Origin: an uncultured Roseicyclus sp.
GTDB lineage: Bacteria; Pseudomonadota; Alphaproteobacteria; Rhodobacterales; Rhodobacteraceae
Direction of reading: 5' to 3'
Length of the DNA stretch: 64,000 nt
Assembly: GCA_947500415.1 (NCBI GenBank)
Contig: CANMRT010000002.1
Span: 992,001 to 1,056,000 of the forward strand
A program made the position numbers and the translations under genes. The notes below the pieces were generated by a model. It searched no databases. It was not told the DNA's origin and was given only the letters and a program-made list of their open reading frames with translations. Below are positions 1-64,000 of the stretch, one piece after another; position 1 is the stretch's first letter; every line of letters starts with the position of its first letter.

Positions 1-416
1 TTCTGGCCGGTCAAGTGACCCTCGCCGTGATCCTTCTGGTGATCTCCGGCGGCATCACAGCCGCCACCTGGGCCATCGGCGACGGGGCCTTCGCGCGTTC
101 CGGCACCGATATGGAAACCGCCACGGGCCTCGGCCGCATCGGCAAGGTCAAAGCGTTTGAGCCGCCCCACACCGGCACCAACTACCTCCTGCGCGAGTTC
201 GTCCACGTCGTGGGCCGCAAGCACTCCCAGAAACTGCGCATCATCGCGGGCACTCTCGCCTTCGTGATCCCGGTTTTCATCCTTCTGGTCCTGCCCTTCA
301 GCCACGTCCTCGCCCTTGTCGCGATCCTTAGCCACATCGCAGGCGTCGCTTGCGCGCGCTGGCTGTTCTTCGCCGAGGCTGAACACGTGGTGGGCCTCTA
401 CTACGGCAAACGGTAG
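1..416 (+). CDS. dmsC: DMSO reductase anchor subunit DmsC, C-terminal part
   Basis: The reading frame is open from base 3, so the gene begins before the window and only about 138 residues are seen. The visible part has hydrophobic segments near its start and again before the end, and it ends with a tail like those of DmsC-family anchors (WLFFAEAEHVVGLYYGK). DmsC proteins anchor a molybdopterin oxidoreductase and its iron-sulfur subunit in the inner membrane and pass quinol electrons to them. The partner subunits would lie upstream, outside the window, so the real substrate (DMSO, TMAO or another) cannot be judged. The next gene starts 4 bases after the stop, suggesting co-transcription. Confidence 0.8.
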   Translation, partial: LAGQVTLAVILLVISGGITAATWAIGDGAFARSGTDMETATGLGRIGKVKAFEPPHTGTNYLLREFVHVVGRKHSQKLRIIAGTLAFVIPVFILLVLPFSHVLALVAILSHIAGVACARWLFFAEAEHVVGLYYGKR

Positions 417-420
417 CGCC

Positions 421-1212
421 TTGGGCCTCTCCTACACCTTCACCCACGCGATCTGCCGCGCGCCGTCAAACAGCATCATCGACGGGTTGCGCGCGGTGGA
501 TACCGGCACCCCGGACCTCGACACTTTCCGCCAGCACCACGCCGACTACGTCGCAGCCCTCCGCGCGACGGGGGCGGAGGTCACTGTCCTTGCGCCGTTG
601 GAAGAGTTCCCCGATTCCGTCTTCGTCGAAGATGCCGCGCTCTGCCTGCCCAAAGGCGCCGTCATCATGCGCCCCGGTGCACCAAGCCGTTTGGGCGAGG
701 CCCTCGCCATCGCGCCCGCAATCGCCGAGACCTACGGCGAGGTTCGTGCAATTGAGGGCCCCGGCTTCATCGAAGGCGGCGACATCCTCGTGACCGAACG
801 CGAAATCCTCGTCGGCAAATCCGCCCGAACCGACGCGGATGGGGTCGAGGAACTCCGCGCCATCGTCTCCGACTGGGGATATACCCTTCGCGAGCTTCAA
901 ACCCCGCCGGACGTGCTGCACTTCAAGACCGATTGCAGCCTTCTGGATGCCGAGACCATTCTGACCACCCGTCGCCTCGCCGCCTCGGGCTGCTTCGACG
1001 GCTACAACCTGATCTACACCGAAGACGACGAAGAGGCCTGCGCCAATGCCATCCGCTTCAACGACCGCGTGCTCTTCCCCGCTGGCTTCCCACGCACCGC
1101 GGAAACCCTCGATAAAGCAGGCTACAACGTGACCGAGATCGGCAATTCCGAGGCCGCCAAACTCGACGGCGGCATGTCCTGCCTGTCCCTGCGCTTCACA
1201 CCGCCCGCCTGA
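421..1212 (+). CDS. ddaH: N(G),N(G)-dimethylarginine dimethylaminohydrolase
   Basis: This is a 263-residue dimethylargininase of the amidinotransferase fold. It hydrolyses methylated arginines to citrulline and a methylamine. The catalytic triad of the bacterial enzymes is visible: Glu118 in FIEGGD, His167 in LHFKTD and Cys254 in GGMSCLSL. The longer frame opens at a TTG at 316 inside the preceding gene. I prefer the TTG at 421 because homologues begin just before the FTHAICRAPSN block. It follows dmsC by 4 bases. The function is well supported; the start codon is inferred. Confidence 0.88.
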   Translation: MGLSYTFTHAICRAPSNSIIDGLRAVDTGTPDLDTFRQHHADYVAALRATGAEVTVLAPLEEFPDSVFVEDAALCLPKGAVIMRPGAPSRLGEALAIAPAIAETYGEVRAIEGPGFIEGGDILVTEREILVGKSARTDADGVEELRAIVSDWGYTLRELQTPPDVLHFKTDCSLLDAETILTTRRLAASGCFDGYNLIYTEDDEEACANAIRFNDRVLFPAGFPRTAETLDKAGYNVTEIGNSEAAKLDGGMSCLSLRFTPPA

Positions 1213-1320
1213 TTCCGCGACCTACGGCCTTCCTCCATTGCCACGGGATTGCCATTGGCAATTCGCTGTCCAAGCCCCAAGTTTAGAGCCTACACGCCAC
1301 CCATAAGGACCAAAGCCCCC

Positions 1321-1785
1321 ATGCGCGCACTCACCTTTGCCGTCGCCCTTGCCCTCACGCCGCTCTCTGCCACCGCCCAGTCAGTCGAAGAACTTGCCCG
1401 CGAATACGCGGCACTGCCCGCCGTGCAGGAAATGATGAGCGCCATGTTCTCGCCCGAAGCCTCCGCCGCACAGATCGCGGCCACCCTGCCGCCGGGTATG
1501 GAACTGACCGACCAGCAGCTCAGCGACCTCGGCAATTTGCTGTCTGAAGAGCTTGTCGATTTCCAGCCGCGCCTTGAGGTGCTGATGATTGAAGGCATGG
1601 TCGACACCTTCAACGAGGAAGAGATGCAGGCGATGATCGATTTCTATTCGTCCGATGTGGGCCGCTCGATCCTGGTGCAGACACAGCCCATGTTCACCAA
1701 CATCATGACTCAACTCGCCCCGGAAATGCAGGCGCGCATGTTGGGCCGTCAGGCAGATATCATGGCGATCATCATGGGTCAGTAA
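1321..1785 (+). CDS. DUF2059 domain protein, secreted
   Basis: This 154-residue protein starts with a typical Sec signal peptide (MRAL then a hydrophobic stretch ending in ATAQ, residues 1-19). The rest is helical and rich in Met, Glu and Gln, with the DUF2059 pattern around EEEMQAMIDFYSSDVGRSI. The family is widespread in Proteobacteria and periplasmic, and its function is unknown. The ATG at 1321 is chosen because the signal peptide begins there; the frame is open further upstream to 1249. It converges on the VOC gene with only 5 bases between the stops. Confidence 0.8.
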   Translation: MRALTFAVALALTPLSATAQSVEELAREYAALPAVQEMMSAMFSPEASAAQIAATLPPGMELTDQQLSDLGNLLSEELVDFQPRLEVLMIEGMVDTFNEEEMQAMIDFYSSDVGRSILVQTQPMFTNIMTQLAPEMQARMLGRQADIMAIIMGQ

Positions 1786-1790
1786 CGACC

Positions 1791-2138
1791 CTAGAGGTCG
1801 CAGAAAAAATGAAGCTGGTGACCGGCCATGTCGGTCACCGTGAATTGCCGCAACCCCCACGGCGTATCGGCCAGCGGCCCCGTGATGGGCGCACCACGCG
1901 CAACCAGATCGCCATGCACCGCATCCACATCTTCGCAGAAAATCCATAGTACGTTGGGCTGAATGTCCCCATCGGTCTCCCGCAGGAAAATCACCGCCTC
2001 GCCATGGGACACGCCCCCGATCCGGCCTTCCTCGTGGTGCCACTTGATCTCGAACCCGAGGTGATCGCGGTACCAGTCCTGTGCGTCAGGCACGGAGGTG
2101 ACAGGCAAGGCCACCGTGGGCTGTGCGATAGAAACCAT
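1791..2138 (-). CDS. VOC superfamily (glyoxalase/bleomycin resistance-like) protein
   Basis: A 115-residue single-module vicinal oxygen chelate protein. It shows the beta-alpha-beta-beta-beta pattern: an N-terminal ALPVTSVPDAQDWYRDHLGFE block typical of the fold and a C-terminal VTDMAGHQLHFFCDL strand. Such short VOC proteins act as dimers that bind a metal or a small molecule. Nothing here identifies the substrate. It stands alone on this strand with 54 bases before the GFA gene upstream. Confidence 0.75.
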   Translation of the reverse strand: MVSIAQPTVALPVTSVPDAQDWYRDHLGFEIKWHHEEGRIGGVSHGEAVIFLRETDGDIQPNVLWIFCEDVDAVHGDLVARGAPITGPLADTPWGLRQFTVTDMAGHQLHFFCDL

Positions 2139-2192
2139 TGTGCAATCCTACCACCTCGCCACGCGTCCACCAATCCCAGAACCGCGAAATCC

Positions 2193-2585
2193 CTACGTTT
2201 CAGCGATGATCGAGGCCGCATCCCACGGCTGCGCAGACTCCGCCCAAAGCGATTTTGCCGGCGAATAGAGACCCGGATCATCCAGCGATGCGGCATGGAC
2301 GTAGACCCGGTCACTCATCCGCGTGCTGTGCCGGGTCAGTTGAGACCCGCACATCGGGCAAAATCCGCTGAAGGTCGGTTGCCCTGACCCGCCCAGCATC
2401 TCATACGTTCGACAATCCGCGCCGATCGAGAAAGTGTCTCGCTCCAGCGCCATCATTTCCGAATGCCCCGATCCGGTGAGTTTCTGGCAATCAAGGCAAT
2501 GACAGCGGAACATCGGCACGTCGAGGCGCGCGCCCTCGTACCGGACCAGCCCACATTTGCAGCCACCAGACACACGCTGCGACAT
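2193..2585 (-). CDS. GFA family zinc protein (glutathione-dependent formaldehyde-activating-like)
   Basis: A 130-residue Mss4-like protein with the full GFA cysteine set: CKC near residue 9, CHCLDC near residue 28 and CPMC near residue 72. These bind two structural/catalytic zinc ions. The family name comes from Gfa, which condenses formaldehyde with glutathione, but most members are of unknown activity. The ATG at 2585 is chosen because MSQRVSGGCKC is the usual N-terminus; the open frame continues into iolB. It begins 17 bases after the iolB stop and may be the last gene of that operon. Confidence 0.8.
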   Translation of the reverse strand: MSQRVSGGCKCGLVRYEGARLDVPMFRCHCLDCQKLTGSGHSEMMALERDTFSIGADCRTYEMLGGSGQPTFSGFCPMCGSQLTRHSTRMSDRVYVHAASLDDPGLYSPAKSLWAESAQPWDAASIIAET

Positions 2586-2602
2586 GCTGCTGCCTCCTGC
2601 CT

Positions 2603-3379
2603 TCACATCAGATGCGCGAAATCCGGGTGCGCCTCGAACCGCCACTTGCGCAACGGCCCCGCCATCACGTTCAGGTAATACATCTCCACCCCGTACGGCG
2701 CGCCGCACGGATGGTGCCCCTTCGGAACCAGAACCACATCGCCATCGCTGACCGCCATCGTCTCATCCAGCGAGCCGTCCTCGGTAAACACCCGTTGCAC
2801 GCCAAAGCCCTTGGCCGGGTTCAGCCGGTGGTAATAGGTCTCTTCCAGATAGGTGATGCGCGGGAAATCATCCTCGTCATGGCGGTGCGGCGCGTAGCTC
2901 GACCAATGGCCTGCCGGCGTGAACACCTCCGTCACCAACAGTGAATCTGCCACGTCCAGATCCTCCATCGCGATGTTGTGGATATGGCGCAGGTTGGTCC
3001 CCTCGCCGCGATCGACCATTTCGATCCCATCTGGCCCCAAGGCCTTTGCGGGCCGCTCCCCAGAACCGGGGGCCGAGCACACCGCCAGCACGCAATCCGT
3101 CACCGCCTCCACCCGCCAATCGCCGGGCTGGTAGGCACAGGCAGGCGGCGTCTTTTCCCACACGCTCATGCGAACGCCCATCTCACCCAACCCATCAACC
3201 ACGGCGCGGCCTTCGACCAGCACAAGGATCACCTCGCGCCCGGCCTCTCCGCCCGTGGCCACGTCACCGGGCGCCAGATGCCACAGGTCAAACCCAACGT
3301 AGCCCCACCCGGCACTCTCGGGCGTGATCGCATGGACCTGTCCGCTCTTGCCGGACGGCTTGACCAGCAGGTCCACCAT
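2603..3379 (-). CDS. iolB: 5-deoxy-glucuronate isomerase IolB
   Basis: This 258-residue bicupin isomerises 5-deoxy-glucuronate to 2-deoxy-5-keto-gluconate in myo-inositol breakdown. The metal-binding cupin motif is intact: PHRHDEDDF, the Glu pair of LEETYYHRL, and PKGHHPCGAP, followed by the family tail EMYYLNVMAGP. It overlaps the dioxygenase gene upstream by the ATGA sequence at 3379, so the two are translationally coupled. It is the more canonical of the two IolB-like proteins in the window; the other is at 15024 in the iolDC operon. Confidence 0.88.
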   Translation of the reverse strand: MVDLLVKPSGKSGQVHAITPESAGWGYVGFDLWHLAPGDVATGGEAGREVILVLVEGRAVVDGLGEMGVRMSVWEKTPPACAYQPGDWRVEAVTDCVLAVCSAPGSGERPAKALGPDGIEMVDRGEGTNLRHIHNIAMEDLDVADSLLVTEVFTPAGHWSSYAPHRHDEDDFPRITYLEETYYHRLNPAKGFGVQRVFTEDGSLDETMAVSDGDVVLVPKGHHPCGAPYGVEMYYLNVMAGPLRKWRFEAHPDFAHLM

Positions 3380-4521
3380 CAGATCCCCCGCCGCGCGATT
3401 TGGGCATCCAATGCGCTGGCAAAGGCCTCCGCACTCATCCCCTCAGCCAAACCGCGCCGCACCAGTGCAGCCATGCTTTCAGGCGCCAATCCACCCACCG
3501 GCGGGTCCGTGTCGAGGTTCGTCGGAAACGCATAGCCTTCCGACGTGCAGGCAATCGCCGCCTCACGCCGATCCGCGGCCAGGTCACCCATCACCGAGAA
3601 GATCAGCTTGCTCATGCCAACGCGGTCCACGCTCTCCATTGCGCGCCCAAAGGCCGACGACACCTGCAACAGGTTCGCCATCCGGTGGATATCCCTCGAA
3701 ACATTCGCCCCCGCCGCATGGAACAGTGCGGGGTTGAAGAACAACCCATCCCCCTTCTCCAAAGGCAGTTGAATGCAATGCGCCTCAAAATGCTCCGCAA
3801 ACTCTGGCCGACGATAGGCCATGTAGCCCGCTGCAAACATCTGGCTGAAGGGCAACAGCTTGGTCGGTCCGCTTGTCAGAGGCATATCGCAATGGGCGAT
3901 CGCGCCCTGCAACGTCATGACCTGGCTCAGATCATGGACATGGGCGGGGTATTTTGCAGCCACATCCGCAGTCTGGAACCCCAGGTGGTAGTCGCGGTGC
4001 GCGGTCTGCGCCTGTCCACCGGGCCGCACAACATTCACTTGCGCGGTCATCTGGAAAGCGGGACCCAGCCAGGCCTCCGATACGGCGGTTACAGCGGGCA
4101 TCCCGTAGTAGGCCGCATATCCGCTGGGATCCAATTTGCAGTGCTTTTCAAGCGCGTTCCAGATCCGTGAATTTGCTCCAGCGGCGGCAAAGTGATCGGC
4201 CCCGCCGCCTTGTCCCGCTTCCTCCGCGATGATCCGGTCAAACACCGCGCTGGCCGCATCAATCGCCGCGTGATCCGGCTGCGCCTGTCGCAAGACCACA
4301 GCACCCGCCGACTTGCCCAGAACCCACGCCCATTCCGCCAGCAATTCCGACCGCTTCGGCCCTGAAAGCACCTCAGCCAACGCGCCCATGTCGTAGATCG
4401 GCACGTTCTTTTCCACGCGGTCCGCGAACACCAGATCCGAGGCATCCAGCGCCCGTGCGGTCAACTCCGCAAACTCCACCAGCGTCCCACTGTCGGAGGT
4501 GAAATATCCAGTGTGCTTCAT
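3379..4521 (-). CDS. Phytanoyl-CoA dioxygenase (PhyH) family Fe(II)/2-oxoglutarate oxygenase
   Basis: A 380-residue non-haem iron oxygenase of the PhyH group. The iron triad is visible as His175 and Asp177 in HRDYH and His268 in FHAAG; Arg280 (DIHRM) is placed to bind 2-oxoglutarate. Such enzymes hydroxylate, or demethylate through hydroxylation, a wide range of small molecules. It sits between the ABC importer (14 bases downstream of the ATPase stop) and iolB (overlapping), so its substrate is probably the imported cyclitol or a derivative. Demethylation of a methyl-inositol is one possibility; this is inference from context only. Confidence 0.82.
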   Translation of the reverse strand: MKHTGYFTSDSGTLVEFAELTARALDASDLVFADRVEKNVPIYDMGALAEVLSGPKRSELLAEWAWVLGKSAGAVVLRQAQPDHAAIDAASAVFDRIIAEEAGQGGGADHFAAAGANSRIWNALEKHCKLDPSGYAAYYGMPAVTAVSEAWLGPAFQMTAQVNVVRPGGQAQTAHRDYHLGFQTADVAAKYPAHVHDLSQVMTLQGAIAHCDMPLTSGPTKLLPFSQMFAAGYMAYRRPEFAEHFEAHCIQLPLEKGDGLFFNPALFHAAGANVSRDIHRMANLLQVSSAFGRAMESVDRVGMSKLIFSVMGDLAADRREAAIACTSEGYAFPTNLDTDPPVGGLAPESMAALVRRGLAEGMSAEAFASALDAQIARRGI

Positions 4522-4535
4522 AGTCTGATCCTTTC

Positions 4536-5303
4536 TCAGACGGTTCCGCCCAATGAGCCTTCCAGCTGCGCCATCTCCTGACCGCCGGCCATAAGATCCT
4601 GCAACTCTTCCGGCGTGATCTCACCGCGCGCCGCGGTGCCGAGCGTCTGGCCACGGTTGAGCACCGTAAACCGGTCGCCCACGGCCATAGCGTGACGCAC
4701 GTTGTGGGTGATGAAGACCACCCCGATGCCCGCCTTGCGGACGCGGTCAACCGTGGCCAGCACGTTGGAGGTCTGTCGCACACCCAGCGCGGATGTAGGC
4801 TCGTCCAGGATCAGGACCTTCGCCCCAAAATAGACCGCCCGTGCAATGGCCACCGTCTGGCGTTCTCCGCCCGACAATGTGCCCACCGCTTGATCGGGCG
4901 AGCGCAGGTTGATGCCCATCTTCTTCATCTCGGACATGGTCGTCGAATTGGCCTTGTCGAAGTCGATGAACAGGCCCTTCTTCGGCTCCCGCCCCATCCA
5001 GAAGTTGCGCGTGACCGACATCAGCGGGATCATCGCAAGGTCCTGATAAACCGTTGCAATCCCTGCCTCCATCGCGTCACGCGGGCTGTTGAAATTCATC
5101 CGGCTCCCTTCGAACATGATCTCGCCCGAGGTCGGCTTGTGCACGCCCGACATGGTCTTGATGAAGGTCGACTTGCCCGCGCCGTTGTCGCCCAGAAGGC
5201 AATGGCACTCGCCCGCCTTCACGTCGAACGACACGCCGTTCAGCGCAATCACAGGGCCGAAGTGCTTCTTGATATCGACCATTTTTACGATTGGGTCAGA
5301 CAT
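4536..5303 (-). CDS. Sugar/cyclitol ABC transporter ATP-binding protein
   Basis: A 255-residue single ATPase domain of the FrcA kind. It has a Walker A motif (GDNGAGKST), a signature motif (LSGGERQ) and Walker B ([12 protein letters not shown]). Most sugar ATPases of this class have two domains, whereas the single-domain form is usual for fructose/inositol-type importers in alphaproteobacteria. The ATG at 5303 lies 1 base past the permease stop, so translation is probably coupled; the frame is open further upstream inside that gene but without need. The inositol genes around it indicate a cyclitol substrate. Confidence 0.85.
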
Positions 5304-5304
5304 A

Positions 5305-6459
5305 TCAACGCTCCCCCGTGATGATGCGGCGGACATAGGTGTTCAGGATCACCGCAAACAGCAGGATCACACCCAGGAACACACGGAACAGCGAGTTCTC
5401 AACGCCCGCAAAGAACAAGCCCTGCTGCACCACGCCAAAGATGATGGCCCCCAAAGCGGCCCCAACTACGGAGCCATAGCCGCCGGTCAAAAGCGCGCCC
5501 CCGATGACCACCGCGATGATGGCTTCGAATTCCTTCAGGATACCCCGATCCGCCGCTGCCGTGCCGAATTCGAACACCTGGCAGCAGGCGAAGATCGTCG
5601 AACAAAACGCCGTGACCATGAACATGGAGATCTTCACCCGGTCCACCGGAACGCCCACGTAGCGCGCCGCTTGTGCGTCGCCGCCCGCTGCGAAAATCCA
5701 GTTGCCGTAGCGTGTGCGCGTCAGGATCGTGTGGCCCACAACCACAAGGATCAGCGCCCAGACGATCAGCATCGGAATGCCAGTCACCACAGGCTCCCCC
5801 TCACGCGTGCCGCGGGTGAACGTGTCGATCCAACCCCATTCGGCCATCAACACGAACAGCCACTGCATGATGTCCGCGCTGAAGATGGAGGCCAGCCAAT
5901 CGCCTTCTGCCGCGTCTTCGATGCCACCGATGATCGTGCGGCTTTCCACCGTCTGCGGGATGAAGATCGTGAAGCCGCGCAGGATAAACAGGAAGGCCAG
6001 CGTCACGATAAAACTCGGCAGCCCCGTGCGCACCACGATCAACCCGTTAATCGCGCCAATCGCTGTGCAGATGACGAAGGTGATCAGAATAGCGATCCAC
6101 ATCGGCAGGCCCCAAACCACACCGAACATCGCAATCGAAATGCCCGCAAAACCGATCATCGAGCCGACGGACAAGTCAAACTCACCGGCCACCATCAACA
6201 TGCACGCGCCCACGGCGATGATCATGAACTGCGCCGAAACCTGGCTCCAGTTCAGGATACCCTGCGGGTTGAACATGCCACTGTCCCCGGCAAGAAAGCC
6301 GAAGAAGATGAAAACGGTGATCACACCGACGATCCCGCCCAATTCGGGCCGGATCAGCCATTGGCGCAACCCTCCGATTTCCTTGATGCGTTCGTCGTCC
6401 GGCCCTCCGGCCGGCGCAGGATCATTTTGTCCGCCTGCTGCAGGCTGCGTCTCTGACAT
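5305..6459 (-). CDS. Sugar/cyclitol ABC transporter permease
   Basis: A 384-residue inner-membrane permease of the RbsC/FrcC family with about ten hydrophobic segments. The conserved cytoplasmic loop [17 protein letters not shown] and the [10 protein letters not shown] segment are present. About 45 hydrophilic residues precede the first membrane segment, longer than RbsC. It follows the binding-protein gene after a 150-base gap holding a hairpin, and it abuts the ATPase gene. Together the three genes form one importer. Confidence 0.87.
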
Positions 6460-6542
6460 GTGCCCCTCCCGTGTGTGCGTGTCGTCTGGTGTCTCTCAAG
6501 CGTCTTGCGAAAGGCCCAATGGCCTTGCGAAATCCGCCGTTG

Positions 6543-6576
6543 AAAAAGGGCAGGCAACGTCTCCGCCACCTGCCCC
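6543..6576 (-). terminator. Intrinsic terminator or attenuator between binding-protein and permease genes
   Basis: Read on the minus strand, GGGCAGG and CCTGCCC (arms at 6569-6575 and 6548-6554) pair across a 14-base loop and are followed by five T residues (6547-6543). This lies just after the binding-protein stop and before the permease. Partial termination here would give more binding protein than membrane parts, a common arrangement in ABC operons. A second, weaker hairpin (GGCC-CAAT-GGCC) lies near 6517-6528. Confidence 0.6.
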
Positions 6577-6609
6577 GATGCTTACGCGATCACATGATCG
6601 CCACGCGCC

Positions 6610-7560
6610 TTAGCGGAATTCACCGGCCAGAGCTTCAACCAGCTCAAGACCATCTGCGGTGATGAAACCGGGGCCCGAGTTGATGTTGTTGCCCGGCAGG
6701 ACACCGTAGCGGTGATAGTTGGTCAGAACCACAACCGGCAGGTAGGCCTGCAGGAACGGCTGCTGGTCGATGCCCCACTGGATCACGCCGTCACGGATAC
6801 CCGCCACGATGTTCTCACCCAGGTCGAAGGTGCCGAAGTAGATGTCGCCGGAAAGGCCCATCTCTTCCAGCGCCAGGATCGTGGGATCTGCCGAGGTCGG
6901 CCCGAGGGTCAGGATGCCATCGGTTTCAGGATTGGCGTTCAGATAGGCGATAACCCGGTTCTGGATCTCTGCAGGGTCCTGGCCTGCATCGATCATGCTG
7001 TCGCCCAGTTCCACACCCAGACCATCCGCAAAGCCCGAGCAACGCTCAGCCACAACGGGGTTGGAGATGACGTGGTTCACGCACAGGAAGCTGGTCACAC
7101 CGTCGCCTGCTGCGCGCAGACCGGCTGCGTAACCTGCGTCATACTCAGGCTGGCCAACATACATCAGCGCACCCACTTCGCGCGCCTGCTCCGGTGTGCC
7201 GGAGTTCATGATGATAACGTCGATGCCCGCGTCCACGGCTGCACTGATCGAGTCGCCCAGAACGGCGGGGTCAGCAAGCGTGGTGATGATGCCATCGGGG
7301 CCAGATGCCGCCGCCTGCTCGATGATGCGCGCCATATCGGCGATGTCACCGGTTGGCGGGTTGCGGTATTCAACCTCAACGCCCATCTGCTCGCCCGCAA
7401 GCGCCAGCGCGTTGCGGATCGTGTTCCACCAGCTGTCGCTGTCAGGGGCGTGGCTGACAAGAATGTAGCGCTCGCCACCCTGGTGCCCGTCTGCTGCGGC
7501 CATGAACGGCGTGGCTGCGACCAATGCGGCTGCGGCAACCGTTTTCAAAAGTGATTTCAT
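6610..7560 (-). CDS. Periplasmic substrate-binding protein of the sugar/cyclitol ABC importer
   Basis: A 316-residue periplasmic binding protein of the ribose-binding (type I, Peripla_BP_4) class. Residues 1-23 are a Sec signal peptide ending in MAAADG. The following strand ERYILVSHAPDSDSWWNTIRNAL and the alternating segments PDGIITTLADP and IDVIIMNSGTP are typical of the fold. It is the first gene of the importer operon, and its start lies 83 bases from the palindromic operator shared with the iolD promoter. An inositol-type ligand is inferred from that link and from the downstream iolB. Confidence 0.85.
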   Translation of the reverse strand: MKSLLKTVAAAALVAATPFMAAADGHQGGERYILVSHAPDSDSWWNTIRNALALAGEQMGVEVEYRNPPTGDIADMARIIEQAAASGPDGIITTLADPAVLGDSISAAVDAGIDVIIMNSGTPEQAREVGALMYVGQPEYDAGYAAGLRAAGDGVTSFLCVNHVISNPVVAERCSGFADGLGVELGDSMIDAGQDPAEIQNRVIAYLNANPETDGILTLGPTSADPTILALEEMGLSGDIYFGTFDLGENIVAGIRDGVIQWGIDQQPFLQAYLPVVVLTNYHRYGVLPGNNINSGPGFITADGLELVEALAGEFR

Positions 7561-7642
7561 GATGTCCTCCCATTGGATCTCACGACGGATCGGGCTCGCG
7601 CCTGTCCGTCTTGTGGAAAACCGTAGCCGTGATTCTGATTCA

Positions 7643-7658
7643 TTGCAACCGGTTGCAA
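7643..7658. promoter_or_regulatory. LacI-type operator, copy 1
   Basis: A perfect 16-base palindrome, TTGCAACCGGTTGCAA, lies between the divergent transporter and lacI genes. Its central CG and symmetric half sites are typical of LacI/GalR operators. The identical sequence recurs at 12058-12073 between two iol operons. The adjacent LacI protein (7728) is the obvious ligand. Confidence 0.8.
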
Positions 7659-7727
7659 AATTCGATTTGATTTCGCATCGTGGGGCGCGTTTAACGGGCT
7701 GGAATTACACGGAAAGGACGCGCTGCC

Positions 7728-8729
7728 ATGGGCGTAACGCTGAAGGATGTGGCCGAGAAAGCCGGGGTTTCGACCTCTGCCGTCTCACGCACCTTCACCG
7801 AAGGCGCCTCCGTCTCGCCAAAAACGCGCGCCAAGGTCGAACGCGCCGCCGACGCGCTTGGCTATTCACCCAACGCTTTGGCCTCCAGCCTCACGACAGG
7901 GCGCACTAAACTCATCGGGTTGGTGTCCAACAACTTCCACAACCCCCTGTTTCTTGAAGTCTTTGACCGCTTCACGCGCGGCCTTCAGGATCGTGGATTG
8001 CGTCCGCTTTTGGTGAACCTTGCCCTGGATGAAACCGATCCCCAGGCCTCCGTCCGCATGTTGCGGCAGTATTCCGTCGATGGTGCCATCGTCGCCTCCT
8101 CCACCCTGCCCCCTTCATTTGCCGAGGCTTACCGCGCCGCAGGCATTCCCGTCGTGAACTCCTTCGGGCGCTTCACCACCGCGCCACAGGTCCATGTCGT
8201 TGGCATCGACAACGTCGCTTGCGGACGCATGGCGGGTGAGGCGCTGATTGCACGAGGTTACAAGCGCGTGGCCTTCCTCGGCGGCCCGGAACAGGCCACC
8301 TCCACCCAGGATCGCGCGCTCGGCTTCATGGCCGCCCTGCGCGAACATCCTGAGATTGAGGTGACGGCCAGCTACGCCTCCGCCTATTCCTTCGACGCGG
8401 GCCGGGTCGAGATGACCAAGCTTCTCATGTCCGAACCGGCGGAGGCGTATTTTTGCGGCGATGACGTCCTTTCCATCGGCGCGCTTTCGGCGGTGCAAGA
8501 GGCGGGCCTATCGTGCCCGAACGACATCGGCATCATCGGGCTCAACGACATGCAGATGTCGGGCTGGCAAAACATCGACCTCACAACGATCCGCCAACCG
8601 GTGGCTGAGATCATCAGCGCCTCCATCGACCTTGTGATCGACACTGTCGAAGATCCCAAACGCCACCCCGAAACCCGGCTGTTCCCATGCCGAGTCATCG
8701 AGCGGGGCACCCTCCGCCCCGAGCGATAA
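7728..8729 (+). CDS. LacI family transcriptional regulator of the inositol genes
   Basis: A 333-residue LacI/GalR protein. Residues 2-26 form the helix-turn-helix (VTLKDVAEKAGVSTSAVSRTF), followed by the hinge around ALASSLTTGRTKLIGLV, and then a periplasmic-binding-protein-like effector domain. It is transcribed divergently from the ABC importer with a perfect operator between. The same operator occurs between the iolD and dehydrogenase operons, so one regulator probably controls all three units plus itself, with an inositol or a breakdown product as inducer. Confidence 0.88.
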   Translation: MGVTLKDVAEKAGVSTSAVSRTFTEGASVSPKTRAKVERAADALGYSPNALASSLTTGRTKLIGLVSNNFHNPLFLEVFDRFTRGLQDRGLRPLLVNLALDETDPQASVRMLRQYSVDGAIVASSTLPPSFAEAYRAAGIPVVNSFGRFTTAPQVHVVGIDNVACGRMAGEALIARGYKRVAFLGGPEQATSTQDRALGFMAALREHPEIEVTASYASAYSFDAGRVEMTKLLMSEPAEAYFCGDDVLSIGALSAVQEAGLSCPNDIGIIGLNDMQMSGWQNIDLTTIRQPVAEIISASIDLVIDTVEDPKRHPETRLFPCRVIERGTLRPER

Positions 8730-8730
8730 A

Positions 8731-8849
8731 ATGCGTTCAATTGGACGCATCCGGGTGTGTTCATCTGAACGGATCGAAGTCTGCTCATCTGAACGCACTT
8801 TTTCGGAAAAATGCGTTCAACTGAACGCATTTCCGTTCACGTGAGCAGA
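8731..8849. repeat. Cluster of five related imperfect palindromes
   Basis: Between two convergent stops lie five copies of a pattern close to TGCGTTCA-NN-TGAACGCA. They are centred near 8740, 8764, 8788, 8820 and 8840. The fourth (8811-8830) has perfect 9-base arms and the first (8731-8750) has one mismatched pair. The second and third share the direct repeat TCATCTGAACG 24 bases apart. No U-tract follows, so this is not an ordinary terminator. It may be a repeated extragenic palindrome or a protein-binding array. Confidence 0.7.
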
Positions 8850-8851
8850 TA

Positions 8852-9985
8852 TCAGCGGAACATCGGGGGCCGCGCATCGACCCATGCGCCGCGCTCTTTG
8901 GCCGAGGCCACGGCACCGTAAACCGCCGCCATCGACCGCACCCCATCCGCCGCCGTCGGATAGGCCCCATGCGCCTCTCCCCGGATCGCCGCGGCCAAGT
9001 CTACATAGATATTCGCAACCGCCAACGGAAAGCCTTCGGGATGCGCAATGGCGACCCGTGAAAGCCGCTGCGCCTCATCGGAAAGGCCCGCTTCGCCCTT
9101 CTCCATGATCTGCGTTCTGCCACCCACTGGCGTGTAGAAAACCTGGTTCGGTTGCTCACTCGCCCACCGGAATCCTCCAGTCTCTCCAAAGACTTGGATA
9201 TCGAACCCGTGCTGACGACCAATCGCGACCGAGCTTGTCCAAAGCCGTCCCACCGTGCCGCCTTCCATGCGGAAATTGACCATCGCGTCGTCTTCCAACG
9301 TGCGGCTTGGAATGGTGCTGGCAAAGTCCGCAGACAGCTCCCGCACCTCATCTCCGGCAATGAAACTCGCCATGTGCAGCGCATGAATTCCGCAGTCTGC
9401 AAACTGCCCCGAAACCCCCGCCATCGCCGGATCGTACCGCCACCGCACGCGCGGATTGTCCGCATCCGTCGCATCGCCATGATGCCCGTGCGAAAAAGAC
9501 GTTACCACAAGTCGGATTTTTCCAATAAATCCAGTACTTACAAGATGTTTCATCTCCCGCACCATCGGATAGGCCGAGTAGCAATAATTCACCGCGCAGA
9601 TCGTTCCAGAGGCCTCAGCGATCTTCACGATCTCCTCGCCTTCTTCCACCGTCATCGTCATCGGCTTTTCGCATAAGACGTTGAAACCGCTCTCTAAAAA
9701 CGCCTTCGTAATTTCGAAGTGTGTGGAGTTCGGCGTGGCCACCGTCACCAGATCAACCCGATCCTCGCGGACTTTTTCGCCCGCCAGCATCTCCCGCCAA
9801 TCGCCATAGGCCCGATCCTCAGACACCCCCAACCGTTGCGCATAGGCCCGGCCCTTCTCGGCATCATGGTCTAAAGCCCCGGCAGATAAGACAAAATTCC
9901 CGTCCGCCTGCGCGCCCAAACGGTGCGCTGGCCCGATTTGAGAGCCTTCGCCGCCCCCGATCATTCCCCAATTCAAACGAGCCAT
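8852..9985 (-). CDS. Gfo/Idh/MocA family oxidoreductase
   Basis: A 377-residue NAD(P)-dependent sugar or cyclitol dehydrogenase. The N-terminal Rossmann motif (WGMIGGGEGSQIGPAHR) keeps a glycine-rich loop, followed by the family EKPMTM motif near residue 113. A conserved catalytic His occurs in FADCGIHALHMASF. It is the last gene of the minus-strand operon that starts at 12031, 39 bases after the IolE-like gene. Probable role: oxidation of an inositol isomer or a keto-inositol interconversion. The exact substrate is not determined. Confidence 0.8.
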   Translation of the reverse strand: MARLNWGMIGGGEGSQIGPAHRLGAQADGNFVLSAGALDHDAEKGRAYAQRLGVSEDRAYGDWREMLAGEKVREDRVDLVTVATPNSTHFEITKAFLESGFNVLCEKPMTMTVEEGEEIVKIAEASGTICAVNYCYSAYPMVREMKHLVSTGFIGKIRLVVTSFSHGHHGDATDADNPRVRWRYDPAMAGVSGQFADCGIHALHMASFIAGDEVRELSADFASTIPSRTLEDDAMVNFRMEGGTVGRLWTSSVAIGRQHGFDIQVFGETGGFRWASEQPNQVFYTPVGGRTQIMEKGEAGLSDEAQRLSRVAIAHPEGFPLAVANIYVDLAAAIRGEAHGAYPTAADGVRSMAAVYGAVASAKERGAWVDARPPMFR

Positions 9986-10024
9986 CGCACGTCCTCCGTA
10001 GAAAGGGCCTCGGCCCGTCGTCGC

Positions 10025-10915
10025 TCAAAAACCAATCGATTCCAGATACTTGCGGTTCGCGACCGCGTCATCCATGGGCCGCACATCCAACGTCGGGTCG
10101 CAATCCTGCTCAACCGTGCACCACCCCTCAAAGCCCGCATCCAGCAACACCTTGCGCACGGCTTCAAACTGCACGTCACCCTGCCCCAGATTGCAGAAAA
10201 TGCCTTGCCCGCAAGCGTCATAGAACCCGGTGCCCTTGGCGATGACATCCGCCTTAACCATCGGATCTATGTCTTTGAAATGCATGTAGGAAATCCGATC
10301 CATATTGCGCGCCATGAAGGCTACGGGATCAAAGCCTGCATAGGAATGGTGGCCGGTATCGAAGCAGATCTTAAGGATCTCTTCAGGCACTTCGTTCAAA
10401 AGACGGTCCAGCTCCGGCTCAAAATCCATGAACCCCGCCGCATGGGCGTGCATACCCACAGTCAGTCCATATTCCTCTGCGCCCATCTTGGCGACATGGG
10501 AAATTCGGTCGCGGTAAGCCGTCCACTCGGCCTTGTCCATTTGCTCGGCATCGCCAGCGCGGCCCGCAGTGGGTGCACGGCGCGGAGAAATTGAGTCAAT
10601 CAAAACAAGATGTTGCGCACCATGGGCCGTCAACGCCTTACAGGTTCGCACGGCCCCATCCAGCACATCATCCCAGGCCCCCGGATCGTGGAACGGTCGG
10701 AAAACCACGCCGCCAATCAGCTCGAGATCATGCTCCGCCAGCGCCTCGCCCAACTCCACCGGGTCCTCCGGCATGAAGCCCACAGGCCCCAGCTCAATCC
10801 CCTTGTAACCGGCTTCCGCACATTCGCTAAGAACCGTACGCCACGCCGGGTTTCGCGGATCGTCCGCAAATTCCACACCCCAGGAACAGGGTGCATTTCC
10901 GATACGGATTGTCAT
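10025..10915 (-). CDS. iolE: TIM-barrel isomerase/epimerase, IolE-like (probable inosose dehydratase)
   Basis: A 296-residue AP-endonuclease-2-fold protein. IolE removes water from 2-keto-myo-inositol in the second step of inositol breakdown. Features shared with IolE are the N-terminal GNAPCSWGVEF, a CFDTGHHSYAG metal-site strand near residue 197, and YMHFKDID near residue 222. Family members also include IolI and other sugar isomerases. No other IolE candidate exists in the window and the operon partners are inositol genes, so the dehydratase role is inferred by elimination. It follows the dehydrogenase gene by 12 bases. Confidence 0.68.
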   Translation of the reverse strand: MTIRIGNAPCSWGVEFADDPRNPAWRTVLSECAEAGYKGIELGPVGFMPEDPVELGEALAEHDLELIGGVVFRPFHDPGAWDDVLDGAVRTCKALTAHGAQHLVLIDSISPRRAPTAGRAGDAEQMDKAEWTAYRDRISHVAKMGAEEYGLTVGMHAHAAGFMDFEPELDRLLNEVPEEILKICFDTGHHSYAGFDPVAFMARNMDRISYMHFKDIDPMVKADVIAKGTGFYDACGQGIFCNLGQGDVQFEAVRKVLLDAGFEGWCTVEQDCDPTLDVRPMDDAVANRKYLESIGF

Positions 10916-10927
10916 ATGATTTCCCTT

Positions 10928-12031
10928 TCAAATCTGAGGGATAGAGACCCAGCCACCGGTTTCGGCAGCGGTGAAAGCGGTGTCGACGACGCGGCTGACC
11001 TCCAGCCCGTCGCGGAAGGTTGGCCAAATGGCGTCGCCCGTTTCGATGGCCCGCAGGAAATCGCGCGCCTCGATAATGATCTGATCCTGATATCCGGTTC
11101 CGTGCCCCGGCCCTTGGCAGAATGGCAAATAATCGGGATGTTCCGGCCCGGTCAGAATCTTGGTGAACCCGCGCGTCGCCTCGGGCCCTTCGGCACGGTA
11201 GAGGTAAACCGCATTCTGATCTTCCTGATCGAAGCGGATGGAGCCTTTTGTGCCATGGATTTCATAGGCATAGCCCATCTTCCGCCCCGTCGCGATGCGG
11301 CTGAAATAGAGGTGCCCCATCGCACCATTCTCAAAGCGCACCATCATTTGTCCGTGGTCATCATTGTCGACCACACCGCCGGGGCGGGTGCCATGAACCG
11401 TCTCAATCCGCGCGGAAACCTCCGCCATCGGCCCCATCAAGGCGAGCGCGCAATTAATCATATGCGGCGACAGATCCCCCATGCAGCCATTCGCCCGCCC
11501 CGTCGTCCGCCAATTCGCAGGCAGGTTCCGGTCGCCCAGAAAATCCTCGGTATGCTCACCCCGGAAATAGGTCACATCCCCAATCGCGCCTTCGGCCAGT
11601 AGTTGCCGCACGAACTGCGTCGCAGGCGTGCGGACGTAGTTAAAGCCGATCATATTCGGCAGACCGCTCTCCTCAGCGGCCGCAACCATGGCCGTCGCAT
11701 CTTCCAACGATCCGCCGAGCGGCTTTTCGCAAAAAACAGGTTTTCCGTCGGCAAAAGCGGCCTCAGCAATGGCGCGGTGTGTGCTCTGGGGTGATGCAAT
11801 CACCACCGCTTCAACCTTCGGGTCAGCCACGAGATCGCGCCAGTCCCCAGTGCCGCGCGCGAATCCGTAGGCAGCGCGATAGCGTTCGGCAGATGCGTCT
11901 GAGGAGGCTGCAACAACTTCAAGACTGGGGCGCAGGTGCGTGTCGAACACGGCGCCCACTGACGCCATGGCGACCGCGTGGGCCTTGCCCATATAGCCGC
12001 CGCCGACCAGACCGATGCCGATCTTTGCCAT
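10928..12031 (-). CDS. Gfo/Idh/MocA family oxidoreductase, first gene of the iolE operon
   Basis: A 367-residue dehydrogenase with a Rossmann start (GIGLVGGGYMGKAHA), the family EKPLGG motif near residue 98 and the substrate-domain stretch MGDLSPHMINCALALMG, which holds the catalytic His. It is transcribed divergently from iolD, with the palindromic operator between them. The ATG at 12031 is followed by the Rossmann motif within 10 residues; the frame is open upstream but that part overlaps the regulatory region. It is one of three paralogous dehydrogenases here, suggesting several inositol isomers are used. Confidence 0.82.
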   Translation of the reverse strand: MAKIGIGLVGGGYMGKAHAVAMASVGAVFDTHLRPSLEVVAASSDASAERYRAAYGFARGTGDWRDLVADPKVEAVVIASPQSTHRAIAEAAFADGKPVFCEKPLGGSLEDATAMVAAAEESGLPNMIGFNYVRTPATQFVRQLLAEGAIGDVTYFRGEHTEDFLGDRNLPANWRTTGRANGCMGDLSPHMINCALALMGPMAEVSARIETVHGTRPGGVVDNDDHGQMMVRFENGAMGHLYFSRIATGRKMGYAYEIHGTKGSIRFDQEDQNAVYLYRAEGPEATRGFTKILTGPEHPDYLPFCQGPGHGTGYQDQIIIEARDFLRAIETGDAIWPTFRDGLEVSRVVDTAFTAAETGGWVSIPQI

Positions 12032-12057
12032 GGCGCGCCCTCCCTTGCTGATGCCTG

Positions 12058-12073
12058 TTGCAACCGGTTGCAA
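12058..12073. promoter_or_regulatory. LacI-type operator, copy 2
   Basis: TTGCAACCGGTTGCAA, identical over 18 bases (with the following AA) to the site at 7643. It lies 27 bases from the dehydrogenase start (minus strand) and 82 bases before iolD, so a bound repressor could block both promoters. Confidence 0.82.
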
Positions 12074-12154
12074 AACACGTATCCTGCAACTCGAAGCTGC
12101 GCAATATCCAATCGACCGGGCCCACCCGGCAGCGCTGCGCAACGGGGAGAGACC

Positions 12155-14026
12155 ATGACCGCATCCGCGCAAACCATCCGGCTGACTGTGGCTCAGGCCA
12201 TCGTGCGCTACCTGATGAACCAATACATCGAAATCGACGGGGTCGAGACGCGCATCTGCGGCGGAGGCTTCGGGATTTTCGGCCACGGTAACGTGCCGTG
12301 TCTGGGGGAGGCGCTGTTTCCCGTGCAGGATGAGATGCCGCTCTATCGTGGTCAGAATGAACAAAGCATGGGGTTCGCCGCTGCGGCCTACGCGAAATAC
12401 CACCTGCGCCGCCGCTTTATGTTTTGCACGGCCTCGGCCGGGCCAGGCACGGCGAACCTGCTGACAGCCTCAGCGCTTGCGCACGCAAATCGCCTGCCCA
12501 TGCTGATGCTGTGCGGCGATACCTTTCTGACCCGCCTGCCCGACCCGGTGCTGCAACAGTTGGAGCATTTCGGAAACCCGACGCTCGGCGTGAACGATGC
12601 CTTCAAGGCGGTCACGCGATTCTGGGATCGGATCACACATCCCGCGCAGATTATTCAATCACTTCCAGCGGCCCTGAACACAATGCTTGACCCCGCAGTT
12701 TGCGGCCCGGCCTTCCTTGGCCTGCCGCAGGATGTGCAAGGATGGGCATATGACTATCCGACGGAATTCTTTGAGCGGCGCGTTCATCGCATTCGTCGCC
12801 AGGCCCCAGATTCCGCCGAAATTGCGGATGCCGCAGCACTGCTGGCAAGCGCCAAGCGCCCGATGATCATTGCCGGGGGCGGGGTGCAATATTCCGGCGC
12901 GGTGGCGGAGTTGACCGCCTTCGCCGAAGCCCATGCGATCCCGGTCGTCGAAACCATCGCTGGCCGCGCCAATATGGTGGCAGAGAATGCGCTCAACATC
13001 GGGCCGCTTGGTGTGACCGGCTCGGACTCGGCCAATGCAATTTCAGAGGAAGCGGACGTGATCCTGGCTGTTGGCACGCGTTTACAGGATTTTACGACCG
13101 GGTCCTGGACGGCTTTCGCCAAAGATGCGCGTATCATTGGGATGAACGTGGGTCGCCACGACGCAGCAAAACACCTGTCCTTGCCCGTCGTGGGTGACGC
13201 GAAACTCAGCCTTCAGGCGCTGGGTGACGCGATGGCCGGATATACTGCTCCGGCAGAATGGACTGGTAAAGCACAGGGCGAACGCGCCAAATGGGACGCC
13301 TATGTTGCGGACAACGTGGCGCATGGAAATCGCCCAAACTCCTATGCGCAGGCCATCGGCGTTGTGAACGCCCTGTGCGACAAGCGTGACCGCGTTGTGG
13401 CCGCGGCGGGCGGGCTTCCTGCAGAGGTCACAGCGAACTGGCGGACACTGGACATCGGCACGGTCGATGTGGAGTTTGGATTTAGCTGCATGGGTTATGA
13501 AATCGCCGGGGGCTGGGGCGCACGCATTGCACAAAGCGAACGTGAGTCCACATCGGATACTGTCGTTTTCACCGGAGATGGCAGCTACCTTTTGATGAAT
13601 TCGGACATCTATTCAAGTGTTCTGACGCAGAAGAAGATGATCATCCTGGTACTCGACAACGGCGGTTTCGCCGTAATCAACAAGCTGCAAAACAACACCG
13701 GGAACGAGAGCTTCAACAACCTCATCAAAGACTGCCCGACGGTGCCCGAACCCTTCGCGGTGGACTTTGAAGCGCACGCGCGGTCCATGGGGGCCGATGC
13801 CGTCACGGTGGCAAATCCAGCGGAACTTGGGGAAGCCTTCAAACGTGCCAAGGCGTCGGATAAGACAAGCGTGATCGTCATGCAAGTCGACCCATATGAG
13901 GGCTGGACGACTGAGGGCCACACGTGGTGGGAGGTCGGCACCGCGCAGGTCTCCGCGAACAAAAACGTGCGCGAAAAGCACGTGGAATGGGAGTTGGAAC
14001 GCGTCAAACAAAGGCAGGGCGTGTGA
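12155..14026 (+). CDS. iolD: 3D-(3,5/4)-trihydroxycyclohexane-1,2-dione hydrolase IolD
   Basis: A 623-residue thiamine-diphosphate enzyme that opens the cyclitol ring to 5-deoxy-glucuronate. The N-terminal domain has the catalytic Glu region (RGQNEQSMGFAAAAYAK) and the C-terminal domain has the GDGSYLLMNSD to VLDNGGFAVIN thiamine-diphosphate motif. A good Shine-Dalgarno (GGGGAGAG) precedes the ATG at 12155. It is the first gene of iolDCBJG and is controlled by the palindrome at 12058. The stop overlaps the iolC start by one base (TGATG). Confidence 0.93.
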   Translation: MTASAQTIRLTVAQAIVRYLMNQYIEIDGVETRICGGGFGIFGHGNVPCLGEALFPVQDEMPLYRGQNEQSMGFAAAAYAKYHLRRRFMFCTASAGPGTANLLTASALAHANRLPMLMLCGDTFLTRLPDPVLQQLEHFGNPTLGVNDAFKAVTRFWDRITHPAQIIQSLPAALNTMLDPAVCGPAFLGLPQDVQGWAYDYPTEFFERRVHRIRRQAPDSAEIADAAALLASAKRPMIIAGGGVQYSGAVAELTAFAEAHAIPVVETIAGRANMVAENALNIGPLGVTGSDSANAISEEADVILAVGTRLQDFTTGSWTAFAKDARIIGMNVGRHDAAKHLSLPVVGDAKLSLQALGDAMAGYTAPAEWTGKAQGERAKWDAYVADNVAHGNRPNSYAQAIGVVNALCDKRDRVVAAAGGLPAEVTANWRTLDIGTVDVEFGFSCMGYEIAGGWGARIAQSERESTSDTVVFTGDGSYLLMNSDIYSSVLTQKKMIILVLDNGGFAVINKLQNNTGNESFNNLIKDCPTVPEPFAVDFEAHARSMGADAVTVANPAELGEAFKRAKASDKTSVIVMQVDPYEGWTTEGHTWWEVGTAQVSANKNVREKHVEWELERVKQRQGV

Positions 14027-15009
14027 TGGCAAATCGCGTTCTAGCGGGCATCCAAGAGGGCCGGTTTTTGGTCATCGGGCGGGTCGGGATGGACCTGTCA
14101 CCTACTGACCGAGCGCGCACAGAAGACGCGACCGAGATGATGGTCGCCATGGGTGGATCCAGCGCAAATATTGCGGCCGGGTTGGTGAAACTGGGATTGT
14201 CGGCGGAATTGGTGACATGCGTTTCCGACGATGCGGTTGGCCGTTACTGCTTGGGCCAGTTGGATGCCTATGGCGTCGGTCGCGGCCATGTGCGCACCAT
14301 CCAAGGCGAAGAACGTACGTCCCTTGCGGTCTACGAGACACGGGTCGAGGACCACCAATCCGTAATCTACCGCAACAACGCCGCCGATTTTCAGATGTCG
14401 GTCGCGGATGTTGAAGCGCTCAACTATTCGGCGTTCTCCGCGCTCATCACCGCGGGCACGGTGTTTGCCGCCGAACCCTCCCGCTCCGCCGCATTTCGCG
14501 CGTTCGAGCTGGCGCGGGAGGCGGGCATTCCGATCATTTTTGACGTCGACTACCGTCCCTACTCCTGGCCATCACCAGAGGTTGCGGCCGACGTCCTGTC
14601 GCGCGCGGGCGCTATGTCTGACGTCATCGTTGGCAACGACGAAGAGTTCGGATTTATGGCTGGCGACTTCAACCAAGGCCTTGAAAAAGCGCACAATCTG
14701 GCCCGCGACCACGCCACAATCGTGGTTTACAAAATGGGTCCTGAGGGGGCTGTGACGTTTTCCGGCGGTGATGAGGTGCGAACCGGCATCTACCCTGTTG
14801 AGGCGGTCAAACCCACCGGCGCGGGGGACAGTTTCATGGCAGGTCTGCTCGCCGGCCTTGCCGAAGATCGCCCGCTGCGCGAAGCCGTGCTTCGCGGCTC
14901 TGCCTGCGCCTCCATCGTCGTCGCCCAACCCGGCTGTGCGCCTGCCATGCCTGACACCGACATCCTAGACACATTCCTGGCCGAACACCCCGGCCCGACC
15001 GACGCCTGA
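14026..15009 (+). CDS. iolC: 5-dehydro-2-deoxygluconokinase IolC
   Basis: A 327-residue PfkB-family kinase that phosphorylates 2-deoxy-5-keto-gluconate. It has the first PfkB signature (GGSSANIAAGLVKLG, near residue 43) and the second, catalytic one (PTGAGDSFMAGLLAGL, near residue 264). The start ATG shares its first base with the iolD stop. An in-frame region further upstream lies inside iolD and is ignored. It is followed 14 bases later by the second IolB-like gene. Confidence 0.92.
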   Translation: MANRVLAGIQEGRFLVIGRVGMDLSPTDRARTEDATEMMVAMGGSSANIAAGLVKLGLSAELVTCVSDDAVGRYCLGQLDAYGVGRGHVRTIQGEERTSLAVYETRVEDHQSVIYRNNAADFQMSVADVEALNYSAFSALITAGTVFAAEPSRSAAFRAFELAREAGIPIIFDVDYRPYSWPSPEVAADVLSRAGAMSDVIVGNDEEFGFMAGDFNQGLEKAHNLARDHATIVVYKMGPEGAVTFSGGDEVRTGIYPVEAVKPTGAGDSFMAGLLAGLAEDRPLREAVLRGSACASIVVAQPGCAPAMPDTDILDTFLAEHPGPTDA

Positions 15010-15023
15010 AAAGGAGCGAGCCG

Positions 15024-15863
15024 ATGCACATCGCGCCCCATGACAACAAGAACAAGGCCATCGTCGATGTGGGCGACGCCCATGTGCCGCTCACCTACTT
15101 CAACATCGTGAAACTGAAAGCCGGGGAGAGTTTCGACTATCGGATCGAGGGTTATGAAACTTGCGTTGTTCCGGCGACGGGGACTGTGGATGTGGAGGTC
15201 GGCGGTGAGACGTTCGCTGAGATCGGTAATCGTGGCGCGGATGTGTGGGATGGCGACCCTGAAGGGGTCTATGTGCCTACAGCAACCGGCGCGCGGATTA
15301 CAGCGCGTACGGATACCGAGACGTTCATCGCGGGTGCACAGTTTGGCGAGACGCTCGAGCCCTTTGCCGTACGCTCGGCGGATCTGGATCTGGTGCAATA
15401 CGGCTCGGACGATACAAAAACACATCGCAAGATCAAGCACATCCTTGGCGCCGGGCACCATGATCGCGTCGGCCGCCTGTTGGTGTCAGAGCTCTTCACA
15501 GTGGGTGCAGGCGGCTGGTCCGGTTTCCCCTCGCACAAACATGACACGGACCGTTTGCCCGATGAGACGCGGCACGACGAATGTTATAATTTCCGGTTCA
15601 AGCCAAACTACGGCTCGGGCCTTCAGATGCTCCAGCGGGAAGACAATGAGCCGGGCGATGCTTATCACATCATGGATGGCTCCACCGTTCTGATCGACAA
15701 GGGTTATCACCCCTGCTGCGCTTTGCCGGGGTATGAAATGTACTATTTTACGATCCTCGGCGGGCTTTCGCAGCGCAGCCTGAAGCAGTATTTCCAGCCG
15801 ACCCATGAAGAACAACTTCACACCATTCCGGGCATCATGGACATGGTGGCAAAGTTCAAATGA
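15024..15863 (+). CDS. iolB: IolB-like bicupin isomerase, second copy
   Basis: A 279-residue cupin related to 5-deoxy-glucuronate isomerase. It keeps the metal motif (FPSHKHDTD, the Glu in DECYNF, and KGYHPCCALPGYEMYY) but differs over much of its length from the copy at 2603 and has a longer C-terminal tail. Its place between iolC and iolJ, with a 4-base overlap to iolJ, argues that it performs the IolB step of this operon. Which of the two cupins is the main isomerase cannot be told from sequence alone. Confidence 0.82.
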   Translation: MHIAPHDNKNKAIVDVGDAHVPLTYFNIVKLKAGESFDYRIEGYETCVVPATGTVDVEVGGETFAEIGNRGADVWDGDPEGVYVPTATGARITARTDTETFIAGAQFGETLEPFAVRSADLDLVQYGSDDTKTHRKIKHILGAGHHDRVGRLLVSELFTVGAGGWSGFPSHKHDTDRLPDETRHDECYNFRFKPNYGSGLQMLQREDNEPGDAYHIMDGSTVLIDKGYHPCCALPGYEMYYFTILGGLSQRSLKQYFQPTHEEQLHTIPGIMDMVAKFK

Positions 15864-16699
15864 CTACGGCCACTCTTGCAGAGGTTTTGCAGCCTGCCCT
15901 GAAGGATGGTTACGCGGTGCCTGGACTTGTGTGCCTTGGCTGGGAGGACGCCCGCGCCTACGTGGCGGCGGCAGAAGCCGAACGCGCGCCGGTGATCTTG
16001 CAAGCCGGACCATCGTGCCGCGAGCACACGCCCTTGCCGATCCTTGGAAAGATGTTTCGCCACTTGGCCGAGCTGGTGGATGTGCCCGTCGTGGCCCACC
16101 TCGATCACGGCTACACCATGGAAGACTGCGAGGCGGCGCTGGAGGCTGGGTTCACCTCGCTGATGTTCGACGGATCACGCAAGCCTTTGGAAGATAATGT
16201 CAGAGAGACGCGCGCGGTTGCAGATCTGGCGCATTCCGCCGGTATCTCAGCGGAGGGCGAGATCGGATTCGTGGGTTATTCCGGCGGTGAGGACAGCGCC
16301 GGAACGGACCCCGAGGAAGCCGCGATCTTTGCCCGCGAAACCAATGTGGACGCCATGGCGATCAGCGTGGGGAACGTGCATTTGCAACAGGATCACGAAG
16401 GCGGCCTAGATGAGGCGCGCATCCAGGCAATCGAGGCCACAACTGGCGTTCCGCTGGTGATCCACGGCGGCTCTGGCGTGCCGCATGAGCAGCGACTTGC
16501 GCTGGCGCAGGGGTCTGCCATTTGCAAGTTCAACATTGGGACCGAATTGCGCATGGCTTTTGGCGCCGCGTTGCGCGCGGCAGTGAACGCTGATGCCGCG
16601 CGGTTTGACCGTGTGCAGATCCTGAAAGACACACATGACCCGGTGATGGAGGCCGCTCGATTGGCGATCCGGTCCACCGGTGCCTCCGGGAGGGCGTGA
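15860..16699 (+). CDS. iolJ: Class II aldolase IolJ-like (6-phospho-5-dehydro-2-deoxy-D-gluconate aldolase)
   Basis: A 279-residue class II fructose-bisphosphate-aldolase-type enzyme. Zinc ligands appear in VAHLDHGYTMEDC (two His, residues about 77-80) and in the later HGGSGVPHEQ block, and the phosphate-binding FNIGTELR is present. In this pathway it splits the phosphorylated deoxy-ketogluconate into dihydroxyacetone phosphate and malonate semialdehyde. It overlaps the preceding cupin gene by ATGA and ends one base before iolG. Confidence 0.87.
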   Translation: MTTATLAEVLQPALKDGYAVPGLVCLGWEDARAYVAAAEAERAPVILQAGPSCREHTPLPILGKMFRHLAELVDVPVVAHLDHGYTMEDCEAALEAGFTSLMFDGSRKPLEDNVRETRAVADLAHSAGISAEGEIGFVGYSGGEDSAGTDPEEAAIFARETNVDAMAISVGNVHLQQDHEGGLDEARIQAIEATTGVPLVIHGGSGVPHEQRLALAQGSAICKFNIGTELRMAFGAALRAAVNADAARFDRVQILKDTHDPVMEAARLAIRSTGASGRA

Positions 16700-16700
16700 C

Positions 16701-17687
16701 ATGATCCGCGTTGGTTTGTTGGGCTGCGGGCGTATCGGACAAGTTCACGCGCGCACGTTAAGGGGCATAGAGACGGCACGGATTGTGGCCGTTGCGGATG
16801 CAATGCCAGTGGCGGCTAAAGCGCTCGCCGAGACCACCGGCGCGGAGGTGCGCGAGACCGCTGCGGTTCTTTCTGCGGGAGACATCGACGCGGTAATTAT
16901 CGGCACGCCGACGGACACGCATTTCGGGCAGATCGAGGCGGCGACGAAGGCCGGCAAGGCGATCTTCTGCGAGAAGCCGGTCGACATGTCCGTCGACAAC
17001 ATCCGCACGCTGATGGCAGGGGTCGAGGCCGCCGAAGTGCCGTTTTTCACCGCTTTCAACCGCCGCTACGACCCGAACTTTTCGGCGTTGGAAGCCCGCC
17101 TTCGCGGTGGAGAGATCGGCGCGATTGAGCTGATCCAGATCACATCGCGCGACCCATCCCCGCCACCGATTGGCTACATCAAAAGCTCCGGCGGATTGTT
17201 CCGGGACATGATGATCCACGACTTCGACATGGCGCGTTTCCTGATGGGTGAGGAATTCACCAATGTTCATGCGGTGGGCTCCAGCCTTGTGGATCCGGAA
17301 ATCGGCAAGGCGGGGGATGTGGATACGGCGGCGGTCACGCTGACGACGGCCTCGGGGCGGATTTGCCAGATCTCAAACTCCCGTCGCGCGGCCTATGGCT
17401 ATGACCAACGGATCGAGGTGCATGGTGCGCAGGGCATGTTGCGGGCGGAGAATATCCTGGAGACCTCCGTGGAAAGTGCGACGGCAGAGGGCTTTCGACG
17501 CTCACCAACCATGCACTTCTTCCTTGAACGCTACGAGGCTGCTTATGCGGCTGAAATGAAAGCGTTTATCGCGGCAGTGAGTGAGGGCAAACAACCCAAC
17601 CCGTCAATCCGCGACGGTCTTCAGGCGCAGATCATGGCTGATGCCGCGACCCGGTCCCGCGAGACCGGGCAACCGGTGGCGCTTTAG
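16701..17687 (+). CDS. iolG: Inositol 2-dehydrogenase IolG
   Basis: A 328-residue Gfo/Idh/MocA enzyme that oxidises myo-inositol to 2-keto-myo-inositol. The Rossmann motif GLLGCGRIGQVHA, the EKPVDM motif near residue 94 and the catalytic block FRDMMIHDFDMARFL near residue 170 match IolG closely, better than the other two dehydrogenases here. It is the last gene of the iolDCBJG operon. The ATG at 16701 is one base past the iolJ stop. Its own stop overlaps that of the convergent small gene by two bases. Confidence 0.88.
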   Translation: MIRVGLLGCGRIGQVHARTLRGIETARIVAVADAMPVAAKALAETTGAEVRETAAVLSAGDIDAVIIGTPTDTHFGQIEAATKAGKAIFCEKPVDMSVDNIRTLMAGVEAAEVPFFTAFNRRYDPNFSALEARLRGGEIGAIELIQITSRDPSPPPIGYIKSSGGLFRDMMIHDFDMARFLMGEEFTNVHAVGSSLVDPEIGKAGDVDTAAVTLTTASGRICQISNSRRAAYGYDQRIEVHGAQGMLRAENILETSVESATAEGFRRSPTMHFFLERYEAAYAAEMKAFIAAVSEGKQPNPSIRDGLQAQIMADAATRSRETGQPVAL

Positions 17688-17884
17688 TCGCCTTCGGGCG
17701 GGTCCTTAGGGAAAGCGACGATCAGGTTGTAGGCAAGGTAGCCGCCGATCCCTGCAAAGAGGTAGGCCCAGATGTCGTTGCCCTGGCTCATCTCGAATGC
17801 CGCCCAAAGGAAGCAGGCCCCGACCATGGCGTATCGTCGCCAGGCGGGTCGGAAGAACGGATGGGATGGGTCGAGCAGGCGCAT
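17684..17884 (-). CDS. Small membrane protein, unknown
   Basis: A 66-residue protein with two short hydrophobic stretches (about residues 19-30 and 38-53) and an N-terminus rich in Pro, Arg and His. No family is recognised. Its first base coincides with the last base region of the alcohol dehydrogenase gene upstream (shared base 17884), so it is probably the terminal gene of the nagA operon. Its stop codon overlaps the iolG stop from the other strand. Confidence 0.6.
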   Translation of the reverse strand: MRLLDPSHPFFRPAWRRYAMVGACFLWAAFEMSQGNDIWAYLFAGIGGYLAYNLIVAFPKDPPEGD

Positions 17885-19029
17885 CAGATGACAGCCTCGA
17901 ATAGCGTGCGGAGGTTCTCTGCGTTGAGTTCAACCGGGTTGCCGCCACAGGACGGGTCGCGCAGCGCGCCCGCGACAAGGTCATCAATCCGGTCGACCGA
18001 AACTCCCATCTCGGACAGACGGCGCGGGATGCCGAGGCTGTCATTGAAGCCTTGGACGAAGGCGCAGAATCCGTCGAAGCCGCCTTGCACGCCCAAGTAC
18101 CCAGCCGCCACATCGAACCGCTCGCGGATCACGGGGGCATTCAGTTCCAGAACCGCAGGCATACAAACCGCATTCGTCGTCCCGTGGTGGGTGCCGAAAA
18201 TCGCGCCGACCGGATGGCTCAGCGCATGGATGGCCCCCAACCCCTTCTGAAAGGCCGTAGCCCCCATGGCCGCCGCACTCATCATATTGGCGCGCGCTTC
18301 AAGGTCCGCGCCGTTGGCATAGGCACGCGGCAGGTTCTCGATCACCAGCCGCATCCCTTCCAGCGCTATGCCCTGACTCATCGGGTGGTAATGCGGGCTT
18401 GAGAAGGCCTCCACACAATGGGCGAAGGCATCAAGGCCCGTGCCCGCCGTGATCGCAGGCGGCATTCCAACGGTCAGCTCCGGGTCGCAAATGACGACGG
18501 AGGGCAGGACTTTGGGGTGAAAGATTATCTTCTTCTCATGGCTTATGCTGTCCGTCAGCACCGACGCGCGCCCGACTTCCGAGCCGGTTCCAGCCGTCGT
18601 CGGGACGGCCACTATGGGGGCGATGGCGTCGGCATCCGCGCGGGTCCACCAATCGCCGATGTCTTCAAAGTCCCACACGGGCCGCGTCTGACCGGCCATG
18701 AAGGCCACCATCTTGCCGAGGTCGAGGCCGGAGCCACCGCCAAAGGCCACGACACCATCATGGCCACCGCTGCGATAAGCTTCGATCCCAGCAGCAAGAT
18801 TCACCTCATTCGGGTTTGGGTCGACGTCCGAAAATAGCCCACGCCCAAGACCTGCTCTTTCCAGAACATCCAGTGCCTGCGCAGTAATCGGCAAGCCCGC
18901 AAGACCCCGGTCCGTCACGAGCAGTGGCCGCGAGATGCCCGCCTGCGCACAGGCCTCCGCCATTTCCGAAATGCGCCCGGACCCGAAGCGAATTGTAGTC
19001 GGGTAGGACCAGTTTCCTGTCAGGCTCAT
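17884..19029 (-). CDS. Iron-containing alcohol dehydrogenase
   Basis: A 381-residue group III (Fe-ADH) enzyme. It shows the NAD-binding GGGSGLDLGK near residue 97, the VPTTAGTGSEV block and the metal-site histidines in DAFAHCVEAF, HALSHPVG and FGTHHGTTNA. Such enzymes interconvert alcohols and aldehydes with NAD. The gene overlaps the upstream VOC gene by ATGA and lies in an operon with a decarboxylase and a glutamine-synthetase-like ligase, so an amine-derived aldehyde or alcohol is a reasonable substrate (inference). Confidence 0.87.
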   Translation of the reverse strand: MSLTGNWSYPTTIRFGSGRISEMAEACAQAGISRPLLVTDRGLAGLPITAQALDVLERAGLGRGLFSDVDPNPNEVNLAAGIEAYRSGGHDGVVAFGGGSGLDLGKMVAFMAGQTRPVWDFEDIGDWWTRADADAIAPIVAVPTTAGTGSEVGRASVLTDSISHEKKIIFHPKVLPSVVICDPELTVGMPPAITAGTGLDAFAHCVEAFSSPHYHPMSQGIALEGMRLVIENLPRAYANGADLEARANMMSAAAMGATAFQKGLGAIHALSHPVGAIFGTHHGTTNAVCMPAVLELNAPVIRERFDVAAGYLGVQGGFDGFCAFVQGFNDSLGIPRRLSEMGVSVDRIDDLVAGALRDPSCGGNPVELNAENLRTLFEAVI

Positions 19030-19406
19030 TCAGCAGCTCCATCTTTGATCGGTTGGCCCGCCATGAACAGGAACGGCCCGTGGATTAAGTGGAATTCCCT
19101 TTGGCCGTAGAGCCGGTCAAACGGCGCGCGTCGATGGGAATCCGGCAGTTTCGCAATTGCCGCCTGATGGCTGTGCCAAATCGCACCGATATCATCGCAA
19201 TCCAGGTAGATCACAATCTGCCGGGCTGGATCATCCATATCCGCATCGGGCGGCGCGTTGATGAAGCGCACGGCGCCATTGCCGCTTTCGCAATAGGCGT
19301 GGCTTTCGCTTCGGAACGCGGTTTCAAACCCCAGACAATCGCGCATGAAGGCGCAGGCCGCGTCGATGTCGACCACGGGAAGCATGGCTGTTGCGTCGCG
19401 GATCAT
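19026..19406 (-). CDS. VOC family protein
   Basis: A 126-residue single vicinal-oxygen-chelate module with the usual start (AMLPVVDIDAACAFMRDCLGFETAF) and the closing strand REFHLIHGPFLFMAGQP. The function is unknown. It is coupled by 4-base overlaps to both neighbours, the glutamine-synthetase-like gene before it and the alcohol dehydrogenase after it, and so shares their pathway. Confidence 0.72.
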   Translation of the reverse strand: MIRDATAMLPVVDIDAACAFMRDCLGFETAFRSESHAYCESGNGAVRFINAPPDADMDDPARQIVIYLDCDDIGAIWHSHQAAIAKLPDSHRRAPFDRLYGQREFHLIHGPFLFMAGQPIKDGAAE

Positions 19407-20764
19407 GCTTTTTCAAACCCGCGTGCGATTTCGTAGTCGGTGACTGCGCGGTCAAACTCCTCAATCTCCCATTCGGCGGCGCGGGCGTAGTGGTCGATCA
19501 CCTCGTCGCCCATGGCGTCCCGCAACATGCCGGAGCCGAAAAGTGCGGCGCGGGCGTCACGCAGGTTGCCGGGGATTTGAGGCGCTTCGCCATCGCCATA
19601 TGCATCCCCAGAGAAGGCATTCTGAAGCGTCAGCCCCTGCTCGATCCCGGCGAGACCGGCGGCGAGCATAGCCGAGAGGCCCAGATAGGGGTTCATATCC
19701 GCGCCGGGAATGCGGCATTCGACGCGTATGCCGCCAGTGCGCTCGCCCACCAAACGGAAGGCGGCGGTGCGGTTGTCGACGGACCAGACCAGCCGCGTGG
19801 GTGCGAAGGTGCCCGCTGCGAAACGCTTGTAGCTGTTGATATAGGGCGCGAGGAAACAGGTTATATCGGGCGCGTAGGTCAGCAAACCCGCCATGTAGCT
19901 GTCCATCAATGCAGACTTACCCAAGGGAGCATCGGCATCGCGGAAGGCGTTTTCCCCATCGCGGAACAACGACTGGTGGATATGCGCGGCGGACCCCACA
20001 CTATCGGGCGACAGTTTCGCCAGGAAGCTTGCGGCATGGCCCTGCTGGTGGGCAATTTCTTTCACCGCGTGTTTTGCGATCATGTGGTGATCGGCGCAGG
20101 CGAGCGCGTCGGCGTAGCGGATGTTCAACTCCTCCTGCCCGGCCTCAGCCTCCCCTTTCGACCCCTCAACCGGCACGCCCATGGCGCGCAGATGGTTGCG
20201 GATCGGACGCATCACCGGCTCCTCTTTGGAGGTCTGGAAGATATGGTAATCCTCGTTGTAATGGCTGATCGGTTTGAGAATTCGGAAGCCCCCATTGGCG
20301 ATCTCATCGTGAGTGCCGTGGAACAAAAAAAACTCAAGCTCCGTCGCCATTACGGGACTCAACCCAACGGCCTCCGCCCGAGCGATCTGGCGCTTCAGCA
20401 TCTCGCGTGGTGCATGGGGCACCGGCGCGTGGGAGTGGTGGTCGATTACATCGCACAGCACCATCGCGGTGCCGTCGAGCCATGGGACCGGGCGCAATGT
20501 GCTGAGGTCAGGCTTCAGGATGTAGTCGCCATAGCCCTTTTGCCAGCTGGACGAGGCATAACCTTCGGGCGTGGCCATGGCGAGGTCTGTGGCCAGCAAG
20601 TAGGTGCAGCAATGGGTTTCGCCTTCAGCGACATCCAGAAAGGCCTCCGCATGGAAGCGTTTGCCCATAAGGCGGCCTTGCATATCGACCATGCAGACCA
20701 GCACGGTATCCACGGCACCAGAGCTAATCTGCGCCTTCAGCGCCTTATAGGTCAGAACTGTCAT
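19403..20764 (-). CDS. Glutamine synthetase family gamma-glutamylamide ligase
   Basis: A 453-residue member of the glutamine synthetase superfamily, nearer to gamma-glutamylputrescine-type ligases than to GlnA. Visible motifs are the metal-binding ELEFFLF, the SAAHIHQSLF block with the active-site His, APYINSYKRF and NRTAAFRL. The ATG at 20764 is preferred over the one at 20770 because GGGGG precedes it at proper spacing. Lying between an amino acid decarboxylase and an alcohol dehydrogenase, it may link an amine to glutamate; the amine is not known. Confidence 0.82.
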   Translation of the reverse strand: MTVLTYKALKAQISSGAVDTVLVCMVDMQGRLMGKRFHAEAFLDVAEGETHCCTYLLATDLAMATPEGYASSSWQKGYGDYILKPDLSTLRPVPWLDGTAMVLCDVIDHHSHAPVPHAPREMLKRQIARAEAVGLSPVMATELEFFLFHGTHDEIANGGFRILKPISHYNEDYHIFQTSKEEPVMRPIRNHLRAMGVPVEGSKGEAEAGQEELNIRYADALACADHHMIAKHAVKEIAHQQGHAASFLAKLSPDSVGSAAHIHQSLFRDGENAFRDADAPLGKSALMDSYMAGLLTYAPDITCFLAPYINSYKRFAAGTFAPTRLVWSVDNRTAAFRLVGERTGGIRVECRIPGADMNPYLGLSAMLAAGLAGIEQGLTLQNAFSGDAYGDGEAPQIPGNLRDARAALFGSGMLRDAMGDEVIDHYARAAEWEIEEFDRAVTDYEIARGFEKA

Positions 20765-20806
20765 CCACATCCCCCGCTTTGGCGCACTTTGCCAAGGACG
20801 GCGCGA

Positions 20807-22204
20807 TTAGGCGAGGGTTGAATGCACCTCCGCGATGACATCACCGGCCATCATCACATGATCCCGCGTGGTGTCGAATTGCCCGACGCTGAAGCGGATC
20901 ACCTTGCGGCCCTCATGGGCACCTTGGGTCAGGTATATGCGGCCATCGTCGTTGAGCGCGTCGACGAGGCGTTGCTGGCGGTCGTCGTCACCGGGACACC
21001 GGAAGGTAAAGAGACTCAGGATCGGGTCTGTCACAATCTCGAACCCGTCCATGCCGCGGATCACCTCGCAAAGCTCTTCCGCCCAAGCGACATGGTTGCG
21101 GATGCGTGCGCGAAGTCCGTCGAGGCCATAGGCGCGGATGAGAAACCAGATCTTTAACGCGCGGAAACGGCGGCCAAGCGGGATCGTCCACTCAGAGTAA
21201 TTTGTAACAGGCGAGCCAGAGGTTCTCAGGAATTCGGGCTCGATCTTCAGGGTGTTTTGCTGTGGTGCGGGGTCGCGAAGGAACTGGACGGAGCAATCGA
21301 ATTGCGCGCCCATCCATTTGTGCGGGTTGAAGACGATGCTGTCGAAACCTTCGACACCGTTCCAGAAATCCGCGCGAAATTCAGGGCAGATCATCGCAGA
21401 ACCCGCCCAGGCCGCATCTAGGTGGGTGTAGAGGCCTTCACGTTTCGCAACTTCAATGATCCCCGTCAGATCGTCCGACGCGCCGATCCCCGTGCCGCCG
21501 GTGCTGCCAATGACCCCGGCAGGCACATGCCCCGCCGCGCGGTCGGCCGTGATCGCGGCTTGCAATGCGTCGGTGTCCATCGCGAACCGAGAGCCGTGCG
21601 TGGGAATTTTCACAAGGTTTTCCTGCCCGATCCCAGCCACCCAACAGGCGCGGTCGATAGATGAATGCACCCCGCCTGAGCAGTAGATGCGCAGGTTGCC
21701 CTTTGCGTTCAGTCCTTCTCGGTTGCCCGAGTAGCCGGTGGCCTTTTCGCGCATCGTCAGGACGGCGGACAACGTCGCGGACGAGGCGCTGTCCTGAATG
21801 ACGCCAGTGAAGCTCTCTGGCAGGTCCATGGCCTGACGCAGCCAATCGATCATCACGCCCTCGATCTCGGTCGCGGCGGGCGAGGTCTGCCACAACATGC
21901 ATTGCGCGGCGATGGTGGTGACGAGGAATTCCGCCAGCATTGAAGGCGGCGCTGCATTGGCTGGGAAATAGGCAAAGAAACGGGGGTGTTGCCAATGGGT
22001 GATCCCGGGCATCGCGATGCGCTCAAAGTCATCCAGGATCGTTGCCATACCTTCCGGTCCATCCGGCGGGGCCGCGGGCATTTGCGCGGCGATCTCTCCC
22101 GGTTTGGTTTGTGCGCGGACGGGTTTTTCCGCGAGCGTTTTGTGATAGTCCGCCGCCCATTCGCTGATTTTTGCGCCCCATTCGGCGAATTCATCCCAGT
22201 GCAT
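20807..22204 (-). CDS. Pyridoxal-dependent aromatic amino acid decarboxylase
   Basis: A 465-residue group II decarboxylase. The N-terminal block ITHWQHPRFFAYFPANAAPPSML and the pyridoxal-phosphate lysine in FNPHKWMG (about residue 297) are diagnostic. The family turns Trp, Tyr, Phe or DOPA into amines. The ATG at 22204 matches the family N-terminus (MHWDEFAEWG), although the frame is open upstream inside nagA. This start overlaps the nagA stop by 14 bases, so translation is coupled. The substrate cannot be fixed from sequence. Confidence 0.87.
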   Translation of the reverse strand: MHWDEFAEWGAKISEWAADYHKTLAEKPVRAQTKPGEIAAQMPAAPPDGPEGMATILDDFERIAMPGITHWQHPRFFAYFPANAAPPSMLAEFLVTTIAAQCMLWQTSPAATEIEGVMIDWLRQAMDLPESFTGVIQDSASSATLSAVLTMREKATGYSGNREGLNAKGNLRIYCSGGVHSSIDRACWVAGIGQENLVKIPTHGSRFAMDTDALQAAITADRAAGHVPAGVIGSTGGTGIGASDDLTGIIEVAKREGLYTHLDAAWAGSAMICPEFRADFWNGVEGFDSIVFNPHKWMGAQFDCSVQFLRDPAPQQNTLKIEPEFLRTSGSPVTNYSEWTIPLGRRFRALKIWFLIRAYGLDGLRARIRNHVAWAEELCEVIRGMDGFEIVTDPILSLFTFRCPGDDDRQQRLVDALNDDGRIYLTQGAHEGRKVIRFSVGQFDTTRDHVMMAGDVIAEVHSTLA

Positions 22205-23354
22205 TGTGGATCTCCTTCCCACCCCGCCAGACCGCATGGATTTGCGACAAGTCGCCAGCGATATGGACCATATCGGCGGGTGACCCGGTGTTGAGACGCC
22301 CCACGCCGCCACCCAGAAAGGCCACATCTGCCGGAATTGCCGTCGCCATCGCCAGCGCCTGTTCAAGCGTCGCGGCACCCCAACTCACGAGGTTGCGGAT
22401 GGCTGTCAGCAGGTCAAGGTCCGCCCCGGCCAAGGTGCCATCTTCCAGCGTTAGACGCGCGTTCTCTCGGTAAACGGTGCGACCGTTGAGCCTGAAGCTA
22501 GTGGCGTTTGTGCCCGCCACGGCCATAGCGTCCGACACCAGAAAAATGCGCCCTGGCCCGGTCTTTGCGGCAAGGGCTGCGCGGACGCTCGCGGGGTGGA
22601 CGTGGATGCCATCAACGATCAACCCGGCAGAGACGCCGCCATTCGCGAGCGCCACACCGACCATGCCGGGTTTACGGCTTTCCAGCTGGCTCATGGCGTT
22701 GAAGAGATGCGTGAAGACAGACGCGCCAGCGGTGATTGCGTCGGTTGCGATGTCGAATGAAGCGTTGGAATGGCCGAGGGCGACAAGGATGCCCGCCTCT
22801 TTCATAGCTTCAATCTGGCCGGTCGTTACTGCCTCAGGTGCAACCGTCAGTTTCAGGCAAGGCAAATTCTCCGCCACCTCCAGATACCGCGCCAGATCGA
22901 CATCCTCCATCGGGCGGATCAACTCGGCGCTATGTGCGCCCTTCCTGGCAACATCCAGATGCGGCCCTTCCAGATGGAGCCCTGCAATGCCTGGCACGCC
23001 CCCGACAGCAACAGCGTCAATCGCGGCGCGGGTCTGCTCCGGTGTGTCGGTAATCAATGTCGGAAGAAAGGAGGTCACCCCAAGCTGAACGTGAGCGTCG
23101 GCAATGGTTCGCAGTGTCCCTACACTTGGGGCGTCGTTGAACATGACGCCGCCGCCGCCATTGACTTGCAGGTCCACAAATCCCGGGCAAAGGAGGCCAC
23201 CATTCAGCTCAACTATCTCCGCGCCTTCGGGCACACTCTCTGCAGCAACGACTTCTTCGACGACGCCATCCGACACCACCACGGCCTGCCCTTTGTACAA
23301 GGTCGCGCCGTCAAAAATCTCGGCTCCGATATAGGCGTATCGCGGCGCAGTCAT
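22191..23354 (-). CDS. nagA: N-acetylglucosamine-6-phosphate deacetylase NagA
   Basis: A 387-residue amidohydrolase that removes acetate from GlcNAc-6-phosphate. The metal and substrate motifs are all present: PGFVDLQVNGGGG, LHLEGPHLD, LGHSNASF, THLFNAMSQL, DGIHVHP and VSDAMAVAG. It is first in a minus-strand operon and is transcribed divergently from a DeoR regulator. The partners in this operon are amine enzymes rather than NagB or a sugar transporter, which is unusual. Confidence 0.9.
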   Translation of the reverse strand: MTAPRYAYIGAEIFDGATLYKGQAVVVSDGVVEEVVAAESVPEGAEIVELNGGLLCPGFVDLQVNGGGGVMFNDAPSVGTLRTIADAHVQLGVTSFLPTLITDTPEQTRAAIDAVAVGGVPGIAGLHLEGPHLDVARKGAHSAELIRPMEDVDLARYLEVAENLPCLKLTVAPEAVTTGQIEAMKEAGILVALGHSNASFDIATDAITAGASVFTHLFNAMSQLESRKPGMVGVALANGGVSAGLIVDGIHVHPASVRAALAAKTGPGRIFLVSDAMAVAGTNATSFRLNGRTVYRENARLTLEDGTLAGADLDLLTAIRNLVSWGAATLEQALAMATAIPADVAFLGGGVGRLNTGSPADMVHIAGDLSQIHAVWRGGKEIHNALG

Positions 23355-23478
23355 TGAGTTGATCCGTGGAAAGGTCGGCCCCGCAGGTGTCCGGCACCAG
23401 CATGGTTCAGGTCAAGGGCGAAAGACCCTTGCGGGACGGGGCATCGATCCGCCACAAAGTCGCGCAGGAGCGCCGACC

Positions 23479-24243
23479 ATGAAAAGCAGTTTTCGCCAGA
23501 CCGAAATCCTCGACATCGCCCGCCGTGACGGCAAGGTCACGGTTGACGGCTTGGCGGGGCACTTCGACGTCACCGTGCAGACCATCCGCCGCGACCTGAG
23601 CGAGTTGGACGAGGCCGGGCATCTGGCGCGTGTGCATGGTGGTGCGGTCCTGGCGTCCGGCACAACGAACGTCGCCTATGGGGAACGTCGCGCCCACCTG
23701 GCCGAGGAAAAAGCCGCCATGGCGCGTGCCTGTGCTGCGCAAATTCCCAATGATTGCTCAGTCTTTCTGAACATCGGCACCAGTACCGAGGCCGTCGCCG
23801 CCGAGCTTTTGGACCATAAGAACCTGCTCGTCATCACCAACAACATGAACGTCGCACACATCCTTGAGCGGAACCCGGATTGCGAGGTTATCGTGACCGG
23901 CGGTAGCCTAAGGCGCGGCGATGGCGGGCTGATTGGTGCGATGACGGTCGATGCAATCCGGCGCTTCAAATTTGACTTTGCCGTCATGGGCTGCTCGGCT
24001 TTGGATGCCGATGGCGATGTGCTGGACTACGACATTCAGGAAGTGGGCGTCAGCCAGGCGATCATTACTCAAGCCCGTGCGCCGCTTCTGGTCGCCGACC
24101 ATTCCAAGTTTCAACGCAGCGCGCCGGGGCGGATTTGTTCGCTGGCCGATATGCACACGGTGGTGACCGACCAGCCCCTGCCCCCACGCCTTCGCAAATC
24201 TTGCGCCGACTGGGGAACAGAAGTTGTTGTTGCGGGGCCCTAG
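23479..24243 (+). CDS. DeoR/GlpR family transcriptional regulator
   Basis: A 254-residue regulator. Residues 6-57 hold the DeoR helix-turn-helix (VTVDGLAGHFDVTVQTIRRD), followed by the RVHGGAVL joint and a sugar-phosphate-sensing DeoRC domain (NIGTSTEAVAAEL, VVTDQPLP). The ATG at 23479 has AGGAG eight bases ahead; an open frame from 23359 is ignored. It is divergent from nagA by 124 bases and so is the likely regulator of that operon, with a phosphosugar as probable signal. Its end overlaps the convergent flavoprotein gene by 4 bases. Confidence 0.86.
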   Translation: MKSSFRQTEILDIARRDGKVTVDGLAGHFDVTVQTIRRDLSELDEAGHLARVHGGAVLASGTTNVAYGERRAHLAEEKAAMARACAAQIPNDCSVFLNIGTSTEAVAAELLDHKNLLVITNNMNVAHILERNPDCEVIVTGGSLRRGDGGLIGAMTVDAIRRFKFDFAVMGCSALDADGDVLDYDIQEVGVSQAIITQARAPLLVADHSKFQRSAPGRICSLADMHTVVTDQPLPPRLRKSCADWGTEVVVAGP

Positions 24244-26675
24244 GCCCTGAGACGCTTGAACTCAGGATCGTAGGGGCTTGCCGGGATCACGCGCGCCCCG
24301 ACCATTTCCCCACACAAGTCGAGTTGCATCTCAGCACCCGTTGCCGCCAGCTCCGGCTCCACAAAGGCATAGGCCAGGTTCTTGCCCACCCGATGTCCCC
24401 AATCGCCGGAGGTGATAGTGCCGACAACCTTAGGCCCGCGCATCAGCGATCCACCGCCATGGGCCGGCGCACGGTCTGTTGCGATCTCAAGGGTCACTAG
24501 CTGCTTTGTGGGTCCGGCTTTCTGACGCGCCAGAAGCGCATCCCGCCCGACAAAATCGCCCTTCTCCAGCTTCACGAAGCGCGACAGGCCCGTCTCGAAC
24601 GGATCAAATTCTGTCAGGATGTCGGCCTTCCAGTGCAGGAAGCCCTTCTCCATCCGCATCGACTCCACCGCGCGGGCACCGAAGATTTTCAGGTCATGGG
24701 CCTCCCCGGCCTCTCGCAACGCCAAGTAGGCTGCATAGAGCGAGGCATTGGGGACGTGGATTTCATAAGCCAATTCGCCGGAAAAGCTGACGGGCATGAT
24801 CGTCGCCGGGGCAAATCCCACATGAGCTTCGCGCACGCTCAGCCACGGGAAGGCCTCCGCCGACCAATCACCGCGCGCGCAGGCTGACAGCACGTCGCGC
24901 GATTTCGGACCGGCCAGAACAAGGATCGTCTGGTCGTTTGTCAGGGACCGGATCTGCACATCCTCATCATCGCGCAAATGGGCGGTCAGCCAATCCATAT
25001 CATGATATTCTGCGGCGGCGGCAGAGCCATACCAGACCCTCTCAGGCCCACGATCGCTGGCGGGCAGATTGGCGAAGGTCGCCTCGCCCTTCAGCATACC
25101 GTGGTGGTTAAGGAGGTATCCCAAGCCCACGCGCCCTTCCCGCTTGGCAACGGTCCCGCAGACCATCCGATCGAGGAATGCATGGCGGTCAGCGCCCGCG
25201 ATCTCAAACCGATTGAACCCGTTGACCTCGCAGAGTCCAGCATTGGTCTGAACATTCGCGACCTCTGCGGCCACGACATCAAAGGCCTCGTCGAAATCGA
25301 AGCTTAACGAAGGATGAAAGTCCGGAGACGGCTTGATGTAGTCCACTCGCTCCCATCCATTCACAACGGTGAATTCCGCCCCTTCCGCCGCAAGCACCGG
25401 CGTCAGTGGCGTGGTCTTCGCGGGGCGGCCCGCGGGGCGGTGTTCATGCGGGAAGTGGAAGCGGAACTCGTTCTGGTAATCCTCGATTGCTTTCAGCGCT
25501 GTTAGCTCCACGCTCGCGTGTCCCGTGAACCGACGCGGGTCGATCACCCAAGTGTCGTATTGCGCCTCGCCGTGCACGATCTGCTGCGCGAGAAGCCAGC
25601 CGTGGCCGCCGCCTTCGCCAACACCCGCGCGCAGGCCGATGATACAGAAAGCGTTGCGCTTGCCGGGGATCGGCCCGACCAGGGGCGCGCCGTCTATGGT
25701 GTAGGTGATCGGGCCGTTCACCACGCGCTTGATACCTACTTCTGTCAGCGCAGGCATCCGTTCAAACGCGCCCTCCAGAACGTCCATCACACGGTCCAGA
25801 TCATCCGGGCAGAGGTCGTTGGAGAATGCTGGGCTGATCCCGTCCATGCCCCAGGTCTTGCAATCCTGCTCGTAGAATCCAACCAACAACCCATTCTTTT
25901 CCTGCCGCGAATAATAATCGCTAATCGGGCAGCGCAGCAGCGGCATCCGGTGGCCCGCCTCGGCTATCGCAGGGATATCTTCGGTGACGAAATACTGATG
26001 CTCCATCGATGCGACCGGGTGCTGCACCCCCATCATCGCGCCCACTTCGTTTACACGGTAGCCACAGGCATTCACGACGATGTCCGCGTCAATGTCGCCC
26101 TTGTTGGTGTGAACCGTCCAAGTGTCATCCTTGTGTTGGGTAAGGCCCGTGACATCGGTGCTACGGTAAACCTCTGCCCCCGCCTTGCGCGCGTGAAACG
26201 CTAAAGCCTGACACAACTGCGCCGGGTCGATGTCGCCGTCTTCGCCGTCCCACAGCCCGCCCAAAAGGTTGTCGGTCGAGATCAGTGGGTGACGACGGGC
26301 GCATTCTTCAGCGTCAATCACCTCGAACTCCACACCCATCCCCCGCGCCATGGAGGAGAAATGGCGATACCCCTGCATCTGCGCTTCGGTATTTGCCAAT
26401 CGGATGCCGCCGTCGCCATGGTGGTAGCCAACCGGGTACTCGGGATCGTCGCGGAGTTTCTTGTAAAGCGCGATGGAGTGGCTCTTCAGCCCCACCATCG
26501 TCTGGTTCATCCCGAAACTCGTGACCTGCGCGGCGGAGTGCCAAGTGGTGCCCGAGGTCAGCTCATCCCGCTCGATCAGGACAACATCGGACCAACCTTC
26601 CTGCGTCAGGTGGTAGAGCGTCGAACACCCGGCAATTCCACCGCCGATGACGGCCACTTTCGTGCGCAATTTCAT
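24240..26675 (-). CDS. FAD-dependent dimethylglycine/sarcosine dehydrogenase-like protein with GcvT domain
   Basis: An 811-residue two-part flavoprotein. Residues 1-380 are a DAO-type FAD domain (GGGIAGCSTLYHL start, with the SGTTWHSAAQ site for covalent FAD in this family). Residues about 430-810 form the folate-binding GcvT/aminomethyltransferase domain. Such enzymes oxidatively remove a methyl group from N-methylated amino acids and pass it to tetrahydrofolate. It starts 64 bases after the reductive dehalogenase stop, so it may be the last gene of that long transcript or have its own promoter. Confidence 0.85.
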   Translation of the reverse strand: MKLRTKVAVIGGGIAGCSTLYHLTQEGWSDVVLIERDELTSGTTWHSAAQVTSFGMNQTMVGLKSHSIALYKKLRDDPEYPVGYHHGDGGIRLANTEAQMQGYRHFSSMARGMGVEFEVIDAEECARRHPLISTDNLLGGLWDGEDGDIDPAQLCQALAFHARKAGAEVYRSTDVTGLTQHKDDTWTVHTNKGDIDADIVVNACGYRVNEVGAMMGVQHPVASMEHQYFVTEDIPAIAEAGHRMPLLRCPISDYYSRQEKNGLLVGFYEQDCKTWGMDGISPAFSNDLCPDDLDRVMDVLEGAFERMPALTEVGIKRVVNGPITYTIDGAPLVGPIPGKRNAFCIIGLRAGVGEGGGHGWLLAQQIVHGEAQYDTWVIDPRRFTGHASVELTALKAIEDYQNEFRFHFPHEHRPAGRPAKTTPLTPVLAAEGAEFTVVNGWERVDYIKPSPDFHPSLSFDFDEAFDVVAAEVANVQTNAGLCEVNGFNRFEIAGADRHAFLDRMVCGTVAKREGRVGLGYLLNHHGMLKGEATFANLPASDRGPERVWYGSAAAAEYHDMDWLTAHLRDDEDVQIRSLTNDQTILVLAGPKSRDVLSACARGDWSAEAFPWLSVREAHVGFAPATIMPVSFSGELAYEIHVPNASLYAAYLALREAGEAHDLKIFGARAVESMRMEKGFLHWKADILTEFDPFETGLSRFVKLEKGDFVGRDALLARQKAGPTKQLVTLEIATDRAPAHGGGSLMRGPKVVGTITSGDWGHRVGKNLAYAFVEPELAATGAEMQLDLCGEMVGARVIPASPYDPEFKRLRA

Positions 26676-26739
26676 GGCGTCTCCTTCCTGAGCTGTCGGG
26701 CATCAGAAAGCGGCGAAAATCAACGCGATGCAAGCGCTT

Positions 26740-29700
26740 TCAAAGTTCCAGTTCAATCACACCGTCTGGCTCTGCCGCGCGGGACTGGCACGTGATGATA
26801 CTGATCTGACGCTGTGCATTCGAAAGCACGAAGTCGCGGTGCTCCACTTCACCCGCACCTAAACCGCATTTGCAAACCCCGCAAATCCCATCCGAGCACT
26901 TCAGATCGATGGGATAGCCATTTTCGATCAAGACATCTGCTGCGGTCTTATCTTCCGGAACAAGGAATTCCTTTCCGGATCTCAAAAGCTTGATCGTAAA
27001 CGGGTGGTTCTCGTAATCCGGCAATTCAGGGACCGAGAAGTATTCAAGATGGCGGTCGTCTTCCGGGAATCCTTTGGCCTCAGCCACTTCCATCACCGCC
27101 GCCATGTAAGGCTCGGCCCCGCAGGTATAGACATGCGCGCCCTTGGAATGGGTTAGGATGTCAGCCAGGTCTGCGCGCGTGCCCTCCGACGAGACATGCA
27201 GCGTCACACGGTGCTTCCAGGGCACCGCCGCCAGATCATCCAGATACCCCATCGTCGCCCTTGTCCGGCCCGAATAGTGCATCTCAAACGGTTTGCCCAA
27301 AACGTGAAGGCGATGGGCCATGGCAATCATCGGCGTGATGCCGATCCCGCCCCCCATCAGATAGGTCATCGGCGCATCTTCATGCAGCGGGAAGTGGTTA
27401 ATCGGCTTTGAGATAAAGACCTTCCGCCCCTCATTGAAAATCCGGTGCAGCAGGGCCGAGCCGCCGCGCCCCTCAGCTTCCCGCAGCACGCCAATCTGGT
27501 ACTTCGACCGATCCGATGGGTCGCCCGACATGGAATATTGCCGCAAGAATTCGGGTGCGACCACGATATCGAGATGTGCGCCCGCTTCCCATTCCGGTAG
27601 ATCCGAGCCGTCTAGGCTTGCGAACTCGTAGATCGTCACATCCTCAGCCGACTGTTCGGCGCGCGAGATCTCGACCCGCAAGACCGGGCTTTCGTCGTAG
27701 TCCCGCGCCTTGTCGGCCGGGTCCTCGCCCCGCGCCAATCGTGCCTTATACTCTTCCGCGGTGATCATCTGCTGGTAGGCTTCGATCCCCGCCTCGCGAT
27801 CCATCGGGTAGGGATAAGGATAGGGGTGCGGCACCAGCGGTGCGGGATAAACAGCTAGCGTCTGGTCCTCATATTTTAGGTCCAGATCCTTCTGAAGGCC
27901 GCGTTCATTGACCGGCTTTTTCGTGGGCCGGTAGCCGCCGTCTTCCTCCAGCTCCAGATCCCACCACCATTTCTTGACCGGGTTCAGATCGCCACGGTTG
28001 AGCATGTCATCCAGCTTAGCCAACGCCGGCGCAGATCCCGGAACCTTCATCGCGGCCCATCGAAACACCGCGTCCCCCAACACGCCTTCCAGGTTCCACG
28101 GGCAGGTTTTCATGCAGCGCCCACACATCGCCCCGCCGGGCGTGGTGATCCGATAGGTGGCGCATTTCTGGCTGTCGGATTTCCAGATCTCATAGCCGTT
28201 GAACATCAGCTTTGGTCCGGCAGTAATCGCTCCAGAAGGGCACTCGCGGGCGCATTTCTTGCAGGCCTCGCAGAAGCTTTGCAGACCGAAATCGATGGGT
28301 TTGTCATGCTCCAACGGCAGGTCTGTCGTGACAACACCGGATTTCAGGCGCGGGCCGAGGTAGGGGTTCAGGATCACTTCACCAATGCGGCTGACTTCCC
28401 CCAGTCCCGACAGAAGCAGCAGCGGCGGCTGCAACACTTCTCCGTCCAACACCGTGTGGGCCTTGGCCTTGTAGCCAAGATTGCGCAGTTGACGCGCAAC
28501 GACCCCACCCAGAAGCGAGAACCTCAGATAAGCGCGCATGCTCTGCGCCACGCTGATCCAATCATCGCCTGAGGCCCCTTCCATGGTGTCAAAGCCCTGG
28601 TCGATAATCATCGAGATTGCGTGGTCGTGCGGCGGATCAAGCGGCTCTCCCGCCGCATCGTGGGAATACCATGTCCAATCCGGGCAGCGGCTGAGGCCCA
28701 CGGCATCAGCTCCAAGGAAGTAACTTGTCGCCTTCACAAGCTCTGCCGCATCGCGTGGATGAAGATCGGCCTTTTCCGGTACAGCTTGCCCATCTTGTAG
28801 AAGAACGAAAGCGCCCAACGCGCGGCGTTGGGCCATTGATGGGGCCGCCTTGCGCGCATAGTAGCCACCCTTGGCCCCGTCCTGCAGTGGCTTTCCCATG
28901 TCGCCAAACTGGGCGCGGGCGAACATATCCGCCCGTTTCGGCACACGCGGCACGCGCGCCTCGTCGATGAAGGTGGTCGGATCATCGACGCGTTTCAGTT
29001 TCTCGAACGGATGCGCGCCATCTACAAAGCGGCGATTGGCGTAGGCCTTGGCGCGGGACGGCATGACGTTCCCGCGCGCGAGGGGCATATCAGCCGCAAT
29101 CTCGAACGAAGTGGTGATTGCCGCGATCCCATAGTCCGTCCCGATGAACGGCGCTTCCGGCGTTCCATGCCCCGCAACGGCGAGCCCCGAAGCCACGGCG
29201 AGACGGTTCAGATCAACGTCAGAGGAACTCGCCGTATGGGCACGGGCATCATGGCCAAGGGTGCGCAGATAGTTCGCAATCACCACCGCTGTTTCCGCCG
29301 CCAACAGGCAAGAGCGATGCGCCGAAGCGCCCATGACCCAATCCGTCCCCGGCTCATCCGCAGTGGGTGCGCGAGGATGCTCGTAGAGGAAAACAAGCGC
29401 GTGGGTATGCCCCGCAATTGTTGTCGGCGGCGCCTGCATGGACTCCTTCAGATCCGCCATGATCATGTCGATGCCGGAGGCGAGCGTCTTGGTCTGGCGG
29501 GTACGTAAGTCTTCGGCCAGACGCGCGATACCGGGGTTGAGATAAGGCTGCTTCAACACCACCTCAGGAGGCAGAACGCAAGCCCCGATTATCGAGGCAT
29601 CTGCGAAATAGCCAAAAGATTTCAGATGATTGGCGCGCTCAGAAAGATCATCCGGCGTTTCAGCCACGGCCTTGTTGATCAGCCCATCCCGTATCGCATC

Positions 29701-29922
29701 CAGCATCGCCTGATGATCGCGCATCGCATTGACGATGGAGTCCGGGCGGTCGTCTTGTGCGAAGGACAGCTGCTGAAAGGGGGCGACACCTGACAGGTCC
29801 GCGCTAGTAGTCCGCGCGAGCGTCTCCATCCGGTGCGGCCCCAGATGCATGGGACGAGACTTATCGGAAAAAACGCGCAATCCCATGGGGCCAGCCTTCT
29901 TGTATCGTGCAAACCGCTGCAT
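26740..29922 (-). CDS. rdhA: Self-sufficient reductive dehalogenase fused to flavin/NAD/ferredoxin reductase
   Basis: A 1060-residue cytoplasmic RdhA of the non-respiratory type known from BhbA and NpRdhA. Residues 1-540 are the cobalamin-binding region. It contains a pseudo-repeat: LRTLGHDARAHT at 219-230 and LRNLGYKAKAHT at 479-490. Two [4Fe-4S] sites follow (Cys551, 554, 557, 561 and Cys587, 600, 603, 607). Residues about 745-960 resemble phthalate-dioxygenase reductase: flavin motif RQYS at 794 and nucleotide motif GGGIGITPM at 857. Residues 970-1060 are a plant-type [2Fe-2S] domain (Cys1009, 1014, 1017, 1045). No Tat signal or membrane anchor gene is present. The family removes halogen from halogenated phenols with NAD(P)H as donor. 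The substrate is inferred from the homogentisate genes in the same cluster. Confidence 0.9.
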   Translation of the reverse strand: MQRFARYKKAGPMGLRVFSDKSRPMHLGPHRMETLARTTSADLSGVAPFQQLSFAQDDRPDSIVNAMRDHQAMLDAIRDGLINKAVAETPDDLSERANHLKSFGYFADASIIGACVLPPEVVLKQPYLNPGIARLAEDLRTRQTKTLASGIDMIMADLKESMQAPPTTIAGHTHALVFLYEHPRAPTADEPGTDWVMGASAHRSCLLAAETAVVIANYLRTLGHDARAHTASSSDVDLNRLAVASGLAVAGHGTPEAPFIGTDYGIAAITTSFEIAADMPLARGNVMPSRAKAYANRRFVDGAHPFEKLKRVDDPTTFIDEARVPRVPKRADMFARAQFGDMGKPLQDGAKGGYYARKAAPSMAQRRALGAFVLLQDGQAVPEKADLHPRDAAELVKATSYFLGADAVGLSRCPDWTWYSHDAAGEPLDPPHDHAISMIIDQGFDTMEGASGDDWISVAQSMRAYLRFSLLGGVVARQLRNLGYKAKAHTVLDGEVLQPPLLLLSGLGEVSRIGEVILNPYLGPRLKSGVVTTDLPLEHDKPIDFGLQSFCEACKKCARECPSGAITAGPKLMFNGYEIWKSDSQKCATYRITTPGGAMCGRCMKTCPWNLEGVLGDAVFRWAAMKVPGSAPALAKLDDMLNRGDLNPVKKWWWDLELEEDGGYRPTKKPVNERGLQKDLDLKYEDQTLAVYPAPLVPHPYPYPYPMDREAGIEAYQQMITAEEYKARLARGEDPADKARDYDESPVLRVEISRAEQSAEDVTIYEFASLDGSDLPEWEAGAHLDIVVAPEFLRQYSMSGDPSDRSKYQIGVLREAEGRGGSALLHRIFNEGRKVFISKPINHFPLHEDAPMTYLMGGGIGITPMIAMAHRLHVLGKPFEMHYSGRTRATMGYLDDLAAVPWKHRVTLHVSSEGTRADLADILTHSKGAHVYTCGAEPYMAAVMEVAEAKGFPEDDRHLEYFSVPELPDYENHPFTIKLLRSGKEFLVPEDKTAADVLIENGYPIDLKCSDGICGVCKCGLGAGEVEHRDFVLSNAQRQISIITCQSRAAEPDGVIELEL

Positions 29923-29983
29923 TCTTCACTGTCCACCTTAATGCAGTGCAAAGACAATCGGTTTGCTGGATTTCTTGCGACCC

Positions 29984-30172
29984 TCAAGTTTGCCGCGCGG
30001 CTTCCAACGCCTCCGACAAGATGCCGCGGTCGCCGATGTGATTGGCCAAGACCAGGATCAGCCGCGCATTCAAGGCATCGGACTGGCCCTTTGTCAGACC
30101 GTCATGGGCGGCCAGGAGCGTGTCGTAGAACCCGTCCGGGTCCGGAATGTTAGGCTGCGTGTTTAAGGTCAT
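29984..30172 (-). CDS. DUF2783 domain protein, probable partner of the flavin hydroxylase
   Basis: A 62-residue acidic protein starting MTLNTQPNIPDPDGFYD with the helical DUF2783 pattern LTKGQSDALNARLILVLANHIGD. The ATG at 30172 overlaps the stop of the flavin monooxygenase (ATGA), so the two are coupled. DUF2783 genes are usually found beside such flavoproteins. A small coupling protein (MhaB) is known for 3-hydroxyphenylacetate 6-hydroxylase, and this protein may play a similar part; that is inference. Confidence 0.72.
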   Translation of the reverse strand: MTLNTQPNIPDPDGFYDTLLAAHDGLTKGQSDALNARLILVLANHIGDRGILSEALEAARQT

Positions 30173-31782
30173 GTTTGGGCCGTCGCGGTTTTCAGGGCTT
30201 GGGTGATCTGCTCCGCAGTCGCATCGCGCCACCGCGCTACGATATGTTGGTCAGGGCGGATGAGGTAAAGCGCATGGGGGGCCGCGCCGAGATAGCGGTC
30301 GCGCAGTGTATCGCTCGGGTTCGGGAGGCTCACCGAATGCACGCGGATGCCTGCCAGGCCGGGATGATCGCGGGCCTCCGTACCGATGGCCAGAAGCGTG
30401 AATCGACCGGTCAATTGGTCGAGCAGGAAGCCATTGCCAAGATCAGCGTCTGGGCACGGGCTGCCAGGGCGAGTGCGCTCCGGGCCACCAAGTCTGTCTT
30501 CGCCGTTCAACGAGTGACCATCGTAAGTGCATGGCACGCTCAACCGGCCAGAATTCACCATGGGGCGCGCGAAGGCTTGGTCCTTGGCGAGCGTCAGCAC
30601 CGCATTGCGAAAAATCTTCGACATCTCGGACTTCGGCGTCAGGAAATCCGTGGCACGGGTTGAATTGAGGATGTTCTCGTCTGCCGCAAAGGCGCGCTCT
30701 TCGTTGTAGCTGTCGAGCAAACCATCTGGCGCGTGACCCTTCAAAACAAGATCGAGTTTCCACGCCAGATTGTCTGCATCCTGCATCCCCGAATTTGCGC
30801 CCCGCGCGCCGAATGGGCTGACCTGATGCGCACTGTCGCCGGCAAAGATCACCCGGCCATGGCGAAAACGCTCCATCCGACGGCATTGAAATGTGTAGAT
30901 GGAGGTCCAGACGAGCTCATATTCGGTGCCATTGGGTAGGAACTCATCGATCCGTTGGCGAATACGACCCTCTTCCAGCTCGGCTTTTCGGTCGATGTCC
31001 CAGCCAAGCTGAAAGTCTATCCGCCACACATCATCGGGCTGTTTGTGAAGGAGCGCGGATTGCGGTGCTTCGGCCAACGGCGGCTCGAACCAGAACCAGC
31101 GCTCCGTGGGGAAATCAGCGGTCATTTTCACGTCCGCAATGAGGAAGTTGTCCTCAAACACGCGCCCCTCGAAGCTCAGCCCCATCAAGTCCCGCGTCGG
31201 CGACCGCGCGCCGTCGCAGGCAATGACGTAGTCGGCGGTCACGCTATATGGCCCGTCCGGCGTGTCGATCTGCAGCGTAACGCGATCCTCATCCTGCTCG
31301 ATCCCGGTCACAACGTTGCGACCGCGAATTTCGATCGGCTTTCCCGCTGCTTCAGCCCGGCGAAGGGCGTCCATCAGGAACTTCTCGAAATAGGGCTGCT
31401 GGAGATTGATGAAGGCGGGATTCTTGTGCCCGTCTTCAGGCAGGAGGTTGAAGTTGAAGACCTCGCCGTCGCCGTGAAACACCCGGCCCACATTCCACAC
31501 GACGCCCTTTTCAACCATGTCTGGCCCTGCGCCAAGGCGATCTGCAATTTCCAGCGTCCGCTTCGCAAAACAAATCGCGCGGGAGCCTTGGCCGACGCCT
31601 TCGTGGTCATCGAGGATCAGCGCAGGCGAGCCCTTTTGCGCAAGATCGAGGCCGGTCGCCACGCCGATGGGGCCACCGCCAATGATGACGACCGGGTGAT
31701 GCACCGGTGCCTGCGCAGATTGGTCCGGAACTGCGGTGTAGGGGTAAAGCTCGTGGGCAAGGGCGTAGGTGGCGCCGACCAT
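30169..31782 (-). CDS. Class A flavin monooxygenase, aromatic hydroxylase (MhpA/MhaA-like)
   Basis: A 537-residue FAD-dependent aromatic ring hydroxylase. It has the three family fingerprints: GGGPIGVATGLDL near residue 35, DYVIACDGARSPTRDL near residue 186, and RVIFAGDSAHQVSPFGARG near residue 312. A thioredoxin-like C-terminal domain follows. The ATG at 31782 has AAGGA ahead of it and is preferred to the TTG at 31788. Within a homogentisate cluster, the likely reaction is hydroxylation of a mono-hydroxyphenylacetate to homogentisate, with the DUF2783 protein as helper. Confidence 0.85.
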   Translation of the reverse strand: MVGATYALAHELYPYTAVPDQSAQAPVHHPVVIIGGGPIGVATGLDLAQKGSPALILDDHEGVGQGSRAICFAKRTLEIADRLGAGPDMVEKGVVWNVGRVFHGDGEVFNFNLLPEDGHKNPAFINLQQPYFEKFLMDALRRAEAAGKPIEIRGRNVVTGIEQDEDRVTLQIDTPDGPYSVTADYVIACDGARSPTRDLMGLSFEGRVFEDNFLIADVKMTADFPTERWFWFEPPLAEAPQSALLHKQPDDVWRIDFQLGWDIDRKAELEEGRIRQRIDEFLPNGTEYELVWTSIYTFQCRRMERFRHGRVIFAGDSAHQVSPFGARGANSGMQDADNLAWKLDLVLKGHAPDGLLDSYNEERAFAADENILNSTRATDFLTPKSEMSKIFRNAVLTLAKDQAFARPMVNSGRLSVPCTYDGHSLNGEDRLGGPERTRPGSPCPDADLGNGFLLDQLTGRFTLLAIGTEARDHPGLAGIRVHSVSLPNPSDTLRDRYLGAAPHALYLIRPDQHIVARWRDATAEQITQALKTATAQT

Positions 31783-31858
31783 GTTCAATCCTTCCGTGTC
31801 GTCCCTTAAATCGCTCCTCGGGTCAGCGTTCTAGCGGAGCGCAAACCCTCCTCGCAGA

Positions 31859-32779
31859 TCAGCCTTGCAGGGCTTCCCACATCTCGATGTCGCGTTTGTC
31901 GGTCCAGATCCTTGGATGGTCCAATCCGCGCGCTTCGTCATAGGCACGGGCCACATTGAAAGGCAGACAATGCTCATAGATGGCGTAATCGCTGAACTTC
32001 CGATCGCATTCCGCGCGAACCGCGTCCCACGCATCTTTGAGGGTGCCGTTCTTGGCGGCCACACGGGCAGCGGGGCGATAGGTGCTGTCGACGAAATCGC
32101 GGGTAGACTCAATGGCCCTGTTGACCATCTCCTGGCCAACCAAGGCATCGCCGCGACCCGGTGCGATGGCATCAACCTCGTAGGCCTTGATTGCGTCCAA
32201 CGTGCCGCCCCAATCGGCGAAGTGACCGTCGCCGCAGTAGCAAGCGGAGTGATATTCGACAATATCACCGGTGAACATCACGTTGGCGTCCGGCACGTGG
32301 ATCACCGCATCACCCGCCGTATGGGCGCGACCCACCTGTTTGATGTCGATGCGGCGGTTGCCAAGATAAACGGTCATGGCATCGCTGAACGTTGTCGTCG
32401 GATAGGTCAGACCGGGGATGCTTTCGTGCCCTTCAAAGAGGCGCGGGAAGCGTTGGAATTCGCTGTCCCAATCCTCTTGGCCCCGCTCGACAACCATCGA
32501 CCGCGCGGTGTCGGACATGATGATCTGATCCGCGCCATAAGCTGACGCGCCTAAGACACGGACGGCGTGGTAGTGCGTGAGGACCAGATGGCTGATCGGC
32601 TTGTCCGTTACCGTGCGCACGCAATCGATGACTTTCTGAGCCAAGCGCGGTGTTGCCTGCGCCTCGACGATCATCACGCTGTCGTCGCCGATGATGACGC
32701 CCGAATTTGGGTCGCCCTCTGCCGTGAAGGCGTAAAGACCCTCCCCGATCTCATCAAAAGTGATTTTCTTCTCGGTCAT
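31859..32779 (-). CDS. Metallo-beta-lactamase-fold protein with altered metal motif
   Basis: A 306-residue MBL-fold protein. The usual HxHxDH motif is replaced by HYHAVR (His69, His71, then Val and Arg at the Asp and His positions). The later ligands GRAHTAGD and FTGDIVEY are kept, so at most one metal site is complete. The ATG at 32779 follows AAGGGGAT and is preferred. Earlier in-frame starts exist at 32809 (ATG) and 32818 (TTG). It lies 100 bases after fahA and 76 before the hydroxylase. Its role in the aromatic pathway is unknown; a hydrolase for an ester, lactone or thioester is possible. Confidence 0.78.
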   Translation of the reverse strand: MTEKKITFDEIGEGLYAFTAEGDPNSGVIIGDDSVMIVEAQATPRLAQKVIDCVRTVTDKPISHLVLTHYHAVRVLGASAYGADQIIMSDTARSMVVERGQEDWDSEFQRFPRLFEGHESIPGLTYPTTTFSDAMTVYLGNRRIDIKQVGRAHTAGDAVIHVPDANVMFTGDIVEYHSACYCGDGHFADWGGTLDAIKAYEVDAIAPGRGDALVGQEMVNRAIESTRDFVDSTYRPAARVAAKNGTLKDAWDAVRAECDRKFSDYAIYEHCLPFNVARAYDEARGLDHPRIWTDKRDIEMWEALQG

Positions 32780-32879
32780 ATCCCCTTGCGAGGCGAAGGC
32801 TTTGGCCATTTCGATCAACTTTCGTCGTTGCGCGCAGGGTCACCGCGCTCTTTTGAGCATTTTTAAAACAAGGAAGCGA

Positions 32880-34130
32880 TCAGGGGGCGAATGGATGTTC
32901 AGCAGCGGGCATGACGCGACCGGTGCATGGGCCAAATCCGATACGATAGCCGTCGCCGTGGGAGGCACCGTGCAGGGCAAGTGTGTCGTTATCCTCAATG
33001 AAACTACGGGGTCCAGACGCCGTTTCGAGAGGCTCCTTACCGCCCCACGATAGCTCCAAAAGCGAGCCCCGATTTCTCTTTTCAGGGCCGGAAATGGTGC
33101 CAGATCCCAAAAGGTCTCCCACACGCATCGGGCCACCGGCGGAGGCGTGGTGGGCCAGCTGTTGAGCTGATGAGTAGTAGAGCTCGTTGGAATTGGTCTG
33201 GGCGATTTGCTCGCCGTTCAGTGTAACTGAAAGCGCGATGTCGTGGTTCATCGGCGTGGTGTCCGCGAGGTGCGGCAGCAGTGGCTTTTCACGTGGCGGC
33301 GTGGCCGTACGGAAAGGTTTCAGCGCGGCCGCCGTCACGATCCATGGGGAGATCGTGGTCGCAGTTGCCTTGGCCTGGAAGGGGCCCAGCGGCTGGTATT
33401 CCCACGCCTGAATGTCGCGCGCAGACCAGTCGTTCAGAAGCACATAGCCGAAGATGTTCTCAAACGCCTGATCGACAGTCAGGGGCCCGTCAGAAGGCGT
33501 GCCGACAATCGCGCCAAGCTCCAGCTCGATATCGAAGCGTTTGGATGGCGCGAACACGGGCGTATCCGCGTTCGGGGCCTTTAGCTGCCCCCAAGGGCGA
33601 CGGATATCGGTGCCTGAAACGACGACGGAAGATGCACGCCCATTGTAGCCGATGGGCATGTGCAACCAGTTCGGCGGCAGCGCATTCTCCGGCCCCCGGA
33701 ACATGGTGCCCACATTCGTGGCGTGGTGTCGGCCTGCGTAGAAGTCGGTGTATTCCGCGACCTTGAACGGCATATGCAGCGTGGCTTTGGCCATCGGCAC
33801 CGAAAACGTGGTTATGATGTCCTGAACATGGTCATCCGCGCCCTCAGCCAGCATCATCGAAAGCACTTGCCGATAGGCATACCAAGCGACTGGCCCAAGC
33901 TCCATGAAGTCGTTCCAGTTGGGCGCATCGAGCACATAGGCGTCGGGATCGGGGCGCAGATGGCCCGCAGCCTCTAACCCCGTTGCATCTACGATCCGAT
34001 CGCCAATCGCCACACCACAGCGCAGGTCGCCGTCATCGACAGAGAACACCCCGTAAGGCAGGTTGTTGAGGGGAAAATCGGTCTCGGGCGCATTTGCGCT
34101 CTCAAGCCAGGAGCGTTTGAGATCGGACAT
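32880..34130 (-). CDS. fahA: Fumarylacetoacetase FahA
   Basis: A 416-residue enzyme that splits fumarylacetoacetate into fumarate and acetoacetate, the final step of the homogentisate route. It has the N-terminal FAH domain, the metal-site YTDFYAGRHHATNVG near residue 127, RFDIELELGAIVG, NDWSARDIQAWEY and GTISGPEK. The length equals that of the eukaryotic-type enzyme. Its start overlaps the maiA stop (ATGA). Confidence 0.94.
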   Translation of the reverse strand: MSDLKRSWLESANAPETDFPLNNLPYGVFSVDDGDLRCGVAIGDRIVDATGLEAAGHLRPDPDAYVLDAPNWNDFMELGPVAWYAYRQVLSMMLAEGADDHVQDIITTFSVPMAKATLHMPFKVAEYTDFYAGRHHATNVGTMFRGPENALPPNWLHMPIGYNGRASSVVVSGTDIRRPWGQLKAPNADTPVFAPSKRFDIELELGAIVGTPSDGPLTVDQAFENIFGYVLLNDWSARDIQAWEYQPLGPFQAKATATTISPWIVTAAALKPFRTATPPREKPLLPHLADTTPMNHDIALSVTLNGEQIAQTNSNELYYSSAQQLAHHASAGGPMRVGDLLGSGTISGPEKRNRGSLLELSWGGKEPLETASGPRSFIEDNDTLALHGASHGDGYRIGFGPCTGRVMPAAEHPFAP

Positions 34131-34768
34131 CAGGTCTCCGTTGCGTCGGGTTGGTTTTCGGGCGCGGCGGCCACGATTTCTGGCACGTCCAGGCAGGCCG
34201 CCTCGATCCGGGCGATCTTCGGGAATGGGTCCAGTGATAGCCCCCAGCGGTGCGCGTTAACGCATTGCGCCACAATGCAGAGGTCGGCGAGGTCGGGCGT
34301 TTCACCGAACGCGAAGCCGTCGCGGTCGGGCAGCAAAGCCTCCAGCGTTTCAAAGCCTTCGTCCATCCAATGCAGCATCCAGTCTTTCTTTGCTACGGCA
34401 TCGGCCCCAAACCGGGCCTCAAGCTGGTCCAAGACGCGCAGATTGTTCACCGGATGAATGTCAGTCGCGACAACCAGCGCGGCTGCGAGCTGCTGGCATC
34501 TTTGTGCAGGATTACCCGAAAGCATGGGCGGTTCGGGGTAAGTCGCGTCGAGAAAATCGATGATGGCCAAGCTTTGGGTCAGCACAGTGCCGTCATCCAG
34601 CTTCAGGGCAGGCACGCCATAACCGGGATTGATGTCGCGATAGGCCTGCCCATGCTGTTCGCCGTTGTAGAGATCGACCGAGACCTGTTCATAGGCCACG
34701 CCCTTCAGGTTCAGCGCCGCACGAACACGGTAAGAGGTGGTGGAACGCCAATAGGAATAGAGGATCAT
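34130..34768 (-). CDS. maiA: Maleylacetoacetate isomerase MaiA (zeta-class GST)
   Basis: A 212-residue glutathione S-transferase of the zeta class. The N-terminal YSYWRSTTSYRVRAALNLKG is the zeta signature (SSCSWRVR-like), followed by the glutathione site VPALKLDDGTVLTQSLAI. It converts maleylacetoacetate to fumarylacetoacetate with glutathione as cofactor. It overlaps both neighbours by four bases, fixing it in the hmgA operon. Confidence 0.93.
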   Translation of the reverse strand: MILYSYWRSTTSYRVRAALNLKGVAYEQVSVDLYNGEQHGQAYRDINPGYGVPALKLDDGTVLTQSLAIIDFLDATYPEPPMLSGNPAQRCQQLAAALVVATDIHPVNNLRVLDQLEARFGADAVAKKDWMLHWMDEGFETLEALLPDRDGFAFGETPDLADLCIVAQCVNAHRWGLSLDPFPKIARIEAACLDVPEIVAAAPENQPDATET

Positions 34769-35121
34769 GTCACGTCCAGGATCGTCTCAAACCCGCCCAT
34801 GATCATGCGCGCGCCATCAACCAGTCCCGCTCCCATCAGCTTCTCGGTCTCAGGGTCAGACCAGACCGCCTCGTGGGCGGCATTACTGGTGGCCTTGTCG
34901 GGAAATTCCATCCAAGCGAAAACCACTGCCTCGCCTTCTAGCGCCTCGACCGCCCGGGGAAACGAAGTCCGCTGACCCGGATCCAGCGCCTCGCCCCAGC
35001 TTTCGACGCAACGCATGGCCCCATGCGCAAGGTAGAGCGCGGTCATCTTGCGTGCGGCCTCAACGTAGGCGGCCTTGTCGGCTCGTTTCACCGGCAGCAC
35101 AAATCCGTCGATATGGCTCAT
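34765..35121 (-). CDS. DUF1428 (YbaA-like) protein
   Basis: A 118-residue protein of the DUF1428 family, a dimeric ferredoxin-like fold with no proven activity. The start MSHIDGFVLPVKRADKAAYVEAA and the ending GARMIMGGFETILD are typical. The ATG at 35121 is one base past the small membrane protein stop. It is often seen beside homogentisate genes in relatives (from memory), but no role is established. Confidence 0.8.
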   Translation of the reverse strand: MSHIDGFVLPVKRADKAAYVEAARKMTALYLAHGAMRCVESWGEALDPGQRTSFPRAVEALEGEAVVFAWMEFPDKATSNAAHEAVWSDPETEKLMGAGLVDGARMIMGGFETILDVT

Positions 35122-35122
35122 C

Positions 35123-35260
35123 TCAGTCCTCCCTTTCGCCCGTAACCTCGCCTGCGCCTGTCTTGCCGCCAAAGCTGCGCGCGATGGCGACAAGGGCCAC
35201 CGGGAACGCGATAGAGGCGGCGATAACGACACCAAGAAGGGTCCAGGCGAGCGGTGTCAT
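35123..35260 (-). CDS. Small single-span membrane protein in the hmgA operon
   Basis: A 45-residue product that begins MTPLAWTLLG, has one hydrophobic helix (residues 4-27) and a charged tail with Lys, Glu and Asp. The ATG at 35260 lies one base past the hmgA stop, and the stop is followed after one base by the DUF1428 start. This tight packing on both sides is the main reason to believe it is real. No family is recognised. Confidence 0.6.
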   Translation of the reverse strand: MTPLAWTLLGVVIAASIAFPVALVAIARSFGGKTGAGEVTGERED

Positions 35261-35261
35261 G

Positions 35262-36617
35262 TCACTTCTTACCCGCGGTTCCGTCGAATTTCTTCTCAAG
35301 GCTTTCCCAGCAGTCAATGTAGTCGTCCTGCAGAGGCGCCTCATTTGCCGCAAACCCTGTCAAATGTTGGGGAAACCGGGTCTCGAACATAAACGACATG
35401 GTGTTGTCGAGCTTGTGAGGCTTGAGGTCCGCGTTGGACGCCCCTTCAAATGCATCGCGATCCGGCCCGTGGGGCAGCATCATGTTGTGCAGGCTCATAC
35501 CCCCCGGAACAAAGCCCTGGGGCTTGGCGTCGTACTGGCCGTAAATGTTGCCCATCAGCTCGGACATGATGTTCTTGTGATACCACGGCGGGCGGAACGT
35601 ATCCTCGGCCACCATCCAACGCTCTCGGAAAAGAACGAAGTCGATATTGGCGACACCCGGCTGGCCCGACGGAGCGGTCAACACGGTGAAGATCGACGGA
35701 TCGGGGTGGTCGAACAATACGGCGCCGACCGGGCAATAGGTCTTCAAGTCGTATTTCAACGGCGCGTAGTTGCCGTGCCACGCGACCACGTCCAGTGGCG
35801 AATGGCCAATCTGGGTCCGATGAAACTGCCCACACCATTTGATCGTGACGGTTGAGGGCACCTCGCGATCCTCATAGGCCGCGACTGGTGCCTTGAAGTC
35901 GCGCGGGTTGGCCATGCAATTGGCGCCGATTGGCCCCCGCCCCGGCATCTCGAATTTCGCGCCGTAGTTCTCACATACAAACCCTCGCGCCGGGCCGTCC
36001 AACACCTCAACCCGATAGACCAGTCCGCGGGGAAGGATCGCGATCTCTTGCGGCTCCACATCGATGATGCCCAGTTCGGTGCAAAACCTCAGACGCCCCT
36101 CCTGCGGCACGACAAGCAGCTCACTGTCAGCGGAATAGAAGTAGTCATCCACCATCGACGCAGTGACCAGATAGATATGGCTAGCCATGCCGACTTGCGT
36201 GTTTACATCTCCTGCGGTGGTCATCGTCCGCATACCGGTCAGCCACGTCAGCCTTTCATCGGAATGGGGCACCGCGTCCCAGCGGTATTGCCCGAGGGAG
36301 ATCACATCGGGGTCCACATTCGGTGCGCTCTGCCAATAGGGCAGCGCAATATTTTCATAGCGTTTGGAATGCTTGACGGAGGGGCGAATGCGGTAGCACC
36401 ACGTCCGCTCGGGTCGCACATCGGTAAAGGCCGTCCCCGAGAGTTGTTCGCCATAGAGACCGTAGTTCACCTTCTGTGGCGAATTCATCCCTTGCGGCAA
36501 CGCGCCTGCGAGCGCCTCGGTCTCGAAATCATTGCCAAAGCCCGGCATATAGCCTTCATGGGGCCCGGGTAGACTGGGGGCCTGCACCATCGGACGTGGC
36601 GTGGATTGTTCAGTCAT
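35262..36617 (-). CDS. hmgA: Homogentisate 1,2-dioxygenase HmgA
   Basis: A 451-residue iron dioxygenase that cleaves the homogentisate ring to maleylacetoacetate. The start [24 protein letters not shown] and the iron-site regions ([14 protein letters not shown] with His and Glu, plus a later [12 protein letters not shown]) are diagnostic. GGGGAGAG stands five bases before the ATG. It is the first gene of a co-directional set reaching to the reductive dehalogenase, with spacers of 1 to 100 bases between genes. Confidence 0.95.
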
Positions 36618-36643
36618 TGCAGCTCTCCCCGTTCGAGAGGGAG

Positions 36644-36664
36644 GTAACAGTTACTTTTGTAACT
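36644..36664. promoter_or_regulatory. Candidate operator upstream of hmgA
   Basis: Three GTAAC/GTTAC half sites lie in a row: GTAAC-A-GTTAC (36644-36654), then AGTTAC-TTTT-GTAACT (36649-36664), 27 bases before the hmgA start. Overlapping inverted repeats at this place suggest a repressor site, for example of a MarR- or GntR-type regulator. No regulator gene is in the cluster, so the protein is unknown. Confidence 0.5.
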
Positions 36665-36812
36665 AACAAGCCTGCAGAGCGAAGGGGCCGCGCCATTTCT
36701 AGAATAAGACGGTAATGCAACTAAGGGGGCGGGAGTTAGGTTTCCGCATCCGAGCCTGGATCCGCTGTGATACGGTCGTCGTTCCCTGAAACAAAAAGTC
36801 AGAACCAACATC

Positions 36813-38054
36813 TCACTTCCGGTCCGCCACTCGCTGATCGTAGCCCTTCAGGGTTTCCAGCAGCGCTTTCCCTTCAGGCACAGAATTCCGGTCGCAAAAC
36901 TCTTGCCAGACGGCACCTGCCGGAAGGTCCTTGATCTCTTCTGTCACCATCAAGCGTTGCGTGTAGTCCAAGCTGGCTTCTGCCGTTTGCAACTGCGCCT
37001 TCGGCATCAAGAGCGCGCGCAGCAGGGCCTTTTGCATGTTGCGCGTGCCGATCACCCAAGCCGCCGTCCGGCTGATCGTGGCGTCGAAGAAATCGAGGCC
37101 GATGCGCGTGCGGTCCAGCAGATCGGCGAACACCAATTCCTGCGCCATCGCCACGATGTCGTCGTTAAGCAGGATTACATGATCACTGTCCCACCGCATT
37201 GGGCGAGACACATGGAGCAGGATTTCATCCAGAAACAAAGCGACCGAGCTGAGTTTATCGGCCACGTTTTCCGTCGGGTGGAAGTGTCCCATATCAAGGC
37301 ACAGTAACGTCTTGTTGCGGATCGCATAGCCCAGGTAGAACTCGTGACTACCGACGGTGCAGGCCTCTACGCCGATGCCGAACAGCTTGGACTCAACCGC
37401 GTCCAAAAAGTGCTCCTGCGGCGACGCCAGCATGGCGTCCAGGGATGCCTCCAACCGCGTCCGGGCGGCCATGCGATCTACCGGGATGTCCTTGTAACCG
37501 TCCGGCACCCAGATGTTGTTGACACAGGCGCTGCCAAGTTCTGCCCCCATCCTTGCAGCAATGTCTCGCGACCGTTTTCCATGCTCGATCCAGAACTCCC
37601 GGATACCCGCATCAGGGTGGGACAAGGTGAGATTATCGTCGGCCTTCGCGTGCGCAAAGAACGTCGGGTTGAAATCAAGGCCAAGGCCCTGCTCGCGCGC
37701 CCATTCCACCCAAGGCGCGAAGTGCGCATATTCGATCTCGTCCCTGTCGGGTGTGGCATCCGTATCGAGATACATCGCGTGTAGGTTCAGCCGATGGGAT
37801 CCTGGGATCTGTGCGTAGGAAAACTCCAGATCCGCGCGAAGCTCATCCGGCGTGCGGGCGCGGCCCGGGTGATTCCCGGTCGCTTGAATGCCGCCACCGG
37901 ACGCGCCGGTCTTAGCCTCGAACCCCGCCACGTCGTCGCCCTGCCAGCAATGCATGGAGATTGGAATGCCCGCTAAACGCTCCATCGCCGCTTCTGTATC
38001 CACGCCCCAGTCGGCGAAGATCGCGCGTGCGGTGTCGTAATTCTGCTTTGTCAT
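36813..38054 (-). CDS. rhaA: L-rhamnose isomerase RhaA
   Basis: A 413-residue enzyme of the E. coli RhaA type that converts L-rhamnose to L-rhamnulose. It shows the conserved start SMHCWQGDDVAGFE, the ATGNHPGRART block, the metal-site segments DAVESKLFGIGVE and CLDMGHFHPTE, and HVSRPMRWDSDHV. It ends the minus-strand rhaD-rhaA unit and starts 14 bases after rhaD. The isomerase is of the RhaA type rather than the shorter RhaI type. Confidence 0.93.
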   Translation of the reverse strand: MTKQNYDTARAIFADWGVDTEAAMERLAGIPISMHCWQGDDVAGFEAKTGASGGGIQATGNHPGRARTPDELRADLEFSYAQIPGSHRLNLHAMYLDTDATPDRDEIEYAHFAPWVEWAREQGLGLDFNPTFFAHAKADDNLTLSHPDAGIREFWIEHGKRSRDIAARMGAELGSACVNNIWVPDGYKDIPVDRMAARTRLEASLDAMLASPQEHFLDAVESKLFGIGVEACTVGSHEFYLGYAIRNKTLLCLDMGHFHPTENVADKLSSVALFLDEILLHVSRPMRWDSDHVILLNDDIVAMAQELVFADLLDRTRIGLDFFDATISRTAAWVIGTRNMQKALLRALLMPKAQLQTAEASLDYTQRLMVTEEIKDLPAGAVWQEFCDRNSVPEGKALLETLKGYDQRVADRK

Positions 38055-38068
38055 AACGCCGCCCTCCC

Positions 38069-40171
38069 CTAACGCGTGAACGCCTGAACGTTTCCCGCAT
38101 CCACGTTGATGATGTTGCCCGTGGACTTCGCAGACAGATCAGCGGCGAAGAAAAACGCGGCTTCCGCAATATCTTCCGGCAGTACAGAGCGCTTTAGCAT
38201 GGAACGTTCTCGGTACATCTCCTCCAGCCCGGCTTTGTCCGTGCCGTAGGTCGAGGCGCGTTGATCCAGCCAATCGCCTTGCCAGATCTTCGAACCTTGC
38301 AGCACCGCATCAGGGTTTACGACGTTGACGCGAATGCCTGCCTCCGCCCCTTCAAGCGCGAGGCAGCGGGCCAGATGCAGCTCACTGGCTTTCGCGGTGC
38401 AATAGGCCGATGCGTTCGGGCTGGCCGCAAGGCCGTTCTTGGAGCCGACGAACACAACCGATCCGCCCATATCCTGCACCCGGAACATCTTGAACGCTTC
38501 CCGGCTGACAAGGAAATAACCGGTGCTCAGGATATCCATGTTTTTCTGCCACAACGCTAATGACGTCTCTTCCACTGGCGCAGATGAGGCGATGCCTGCG
38601 TTCGACACCAGAATATCAATGCCGCCAAATTCCACTGCAGCCGCTGCGAAGGCGTCCGCAACTGCGGTCTCACTCGTGACATTCATGGATACGCTTCGGA
38701 CGACATCGTCAGAAAAGCTGTTGCTCAGGGCGTCCGTGGTGGCAGACAGGGCGTCATCGTCGATATCCGCCAGGACCACGCAGGCCCCCTCCGCCAGGTA
38801 TCGCGCCGCCGTAGCCGATCCAATGCCCCCCGCCCCGCCGGTAACCAGTGCCACCCGACCTGCCAGTGCTTTGGGCTTGGGCATGCGTTGCAGCTTGGCC
38901 TCTTCAAGCAGCCAGTATTCGATGTCGAAGGCCTCTTGCTCGGGCAATCCGCAGTAGGTGCTGACCGCACTGGCACCGCGCATGACGTTGATCGCGTTGA
39001 CGTAAAACTCAGCTGAGATTCGCGCAGTTGCCTTGTCCTTGGCAAAGGTGATCATGCCGACGCCGGGGATTAGATAGACGACGGCGTTCGGGTCGCGCAG
39101 CGGCGGGCTGTCGTCATGCTTGCAGCGCTCGTAGTAGGCGGCGTAGTCCTCGCGATAGGCGGCGACTTGTGCCGGCAGACCCTCCAGCACTGCGTCCACA
39201 TCCGGTTTCGCAGGGTCAAAGCTGACCACGAGAGGGCGAATTTTCGTGCGCAGGAAGTGGTCGGGACAAGATGTGCCGAGGGCCGCAAGGGCCTCCATAT
39301 CGCGTGCGTTAACGAACTCCAGCACCGTGTCGCTGTCCTCAAAGTGTCCCACCATGTGCTGTTGACCGGATACCATCCCCCGTATCGCAGGCATCAGTTT
39401 TGCGGCGATCGCGCGTCGTTCCATCGCTGAAACCGGGTTGTGGATCACCCCGCCAAAGGCAGGCACGCCCTCAGTCTTGGCGGCAAACCAATCCATCGCC
39501 TTCTGAATGACGTCGACGGTCAGGTTGTAGCAGGCTTCTGCGTCGTCATCCCAAGTGAACAGCCCATGGCTTTCCAGAACCACACCCTTGGCGTCCGGGT
39601 TTTTCAGGCAAAAGTCTTCCAACCAAAGACCCAACTCGTAACCGGGCCGTTTCCAAGGCAACCACCCGATATCATTGCCGAAAATCTCTGCTGTCAAAGC
39701 CTTGCTGTCCGCCGCTGCGGCAATCGCGATGATGGCATCGGGGTGCATGTGATCCACATGCTTGCGCGGAACATAGGCGTGCAACGGCGTGTCGATGGAG
39801 GCGGCGCGGGCATTTAGGTTGAAGGTGCAATGGGGCAGCAGGCCAACCATCTCATCTTCAAACTCGACGCCGCGATAAATGCCCTTCAAGGCGCGCAACT
39901 TATCCATGTAAAGCGTGGCAAACCCGTCCATCTTGATGGATCCGACGTCGCCCCCCGATCCCTTGACCCAAAGCACCTCGACCAATTCGCCGGACAAGGG
40001 ATCGGCCTCCATGACCTTTGCTGACGTGTTCCCGCCCCCGTAGTTGGTAATCCGCTTGTCAGACCCCAGCAGGTTCGAGCGATAGAGCAACTTCTCCGAC
40101 TCGGACATCTGGGCTGCTTTTGATGCATCCCAATCGTTGGATAAGCGCGCCTTTTCAGTGGTTTCCAACAT
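38069..40171 (-). CDS. rhaD: Bifunctional rhamnulose-1-phosphate aldolase/alcohol dehydrogenase (RhaD-SDR fusion)
   Basis: A 700-residue fusion. Residues about 20-400 are a class II aldolase of the adducin-like fold with the metal histidines in TPLHAYVPRKHVDHMHPDA. Residues about 430-695 are a short-chain dehydrogenase with VTGGAGGIGSATA and the catalytic YCTAK. It splits rhamnulose-1-phosphate into dihydroxyacetone phosphate and lactaldehyde and then oxidises or reduces the lactaldehyde. The ATG at 40171 is chosen over an open frame starting at 40252 that runs into the operator region. Confidence 0.92.
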   Translation of the reverse strand: MLETTEKARLSNDWDASKAAQMSESEKLLYRSNLLGSDKRITNYGGGNTSAKVMEADPLSGELVEVLWVKGSGGDVGSIKMDGFATLYMDKLRALKGIYRGVEFEDEMVGLLPHCTFNLNARAASIDTPLHAYVPRKHVDHMHPDAIIAIAAAADSKALTAEIFGNDIGWLPWKRPGYELGLWLEDFCLKNPDAKGVVLESHGLFTWDDDAEACYNLTVDVIQKAMDWFAAKTEGVPAFGGVIHNPVSAMERRAIAAKLMPAIRGMVSGQQHMVGHFEDSDTVLEFVNARDMEALAALGTSCPDHFLRTKIRPLVVSFDPAKPDVDAVLEGLPAQVAAYREDYAAYYERCKHDDSPPLRDPNAVVYLIPGVGMITFAKDKATARISAEFYVNAINVMRGASAVSTYCGLPEQEAFDIEYWLLEEAKLQRMPKPKALAGRVALVTGGAGGIGSATAARYLAEGACVVLADIDDDALSATTDALSNSFSDDVVRSVSMNVTSETAVADAFAAAAVEFGGIDILVSNAGIASSAPVEETSLALWQKNMDILSTGYFLVSREAFKMFRVQDMGGSVVFVGSKNGLAASPNASAYCTAKASELHLARCLALEGAEAGIRVNVVNPDAVLQGSKIWQGDWLDQRASTYGTDKAGLEEMYRERSMLKRSVLPEDIAEAAFFFAADLSAKSTGNIINVDAGNVQAFTR

Positions 40172-40258
40172 GAAGCCTCCCCTTCGGATGTCCGTTTGTC
40201 CGGCAATTAATCTGTTCCAAGGCTGCGGCGAGGCACAACATAAGTCAATCACGAATAA

Positions 40259-40299
40259 TCATTTCCAATCATTCTGCATCGCAGCATGATTGGAAATGA
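40259..40299. promoter_or_regulatory. 41-base palindromic operator of the rhamnose genes
   Basis: Arms of 14 bases (40259-40272 and 40286-40299) are perfect inverted repeats. The loop continues the symmetry (CTGC-ATC-GCAG), so the whole 41 bases are palindromic except for one pair and the centre. AATCATT occurs at 40257 and 40267, ten bases apart, and AATGATT again at 40305, the helical spacing expected of a DeoR operator. It lies between rhaD (minus) and deoR (plus). Confidence 0.72.
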
Positions 40300-40361
40300 C
40301 ATTTAATGATTGACAGATGCGCAGATGAGGGACCAACGTGACTCAAATCTGGGAGGATTCG

Positions 40362-41162
40362 ATGCACGAGAAAGAACGCCACAACGTGATCCTGTCGGCA
40401 GTGCAGGAGCGTCCTGTTGTGACGGTGGCGGAATTCTGCGCGATGACTGGCGCGTCCGAAGCGACGGTCCGGCGCGACATCAACACGCTTCACACTCAAA
40501 AGCGCCTGCGCCGCGTGCGGGGCGGGGCGGAGGCATTGACGCCGCCACAGTTTGTGGGCCTTGCGGGGCGCACATTTGCCGTGAACGAGACGATGCGCGG
40601 CCCCGAGAAGCAGGCCATTGCACGGGCGGCAGTGGAGCTTTGCGATGACGGTGACGCGATCATCGTCAACGGTGGAACGACGACATTTCAGATGGTGCAT
40701 CCCCTCGCCACACGCCGAATGCAGGTTTTCACCAACTCTTTCCCAATCGCCGAGCATCTCCTGAAGAATTCCAAGAACACCGTCATGCTGTCGGGCGGTG
40801 TGATCTATCGTGAGCAAAACATTATTCTGTCGCCGTTCGACAATGACGTAACGCGCAATTTCGCCGCGACCCGCATGTTCATGGGCGCCCAAGGCCTCGG
40901 ACCGCTTGGATTGATGGAAGCCGATCCGCTTCTCATCCAAGCCGAGCAGAAACTGATCGGTCAGGCGGACGAGTTGGTGGTTCTGGTGGACAGCTCGAAA
41001 TTCGAACAACGCTCCAGCCTCGTGCTGTGCCCCCTTAACCGGATCGATGCGGTGATCACTGATGACGGCATTTCTGATCGCGCACGCGCAATGCTGGACC
41101 AGGCAGAAATCAAACTGATCGTGGCGCAAACAGGCGCTGCGGCGGAAACCGGATCGGGCTGA
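40362..41162 (+). CDS. rhaR: DeoR family regulator of rhamnose catabolism
   Basis: A 266-residue DeoR-type repressor with an N-terminal helix-turn-helix (VTVAEFCAMTGASEATVRRDINTLH), RVRGGAEAL and a DeoRC effector domain (VNGGTTTFQMVHPL, VDSSKFEQRSS). The ATG at 40362 has GGGAGG five bases before it; the GTG at 40338 is possible but has no such site. It is the first gene of the plus-strand transport operon, and it faces rhaD across the large palindrome, so it most likely represses both. Confidence 0.87.
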   Translation: MHEKERHNVILSAVQERPVVTVAEFCAMTGASEATVRRDINTLHTQKRLRRVRGGAEALTPPQFVGLAGRTFAVNETMRGPEKQAIARAAVELCDDGDAIIVNGGTTTFQMVHPLATRRMQVFTNSFPIAEHLLKNSKNTVMLSGGVIYREQNIILSPFDNDVTRNFAATRMFMGAQGLGPLGLMEADPLLIQAEQKLIGQADELVVLVDSSKFEQRSSLVLCPLNRIDAVITDDGISDRARAMLDQAEIKLIVAQTGAAAETGSG

Positions 41163-41200
41163 CGCCCCCATCCATCAAGACGAACTCAACGGGAGGAACT

Positions 41201-42202
41201 ATGATGAGTATCACACGTAGAATTTTTGGCGGTACCGCTTTGGCGGCCTTGATGATGACCGGCTCAATGGCCCACGCCGATGATCCGATCCGCATCGCAT
41301 TGGTCGTCAAGGCGCTTGGCATTGGCTTCTTTGAGGCTGCAAACGATGGCGCCATGGAAGCAGCAGAGGAACTCGGCAACGTCGAGATCATCTACACTGG
41401 CCCCACGTCCACCACGGCTGAGGGTCAGATCGAAGTGATCAACTCGCTGATCGCACAAGGCGTGGATGCAATTGCTGTGTCAGCAAATGACCCTGACGCG
41501 CTGGTGCCAGTGCTGGAACGCGCCATGCAACGCGGCATTGCCGTGATCTCGTTCGACTCTGGCGTCGCGGAAGATGGCCGGATGCTGCATCTCGCGCCAT
41601 CCTCGGACGCGCTGATCGGGCGGACGATCATTCAACTGGCCGCAGACCACCTGCCAGACGGCGGCCAAGTCGCGCTTTTGTCGGCCACAGCGACATCCAC
41701 GAACCAGAACACCTGGATCGCCGAGATGAACGCGGTCATGGGCGACTACCCCGGCATCGAAGTTGTGGCGACGGTCTATGGCGATGACCTGGCCGACCGC
41801 TCCTACCGCGAAGCCATTGGCCTGATGCAGACCTACCCTGATCTGGACGCGATCATCGCGCCGACATCCGTGGGCATCGTGGCCGCCGCTCAAGCGGTCG
41901 TCGACCAAGATATGGTCGGGCAAGTGAACGTCACGGGCCTTGGCCTGCCGTCCGAGATGGCCGGGGCCATCGAGTCTGGCGCGTCGCAATCCTTCGCGAT
42001 CTGGAATCCGATTGATCTGGGATACGCAGCGACGATGCTGGCTTACGAGCTGTCGGCCAATGGGGCCGAAGCCGCCCCCGGCGCCGTAATCCCGATGGGT
42101 CGCATGGGCGAGTTGGAGTTGGACGACACCACGACCGGTGCGATGGCCCTACCGTTCACCTATGACGCTTCAAACATCGAGCAGTTCCGCGAGATCTTCT
42201 GA
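41201..42202 (+). CDS. rhaS: Rhamnose ABC transporter substrate-binding protein RhaS
   Basis: A 333-residue type I periplasmic binding protein. The signal peptide (residues 1-26) contains TRRIFGG, which is close to a twin-arginine motif, and ends in AHA. The mature part follows the RhaS pattern (VVKALGIGFFEAANDGAMEAAEELG, VDAIAVSANDPDALVPVLERA). GGGAGGA precedes two adjacent ATG codons (41201 and 41204), either of which may be used. It is followed by a hairpin and rhaT. Confidence 0.9.
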   Translation: MMSITRRIFGGTALAALMMTGSMAHADDPIRIALVVKALGIGFFEAANDGAMEAAEELGNVEIIYTGPTSTTAEGQIEVINSLIAQGVDAIAVSANDPDALVPVLERAMQRGIAVISFDSGVAEDGRMLHLAPSSDALIGRTIIQLAADHLPDGGQVALLSATATSTNQNTWIAEMNAVMGDYPGIEVVATVYGDDLADRSYREAIGLMQTYPDLDAIIAPTSVGIVAAAQAVVDQDMVGQVNVTGLGLPSEMAGAIESGASQSFAIWNPIDLGYAATMLAYELSANGAEAAPGAVIPMGRMGELELDDTTTGAMALPFTYDASNIEQFREIF

Positions 42203-42220
42203 TCTTTGCCCCCTGCCTTG

Positions 42221-42246
42221 CCCGGCGCGCGGCCACGTGCGCCGGG
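42221..42246 (+). terminator. Stem-loop after rhaS
   Basis: CCCGGCGC (42221-42228) pairs with GCGCCGGG (42239-42246) over a ten-base loop. There is no strong U-tract, so it may act as an mRNA stabiliser or weak attenuator that raises the level of the binding protein relative to the rest of the operon. Confidence 0.5.
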
Positions 42247-42271
42247 TTCTCCAAACCTCACGGGTAATCCG

Positions 42272-43804
42272 ATGTCTCAACCAGCCCTCAACACAACAGA
42301 GGCGCAGGACACACCCGTCCTCCGCCTTGCCGGGATCACCAAGACCTTCCCGGGTGTGAAGGCCCTCAATGAGGTGTCGTTAGAACTCTATCCCGGCCAA
42401 GTCACTGCACTGATCGGTGAAAACGGCGCGGGAAAATCGACCATTGTGAAGGTTCTGACCGGCATCTACCGCGCCGACGGCGGCACCATCTCGGTCGACG
42501 ACCGGCAAGTGAATTTCACTTCTGCAGAAGATGCGACAGCCGCTGGGATCACCGCCATCCATCAGGAAACCGTCCTGTTCGACGAATTGTCTGTCGCAGA
42601 GAACATCTTCATCGGCCATGCCCCCCGTGGGCGGTTTGGCTTGATCGATACCGCCGCCATGAACGCACGCGCACAGGGCATTCTGGACCGTATCGATGCG
42701 CCGCTGACCGCATCTACACCGCTCAAAGACCTCGGCATCGCCAACAAACACCTCGTTGCCATCGCCCGCGCCCTGTCGGTGGATGCGCGCGTGGTCATCA
42801 TGGATGAGCCGACCGCCGCGCTGTCGCAAAAGGAAATTGAAGAGCTTTACGATTTGGTGGGCCGCCTGAAGGCCGAGGGTCGTGCGATCCTGTTCATCTC
42901 TCACAAGTTTGATGAGATTTTCCGCATCGCGGACCGCTATGCCGTGTTCCGTGATGGGGAACATGTGGGCGCGGGCCTGATGGCCAATGTGACCGAAGGC
43001 GACCTTGTGCAACTCATGGTCGGGCGTTCCGTCGATCAGATTTTTCCGGCCCGAGAGGCCAAAATCGGCGCGGAAGTGCTGCGCATCGAAGGCTTCGCAC
43101 ATCCTACCGAGTTCGATGATATCTCCCTGATGCTGAACGCAGGCGAGATCCTTGGCTTTTACGGCCTTGTTGGCGCCGGCCGGTCCGAGTTGATGCAAGC
43201 CATTTTCGGGATCACCAAACCTTCCGCTGGAACGCTGCACATCGGCGGCGAAGCCCGCACGATCCATTCGCCCGCTGACGCCATCGCGAACGGGATCGTC
43301 TACGTGCCGGAAGATCGCGGCAAGCAGGGCGCGGTTCTGGGCCTGCCCATTTTCCAAAACGTGACTTTGCCGTCATTGTCTCAAACATCGAAAAGGGGTT
43401 TCCTGAAACTCGCCAACGAATTTGCCCTCGCGCGGGAATATACCGAACGGCTGGAACTGCGCGCCGCGGCGCTGGATCAGGACGTGGGTAACCTGTCGGG
43501 TGGTAATCAGCAGAAAGTGGTAATCGCCAAATGGCTGGCCACAAAACCCCGCGTGATTATTCTGGATGAGCCGACAAAAGGGATCGACATCGGGTCTAAA
43601 GCTGCAGTCCATTCATTCATGGCCGAATTGGCGGCGGAGGGCCTTGCGGTAATCATGATCAGCTCGGAACTGCCGGAAATCCTTGGCATGTCAGATCGCG
43701 TGATCGTCATGCGGGAGGGGTTAATCGCAGCAGAATTGGCCCGTGATGAGCTAAGCGCGGAGACCCTTGTCCGCCACGCCGCCGGGATTGGAGCGCCGTC
43801 ATGA
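42272..43804 (+). CDS. rhaT: Rhamnose ABC transporter ATPase RhaT
   Basis: A 510-residue ATPase with two ABC domains. The first has Walker A GENGAGKST (about residue 48) and Walker B VVIMDEPTAALS. The second has a degenerate P-loop (GLVGAGRSE) and an intact signature LSGGNQQ with VIILDEPTKGID, the usual RbsA-like form. The ATG at 42272 is used. Upstream in-frame sequence from 42206 overlaps the stem-loop. It overlaps rhaP by ATGA. Confidence 0.92.
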   Translation: MSQPALNTTEAQDTPVLRLAGITKTFPGVKALNEVSLELYPGQVTALIGENGAGKSTIVKVLTGIYRADGGTISVDDRQVNFTSAEDATAAGITAIHQETVLFDELSVAENIFIGHAPRGRFGLIDTAAMNARAQGILDRIDAPLTASTPLKDLGIANKHLVAIARALSVDARVVIMDEPTAALSQKEIEELYDLVGRLKAEGRAILFISHKFDEIFRIADRYAVFRDGEHVGAGLMANVTEGDLVQLMVGRSVDQIFPAREAKIGAEVLRIEGFAHPTEFDDISLMLNAGEILGFYGLVGAGRSELMQAIFGITKPSAGTLHIGGEARTIHSPADAIANGIVYVPEDRGKQGAVLGLPIFQNVTLPSLSQTSKRGFLKLANEFALAREYTERLELRAAALDQDVGNLSGGNQQKVVIAKWLATKPRVIILDEPTKGIDIGSKAAVHSFMAELAAEGLAVIMISSELPEILGMSDRVIVMREGLIAAELARDELSAETLVRHAAGIGAPS

Positions 43805-44799
43805 TCCGCCTTTTGAAATCACGTGAGGCGCTGCTTGTCGCCGTGATCATTGCGCTGACCGCCCTGATCGCCAGCCGTTTTCCCGCGTTCATCGCGCCCG
43901 CCAACCTCGTGAACGTGTTCACCGATACGTCGCCACTGATCATTCTGGCGATCGGGCAGGCCATCGTAATCCTGACACGTTGCATCGACCTGTCCGTCGC
44001 CTCCAACCTCGCGCTGACCGGTATGGTCTGCGCAATGGTCAACGTGGCTTACCCCGATCTGCCGATCCCCGTTATCATCGGCATGGCCTTGATGCTCGGC
44101 GCTGCCCTGGGCGCAATTAACGGCATCCTCGTTTGGAAACTGACCATCCCGCCCATCGTGGTGACGCTAGGCACACTGACCATCTATCGCGGCATCATTT
44201 TCGTCATCTCGGACGGTGCATGGGTCAATGCACACGAGATGTCGGCCAGCTTCACCGGGTTTCCACGGGCCGAGATCCTGGGCCTGCCCGTTCTTGCTTG
44301 GCTCGCGATCCTGACCGCTGCCACCTTTTTCGTTGTCATCGCTCGTACGCCCCTTGGCCGCTCCTTCTACGCGGTCGGCGGCAATCCCAATGCCTCCGTC
44401 TATGCAGGTATCAACGTGGGCAGAACGCAGTTCTGGGCCTTCGTGCTGTCAGGAATGTTGGCGGGGCTGACGGGCTATCTCTGGGTGGCGCGCTACTCGG
44501 TCGCCTACGTCGATATCGCCAAAGGGTTCGAGTTGGAGGTTGTGGCGGCCTGCGTTATCGGCGGCATCGCCATCGCGGGCGGGGCGGGCACCGTTATGGG
44601 CGCGATCCTTGGCGCGATCTTCCTTGGCATCATCAAGAATGCACTGCCCGTCGTCGGAATATCTCCATTCTGGCAACTGGCGATTTCCGGTGCGGCCATC
44701 GTGATCGCGGTCGCCTTCAACGCCCGTGCTGGCCGCGCGAAGGGCCGCATCATCCTCAAGAAAGCTGAGGCACAGGCTCAGGGAGCGACCGCATCATGA
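43801..44799 (+). CDS. rhaP: Rhamnose ABC transporter permease RhaP
   Basis: A 332-residue RbsC-family permease with about nine or ten hydrophobic segments and the cytoplasmic coupling loop YAVGGNPNASVYAGINV near residue 190. CIDLSVASNLALTG matches the conserved second segment. It overlaps rhaT and rhaQ by four bases each. With RhaQ it forms the membrane channel for rhamnose. Confidence 0.9.
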   Translation: MIRLLKSREALLVAVIIALTALIASRFPAFIAPANLVNVFTDTSPLIILAIGQAIVILTRCIDLSVASNLALTGMVCAMVNVAYPDLPIPVIIGMALMLGAALGAINGILVWKLTIPPIVVTLGTLTIYRGIIFVISDGAWVNAHEMSASFTGFPRAEILGLPVLAWLAILTAATFFVVIARTPLGRSFYAVGGNPNASVYAGINVGRTQFWAFVLSGMLAGLTGYLWVARYSVAYVDIAKGFELEVVAACVIGGIAIAGGAGTVMGAILGAIFLGIIKNALPVVGISPFWQLAISGAAIVIAVAFNARAGRAKGRIILKKAEAQAQGATAS

Positions 44800-45782
44800 C
44801 CGACATTACCGCACGTCAGATTCCGGACCGCCTGCAAAGCCCCGTCCTCAAGGCGTTCAAGTCGTGGGAGACCCTTCTTTTGGCCGTCGCCATAGCGATC
44901 TTCATCACCAATTCCTTCCTGTCGCCCTATTTCCTGAACGCCTGGAACCTTTCCGACGCGACGTTCAACTTCACTGAAAAGGCGATGATCGCTTTCGCAA
45001 TGGCGCTGCTAATCGTGGCGGGCGAGATTGATCTATCCGTCGCCTCCATCATCGCGCTGGCCTCCACCGCCATGGGGTGGGCCCTGCAATTCGATGTGGG
45101 CGTCGTGCCGCTGGTTCTGATCGGCCTTGGCACGGGGCTGGTCTGTGGCGCGTTCAATGGCTTTCTCGTGACCGGCCTTGGCCTGCCGTCCATCGTCGTG
45201 ACCATCGGCACAATGAGCCTCTTTCGTGGCATCTCCTACATCATCCTCGGCGATCAGGGCTTTCGCGGCTATCCGTCCGAGTTCAGCTATTTCGGTCAGG
45301 GATACGTCTGGTGGGTAATCTCATTCGAATTCGTGCTCTTTGCCGTTCTGGCGCTGCTTTACTACATGCTGCTCCACCGCACGAACTTTGGCCGGGCGGT
45401 CTACGCCATCGGCAACAACCCCACGGGCGCGCTGTTCTCGGGCATCCGGGTGGCGCGGGTGAAGTTCATCCTGTTCCTGCTAACCGGCCTGATGGCCGGT
45501 GTCGCGGCGATCTGTCTGACGGCGCGGCTAGGCTCCACCCGGCCCACCATCGCACTGGGGTGGGAATTGGAGATCGTCACCATGGTTGTTCTTGGCGGCG
45601 TCAACATTCTGGGCGGGTCCGGCACCATTCCGGGCGTCGTGATCGCAGCGTTCGTGATGGGTCTTGTGACCTTCGGCCTTGGCCTTCTCAACGTTCCCGG
45701 CATCGTCATGTCGATCTTCATCGGCTGCTTGCTGATCGGTGTCATTGCCCTGCCCCGCCTCTGGTCGATGTGGAGGGCATGA
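44796..45782 (+). CDS. rhaQ: Rhamnose ABC transporter permease RhaQ
   Basis: A 328-residue RbsC-family permease, the second half of the rhamnose channel. It has [15 protein letters not shown], the coupling loop [17 protein letters not shown] near residue 203, and about nine hydrophobic segments. Its stop shares a base with the start of the mutarotase gene. Confidence 0.9.
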
Positions 45783-46096
45783 TGGAAAAATACGCCTTCA
45801 AGATGCAGCTTAATCCGGGATGTCTGGCAGAATACCGAAAGCGCCATGATGAGATCTGGCCCGAGCTTGTTGACCTGCTGAAAGAGGCTGGCGTCAGCGA
45901 CTATTCGATCCATTTGGACGTGGATACCAACGTTCTGTTCGGCGTTCTTTGGCGCACGCAGGACCATACAATGGACGCCCTGCCGGATCATCCGGTGATG
46001 CAACGCTGGTGGGCCCATATGGCCGATATCATGGCAACGCATCACAGCAATGAACCCGTTGCCACACCCCTCACCCCGGTCTTCCACATGCCATGA
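45782..46096 (+). CDS. rhaM: L-rhamnose mutarotase RhaM
   Basis: A 104-residue protein of the RhaM family, the same length as the E. coli enzyme. It interconverts the alpha and beta anomers of L-rhamnose. It has the family pattern [30 protein letters not shown] and the closing [15 protein letters not shown]. Two adjacent ATG codons occur (45779, 45782); the second has GGAGG at proper distance and overlaps the rhaQ stop by one base. It is named RhaU in rhizobia. Confidence 0.92.
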
Positions 46097-47481
46097 GCTA
46101 TATCGCTGCCATCGACATCGGAAAGACCAACGCCAAGCTGGCGCTTGTGGACCGCGCTACTTTGGATGAGGTGGCCGTCGTCACGCGCCCCAACACTGTG
46201 CGCCCTGGCCCGCCGTGGCCGCATTTCGATCTGGAGGGACACTGGATGTTCCTTCTGGACAGCTTGCGTGATTTCCATACCAGCCACGGGATCGACGCAA
46301 TCTCAATCACGGCCCATGGCGCGTCTTGCGTGCTGCTGGATGCCGATGGCGCGCTCGCCGCCCCAATGCTGGATTACGAACATCCCGGCCCGGAAGAACT
46401 CACCGAGACCTACGACCCCCTGCGCCCAACATTCGCTGAGACAGGTTCGGCCCGATTGGCAGGCGGGCTGAACGTCGGTGCGCAGCTGCATTGGATGTTC
46501 GCGCAAGATCCATACTTGCGGGCGCGAACATCGCAGATCCTGACCTATCCACAATACTGGGCCTACCGATTGACCGGGGTAGCCGCGACCGAGCGGACAT
46601 CGCTTGGCTGCCACACGGACCTCTGGAATCCCGGCTCCGACGACTTCTCTACGCTGGTGAAGTCGTTTGGGATCGAAGGGAAAATCGCGCCGGTCCGCAT
46701 GGCGTCCGATGTCTTGGGCCCGATCCTGCCGCACGTGGCGCAACGCACTGGCTTGCCTAGCACCACGCCAGTGACCTGCGGCATCCACGATTCCAACGCG
46801 TCCCTATTGCCCCATCTTATGACGCGCCCCGCCCCGTTCTCGGTCGTCTCTACGGGCACATGGGTCATTGCCATGACCGTCGGCGGTGACGCGCCGCATC
46901 TGGATGAAGGACGCGACACCCTTGTGAACGTCAACGCCAATGGCGACCCGACGCCGTCCGCACGTTTCATGGGCGGGCGAGAGTTTGAAACACTCCTCAA
47001 GGGCGCATCCTGCCAGCCAACCAACGCCGACCGAGAGGCCGTCCTGAGCCAATCCACGATGCTCCTACCCGCAGTCTCCTCGACAACCGGACCGTTTCAG
47101 GGCCGCGCGGCCAAATGGCTCCCACATGAGCCACCCCACGGGTCAGGTCAGCGCAGTTTGGCCACTTCATTCTACCTCGCATTGGTAACGGCAGAATGTT
47201 TGAAGTTGACGGGACACAAAGGTGACATCGTCGTGGAGGGGCCGTTCGCCGCAAACGTAGACTACTTGCAAATGCTGTGCGTCGCGACGGAGTGTACCGT
47301 TCTCGCTACAAGAAATGCGACCGGAACGAGCCAAGGCGCCGCGCGGTTGGTGGCGGGGACGTCACAGGAACCGCCCGAGTACCGCCAGCACCATCCAGCT
47401 GAGAATACAGCCTTGCTCCGACAATACGCGGAGCGATGGAGCGAAATGGTCAGGTTGGCTGACGACGCTGCGACTGCATAG
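46093..47481 (+). CDS. rhaK: Rhamnulokinase RhaK (FGGY family)
   Basis: A 462-residue FGGY kinase that starts with the phosphate-1 motif [15 protein letters not shown] and keeps [15 protein letters not shown] and [10 protein letters not shown]. It belongs to the rhizobial RhaK type, distinct from E. coli RhaB in length and sequence. In rhizobia RhaK is also needed for rhamnose uptake. It overlaps the mutarotase gene by ATGA and is the last gene of the operon. Confidence 0.88.
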
Positions 47482-47554
47482 CATTGGATTGCTGAACTGC
47501 ATCGCCGAAGACCGTAATCGTCGGACCACGCCAAGCCGAAAAACAACTCATTGT

Positions 47555-47579
47555 GGAACCGTTGCGCGCGCTGCGCGTT
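47555..47579 (+). promoter_or_regulatory. EcfG-type promoter
   Basis: GGAAC (47555-47559), 16 bases, then CGTT (47576-47579), matching the alphaproteobacterial EcfG pattern. It ends only 8 bases before the ATG of the AI-2E-type permease gene. Confidence 0.65.
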
Positions 47580-47587
47580 CTCCCCTG

Positions 47588-48634
47588 ATGAAAGCATTGT
47601 TTGTCTCTTCCAAGATTGGCGCCTTGGCGACCACGGCTCTGTTCGTTTTGGCCCTCCTCATCGTACTGGATCAGGCGCAAGGGCTTCTCGCACCCATACT
47701 GAGTGCTGTGGTGCTGGGCATCGTACTCGCCCCGTTTTGTGACATCTTGGAAAGATGGCGTATCCCAAGCGCTGCCGCCGCCCTGTTGATCATGGCGACC
47801 TTCCTGTGCGCGGTGGTGCTGATCTATTTGGTCGTTGAACCGACAATCAGCGAGGCCATCCGGAACGCCCCAAACATCTGGTATGAGATGCGGACGCTCT
47901 TCGACAGCCTGCGCGGAGCAGTGGCCGGCGTACAGGAATTGCAGGAGACTGTCGCAGACGCGCTGACCGATGGTGCAGAAGCGGACGCAGACGCCGCCGC
48001 GGTGCCAGTACCAAACCTCCTCGACGCCTTGTCCTACGGCCCGACGATTTTGGGAGGGTTGCTGATCTTTGTCGGTACTCTCTACTTTTTCCTGGCAACA
48101 CGCCGCGATGTTTACGCTCGGGTCAGCAGGTTGCTACCACCGCTGTCCGAAACCCTTCTTCGCGACGCAGAAATCCGGGTTTCCGGCTATTTCTTATCTA
48201 TCGCACTGGTCAATGCGGGCTTCGGCCTGACAGTTATGATTGTGATGTCAGCCCTCGGGATGCCGCAGCCGATCATGTGGGGGATGGCTGCATTCCTGCT
48301 GAACTTTGTCCTCTACCTAGGCCCAGGCTTGATCGCAGTGTCGCTGCTTTTGGTAGGAGTGATAACATTTGACGGGGCGATGTCAGTTGTTCCGATGGCA
48401 GCCTTTATCTTTCTGAATATGATCGAGTCGCAATTTGTTACACCCACTTTTGTTGGCCGCCAGATGGCGCTCAACCCGCTGATGGTGTTCCTGTCGTTGG
48501 TCTTCTGGCTATGGCTTTGGGGCCCGATTGGAGGGTTGGTGGCCATTCCCCTGTTGGTATGGCTGCGCTTCATTCTCTCAGGCGGGAACGACGACAATGT
48601 GCCGGAACCGATCCCGCTGGACGAAGCCGCCTAG
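47588..48634 (+). CDS. AI-2E family transporter
   Basis: A 348-residue membrane protein of the TqsA/PerM (AI-2E transporter) family. There are two hydrophobic helices near the start (residues 10-45 and 65-85), a long periplasmic helix region (85-140), and a membrane block in the second half with the family GPGLIAVSLLLVG, VTPTFVGRQMALNPLMVFLSL and GPIGGLVAIPLLVWLRF motifs. Members export signals, ions or folates, mostly without proof. The ATG at 47588 is just downstream of an EcfG promoter, so the mRNA would be nearly leaderless. It probably belongs to the general stress response. Confidence 0.82.
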   Translation: MKALFVSSKIGALATTALFVLALLIVLDQAQGLLAPILSAVVLGIVLAPFCDILERWRIPSAAAALLIMATFLCAVVLIYLVVEPTISEAIRNAPNIWYEMRTLFDSLRGAVAGVQELQETVADALTDGAEADADAAAVPVPNLLDALSYGPTILGGLLIFVGTLYFFLATRRDVYARVSRLLPPLSETLLRDAEIRVSGYFLSIALVNAGFGLTVMIVMSALGMPQPIMWGMAAFLLNFVLYLGPGLIAVSLLLVGVITFDGAMSVVPMAAFIFLNMIESQFVTPTFVGRQMALNPLMVFLSLVFWLWLWGPIGGLVAIPLLVWLRFILSGGNDDNVPEPIPLDEAA

Positions 48635-49306
48635 CGCAGTGCGGTTTTGTTGGCCTACATCGCAGCCCGATGCGCGCAGAGTACGGATCGAAGCGACCGT
48701 ACTGGTTTCCCCAATCCTTGCCTTACCTACTTCGTCGTGGGCAGCACGAAGTAAGACCATGCATGCGCTGTCAGCCAACGCCAGCGGGTGCGTTCTCAAT
48801 CTCGTGCGAAACGAACGATAACAGTTGATGAGCGGGGCCGCTCGCGACCCTACGCCCTATGAGCAGCGGCCCAACATCTGATTCAACCGATATCGGACAA
48901 GCCGTCGATTGAGACACACCTGGGTGGTCCCTGCTCGGCGTCGCCCGACCTGACCACATTACCCTTGCTAGATTCTCATAAGGCTTGAGTCAGAGCTGCG
49001 AAGTTCCCATCGGCCTGCGCCACGATCCGGCTTGGCTCAACCAATACACCGCAAAACGTCACCAAGCTCAGAGGGCACGAGATGTCGCTCCAACGGCCCG
49101 TTAGTTCATGTTTGGCCGTACATCTTCCCTGACAGCACCTCATCCGGTGACCAACTGGCAAAACAATGTGCTCGACGTTCAGCCTCTTGGTCATCGAGGA
49201 ATGGACATCATGACATGGGACACGATCCGTTCGTTCCCAAAAGAAACCCCCCACCCGATGAACGGGAGGGGGTAAATTCTGTTAGACCTTAGGGCCTTCC
49301 GACCCT
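48635..49306. other. Intergenic region without recognisable gene
   Basis: About 670 bases between convergent genes. No frame shows a plausible start, codon pattern or family. A stem-loop with arms ACTTCGT (48729-48735) and ACGAAGT (48746-48752) may help end transcription of the permease gene, but it lacks a U-tract. The right end holds the terminator of the minus-strand operon. It could be decayed sequence or an unrecognised small RNA. Confidence 0.5.
49240..49272 (-). terminator. Intrinsic terminator of the DUF3618 operon
   Basis: On the minus strand, CCCCCTCCCG pairs with CGGGTGGGGGG around a five-base loop and is followed by TTTCTTTT. It lies about 35 bases after the stop at 49307. Confidence 0.72.
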
Positions 49307-50173
49307 CTAGGCCGCTTCATCGATCCGTGCATCGGATGATAGCGTTTCCTTCACCCGCGCTTGGCCCTCCGCCACAGCCTCTTCGGCCACTGCCTTCAGC
49401 TTGGCTTTCTCAGCTTGGTAAAGGCGGTCTGCTTCATCGAACAGGCGGTCACGGTGTGCCCCAATCGTTCGGTCTTCAATCTGTGTACGCGGCAGCATCA
49501 TCGCCAACGCAGCACCGGCCGCCAAGGCAAGCCCGCCAACCATCAGCGGATGGTCATGGGCGGTTGTGCGCGCGACCCGCGCGGCACGCGCGGCTTCGGC
49601 TTCGGCACGGGCGTGGACGGCAATCGCGGCTTCGCGTGCCTGGCGAACGCGATCCTTCGCGCCATCCGGCAAGCCGTCGAGGCCATCTTCAATACGTGCA
49701 CGCAGGCTGTCTGCGGTGTCGTAAAGACGCTCTTTGGCGGCGCCCAATCGAGTATTCGTGCTGTTCGTGTTCTCGGTCATGGAGATATCTCCTTTCAGAA
49801 TGCTATCAGTTTGATCGGCTTTCATCGCTGCGTCGGCGGCCGCCAAACGTGCGTCGAAACCTGCCATCTGCGGCGTTGGTTGGCGCAACCCACCCGCGGT
49901 TGGACGCGAAGTGGTGTCATAGGCGGCGCGTGGGCCGGGCGTGCGCATCGCGGCTTTCACCGCCATCCATGCCAACCCTGCGCCGGCCACGGCCAGCGGC
50001 CCTGGATTGCGCCGCACCGTATTGACCGCGCCTTCGCTGGCTTGGCCCAGTAACCCACTGGCACGTGAAACCAATTCAGCTGGGGCAAATTGCGCCTCAA
50101 GCTGCGTCAGCTGCGCGCGCAGTACGTCGCGCTCGGCCTGCAATTCAGCTTCGATATGTTTCGAGCTAGGCAT
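49307..50173 (-). CDS. DUF3618 domain stress protein
   Basis: A 288-residue protein. The N-terminus (residues 1-45, IEAELQAERDVLRAQLTQLEAQF) matches DUF3618. Two hydrophobic stretches follow (about residues 59-76 and 205-220), and the rest is Ala- and Glu-rich helix likely to form coiled coil. An internal ATG at about residue 132 follows AGGAGATATC and could give a shorter product. It is the third gene of an EcfG-type operon and overlaps the holin-like gene by eight bases. The function is unknown; relatives are cell-envelope stress proteins. Confidence 0.72.
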   Translation of the reverse strand: MPSSKHIEAELQAERDVLRAQLTQLEAQFAPAELVSRASGLLGQASEGAVNTVRRNPGPLAVAGAGLAWMAVKAAMRTPGPRAAYDTTSRPTAGGLRQPTPQMAGFDARLAAADAAMKADQTDSILKGDISMTENTNSTNTRLGAAKERLYDTADSLRARIEDGLDGLPDGAKDRVRQAREAAIAVHARAEAEAARAARVARTTAHDHPLMVGGLALAAGAALAMMLPRTQIEDRTIGAHRDRLFDEADRLYQAEKAKLKAVAEEAVAEGQARVKETLSSDARIDEAA

Positions 50174-50567
50174 TGATCCGCTCCTTCATCAGGGCAACGT
50201 CCTGTTTGACGTTCGCAATGCTACGGTTCGGCACCAGACGCTCGGGCTTGAGATCACGGATCCCCATTACCGCTAGGATGGCTGCGATCAAGGCGAGCCC
50301 CCCACCAACGGCCAGGGCAGCCCAATGGATCGCCCACCCAATCGAGACAAGCGCGGCGATACCGGCACCTGCCAGCGCGCCCAATGCAACGAAGGAAAGG
50401 ACAACTGCGCCCACGATCAGGCCGATAGCTGTACCGGCGCGAGACAGGTTTTCACCCATCTCGGCCTTGGCCAGCGCGGCCTCTTTGCGCAGGATGCGGC
50501 CCACCTGGCTGACCATGTCCGACAGAAGGTTGGCCGTGCTGCGTGGTGTTTCTTGGTCGGGATACAT
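50166..50567 (-). CDS. Phage-holin-like family membrane protein (PF07332 type)
   Basis: A 133-residue protein with an amphipathic helix (residues 10-40, LLSDMVSQVGRILRKEAALAKAEMGENL), two membrane segments (about 46-70 and 80-102) and a basic tail. This matches the holin superfamily III/YqjE-like group, which is a cellular membrane protein family despite its name. No phage genes are nearby. It shares one base with the preceding stop and overlaps the DUF3618 start. Confidence 0.75.
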   Translation of the reverse strand: MYPDQETPRSTANLLSDMVSQVGRILRKEAALAKAEMGENLSRAGTAIGLIVGAVVLSFVALGALAGAGIAALVSIGWAIHWAALAVGGGLALIAAILAVMGIRDLKPERLVPNRSIANVKQDVALMKERINA

Positions 50568-51043
50568 TATGCGTATCCCCAGCGACGGGCGTTCTGATCC
50601 GGGTAAGCCGCCTGATTTTCAGGAACACTGGGGTAATTGTGCCGGTCCGGCGCGGTTGCCACGGCGCCTGCACGCTCGGACGCTTTCATCGCACGGGCTG
50701 CCAAGAAGCCAAGGGCGGCAGCACCACCGAAAAAGACCAACGGGTTGCGCCGTGCGAATTGCGTTACGTCCTGTTGGATGTGCGAGAGGTCCATGTCGCG
50801 CACGGCGGAGGCCGCATGCGCAAGGTTGTCGCCAAGATACGTCAATGCATCAGATGCAAGATCATTGCCCTCAAACGCGGCACTTGCTTCGCGGAAGTTG
50901 TCAGCTTGCTCGGACACCCGGCTGGCCACTTCCTCCTTGGCAGCTTCCGCCTTCACGGATGCGTTCGCCTTGGCGGTTTCGGCCACCTCTTTTGCGGTAT
51001 CTTTGGCTTTGTCAGCCACTTTCGACGCTGTTGCGCGTGTCAT
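50567..51043 (-). CDS. DUF883-like membrane-associated stress protein
   Basis: A 158-residue protein. Residues 1-70 are Lys/Ala/Glu-rich helix (SKVADKAKDTAKEVAETAKANASV), like DUF883/ElaB or CsbD-type stress proteins. A single hydrophobic segment near residues 110-125 (RRNPLVFFGGAAALGFLAARAM) is the DUF883 signature (RRNP). The ATG at 51043 is placed before the helix; the open frame upstream runs past it. An EcfG-type promoter lies 124 bases before it. Confidence 0.68.
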   Translation of the reverse strand: MTRATASKVADKAKDTAKEVAETAKANASVKAEAAKEEVASRVSEQADNFREASAAFEGNDLASDALTYLGDNLAHAASAVRDMDLSHIQQDVTQFARRNPLVFFGGAAALGFLAARAMKASERAGAVATAPDRHNYPSVPENQAAYPDQNARRWGYA

Positions 51044-51166
51044 AGTCAAACTCCTTCGCTTTGGCGGCAGACTGCGCGGGCTTTTTGGACAAAGGTCCTC
51101 CATGCAGGTCCAGCAGGGCCGAACTTGCAACGCGTCTCATCTGCATGTGTTTGTTTGTGGTGAAGG

Positions 51167-51191
51167 AACGAACGAACGCCCCGAAGGTTCC
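51167..51191 (-). promoter_or_regulatory. EcfG-type promoter of the 51043-49307 operon
   Basis: On the minus strand, GGAAC (51191-51187), 16 bases, then CGTT (51170-51167). It reads towards the stress gene at 51043. The same stretch read on the plus strand gives GGAAC-N16-GGTT (51165-51189). Confidence 0.7.
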
Positions 51192-51226
51192 AAAATTTCT
51201 TTACCGAAATCAGGTTTTTCGAGGCG

Positions 51227-52720
51227 TCAAACCATTTCGTCTGGAACGAAGGGCAACGGCTTAGCCAATTGCGCCTGTGCCTCGGGGTCGAAGGGCAAAA
51301 GAAAATGGTTTCGATCTTGCGGCAGCGTAGCCCGCGCCTGTCTCAGCGATGCATTGATCTGCTCCACGACCGCGCGTGGCTGGCCCAACGGATCCGGCGC
51401 ATCATCACCAAGCCAATGCTCGAAGACCCGGGGCCAAAGCGGCGCCACATGCGCGCGCTCCGTCAGGTGCAATCCCGCCTCTGTGTCCCACTGAAAGCTG
51501 CGCCCGTTAAGGTTGGCAGACGACAAGATCGCCTCGTCCTGCCCAAACAGAGAAAGCTTGGAGTGCACGTAGATCAAGGGTGCGCCGTGCAGGATAGCCG
51601 CGTCGGGTTCATCCTGGGCAGGCCGGGCCTGTGCGGGCGAGGCAAGGGCCAAACGCTCCCCAAGACCGTCTCCCAGGATTTCCAACGCTTCCATCTGGAT
51701 TTGCGCGCCAAGTTGCGCGTCTTCGGCTTCATTGCCCTCGAAAGCCACATCTTCAGGTGCGGCGGGCAGAACAAGGATGCAGCCCAACGCGTCGTGCTTT
51801 TGGGCAGCCTTCACTATTGCTTCGGCCAATGGCTTATGACGGAAGAATTGCGTTTCCAGATAGATCAGGCCAACGCACCGCGCGACCGCGTCCAGATGGG
51901 CTTGCTCGATTTCGTTCACCAACGGCTTGGGCGCGATATGGATCAGGTCTTGGGACCGTTTCGTCGAAAGCGTCCGCAAGAAACCCGGCGCTTGCGGTGG
52001 CGCTTCCTCGCGGGCTTCGGTCACAGACCGAAAACGCCGCAAATGTGTGGCCGCCGCGCGAACCACTGGGCCGCGTGCAATGGCCTGAATGTCCTGCCAT
52101 GTTCCGTCCGAAGGTTGGTCATGCGAGACCGTATCAAAGCGCCGGTTGTTCAGGTCCAGCCCGCCGATATACAGGGCCTCGTCATCGATCACCGCCAGCT
52201 TTTGGTGGTGCGTCGCGGGAACCATCGGAAGGTCATCGCTCGGGTCCAGCCCCTCCAGACCAGGGGTCAGCGGATCGACGTCATTCTGCTCCAGCACCTC
52301 CGCAGTTTTGCCATGCAGAACCCGCCGCGGCACGTAACCCACTCGCGCTGGGTGCATCACAATCGCAAAGGTCAACTTCGCGCCGGTCGACAGCTCATTG
52401 AGTGCCGCCAATTGGCGTGCAGCCTGCCACGACCGACGATGATCGTCCGTGGCGATGATGGGATCGAAATCACTGATCGAAAGATCGATCTCCACGCCTT
52501 TGTTGAGGAGATGAAGCAGCAGGTCGAACCATGTCTCACCGTGAGCGCGCGCCTCTTCGCTGTGAAGCGCGGTGGAAGGATCGAACACCCTGAAGCATCC
52601 ACGGATACCTTTCTTCGCAGACAGGCACAGTTTCTCAAACGCAGGGAACGCCTCGCTTGCCGTGAAATATGCCTCGAAGTTGGTGATGGGGCTTTGGTCG
52701 CCAACAGGTACTTGCGCCAC
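51227..52720 (-). CDS. Phospholipase D-like protein
   Basis: A 497-residue protein with two HKD-type motifs: HHQKLAVIDD near residue 172, and VHSKLSLFGQD near residue 390. In the second the expected Asp is Gly, with Asp two residues later, followed by SSANLNGRS. It has no signal peptide. Family members hydrolyse or transfer phosphatidyl groups. The GTG at 52720 is 6 bases past the kinase stop, so it lies in the nepR-ecfG-kinase operon. Its link to the stress response is unusual. Confidence 0.82.
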   Translation of the reverse strand: MAQVPVGDQSPITNFEAYFTASEAFPAFEKLCLSAKKGIRGCFRVFDPSTALHSEEARAHGETWFDLLLHLLNKGVEIDLSISDFDPIIATDDHRRSWQAARQLAALNELSTGAKLTFAIVMHPARVGYVPRRVLHGKTAEVLEQNDVDPLTPGLEGLDPSDDLPMVPATHHQKLAVIDDEALYIGGLDLNNRRFDTVSHDQPSDGTWQDIQAIARGPVVRAAATHLRRFRSVTEAREEAPPQAPGFLRTLSTKRSQDLIHIAPKPLVNEIEQAHLDAVARCVGLIYLETQFFRHKPLAEAIVKAAQKHDALGCILVLPAAPEDVAFEGNEAEDAQLGAQIQMEALEILGDGLGERLALASPAQARPAQDEPDAAILHGAPLIYVHSKLSLFGQDEAILSSANLNGRSFQWDTEAGLHLTERAHVAPLWPRVFEHWLGDDAPDPLGQPRAVVEQINASLRQARATLPQDRNHFLLPFDPEAQAQLAKPLPFVPDEMV

Positions 52721-52726
52721 GATATG

Positions 52727-54514
52727 CTACCCCGCCCGCACCGACGCTTCGGCAACAGCCGCCACGTCATCGATGTTATCCCCGTCACCGTCCGATGGGG
52801 CCGCGAAAGCCGTGAACGTGACCTCGAACCGGTAGATGCCTTCTAGCTGCGTCACCTCCGATGTCCCGCCGAGCTGTGAAACGAAGGCTTCGACAAGACG
52901 CGCGCCAAGACCTGTTCCATCGTTTGCCATTTCGTCTTGCACGGCCTTTCCCAGAGTATTCTCAACCGTCAGCGTGATATTGCGTCCCCTGTCTGTCGCA
53001 AGGCGCACGGAAATCTTCGGCGGCTGCACTGCATCTGGGGCACCAAGATATTTGATCGCATTTGTCACCGTCTCGTTGGCCAGCAATGCCAAAGGCACGG
53101 CTTGATCAGGATCAAGATCGACTGCGTCAAGCTCCAGCGACGTGACGACGCCTTTGCCCGGAGGGATCCCAGCGCTGAAAGAGGCCTGCACCACTTCGCT
53201 CAGCAGCTTGTCGCCACGCACATGCGCCATCGATGTGCCAGTATAAAGCGCCTTGTGGATCATCGATAGGCTCATCACGCGGTCCTGGACGCGTCGCAGC
53301 ACACGGCGCGCGTCGCCATCTGGCACGCTGCGCATTTGCATATTCAGAATGGACGCGATCAGTTGAAGATTGTTCTTCACCCGGTGATGCACCTCGCGAA
53401 GGAGAAGCTCTTTTTCTTCAAGGCTTTCGGCAAGCTCCGCCCGGTCACCGAGCATCCGGTCGATCATGCGATTGTAAGTTCCTGCAATCTGTTTGAATTC
53501 GGCAGGCGGGTTGTCGAGCGTTGCAAACCCTGAGCCCGGATCATCAAACGAAAACGCGACCATCCGATGCCGGATTTCACGCAAGTGTTGAAGAACCAAA
53601 CGGTCAAGCGCCAGGAAGCCAATCCCAAACGCGACGATCCACATCAGGACAGGAAATAGTGGTGTGAACGTCCCGAAGATGGGAACTGAGTAATTCTGAA
53701 CCGAACCATTCCAGAGGCCGACAACATAAACGCGGTCTTCGATCAACGGAACGAGTGCCGCTAACTGCTCCGTTCCATCTTCGCGCACAACGTTGAACAT
53801 GACGCCGCGAGGGGACATGCCAAGAGATTCCGGCTCAATATTGAGCGCTTCGAAAATGCCGGCATCGGTGATGCCCGTACTCGCCGACAGGACCTGACCC
53901 GTCTCATTGATCAGGGCAAGGTCCACCTCTTCCACCTGCGCCGCCAGCAACGTGTCGGTCAGACTATGGGGCAGTGAGACGGACGTAGCACCAAGAAAAG
54001 CATCCGTGTCGGGGTCAAAGATTGGCGACACGACCGTCAGAAGCGACTCTGCTCCGGTCTCGGCATCAAAGCCGATGGTCACGTTATGTGTGGGACGTTG
54101 GATGAAGTCCTGCCACGCCGGATCATCGGACAGATCCATCTCCTCCCCCGTGGATGAGCAGGTGGTCATACCGTCCGCGTTTGTGAAGCTCGCCGATGCG
54201 TAAACATCGACGCGATCCACGAAACGCCGCATGATGCGTTCGCACAACTCCGGGTCATCGGCGGCCTCTACGGCGCCTGCACCCAAGGCTGTCGCCGCAC
54301 CGTGCGCGCGCCTCAACAGCGCGCGTTCGGTGCTGGCCGCCTGCCCCGTGCGTGCCAGAATATCAAGCTGCTCAAGCGTTTGCGCGTCGCGCACCACGGC
54401 CGACGTTTGAACAACCGCAATCATACCAAGTGGCAGAATGGCGAGGCTCAGAAACAGGGCCAAACGCGATTTAAGCGACGTAACCCTGTGCCATACGCGG
54501 GCGAAAAGCGTCAT
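52727..54514 (-). CDS. Sensor histidine kinase (HisKA_2), probable PhyR kinase
   Basis: A 595-residue membrane kinase. Membrane helices at about 20-40 and 285-303 enclose a periplasmic sensing domain of about 245 residues with Cys91 and Cys119. HAMP-like sequence follows. The HisKA_2 phosphotransfer motif [15 protein letters not shown] has His376/His377, and the ATPase part has [12 protein letters not shown] and [11 protein letters not shown]. Kinases of this class phosphorylate PhyR and so start the general stress response. Its start overlaps the ecfG stop by four bases. Confidence 0.86.
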
Positions 54515-55059
54515 GCAGCAGGCGAGCCAGACACAACCGCAACAGTGACCGCGTCCGTCATCTCCAATGCATCGTCCTCATCCAGCTCCAGGATTTCGGT
54601 CAGGCGTTTGCGCGCCCGATTGACGCGGCTTTTGATCGTGCCGACGGCACACTCACACATGTCCGCAGCTTCCTCATAGGAAAATCCGGATGCGCCCACC
54701 AACAGCAATGCCTCGCGCTGTTCGTCTGGCAATTCCTCGAAGGCAACGGCGAAGTCCTTCATCGCAAGCCGGCCATCATGGGCAGGTTTTTCTGAGAGCT
54801 GGGCGGTCATCGCCCCGTCCACATCCGCCACTTCACGCACGGCCTTGCGACGCGACGAGTAGAATGTATTGCGCAGGATTGTGAACAGCCAGGCGCGCAT
54901 GTTCGTACCAGCCTGAAACTTATCGATGTTCGACCACGCCTTCACGACAGTATCTTGCACCAGATCATCGGCAGAAGCGTGGTTGCGTGTCAGCGAACGT
55001 GCGAAGGCGCGCAGAGATGTAAGATGCTCCACGATCTCGTCGCGGGGATCATTTGCCAT
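54511..55059 (-). CDS. ecfG: General stress sigma factor EcfG
   Basis: A 182-residue ECF sigma factor with region 2 (residues 10-75, [21 protein letters not shown]) and region 4 (about 115-165, [44 protein letters not shown]). The context nepR-ecfG-kinase facing phyR identifies it as EcfG. It is held by NepR until phosphorylated PhyR takes NepR away. Genes with GGAAC-N16/17-CGTT promoters around it are its expected targets. The start lies inside nepR with an 11-base overlap. Confidence 0.93.
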
Positions 55060-55207
55060 CTTTTCCGGCCCCTTCTTTTGCCTTCAGTTGAGCGATCAGA
55101 TCAAGGAACCGATCCGGCAGTTCATCCTTCATCGCATCGTCAAAGACGCGCTTGAGGTTCTCGTCGATCTGCTGCTCCACTCTGGATTTTTTGTTGTCTG
55201 AGGCCAT
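55049..55207 (-). CDS. nepR: Anti-sigma factor NepR
   Basis: A 52-residue gene too short for usual ORF calling. It begins MASDNKKSRVEQQIDENLKR and contains the NepR core VFDDAMKDELPDRFLDLIAQLK. It binds and blocks EcfG, and it is released when PhyR is phosphorylated. It is first in the minus-strand operon, and its stop lies 11 bases inside ecfG. The divergent neighbour phyR completes the standard three-gene set. Confidence 0.92.
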   Translation of the reverse strand: MASDNKKSRVEQQIDENLKRVFDDAMKDELPDRFLDLIAQLKAKEGAGKDGK

Positions 55208-55241
55208 GTCTCACCAGTACCGAAAAAAATGTTGTCTTGGT

Positions 55242-55270
55242 GGGAACCAACGAGCGCGCAAAAGGTTCCC
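55242..55270. promoter_or_regulatory. Symmetric divergent EcfG-type promoter between nepR and phyR
   Basis: GGGAACC (55242-55248) and GGTTCCC (55264-55270) are exact inverted repeats. Plus strand: GGAAC, 16 bases, GGTT towards phyR. Minus strand: GGAAC, 16 bases, GGTT towards nepR. The -35 of one overlaps the -10 of the other, so both promoters share a single site. Confidence 0.72.
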
Positions 55271-55298
55271 AATAAAATGTGCACGAGGAGAAGTTAGC

Positions 55299-56126
55299 AT
55301 GGGATCGACCGAAAACACGCAGGATCTGAGCACCGACTTGATGGAGGATTTGCCGTTCCTGCGCCGGTATGCCCGGGCGCTGACAGGCGCGCAGGACACC
55401 GGGGACCGATATGCCGTCGCCACGCTAGAGGCGATTGTGACCGACCCATCGAGCGTTGCGGATGATCCATCCACCAAGATTGGCCTGTTCCGCATTTTCC
55501 ACGGCATCTGGTCCAGCTCCGGCTCGCCCAGTGCGGATGACGGTGAGAACACTGATCTTCTGGAAGAGCGTGCGCAGCAGCGTCTTGCAAAACTTACCGC
55601 CAACACGCGTGAGGCTCTTCTGCTGCACACCGTTGAGGGCTTTGGGTTTGAGGCGATCGCGCGGATCATGGACGTCTCGCAGTCTGAGGCTGAGGAGCTT
55701 GTGTCGCGCGCCATGGCCGAGATGACCGATATGGTCTCAGGCGACATCCTGATCATCGAGGATGAGGGCATTATTGCCATGGATCTGAAATCCATCGTCA
55801 CAGATATGGGCCACACCGTCACCGACGTCGCGCGGACACGTGATGATGCGATTACGAAGGGCAAGGCAAAAGTGCCTGATCTAATCTTGGCCGACATTCA
55901 ACTGGCAGACAAATCCTCCGGTATTGATGCGGTGAATGCGCTGCTTGAAGATCTTGGCGATAGGCCTGTCATCTTCATCACAGCCTTCCCCGAACGCCTT
56001 CTGACGGGTGAACGGCCCGAGCCTGCGTTCCTGATCACCAAGCCGTATTCCGAAGATCAGGTTCGCGCAGCGGTAAGCCAGGCCATGTTCTTCGCCACCA
56101 CTGAACAAATGGATGTGGTCGCTTAA
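55299..56126 (+). CDS. phyR: PhyR, sigma-like response regulator and anti-anti-sigma factor
   Basis: A 275-residue protein. Residues 1-145 mimic an ECF sigma (regions 2 and 4). Residues 148-265 are a receiver domain with IIEDE (Glu154, Asp155), phosphoacceptor Asp199 in ILADIQ, Thr228 and Lys248 in LITKPY. Once phosphorylated it captures NepR and frees EcfG. GAGGAG precedes the ATG at 55299. The open frame to 55152 covers the promoter and is not used. Confidence 0.94.
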   Translation: MGSTENTQDLSTDLMEDLPFLRRYARALTGAQDTGDRYAVATLEAIVTDPSSVADDPSTKIGLFRIFHGIWSSSGSPSADDGENTDLLEERAQQRLAKLTANTREALLLHTVEGFGFEAIARIMDVSQSEAEELVSRAMAEMTDMVSGDILIIEDEGIIAMDLKSIVTDMGHTVTDVARTRDDAITKGKAKVPDLILADIQLADKSSGIDAVNALLEDLGDRPVIFITAFPERLLTGERPEPAFLITKPYSEDQVRAAVSQAMFFATTEQMDVVA

Positions 56127-56149
56127 ACCACTCTGCATCTCAGAACTAA

Positions 56150-56180
56150 AAAGGCCCCGTCCAGTTCGGTCGGGGCCTTT
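56150..56180. terminator. Bidirectional terminator between phyR and dps
   Basis: AAAGGCCCCG (56150-56159) and CGGGGCCTTT (56171-56180) are perfect arms with an 11-base loop. A- and T-rich tails on both sides suit both convergent genes. Confidence 0.82.
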
Positions 56181-56198
56181 ATTGTTTGAAGCGATGAT

Positions 56199-56696
56199 TT
56201 ATTCGGCAGCAATGGCGCGCAACATCCACGCGGCTTCTTCGTGGAATGCACTGCGTTCGGTCGCCAAGTCCTCAGTCACCGGGTCCTTGTGATCGCCCGA
56301 CAACTCAACCAACGCATGCAGTCGGTGGGCCAGCTTTTCATGGTCGCTTGCCAGGTCCTCCATCATCTCACGTGCGGACGGCATTTCATCGAGGTCCTCA
56401 ACACGCGACCGCTTCAGGATGTCGTTCATCCGCATCGGCGCTAGCTCACCAAGGGAACGAATGCGTTCGGCCAATTCATCCGCTGCGGCGAACATGTTCT
56501 CGTAATGCTCGTCCGTCAGTTTATGGATCGAATAGAACGCCGGACCAGTGACGTTCCAATGATAGGCGTGCGTCTTGAACGTCATGCGATAGGTATCAGC
56601 AAGAACATCGGCGAGCCCCTCTGCAACAACGGCTTTGTCGCGGACGCCCGTGCTCACTTCGTCGGAAGTGGGAATAACTTTCAATGTGTCAGACAT
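56199..56696 (-). CDS. dps: Dps, DNA-binding ferritin-like protein
   Basis: A 165-residue Dps. The ferroxidase residues lie in THAYHWNVTG and LTDEHYENMFAAADELAERIRSLG, as usual. Such proteins form 12-mers that store iron and protect DNA in starvation or peroxide stress. The ATG at 56696 is preferred; the longer frame passes through its promoter. GGAAC-N17-GGTT lies just upstream, so it is a likely EcfG target. Confidence 0.92.
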   Translation of the reverse strand: MSDTLKVIPTSDEVSTGVRDKAVVAEGLADVLADTYRMTFKTHAYHWNVTGPAFYSIHKLTDEHYENMFAAADELAERIRSLGELAPMRMNDILKRSRVEDLDEMPSAREMMEDLASDHEKLAHRLHALVELSGDHKDPVTEDLATERSAFHEEAAWMLRAIAAE

Positions 56697-56724
56697 TTTT
56701 GGTCTCCTTTCTCTTCGACGTGAC

Positions 56725-56750
56725 AACCCATCGCTCGCCCTAAAAGTTCC
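56725..56750 (-). promoter_or_regulatory. EcfG-type promoter of dps
   Basis: Minus strand GGAAC (56750-56746), 17 bases, GGTT (56728-56725), 29 bases before the dps start. Confidence 0.62.
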
Positions 56751-56763
56751 CTGACTTTTTTGT

Positions 56764-56789
56764 GGAACCCAACACCCTGCACCCGCGTT
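56764..56789 (+). promoter_or_regulatory. EcfG-type promoter of the FNT gene
   Basis: GGAAC (56764-56768), 17 bases, CGTT (56786-56789), 25 bases before the ATG at 56815. It is back to back with the dps promoter. Confidence 0.7.
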
Positions 56790-56814
56790 GCCGTGGGAAC
56801 AAAAGGAAACGCTC

Positions 56815-57615
56815 ATGCGCGAAGAAATGGCCGTCCGCAAGGCAACCCGCCTCAGTTCCAAACTGATCTACGAGGTCATCCGACGCGATGGCGAGGAAGA
56901 GCTGGAGCGTCCGACGCGTTCCCTGATCTGGTCAGGTGTTGCGGCAGGCATCCTGATATCCTTTTCGGTGCTAGGAGAGGCGATCTTCCGCACGTACCTT
57001 CCTGACGCGCCGTGGCGTTTTCTTGTCGAAAACCTCGGCTACAGTTTCGGGTTTCTGTTGGTGATCCTCGGTCGAATGCAGCTGTTCACCGAGAACACGA
57101 TCACGACCATCCTGCCGCTAGTAGCGGAACGCTCCGGTCGATGCGTTGTGGCCGTGGCACGGCTCTGGGGCATTGTCCTGACCGCTAATATCGTCGGTGC
57201 ATTTATTGCGGCGGCCTTCATGACACAAACGAGCGGAATTGCCCCCGACCTACTGGCGACGATCAATGAGCTTTCGCATCACGCGACCGGTTTCTCGGCT
57301 TCCGAAGGCTTTCTACGCGCCATTCCAGCCGGAATTCTCGTCGCCTCCATCGTCTGGATGATGCCCGGGCAGAACGGTGGCGAGGTTGTGCTCATCGTGA
57401 TCTTTACCTGGCTCATCGCTGCGGGCGATTTCACCCATATCATCGCGGGCTCCGTCGAAATGTGGGTGCTGATCCTGCAAGGCGAACTCATGGCTCAGCC
57501 CGCCGTATTTGGTTTTTTCCTTCCAGTACTGGCAGGCAATATTTTCGGTGGAACATTGGTTTTCGCCTTACTCGCTTGGGGCCAGGTGAAAGCGGAGATC
57601 GAAGAAGAGGATTAA
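56815..57615 (+). CDS. Formate/nitrite transporter (FNT) family channel
   Basis: A 266-residue inner-membrane protein of the FNT family with six membrane segments. The family loops FTENTITTILPL and GDFTHIIAGSVEMWVL are visible. The charged N-terminal region of about 35 residues (VRRDGEEELERPTRSL) is typical of the YfdC-like branch rather than FocA. The ATG at 56815 has AGGA at proper spacing and lies downstream of an EcfG promoter. The substrate is not known. Confidence 0.83.
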   Translation: MREEMAVRKATRLSSKLIYEVIRRDGEEELERPTRSLIWSGVAAGILISFSVLGEAIFRTYLPDAPWRFLVENLGYSFGFLLVILGRMQLFTENTITTILPLVAERSGRCVVAVARLWGIVLTANIVGAFIAAAFMTQTSGIAPDLLATINELSHHATGFSASEGFLRAIPAGILVASIVWMMPGQNGGEVVLIVIFTWLIAAGDFTHIIAGSVEMWVLILQGELMAQPAVFGFFLPVLAGNIFGGTLVFALLAWGQVKAEIEEED

Positions 57616-57629
57616 TTTGGTTGGGTGAA

Positions 57630-57655
57630 GGAACCGGCACCACGTCCAGCTCGTT
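57630..57655 (+). promoter_or_regulatory. EcfG-type promoter
   Basis: GGAAC (57630-57634), 17 bases, CGTT (57652-57655), 28 bases before the small gene at 57684. It begins right after the FNT stop. Confidence 0.7.
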
Positions 57656-57683
57656 GACTATCCGAACAGTAAGGAGAAACCAA

Positions 57684-57863
57684 ATGTCCGCACCGGATAC
57701 CAATCTCGACCGCCAAGCCCGCCGTCACAAACCGTCGCTCTGGGGTATCGCCATTGCTGTGGGCGCAGCAGCCATCTTTGCTGTTACAGCATTCCTTTTG
57801 GATGGCGTGCCGGCCGATGACCAAGCGGCAGGCATCCCGGAAGCAACCGTCGCAACTCAGTAA
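57684..57863 (+). CDS. Small single-span stress membrane protein
   Basis: A 59-residue product with a polar N-terminus (APDTNLDRQARRHKPS), one hydrophobic helix (about residues 19-40) and an acidic tail. AAGGAGA precedes the ATG, and an EcfG-type promoter and a strong terminator frame it, so it is a separate short transcript. No family is recognised. Confidence 0.68.
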   Translation: MSAPDTNLDRQARRHKPSLWGIAIAVGAAAIFAVTAFLLDGVPADDQAAGIPEATVATQ

Positions 57864-57880
57864 GTGCAATGTCAAAAAAT

Positions 57881-57926
57881 AGGGGCTGCGCCGACAATCC
57901 GGCGCAGCCCCTTTCTCTTTCTTTCT
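57881..57926. terminator. Strong terminator between the small stress gene and the Crp/Fnr gene
   Basis: Perfect 12-base arms AGGGGCTGCGCC (57881-57892) and GGCGCAGCCCCT (57901-57912) with an eight-base loop, then a T-rich run. It can serve both convergent genes. Confidence 0.85.
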
Positions 57927-57934
57927 CACCAACG

Positions 57935-58663
57935 TCAGATCAAGGGACGTCGCGCCAAACGCTCAACCTCGATCATCGCCATTTCTTCCATCTTCTCGCG
58001 GTTGTGCAGGCCCAACTTGCCGTCCTCCAGCGAGAGGATTTGTTTGTCTCGCAGCTTCATCAACGTCTTGTTGGTATGGACCAGCGACAGGCCCAACGCG
58101 TCGGCCAGATCCTGTTGACGGAAGGGGAACGGACAATGGTCGCCATCCGTCAAACCCAGATCATCACACCGCGCGTGGAACCGCAGTAATCCCCAGCACA
58201 TTCGCTCCATCGCACTCATCTGCCCGATGGAAGCCAAGGCTTCACCGAGGAAATGCTCATCCATCGCCGAAAGCCAGGTCAGGTCAAAGGCCCGCTCAGG
58301 CTCAGACTTAAACAGGTTCCACAGCTCAGCCCGGTCAAAGACACACAAAACCATGGGGGTTGTGGCCTCAACCGAATGCTTCATCTCACCCATCACGCCC
58401 GCTTGCAGGCCCAGAAACGCGCCAGGCAAGGCAAAGTTCACAACCTGTCTGCGCCCGTTCGGCAGAAGCTTATATCGCAGCCCCATGCCCTTCAGGACGG
58501 TGAACAATTGCGGACTATTTGACCCCTCCATCAGCAGCGTCGTGCCGGGATCAACCTTCAACTCGCCCACTTTGAAGCGGCGCATGAAGGTAATCTCATC
58601 TGTATTGAGCGTGTCATAAACATCGCGTTTGCGGAGCGGGCAATTTGAACAATCTGTAACCAT
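57935..58663 (-). CDS. Crp/Fnr family transcriptional regulator
   Basis: A 242-residue regulator with an N-terminal CSNCPLR (Cys5, Cys8), a cyclic-nucleotide-binding-like domain (about residues 25-140) and a C-terminal winged helix (FRQQDLADALGLSLVHTNKTLMKL). True Fnr needs four cysteines for its [4Fe-4S] cluster. Here only two N-terminal ones and one central (VLCVF) are seen, so oxygen sensing by a cluster is doubtful. It lies inside the stress island, divergent from the receiver-like gene. Confidence 0.85.
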   Translation of the reverse strand: MVTDCSNCPLRKRDVYDTLNTDEITFMRRFKVGELKVDPGTTLLMEGSNSPQLFTVLKGMGLRYKLLPNGRRQVVNFALPGAFLGLQAGVMGEMKHSVEATTPMVLCVFDRAELWNLFKSEPERAFDLTWLSAMDEHFLGEALASIGQMSAMERMCWGLLRFHARCDDLGLTDGDHCPFPFRQQDLADALGLSLVHTNKTLMKLRDKQILSLEDGKLGLHNREKMEEMAMIEVERLARRPLI

Positions 58664-58699
58664 GTCTCTTTTCGTCGTTGCTATGTCCTAGTTTAATGC

Positions 58700-59119
58700 A
58701 TGACTGATGAAATCGTTCCAAATGGCGCGATGACATCCCTCCCCGACACCCCAAAGGAAACGGCCGCGCCCGCAAACGGGCCGACAGGAGCGACCTGCAT
58801 CATCGTGCATCCGAACGTTCTGGTGGCCGAGGACTTGCGCGAAATTCTGTTGAGTTCCGGGGCACATGATGTCCGTGTGCACCGCAACCTTGCTGAAGTT
58901 GGCGCCGCACCCGTCGCCTTGGTGATTGTCTCAGACAGTCTTCAGGGGGGCCTGCACACATCGCATCTTGATGCGTGGGTGCAAAAGGGCACGCAAGTCA
59001 TCCTCCTCGGCAGCAACGGTCCGGCAGGGGATCCCACATCGCATGGACTCCACAGTTTGAATGAGCCCTTCCGCACAGAAGACGTTGTAGCCTTGGTAAC
59101 CAAGTTAGGGGTTTTCTGA
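58700..59119 (+). CDS. Receiver-like protein with degenerate phosphorylation site
   Basis: A 139-residue protein with a polar N-terminal extension of about 30 residues followed by a CheY-like fold (CIIVHPNVLVAEDLREILLSSG, ALVIVSDSL). The usual acidic pair after the first strand is missing, and the Lys of the TKPF segment is Glu in LNEPF. A phosphorylated state is therefore doubtful. It may be a phosphorylation-independent adaptor in the stress pathway. The start at 58700 is 36 bases from the divergent Crp/Fnr start. Confidence 0.6.
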   Translation: MTDEIVPNGAMTSLPDTPKETAAPANGPTGATCIIVHPNVLVAEDLREILLSSGAHDVRVHRNLAEVGAAPVALVIVSDSLQGGLHTSHLDAWVQKGTQVILLGSNGPAGDPTSHGLHSLNEPFRTEDVVALVTKLGVF

Positions 59120-59128
59120 AGGCCTGAT

Positions 59129-59153
59129 GGAACCCATCGGCTAGGCAGTCGTT
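59129..59153 (+). promoter_or_regulatory. EcfG-type promoter of the DUF1328 gene
   Basis: GGAAC (59129-59133), 16 bases, CGTT (59150-59153), 30 bases before the ATG at 59184. Confidence 0.72.
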
Positions 59154-59183
59154 GACATCGTGTAACTGAAAAGGAGACACACC

Positions 59184-59351
59184 ATGCTACGCTGGGCCGT
59201 CACATTCCTGGTCATCGCGTTGATCGCCGCTCTCTTCGGATTCGGAGGGATTGCTGGCGCATCCGCAGGGATCGCACAGATCCTCTTCTTCGTCTTTATC
59301 GTCCTGTTCGTCATTTCCTTGCTGGCGCGGGCAGTCAACGGGCGAAGCTGA
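59184..59351 (+). CDS. DUF1328 small membrane protein (YtjA-like)
   Basis: A 55-residue protein too short for routine calling. It starts [20 protein letters not shown] and has [22 protein letters not shown], two membrane helices that match DUF1328. AAAAGGAGA precedes the ATG. An EcfG-type promoter is upstream and a terminator downstream. The family is common in stress-induced loci; its function is unknown. Confidence 0.88.
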
Positions 59352-59376
59352 CACTCTCCGCACCTCGCGGAAGCCC

Positions 59377-59425
59377 AAAAGGGGCGAACGGCCTGACCTC
59401 ATGGCCGCTCGCCCCTTTTCTTTAT
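59377..59425 (+). terminator. Terminator after the DUF1328 gene
   Basis: AAAAGGGGCGA (59377-59387) pairs with TCGCCCCTTTT (59409-59419). An inner CGGCC/GGCCG stem extends the hairpin, and CTTTAT follows. Confidence 0.8.
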
Positions 59426-59453
59426 CTAATTGTTTCTAAATCAAAATTTTATT

Positions 59454-59478
59454 GGAACCTTCGACGGAACTGCTCGTT
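59454..59478 (+). promoter_or_regulatory. EcfG-type promoter of the gene at 59508
   Basis: GGAAC (59454-59458), 16 bases, CGTT (59475-59478), 29 bases before the ATG. A second GGAAC at 59466 lies inside the spacer. Confidence 0.7.
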
Positions 59479-59507
59479 GGTTGTCTAGACGAAAAGGAGA
59501 ATACGAC

Positions 59508-59744
59508 ATGAAAACCGGAACCATTCTTGCCATCGCCATCGCCGCAGTTGTTGCTGTCGTCGGCTTCTACATGGTCGACATCGATCAGACCGAAGAGGCC
59601 GCTCTGCCGGACGTAACGATCGAAGGCGGCAACCTGCCCGAGTTCGACGCCGAAGTCGGTACTGTCGAAATCACCGAGGAAACCGTGACCGTCCCGGGCA
59701 TCGAAATCACGCCGCCCGAGAACGACGACATCGCGTCCAACTAA
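59508..59744 (+). CDS. Small exported or membrane-anchored acidic protein
   Basis: A 78-residue protein with an N-terminal hydrophobic helix (residues 5-22, no clear cleavage site) and a very acidic exported tail with repeated Val-Thr-Ile-Glu units (VTIEGGN, VEITEETVTVPGIEITPPEN). AAAAGGAGA precedes the ATG. It lies after an EcfG-type promoter and before csbD, without a terminator between them, so both may be one transcript. No known family. Confidence 0.7.
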   Translation: MKTGTILAIAIAAVVAVVGFYMVDIDQTEEAALPDVTIEGGNLPEFDAEVGTVEITEETVTVPGIEITPPENDDIASN

Positions 59745-59791
59745 CACGAGCTTCCCGCTTTTTTTGACCCACCGACCCAAGGAGATACGCT

Positions 59792-59989
59792 ATGAACCGC
59801 GATCAGATTGAAGGTAAATGGACCGAAATCAAAGGCCGCCTCCGCGAAAGCTATGGCGACCTGACCGATGACGACCTGGAAAGCGCGAAGGGCGACCGCG
59901 AGCAAATGGAAGGCGTCCTGCAGCAGAAGCTTGGCAAATCAAAGGCTGAGGTGCGCGAAACCGTCGATAATGTGCTGAACAGCATCTAA
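59792..59989 (+). CDS. csbD: CsbD family stress protein
   Basis: A 65-residue CsbD-like protein: NRDQIEGKWTEIKGRLRESYGDLTDDDLE then a short helical tail. The family is a common stress marker in bacteria; its mechanism is unknown. CAAGGAGA precedes the ATG. It probably shares the promoter at 59454 and ends at the terminator at 60013. Confidence 0.92.
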   Translation: MNRDQIEGKWTEIKGRLRESYGDLTDDDLESAKGDREQMEGVLQQKLGKSKAEVRETVDNVLNSI

Positions 59990-60012
59990 CGCGAACAGCA
60001 GAACTACGTCTC

Positions 60013-60046
60013 AAAGGCCCTCCTCGTGGGGGCCTTTGGCTTTTTT
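60013..60046 (+). terminator. Terminator after csbD
   Basis: AAAGGCCC (60013-60020) and GGGCCTTT (60030-60037) form the stem, and a run of six T residues ends at 60046. Confidence 0.85.
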
Positions 60047-60276
60047 GGCCTTTGTCATTGCCGTGAAAACAACGTGCGCCGACGGGCCACTGGTGGGGAT
60101 GTGCGGTGAATTCATCACAACGCCAGACCAGCCACGCATGATGCGGGGCGCAGCCTTCCAACTCAACGAGAACAGCCAAATCAATGGGCTGGCCGGAGCC
60201 GCGAAACCAAGTCTTGCCTGACTGAAAAATACAACCTAAGGCCGAATGCGACCGAGCCAGCTGTAGGACCACGCCC

Positions 60277-61152
60277 GTGAAAGACCTGAGCAATCACATG
60301 CTGTTGCGCGGTGCACCCGTGCGGGCGCGTATACTTGAAGAAGTCACCGAATATGTGCGCCAGGCCGGTTCCATCGGGCGACTCGTCTCCATCGCCATCG
60401 GTGACATCCCCGAGGTTGGCGTCTACATCCGAAACCAGAAGCGCGCCGCCGAAAAGGTCGGCCTGCCCTTCGATGAACAGATCTGGCCAGCCGAATCCAC
60501 GCCGGAAGAGGCCAAGGCACGTATCCAGGCGATGAACGATGATCCGGACGTCTTGGGCATCATCCTGCAACGCCCGGTGCCGGAGCATATCAATGTTCGA
60601 TCCCTGCAATCCGCGATTCATCCGCTGAAAGATGTGGAGGGGATGAACCCCGCCTCCATCGGCAACATCGTCTACAACGACGTGGCCCTTGCGCCCTGTA
60701 CAGCGGCGGCAGCGGTCGAGCTGATCCGCGAAACCGGTCTGCCCATGCAGGGGCTGGAGGTTGTAATGATCGGCCACTCCGAGATCGTCGGGAAGCCCGC
60801 CGCCATGATGCTGATGGCCGAAGGCGCGACAGTGACCGTCTGCCACCACATGACCCGCTCAGTCGCCATGCACTCACGCCGCGCCGACGTTGTTGTTGTG
60901 GCTGTGGGCAAGGCAGGCCTTGTGGGCGCAGACATGATCAAGCCCGGCGCGGCGGTGATCGACATCGGTATAAATCAAGTTGAAGTTGATGGCGAAACGA
61001 AGATCGTCGGTGACGTCGACACTTACGCAGTGGCTGAGGTTGCGGGTTGGCTGACCCCGGTCCCCGGCGGCGTTGGCCCAATGACAGTCGCGATCCTTCT
61101 GCGCAACGCGACCGTGGCCCATCAACGCCAACGCGCGGCGGGCTGGATCTAA
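60277..61152 (+). CDS. folD: FolD-like protein with altered catalytic residues
   Basis: A 291-residue relative of methylene-tetrahydrofolate dehydrogenase/cyclohydrolase. Tyr50 of the active site is kept (VYIRNQKRAAEKVG), but the Lys at position 54 is Gln, and the Asp at 121 (KDVDG in FolD) is Glu (KDVEG). The C-terminal PVPGGVGPMTVA is intact. Loss of that Lys is known to impair the cyclohydrolase step in FolD, so this may be only a dehydrogenase or a new variant. GTG start with AGGA eight bases ahead. About 230 bases upstream contain no other gene. Confidence 0.85.
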   Translation: MKDLSNHMLLRGAPVRARILEEVTEYVRQAGSIGRLVSIAIGDIPEVGVYIRNQKRAAEKVGLPFDEQIWPAESTPEEAKARIQAMNDDPDVLGIILQRPVPEHINVRSLQSAIHPLKDVEGMNPASIGNIVYNDVALAPCTAAAAVELIRETGLPMQGLEVVMIGHSEIVGKPAAMMLMAEGATVTVCHHMTRSVAMHSRRADVVVVAVGKAGLVGADMIKPGAAVIDIGINQVEVDGETKIVGDVDTYAVAEVAGWLTPVPGGVGPMTVAILLRNATVAHQRQRAAGWI

Positions 61153-61991
61153 ACCCCGAGCGACCCTATCGCTGCAAACACCGCGACAACCGCCGCCCAT
61201 TGCGGCAAGCGCATCCGCTCTTTTAGGAAGATCGTGGCAAGGACGACCGTGATCAGCCCGAAGGTGGAGGCCGCTACGGCGGCAAATTCCGGGTATGGCA
61301 GGCTCCCCGCGGCCGAGACCGCGCTGATCGCAATCACATCGAGCGTGCCAATGATGGCGAAGATCCAAAGCGATCCGATACGCGGCATCATGTTTTGCCG
61401 CCACGCCAAGGCCATCGCGACCACGGCCACAATCGCGGCCATCCTGAACGGCACCATGATCGTCCATTCATCGGACAAGACCGTCGCCGATTGGCTGAGC
61501 GCAAAGGCCACTGCAAATCCTGGCCCCGAGACCAGCGACCAGAAAATCGCGGCACTTTTTGAGCCGTCCGATGATCCCTCATCACTGCTAATCGCGATGA
61601 AGGCGACGCCACCGATCACGACGAACACCGCCAGCCAGTGCAGCAGTGTCAGCGGGCTGCCGGTATAGGCCGCCCACCCCATCGAAATTATCGGATAGGC
61701 CCCAATGATCGGCGCCACCAAGCGCACCGGCCCAATCTCAAGCGCCTTGTAGAGGCCCAGGCCCGCAATAGCGTAGACCAGCCCCGCAATGACCGCGCGC
61801 CAATAGGCTTCCGCCGGGGCTGCGGAGGCGTCCCCCCAAACCAGCGCAAAGGGCAATGCCACCAACGTGCCGAGCACGAGGACCGAGACGAGCGAGGCAA
61901 ACGTTCCCTCCGCCGCGGAGACCTTGCGCACGCACAGATCGTGGACCGCCCAGGAAAACGCCGCCAACAGGCCGAGAAGAAGTGAGGCCAC
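61149..61991 (-). CDS. DMT superfamily transporter (EamA-like)
   Basis: A 280-residue membrane protein with ten hydrophobic segments in two five-helix halves, the EamA pattern (VASLLLGLLAAFSWAVHDLCVRK start; SLPYPEFAAVAASTFGLITVVLATIFLKERM near the end). Such proteins export amino acids or other metabolites. The GTG at 61991 has GGAGGG before it and starts right at the first helix; the frame upstream has no membrane pattern. Its end overlaps the FolD-like gene by four bases, in convergent orientation. Confidence 0.85.
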   Translation of the reverse strand: MASLLLGLLAAFSWAVHDLCVRKVSAAEGTFASLVSVLVLGTLVALPFALVWGDASAAPAEAYWRAVIAGLVYAIAGLGLYKALEIGPVRLVAPIIGAYPIISMGWAAYTGSPLTLLHWLAVFVVIGGVAFIAISSDEGSSDGSKSAAIFWSLVSGPGFAVAFALSQSATVLSDEWTIMVPFRMAAIVAVVAMALAWRQNMMPRIGSLWIFAIIGTLDVIAISAVSAAGSLPYPEFAAVAASTFGLITVVLATIFLKERMRLPQWAAVVAVFAAIGSLGV

Positions 61992-62140
61992 GAGTCCCTC
62001 CGATCCGTAAATAGTCTTTGACCAGGCGGGTGTGACACCGCCCGGATCGGTTGAACAGATTGCAGTTGATCCCTGCAGGAATTTTCTTAAAGTTAAATTA
62101 ATTTTCCGCTGAGGCAACATTTGATGCCATGGAGGTCAGC

Positions 62141-64000
62141 GTGCTGGACGACATCTACCCCCCGGTTGTGCCCGGGCCGCCCAAGCCCAGCAAGGTATTC
62201 GTGCCCTCGGTCTTCAGTCTGCCGCCGGGCACCGAACGCTATGTCGTTGAAGGTTGCGGCGCGGTCCTGATCCCGCTCCATACCGGTGACACCCTGCGCA
62301 TCGTCAACACCGAAGGCGGCCAACCCTGCGAGGTTGTGACAGCAGGCGCAGGCGGACGCCTCGTCGACTTGCTCGACGCCAAGGCCACCGCCACCGCCAC
62401 CGGTCTCCAGCGCCTCCTCACCGATCACGACCAATCGCTGCAAAGCCTCCATCTCGGTCTCCAATCCCGCGGCATCGACACCGCCGCGCTGAACGCAATC
62501 CACATCTTTGAGGCCACAACCCCCGCCGGAACGGAAGAAACCTTCACCGCCCAATCCGATGGCACCCTCATCGTAGCCGCCCCCCATCCCAACCCCACGG
62601 GCCAGATGGACGCCGAGGCGCAAGACACCGCCTCCCCCCTGACCGTCTGGATCACCCGCGCCACGATCAAACCGCACAGGGGTTTCGAGCTGCCCGATCC
62701 GCTGGCAGAGCCCATCGAAAACATCCGCGTGCACACCCGCATGGCAGAGGCCTATTTCGTCAAGGCCGGCGACTACATCCAGATCCTCGACGTCGACGGC
62801 CGCCAATGCACCGATTTCGAATGCTTCTCGGCCCGCAAGCTCGACAAAGGCATCGAACACGCCCTTGACGTCACCACCACCCGCACGCTCATGGCCCGCG
62901 ACTACCCAATGCCCGGCCTGCACGCGAAGTATTACGACCAGGAGATGATGCCGCTCATCGAAGTGGTCCAGGACACCTGCGGGCGGCATGACGCCTTCGC
63001 GTTGGCCTGCTCCGCCAAATACTACGACGACATCGGCTATCCCGGCCACGCCAATTGCTCGGACAACTTCAACACCGCGCTGGAAAAATTCAACGTCTCG
63101 GGCCGCCCCGGCTGGATGGCGATCAATTTCTTCTTCAACACCGCCATCGACGACCACGGCGTTCTCTACGGCGACGAACCTTGGTCGCGCCCCGGCGACT
63201 ACGTCCTGCTGCGCGCGCTCACCGACATCGTCTGCGTCACCTCCGCCTGCCCCGATGACACCACAGCCGCCAACGGCTGGAACCCCACTGACATCCACGT
63301 CCGCACCTACTCGGGCGACAACACTTTCCAACGCGCCATCGCTTTCCGCGCCACTCCCGAGGCTGAGCCCAAGATGACCAAACAAACCGGCTTTCACGAT
63401 TGCTTCGCGCGCCACACCCGCAATTTCGTCGAATACAACGGCTATTGGCTCGCCAATTGTTTTGCTGAGGCCGGTCCGATCGAGGAATACCATGCCTGCC
63501 GCGAGGCCGTGGTGATGATGGACCTCAGCCCGCTCCGCAAGTTCGAGATCACCGGCCCGGATGCCGAGGCGCTGTGCCAATACATCTTCACCCGCAACAT
63601 GAAGACCCTTGCCGTGGGCGGCGTCGTCTACACCGCGATGTGTTACGAGCATGGCGGCATGATCGACGACGGCACCGTCTTCCGCTTGGGCAAAGACAAC
63701 TTCCGCTGGATCGGTGGCAACGACTACGGCGGCGAATGGATCCGCGAGCGGGCCGAAAAACTGGGCCTCAAGGTCCTCGTCCGCTCCTCCACCGATCAGC
63801 TGCACAACGTCGCCGTCCAGGGCCCAAGCAGCCGCGACCTCCTGCGAGAGCTCGTCTGGACTGCCCCCCACAACCCCGAATTCGACCAACTCGGCTGGTT
63901 CCGCCACACCCCCGCCCGCCTCCGCAATGAATCCGGCACCCCCTTCGTCGTCTCCCGCACTGGCTACACCGGCGAGCTTGGCTACGAGGTCATGTGCCAC
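62141..64000 (+). CDS. DUF1989-GcvT fusion protein, N-terminal part
   Basis: The frame is open to the window end (620 residues seen) and is fused from two families. Residues about 185-420 are DUF1989 (urea-carboxylase-associated: YFVKAGDYIQILDVDGRQCTDFECFSARK, with metal-like His and Cys in a PGHANCSDNF block). From about residue 435 a GcvT/aminomethyltransferase begins (EYHACREAVVMMDLSPLRKFEITGP). GcvT proteins transfer methyl groups to tetrahydrofolate. GGAGG lies 5 bases before the GTG at 62141; an ATG at 62129 is also in frame. With the FolD-like gene nearby this suggests a demethylation unit. A long frame on the opposite strand is only a shadow. Confidence 0.85.
   Translation, partial: MLDDIYPPVVPGPPKPSKVFVPSVFSLPPGTERYVVEGCGAVLIPLHTGDTLRIVNTEGGQPCEVVTAGAGGRLVDLLDAKATATATGLQRLLTDHDQSLQSLHLGLQSRGIDTAALNAIHIFEATTPAGTEETFTAQSDGTLIVAAPHPNPTGQMDAEAQDTASPLTVWITRATIKPHRGFELPDPLAEPIENIRVHTRMAEAYFVKAGDYIQILDVDGRQCTDFECFSARKLDKGIEHALDVTTTRTLMARDYPMPGLHAKYYDQEMMPLIEVVQDTCGRHDAFALACSAKYYDDIGYPGHANCSDNFNTALEKFNVSGRPGWMAINFFFNTAIDDHGVLYGDEPWSRPGDYVLLRALTDIVCVTSACPDDTTAANGWNPTDIHVRTYSGDNTFQRAIAFRATPEAEPKMTKQTGFHDCFARHTRNFVEYNGYWLANCFAEAGPIEEYHACREAVVMMDLSPLRKFEITGPDAEALCQYIFTRNMKTLAVGGVVYTAMCYEHGGMIDDGTVFRLGKDNFRWIGGNDYGGEWIRERAEKLGLKVLVRSSTDQLHNVAVQGPSSRDLLRELVWTAPHNPEFDQLGWFRHTPARLRNESGTPFVVSRTGYTGELGYEVMCH

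Follow-up and report, generated by a model that had tools for sequence, protein, structure and literature searches.

A predicted self-sufficient reductive dehalogenase gene at the 3' end of a homogentisate operon in an uncultured Roseicyclus

Why should a gene for a reductive dehalogenase (rdhA) stand directly behind a complete set of genes for homogentisate degradation? The question arises from a 64,000-nt stretch of an uncultured Roseicyclus genome, the whole of which is here called the window. An ORF and profile search of the window recovered every gene named in a preliminary description, in the order given there and all on the minus strand (Table 1), and the short gaps described there were borne out, with 1-97 nt or a slight overlap between neighbouring genes from hmgA to rdhA. 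All three equivalog-level enzymes of the central pathway are present (TIGR01015, TIGR01262, and TIGR01266, each over cut-off), and the hmgA match is the single one in this genome. The minor members vary in their conservation: the 45-aa ORF has weak matches at the equivalent position in 7 of 11 other mapped loci of the genus, while the DUF1428 gene occurs in all eight genus loci whose operon lacks rdhA and is absent from L035, L055, and L056, three relatives with the joined arrangement. None of six predicted terminator-like sites fell in the operon gaps, in a promoter and terminator scan that returned fewer matches than shuffled sequences and on which we base no decision.

Table 1 Features of the homogentisate operon and the genes 3' of rdhA (positions in the window).
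Feature	Position	Strand	Evidence
hmgA, homogentisate 1,2-dioxygenase	35262-36617	minus	TIGR01015 631 bits, cut-off 511
ORF, 45 aa, one hydrophobic stretch	35123-35260	minus	ORF call
DUF1428 protein	34765-35121	minus	PF07237 over cut-off
maiA, maleylacetoacetate isomerase	34130-34768	minus	TIGR01262 256 bits, cut-off 171
fahA, fumarylacetoacetase	32880-34130	minus	TIGR01266 466 bits, cut-off 375
MBL-fold metallohydrolase	31859-32818	minus	PF00753 over cut-off
Class A FAD hydroxylase, MhaA-like candidate	30169-31788	minus	NF006002 754 bits, cut-off 416; PF01494 204 bits
DUF2783 protein, 62 aa, MhaB-like coupling-protein candidate	29984-30172	minus	PF10932
rdhA, RdhA-reductase fusion	26740-29886	minus	TIGR02486 186 bits, cut-off 160
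FAD/GcvT gene, sarcosine/dimethylglycine dehydrogenase-like	24240-26675	minus	PF01266, PF01571
Aromatic-L-amino-acid decarboxylase family gene	20807-22204	minus	PF00282 307 bits; DOPA decarboxylase 7xin 374 bits

The co-directional run continues past rdhA, with a spacing of 64 nt, into the FAD/GcvT gene, which is possibly the last member of the operon and has an equivalent position in L035 and L056, but not in L055. Further downstream, the decarboxylase family gene (over the cut-off of no NCBIfam model) recurs in all four genomes with the joined rdhA arrangement, an association only.

Judged by its sequence, the rdhA product is a self-sufficient catabolic reductive dehalogenase of the BhbA/JtRdhA type, fused to a phthalate-dioxygenase-reductase-type module. 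This agrees with the preliminary assignment to the BhbA/NpRdhA type: although the gene is below the reach of the Pfam RdhA model (PF13486), it matches TIGR02486 and the NpRdhA structures 4ras, 6zxu, and 6zy0 (511-514 bits). Its C-terminal part (residues 744-1057) matches 2pia with 186 bits and, with PF00111 over cut-off, carries a flavin/NAD reductase and a 2Fe-2S domain; Fe-S cysteine motifs, including two 4Fe-4S motifs, begin at residues 551, 587, and 1009. The NpRdhA catalytic residues S422, Y426, K488, and R552 are all kept, the latter three in 100 of 100 aligned RdhA rows and the serine in 99 (with one gap), the window included. Identity is 71% to the RdhA of Roseobacter sp. MED193 (locus L114, 994 columns) and 52% to BhbA (986 columns), and 44% between the catalytic domain and NpRdhA (560 residues). 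Since the proteins of relatives begin to align near residue 13 of the window RdhA and their genes have an ATG at that place, translation most likely starts at 29886, giving 1048 aa rather than the 1060 first proposed. The gene looks to be under purifying selection, with dN/dS of 0.067-0.071 against three relatives at a near-saturated dS of 1.5-1.7. A respiratory dehalogenase (rdhAB) was considered and rejected on the fusion architecture, the lack of an RdhB neighbour (rdhA is flanked by the DUF2783 and FAD/GcvT genes), and an N-terminus in which inspection by eye revealed no twin-arginine motif. The genome carries cobT over cut-off, one sign of cobalamin synthesis.

Assayed relatives narrow the range of likely substrates. 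According to PMC10463259, JtRdhA from Jhaorihella thermophila accepts bromo- and iodo-phenols with NADPH as electron source; its debromination of 3-bromo-4-hydroxyphenylacetate reaches 99% of the highest rate recorded for it, and the 3-chloro analogue gave no activity. By analogy, the window enzyme probably removes bromine or iodine from phenols, and halogenated hydroxyphenylacetates are plausible substrates, as had been suggested; the brominated acids gain from JtRdhA and from rdhA loci linked to hpa genes, whereas chlorinated substrates appear unlikely.

The operon also holds a candidate entry enzyme. DUF2783 adjoins the hydroxylase in 30 of 30 mapped loci (PF10932 scored 101 bits, cut-off 25, on an 82-aa ORF at 29984-30232), and synteny marks the MBL-fold gene as a conserved partner of the hydroxylase. 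Here, a class A FAD hydroxylase stands beside a protein of ~60 aa and hmg genes, so that in size and context the pair resembles MhaAB (3-hydroxyphenylacetate 6-hydroxylase). A plasmid search for MhaA returned matches annotated only as FAD-dependent oxidoreductase, monooxygenase, or hypothetical protein, or not annotated at all. MhaAB, the product of mhaAB, makes homogentisate from 3-hydroxyphenylacetate and is described in PMC3053370 as highly specific for the 3-hydroxy isomer.

The explanation that we favour, at about an even chance of being right, is that a portable debrominase feeds brominated tyrosine-like acids into the homogentisate pathway, with rdhA joined to the operon in the window lineage. 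RdhA would be a cytosolic debrominase or deiodinase that depends on cobalamin and removes the halogen located ortho to the phenol hydroxyl, the fused reductase module supplying the electrons from NAD(P)H. Its gene, portable and widespread in marine Rhodobacteraceae, here follows the last gene of a homogentisate operon that is complete and has a putative entry enzyme of its own (hydroxylase and DUF2783, MhaAB-like). Most likely, the cell would meet bromo-hydroxyphenylacetate, bromo-hydroxyphenylpyruvate, or an isomer; after debromination by RdhA, the acid would reach homogentisate via the hydroxylase or via an HppD encoded elsewhere in the genome, and homogentisate would be degraded to fumarate and acetoacetate. 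In this scheme, we infer the substrate, the step after debromination, and co-transcription; gene content, enzyme class, catalytic residues, and recurrent linkage are read from the DNA itself.

The distribution of rdhA does not support a fixed place for it in this pathway. All 13 genomes of the genus carry rdhA, yet it is joined to the homogentisate operon in only four; eight examined genomes have the operon complete without it (three of these, G002, G006, and G012, have a same-strand rdhA 14-26 kb away from the hydroxylase), and in most sampled genera rdhA is located away from the hydroxylase. The eight loci led us to reject the idea that rdhA belongs intrinsically to the operon. With one genome sampled per genus, rdhA was found in 60 of 159 Rhodobacteraceae genera; of the 45 genomes that hold both rdhA and the hydroxylase, 3, the window included, have them no more than 10 kb apart, although many contigs are short. 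Seven of the 60 genomes with rdhA had neither hydroxylase nor HpaD nor HppD at the thresholds used, so the gene is not dependent on these pathways. Mostly rdhA stands apart, with unrelated genes or a MarR or LuxR-type regulator nearby in many loci. These patterns fit a general debromination or detoxification gene, placed behind the operon by an accident of gene shuffling and metabolically unconnected to it, an alternative that we regard as somewhat unlikely given how linkage recurs. Of 80 named relatives, 10 have genes of the hmg/mha type at a distance of ~10 kb or less from rdhA, against a rough chance expectation of 0.5 of 78 that assumes 4-Mb genomes and independent loci (the five plasmid loci with rdhA, which bring the set to 85, had no such linkage). 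They also form the commonest neighbour clusters in 99 loci (11, 10, and 10, the next being 9) at 45% identity, a threshold that splits diverse families such as TRAP and MarR, which are possibly undercounted. Linkage to hmg/mha, hpa, pobA, or hppD genes occurs in several RdhA clades: rdhA adjoins the homogentisate cluster in several arrangements, again follows DUF2783 on the same strand in L074 (another clade), is the last gene of a homoprotocatechuate operon (hpaE-D-G-H) in L060, L090, and L101, and directly precedes pobA in four loci. The hmg-linked rows require eight changes on the RdhA tree, a count made with no shuffled control on a rapidly built LG+G4 tree (no mixture model) that leaves 36 of its 97 inner branches open and has long branches flagged. 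A single transfer of the whole block was also considered as the source of all linkage and is not favoured, because the linked rows spread over several clades.

The genome's own outlets bear on a second alternative, in which bromotyrosine or bromo-hydroxyphenylpyruvate would pass through RdhA and then HppD to homogentisate, with the hydroxylase serving a separate 3-hydroxyphenylacetate branch. Homogentisate is the visible outlet in this genome, as first proposed, because no HpaD exceeded cut-off and no HpaB was matched. One hppD over cut-off is present, as it is in 41 of the 60 rdhA-bearing genomes; in G026 hppD lies 0.2-0.3 kb before rdhA, and the reported specificity of MhaAB (PMC3053370) would suit two branches. 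We nevertheless find this version unlikely: hppD was matched near rdhA in 1 of 105 searched loci, the very locus that supplied the query, the genome's own copy is on a contig other than that of rdhA, and G003, whose operon is joined to rdhA in the same way, gave no HppD match. Within the genus, HpaD is absent from three of the four linked genomes and one of the nine others (p = 0.052 by Fisher's test without correction for kinship, with G007 counted as unlinked on a 6.9-kb contig that cannot be judged), which is suggestive only as an explanation of the joined arrangement. For the portable debrominase feeding the homogentisate pathway, we counted on the negative side the 3/45 linkage, the 7/60 partnerless genomes, the unrelated neighbours, a possible own promoter of rdhA (the stretch 5' of the gene shows no visible conservation among relatives), and G003, in which HpaD is present and HppD was not matched.

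A simple route, and the one originally proposed, is that a chlorinated or brominated hydroxyphenylacetate is dehalogenated and then hydroxylated to homogentisate by this hydroxylase. Gene order, the three hpa-linked loci, and the lack of HpaD and HpaB noted above agree with it, as does JtRdhA's activity on 3-bromo-4-hydroxyphenylacetate; JtRdhA is inactive on the chloro analogue, however (both from PMC10463259). The route is further unsupported because debromination would give 4-hydroxyphenylacetate, whereas MhaAB acts on the 3-hydroxy isomer (PMC3053370), and we think it distinctly unlikely. Since 4-hydroxyphenylacetate is not an MhaAB substrate, the hydroxylase would have to act at position 1 and shift the side chain. 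To our knowledge, no gene for a 4-hydroxyphenylacetate 1-hydroxylase has been described. A full aerobic bromotyrosine-type pathway, from the decarboxylase through bromotyramine, oxidation, 3-bromo-4-hydroxyphenylacetate, RdhA, and a DUF2783-dependent 1-hydroxylase with side-chain shift to homogentisate, would call for that activity as well and seems very doubtful.

The RdhA family is a known, widespread marine type, and the locus is a new arrangement of known parts. Sponges and algae yield bromotyrosine derivatives. Bromophenols, too, are common in the sea (PMC13101508), and the position of rdhA at the operon end suggests an undescribed way of using brominated tyrosine-like compounds; in the open-access papers searched, those naming both "reductive dehalogenase" and "homogentisate" had no passage with these words that links the two. 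A debrominase gene in more than one-third of the sampled genera of these aerobic bacteria, if used in this way, would connect the marine bromine cycle with ordinary carbon metabolism. Repeated linkage of the gene with the pathways of homogentisate, homoprotocatechuate, and 4-hydroxybenzoate and with hppD points to substrates that can be tested, and the locus offers a way to probe the role of the MBL-hydroxylase-DUF2783 module.

Among known systems, NpRdhA (Nitratireductor pacificus; 4ras, 6zxu) shares its proton donor and phenol-binding residues with the window RdhA, but has no fused reductase and differs at pocket positions 290, 307, 310, 311, 419, and 452. The RdhA of L132 (Comamonas sp. 7D-2, plasmid pBHB), which we take to be BhbA in line with PMC10463259, is likewise a full-length fusion located in a ring-degradation cluster, though one of 4-hydroxybenzoate/protocatechuate rather than homogentisate genes. 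PMC10463259 describes JtRdhA as an NADPH-driven fusion like that of the window, with Y426, K488, and R552 (NpRdhA numbering) found in both; unlike here, no homogentisate linkage appears in the passages on it that were covered. The MED193 enzyme Ros_A3X954, with which we equate L114 by strain name, debrominates 2,6-dibromophenol and is reported to be oxygen-sensitive (PMC13101508); the L114 RdhA equals the window's at 11 of 12 mapped pocket positions, but no homogentisate genes lie in the 10-kb flanks of L114. Finally, the mhaAB-hmgABC systems of Pseudomonas putida U and Burkholderia xenovorans LB400 pair a hydroxylase of ~560 aa with a 60-aa coupling protein, in LB400 beside homogentisate genes, much as the hydroxylase and DUF2783 stand here; their description, in the part of PMC3053370 available, includes no rdhA, whereas in the window rdhA is joined to the operon's end.

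The minus strand of the window carries, in order, hmgA, a 45-aa ORF containing a single hydrophobic segment, then DUF1428, maiA and fahA, followed by genes for an MBL-fold protein and a class A flavin hydroxylase and finally DUF2783 and the rdhA fusion; neighbours are separated by 1 to 97 nt or overlap slightly. Curated cut-offs are passed by hmgA, maiA and fahA as well as by the hydroxylase and RdhA at subfamily level. The co-directional run named in the preliminary description was recovered in full, though two details need revision: the rdhA start most likely lies at 29886, since homologues align from approximately residue 13, where an ATG is present, and the run does not end at rdhA but continues into an FAD/GcvT gene, which also follows rdhA in two compared loci (L035 and L056, but not L055). 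The components are known, while their arrangement appears undescribed as far as we have seen: the accessible portions of the open-access papers searched held no description of an rdhA-homogentisate operon.

Locations of the features discussed (window positions unless a locus or genome is named)
Feature	Location	Strand	Content
rdhA	26740-29886	minus	catalytic domain and reductase module
Hydroxylase gene	30169-31788	minus	class A flavin hydroxylase
FAD/GcvT gene	64 nt downstream of rdhA	same as rdhA	
Genes adjoining hmgA	36813-42202		presumed rhamnose-catabolism-like genes, DeoR-type regulator and sugar-binding protein (judged by eye from translations)
Sugar gene row	12155-17687	plus	TPP enzyme, PfkB kinase, KduI/IolB, class II aldolase, Gfo/Idh/MocA genes; we take it to resemble inositol-type sugar catabolism
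Decarboxylase block	17884-22204	minus	decarboxylase-family gene, glutamine-synthetase-like gene, VOC protein, Fe-alcohol dehydrogenase; co-directional
Genes running straight into rdhA, two Roseicyclus genomes	L052 5538-9885; L053 5537-9884		three co-directional genes
LuxR-type regulator near rdhA	L103 9132-9920		
PF13486 (Dehalogenase) match	G000:C2:521000-521293 (window's genome)		over cut-off

Within the genus, all 13 genomes carry rdhA, hmgA and the hydroxylase gene, and rdhA is joined to the hmg operon in four (the window's genome, G001, G003 and G005). Eight further genomes have the operon without rdhA (L137-L144), although three of these (G002, G006, G012) carry rdhA on that strand at a distance of 14-26 kb; in the ninth non-joined genome, G007, it sits on a 6.9-kb contig. 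In L052, NCBIfam at 1e-20 matched neither the 772-aa nor the 274-aa protein encoded before rdhA. An aromatic-L-amino-acid decarboxylase family gene occurs downstream of rdhA in all four linked genomes, in none of the eight unlinked hmg stretches of the genus (the stretches searched, as opposed to whole genomes) and also next to the hmg genes in G021 (L148). Because other genes intervene (an opposite-strand regulator, the FAD/GcvT gene in three of four and, in the window, nagA), we regard the decarboxylase and rdhA as associated only.

Across the family, sampled as one genome per genus (n = 159; rdhA threshold E 1e-200), 60 genomes carried rdhA. The hydroxylase was present in 45 of these and lay less than 10 kb from rdhA in three (G000, G019, G063); excluding the window, this closeness amounts to 2/44 against approximately 0.2 expected (Poisson 0.02). 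HpaD passed its cut-off in 31 and HppD in 41 of the 60, and seven lacked the hydroxylase, HpaD and HppD alike; these counts indicate that rdhA is not tied to any of the three corresponding pathways. Among the best 80 named relatives by similarity to RdhA (out of at least 583), hmg/mha genes lay about 10 kb or nearer in ten (L055, L056, L060, L072, L074, L090, L092, L099, L101 and L112, the last with MBL and hydroxylase genes only), or 8/78 against approximately 0.5 expected without the window's own genus (L055, L056). The hydroxylase (11), MBL (10) and hmgA (10) were likewise the commonest rdhA neighbour clusters in 99 loci, the next reaching 9. Gene layout varied: L074 retains the window's core order and strand, lacks DUF1428 and encodes a hydroxylase of only 65% identity; rdhA is convergent with the hmg/mha cluster in L060, L090, L101 and L072, divergent from hmgA in L092, and upstream on the same strand in L099. 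The hmg-linked rows require eight changes on the RdhA tree, a count that does not tell gain from loss. As some roseobacter plasmids (e.g., Yoonia pSS15unnamed1) hold both rdhA and the hydroxylase gene, part of the loose linkage may reflect shared small replicons, which cannot account for the tight cases.

The clearest substrate clue comes from rdhA genes linked to hpa genes, which belong to the homoprotocatechuate route for hydroxyphenylacetates. Three loci, L060 (Sulfitobacter EhC04), L090 (Tateyamaria) and L101 (Ascidiaceihabitans), have rdhA at the end of a run of hpaE, hpaD, hpaG-like and hpaH genes, with 18 to 333 nt between hpaH and rdhA, and there rdhA points towards the mha/hmg cluster. 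HpaE, HpaD and HpaH passed cut-offs in L090 and L101, as did HpaH in L060 (where scanned), whose hpaE, hpaD and hpaG were assigned by cluster membership; the L090 hpaG-like protein scored 158 bits, short of its 276-bit cut-off. Elsewhere, pobA directly follows rdhA in four loci (L095, L100, L119, L127) and was matched in 8 of 105, including pBHB, and hppD lies 0.2-0.3 kb ahead of rdhA in one genome (G026). Other common neighbours, namely LuxR-type regulator, 5-oxoprolinase, TRAP transporter, chemotaxis protein and MarR regulator genes, do not point to one substrate. The LuxR-type regulator was near rdhA in nine loci, directly divergent upstream in eight, and six of the nine had 5-oxoprolinase genes.

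The window's genome contains one hmgA and, on a different contig, one HppD over cut-off, whereas HpaD stayed under its cut-off (22 bits at best) and HpaB had no match; homogentisate is therefore the visible ring-cleavage outlet for hydroxyphenylacetates there. HpaD was absent from three of four linked versus one of nine other genus genomes (p = 0.052, uncorrected for kinship). Over the genus, HpaD passed its cut-off in 9/13 genomes and the HpaB family in 1/13, so another hydroxylase may feed homoprotocatechuate.

Whether carbon reaches homogentisate in this organism we consider evenly balanced. The preliminary description had proposed dehalogenation of a halogenated hydroxyphenylacetate-like acid followed by hydroxylation to homogentisate. 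From 3-bromo-4-hydroxyphenylacetate RdhA would make 4-hydroxyphenylacetate, and the weak point of the scheme is the substrate of the second step. The hydroxylase and DUF2783 genes overlap by 4 nt and were adjacent in 30/30 loci mapped; the pair recurs in Dinoroseobacter shibae pDSHI02, where MarR and paa genes are close by, in Sulfitobacter and in Halomonas (L153), and a Variovorax DUF2783 gene adjoins one for a 38% identical hydroxylase, with no hmg genes within the stretch examined. The published 3-hydroxyphenylacetate 6-hydroxylase consists of MhaA (566 aa; AAY16572) and the coupling protein MhaB (60 aa), and strain LB400 has homologues beside hmgABC (PMC3053370). The window pair is alike in size, order and neighbours, as compared by description rather than by sequence, so an MhaAB-like role is our best guess, one of candidate function and not of membership. 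If so, the hydroxylase substrate would be the 3-hydroxy isomer, whereas the proposed RdhA product is 4-hydroxyphenylacetate. The hydroxylase could instead take 4-hydroxyphenylacetate directly, or the debrominated acid could pass through HppD; we give the HppD reading a fairly low probability, lowered slightly by the linked genome G003, which has HpaD but no HppD match.

The class assignment of RdhA itself is made with high confidence. The protein matches NpRdhA over residues 171-730 and phthalate dioxygenase reductase over 744-1057; S422, Y426, K488 and R552 (NpRdhA numbering) are retained, and cysteine motifs for two 4Fe-4S clusters and one 2Fe-2S cluster are present, with roles taken from PMC7565698. 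The genome also contains cobT, one sign of cobamide synthesis. The window rdhA falls below the PF13486 cut-off, and Pfam-based surveys may therefore miss this family. Its substrate is probably a bromo- or iodo-hydroxyaryl acid. JtRdhA is reported to use NADPH as reductant; it acts on 3,5-dibromo-4-hydroxybenzoate (100%), 3-bromo-4-hydroxyphenylacetate (99%) and three listed iodo compounds (66-84%), and showed no activity with 3-chloro-4-hydroxyphenylacetate (PMC10463259). The hpa linkage agrees with its use of 3-bromo-4-hydroxyphenylacetate. The Roseobacter MED193 enzyme converts 2,6-dibromophenol to 2-bromophenol (PMC13101508). Among known relatives, the window RdhA is 71% identical to RdhA of Roseobacter MED193 (994 columns), 52% to BhbA (986 columns) and 44% to NpRdhA (560 columns).
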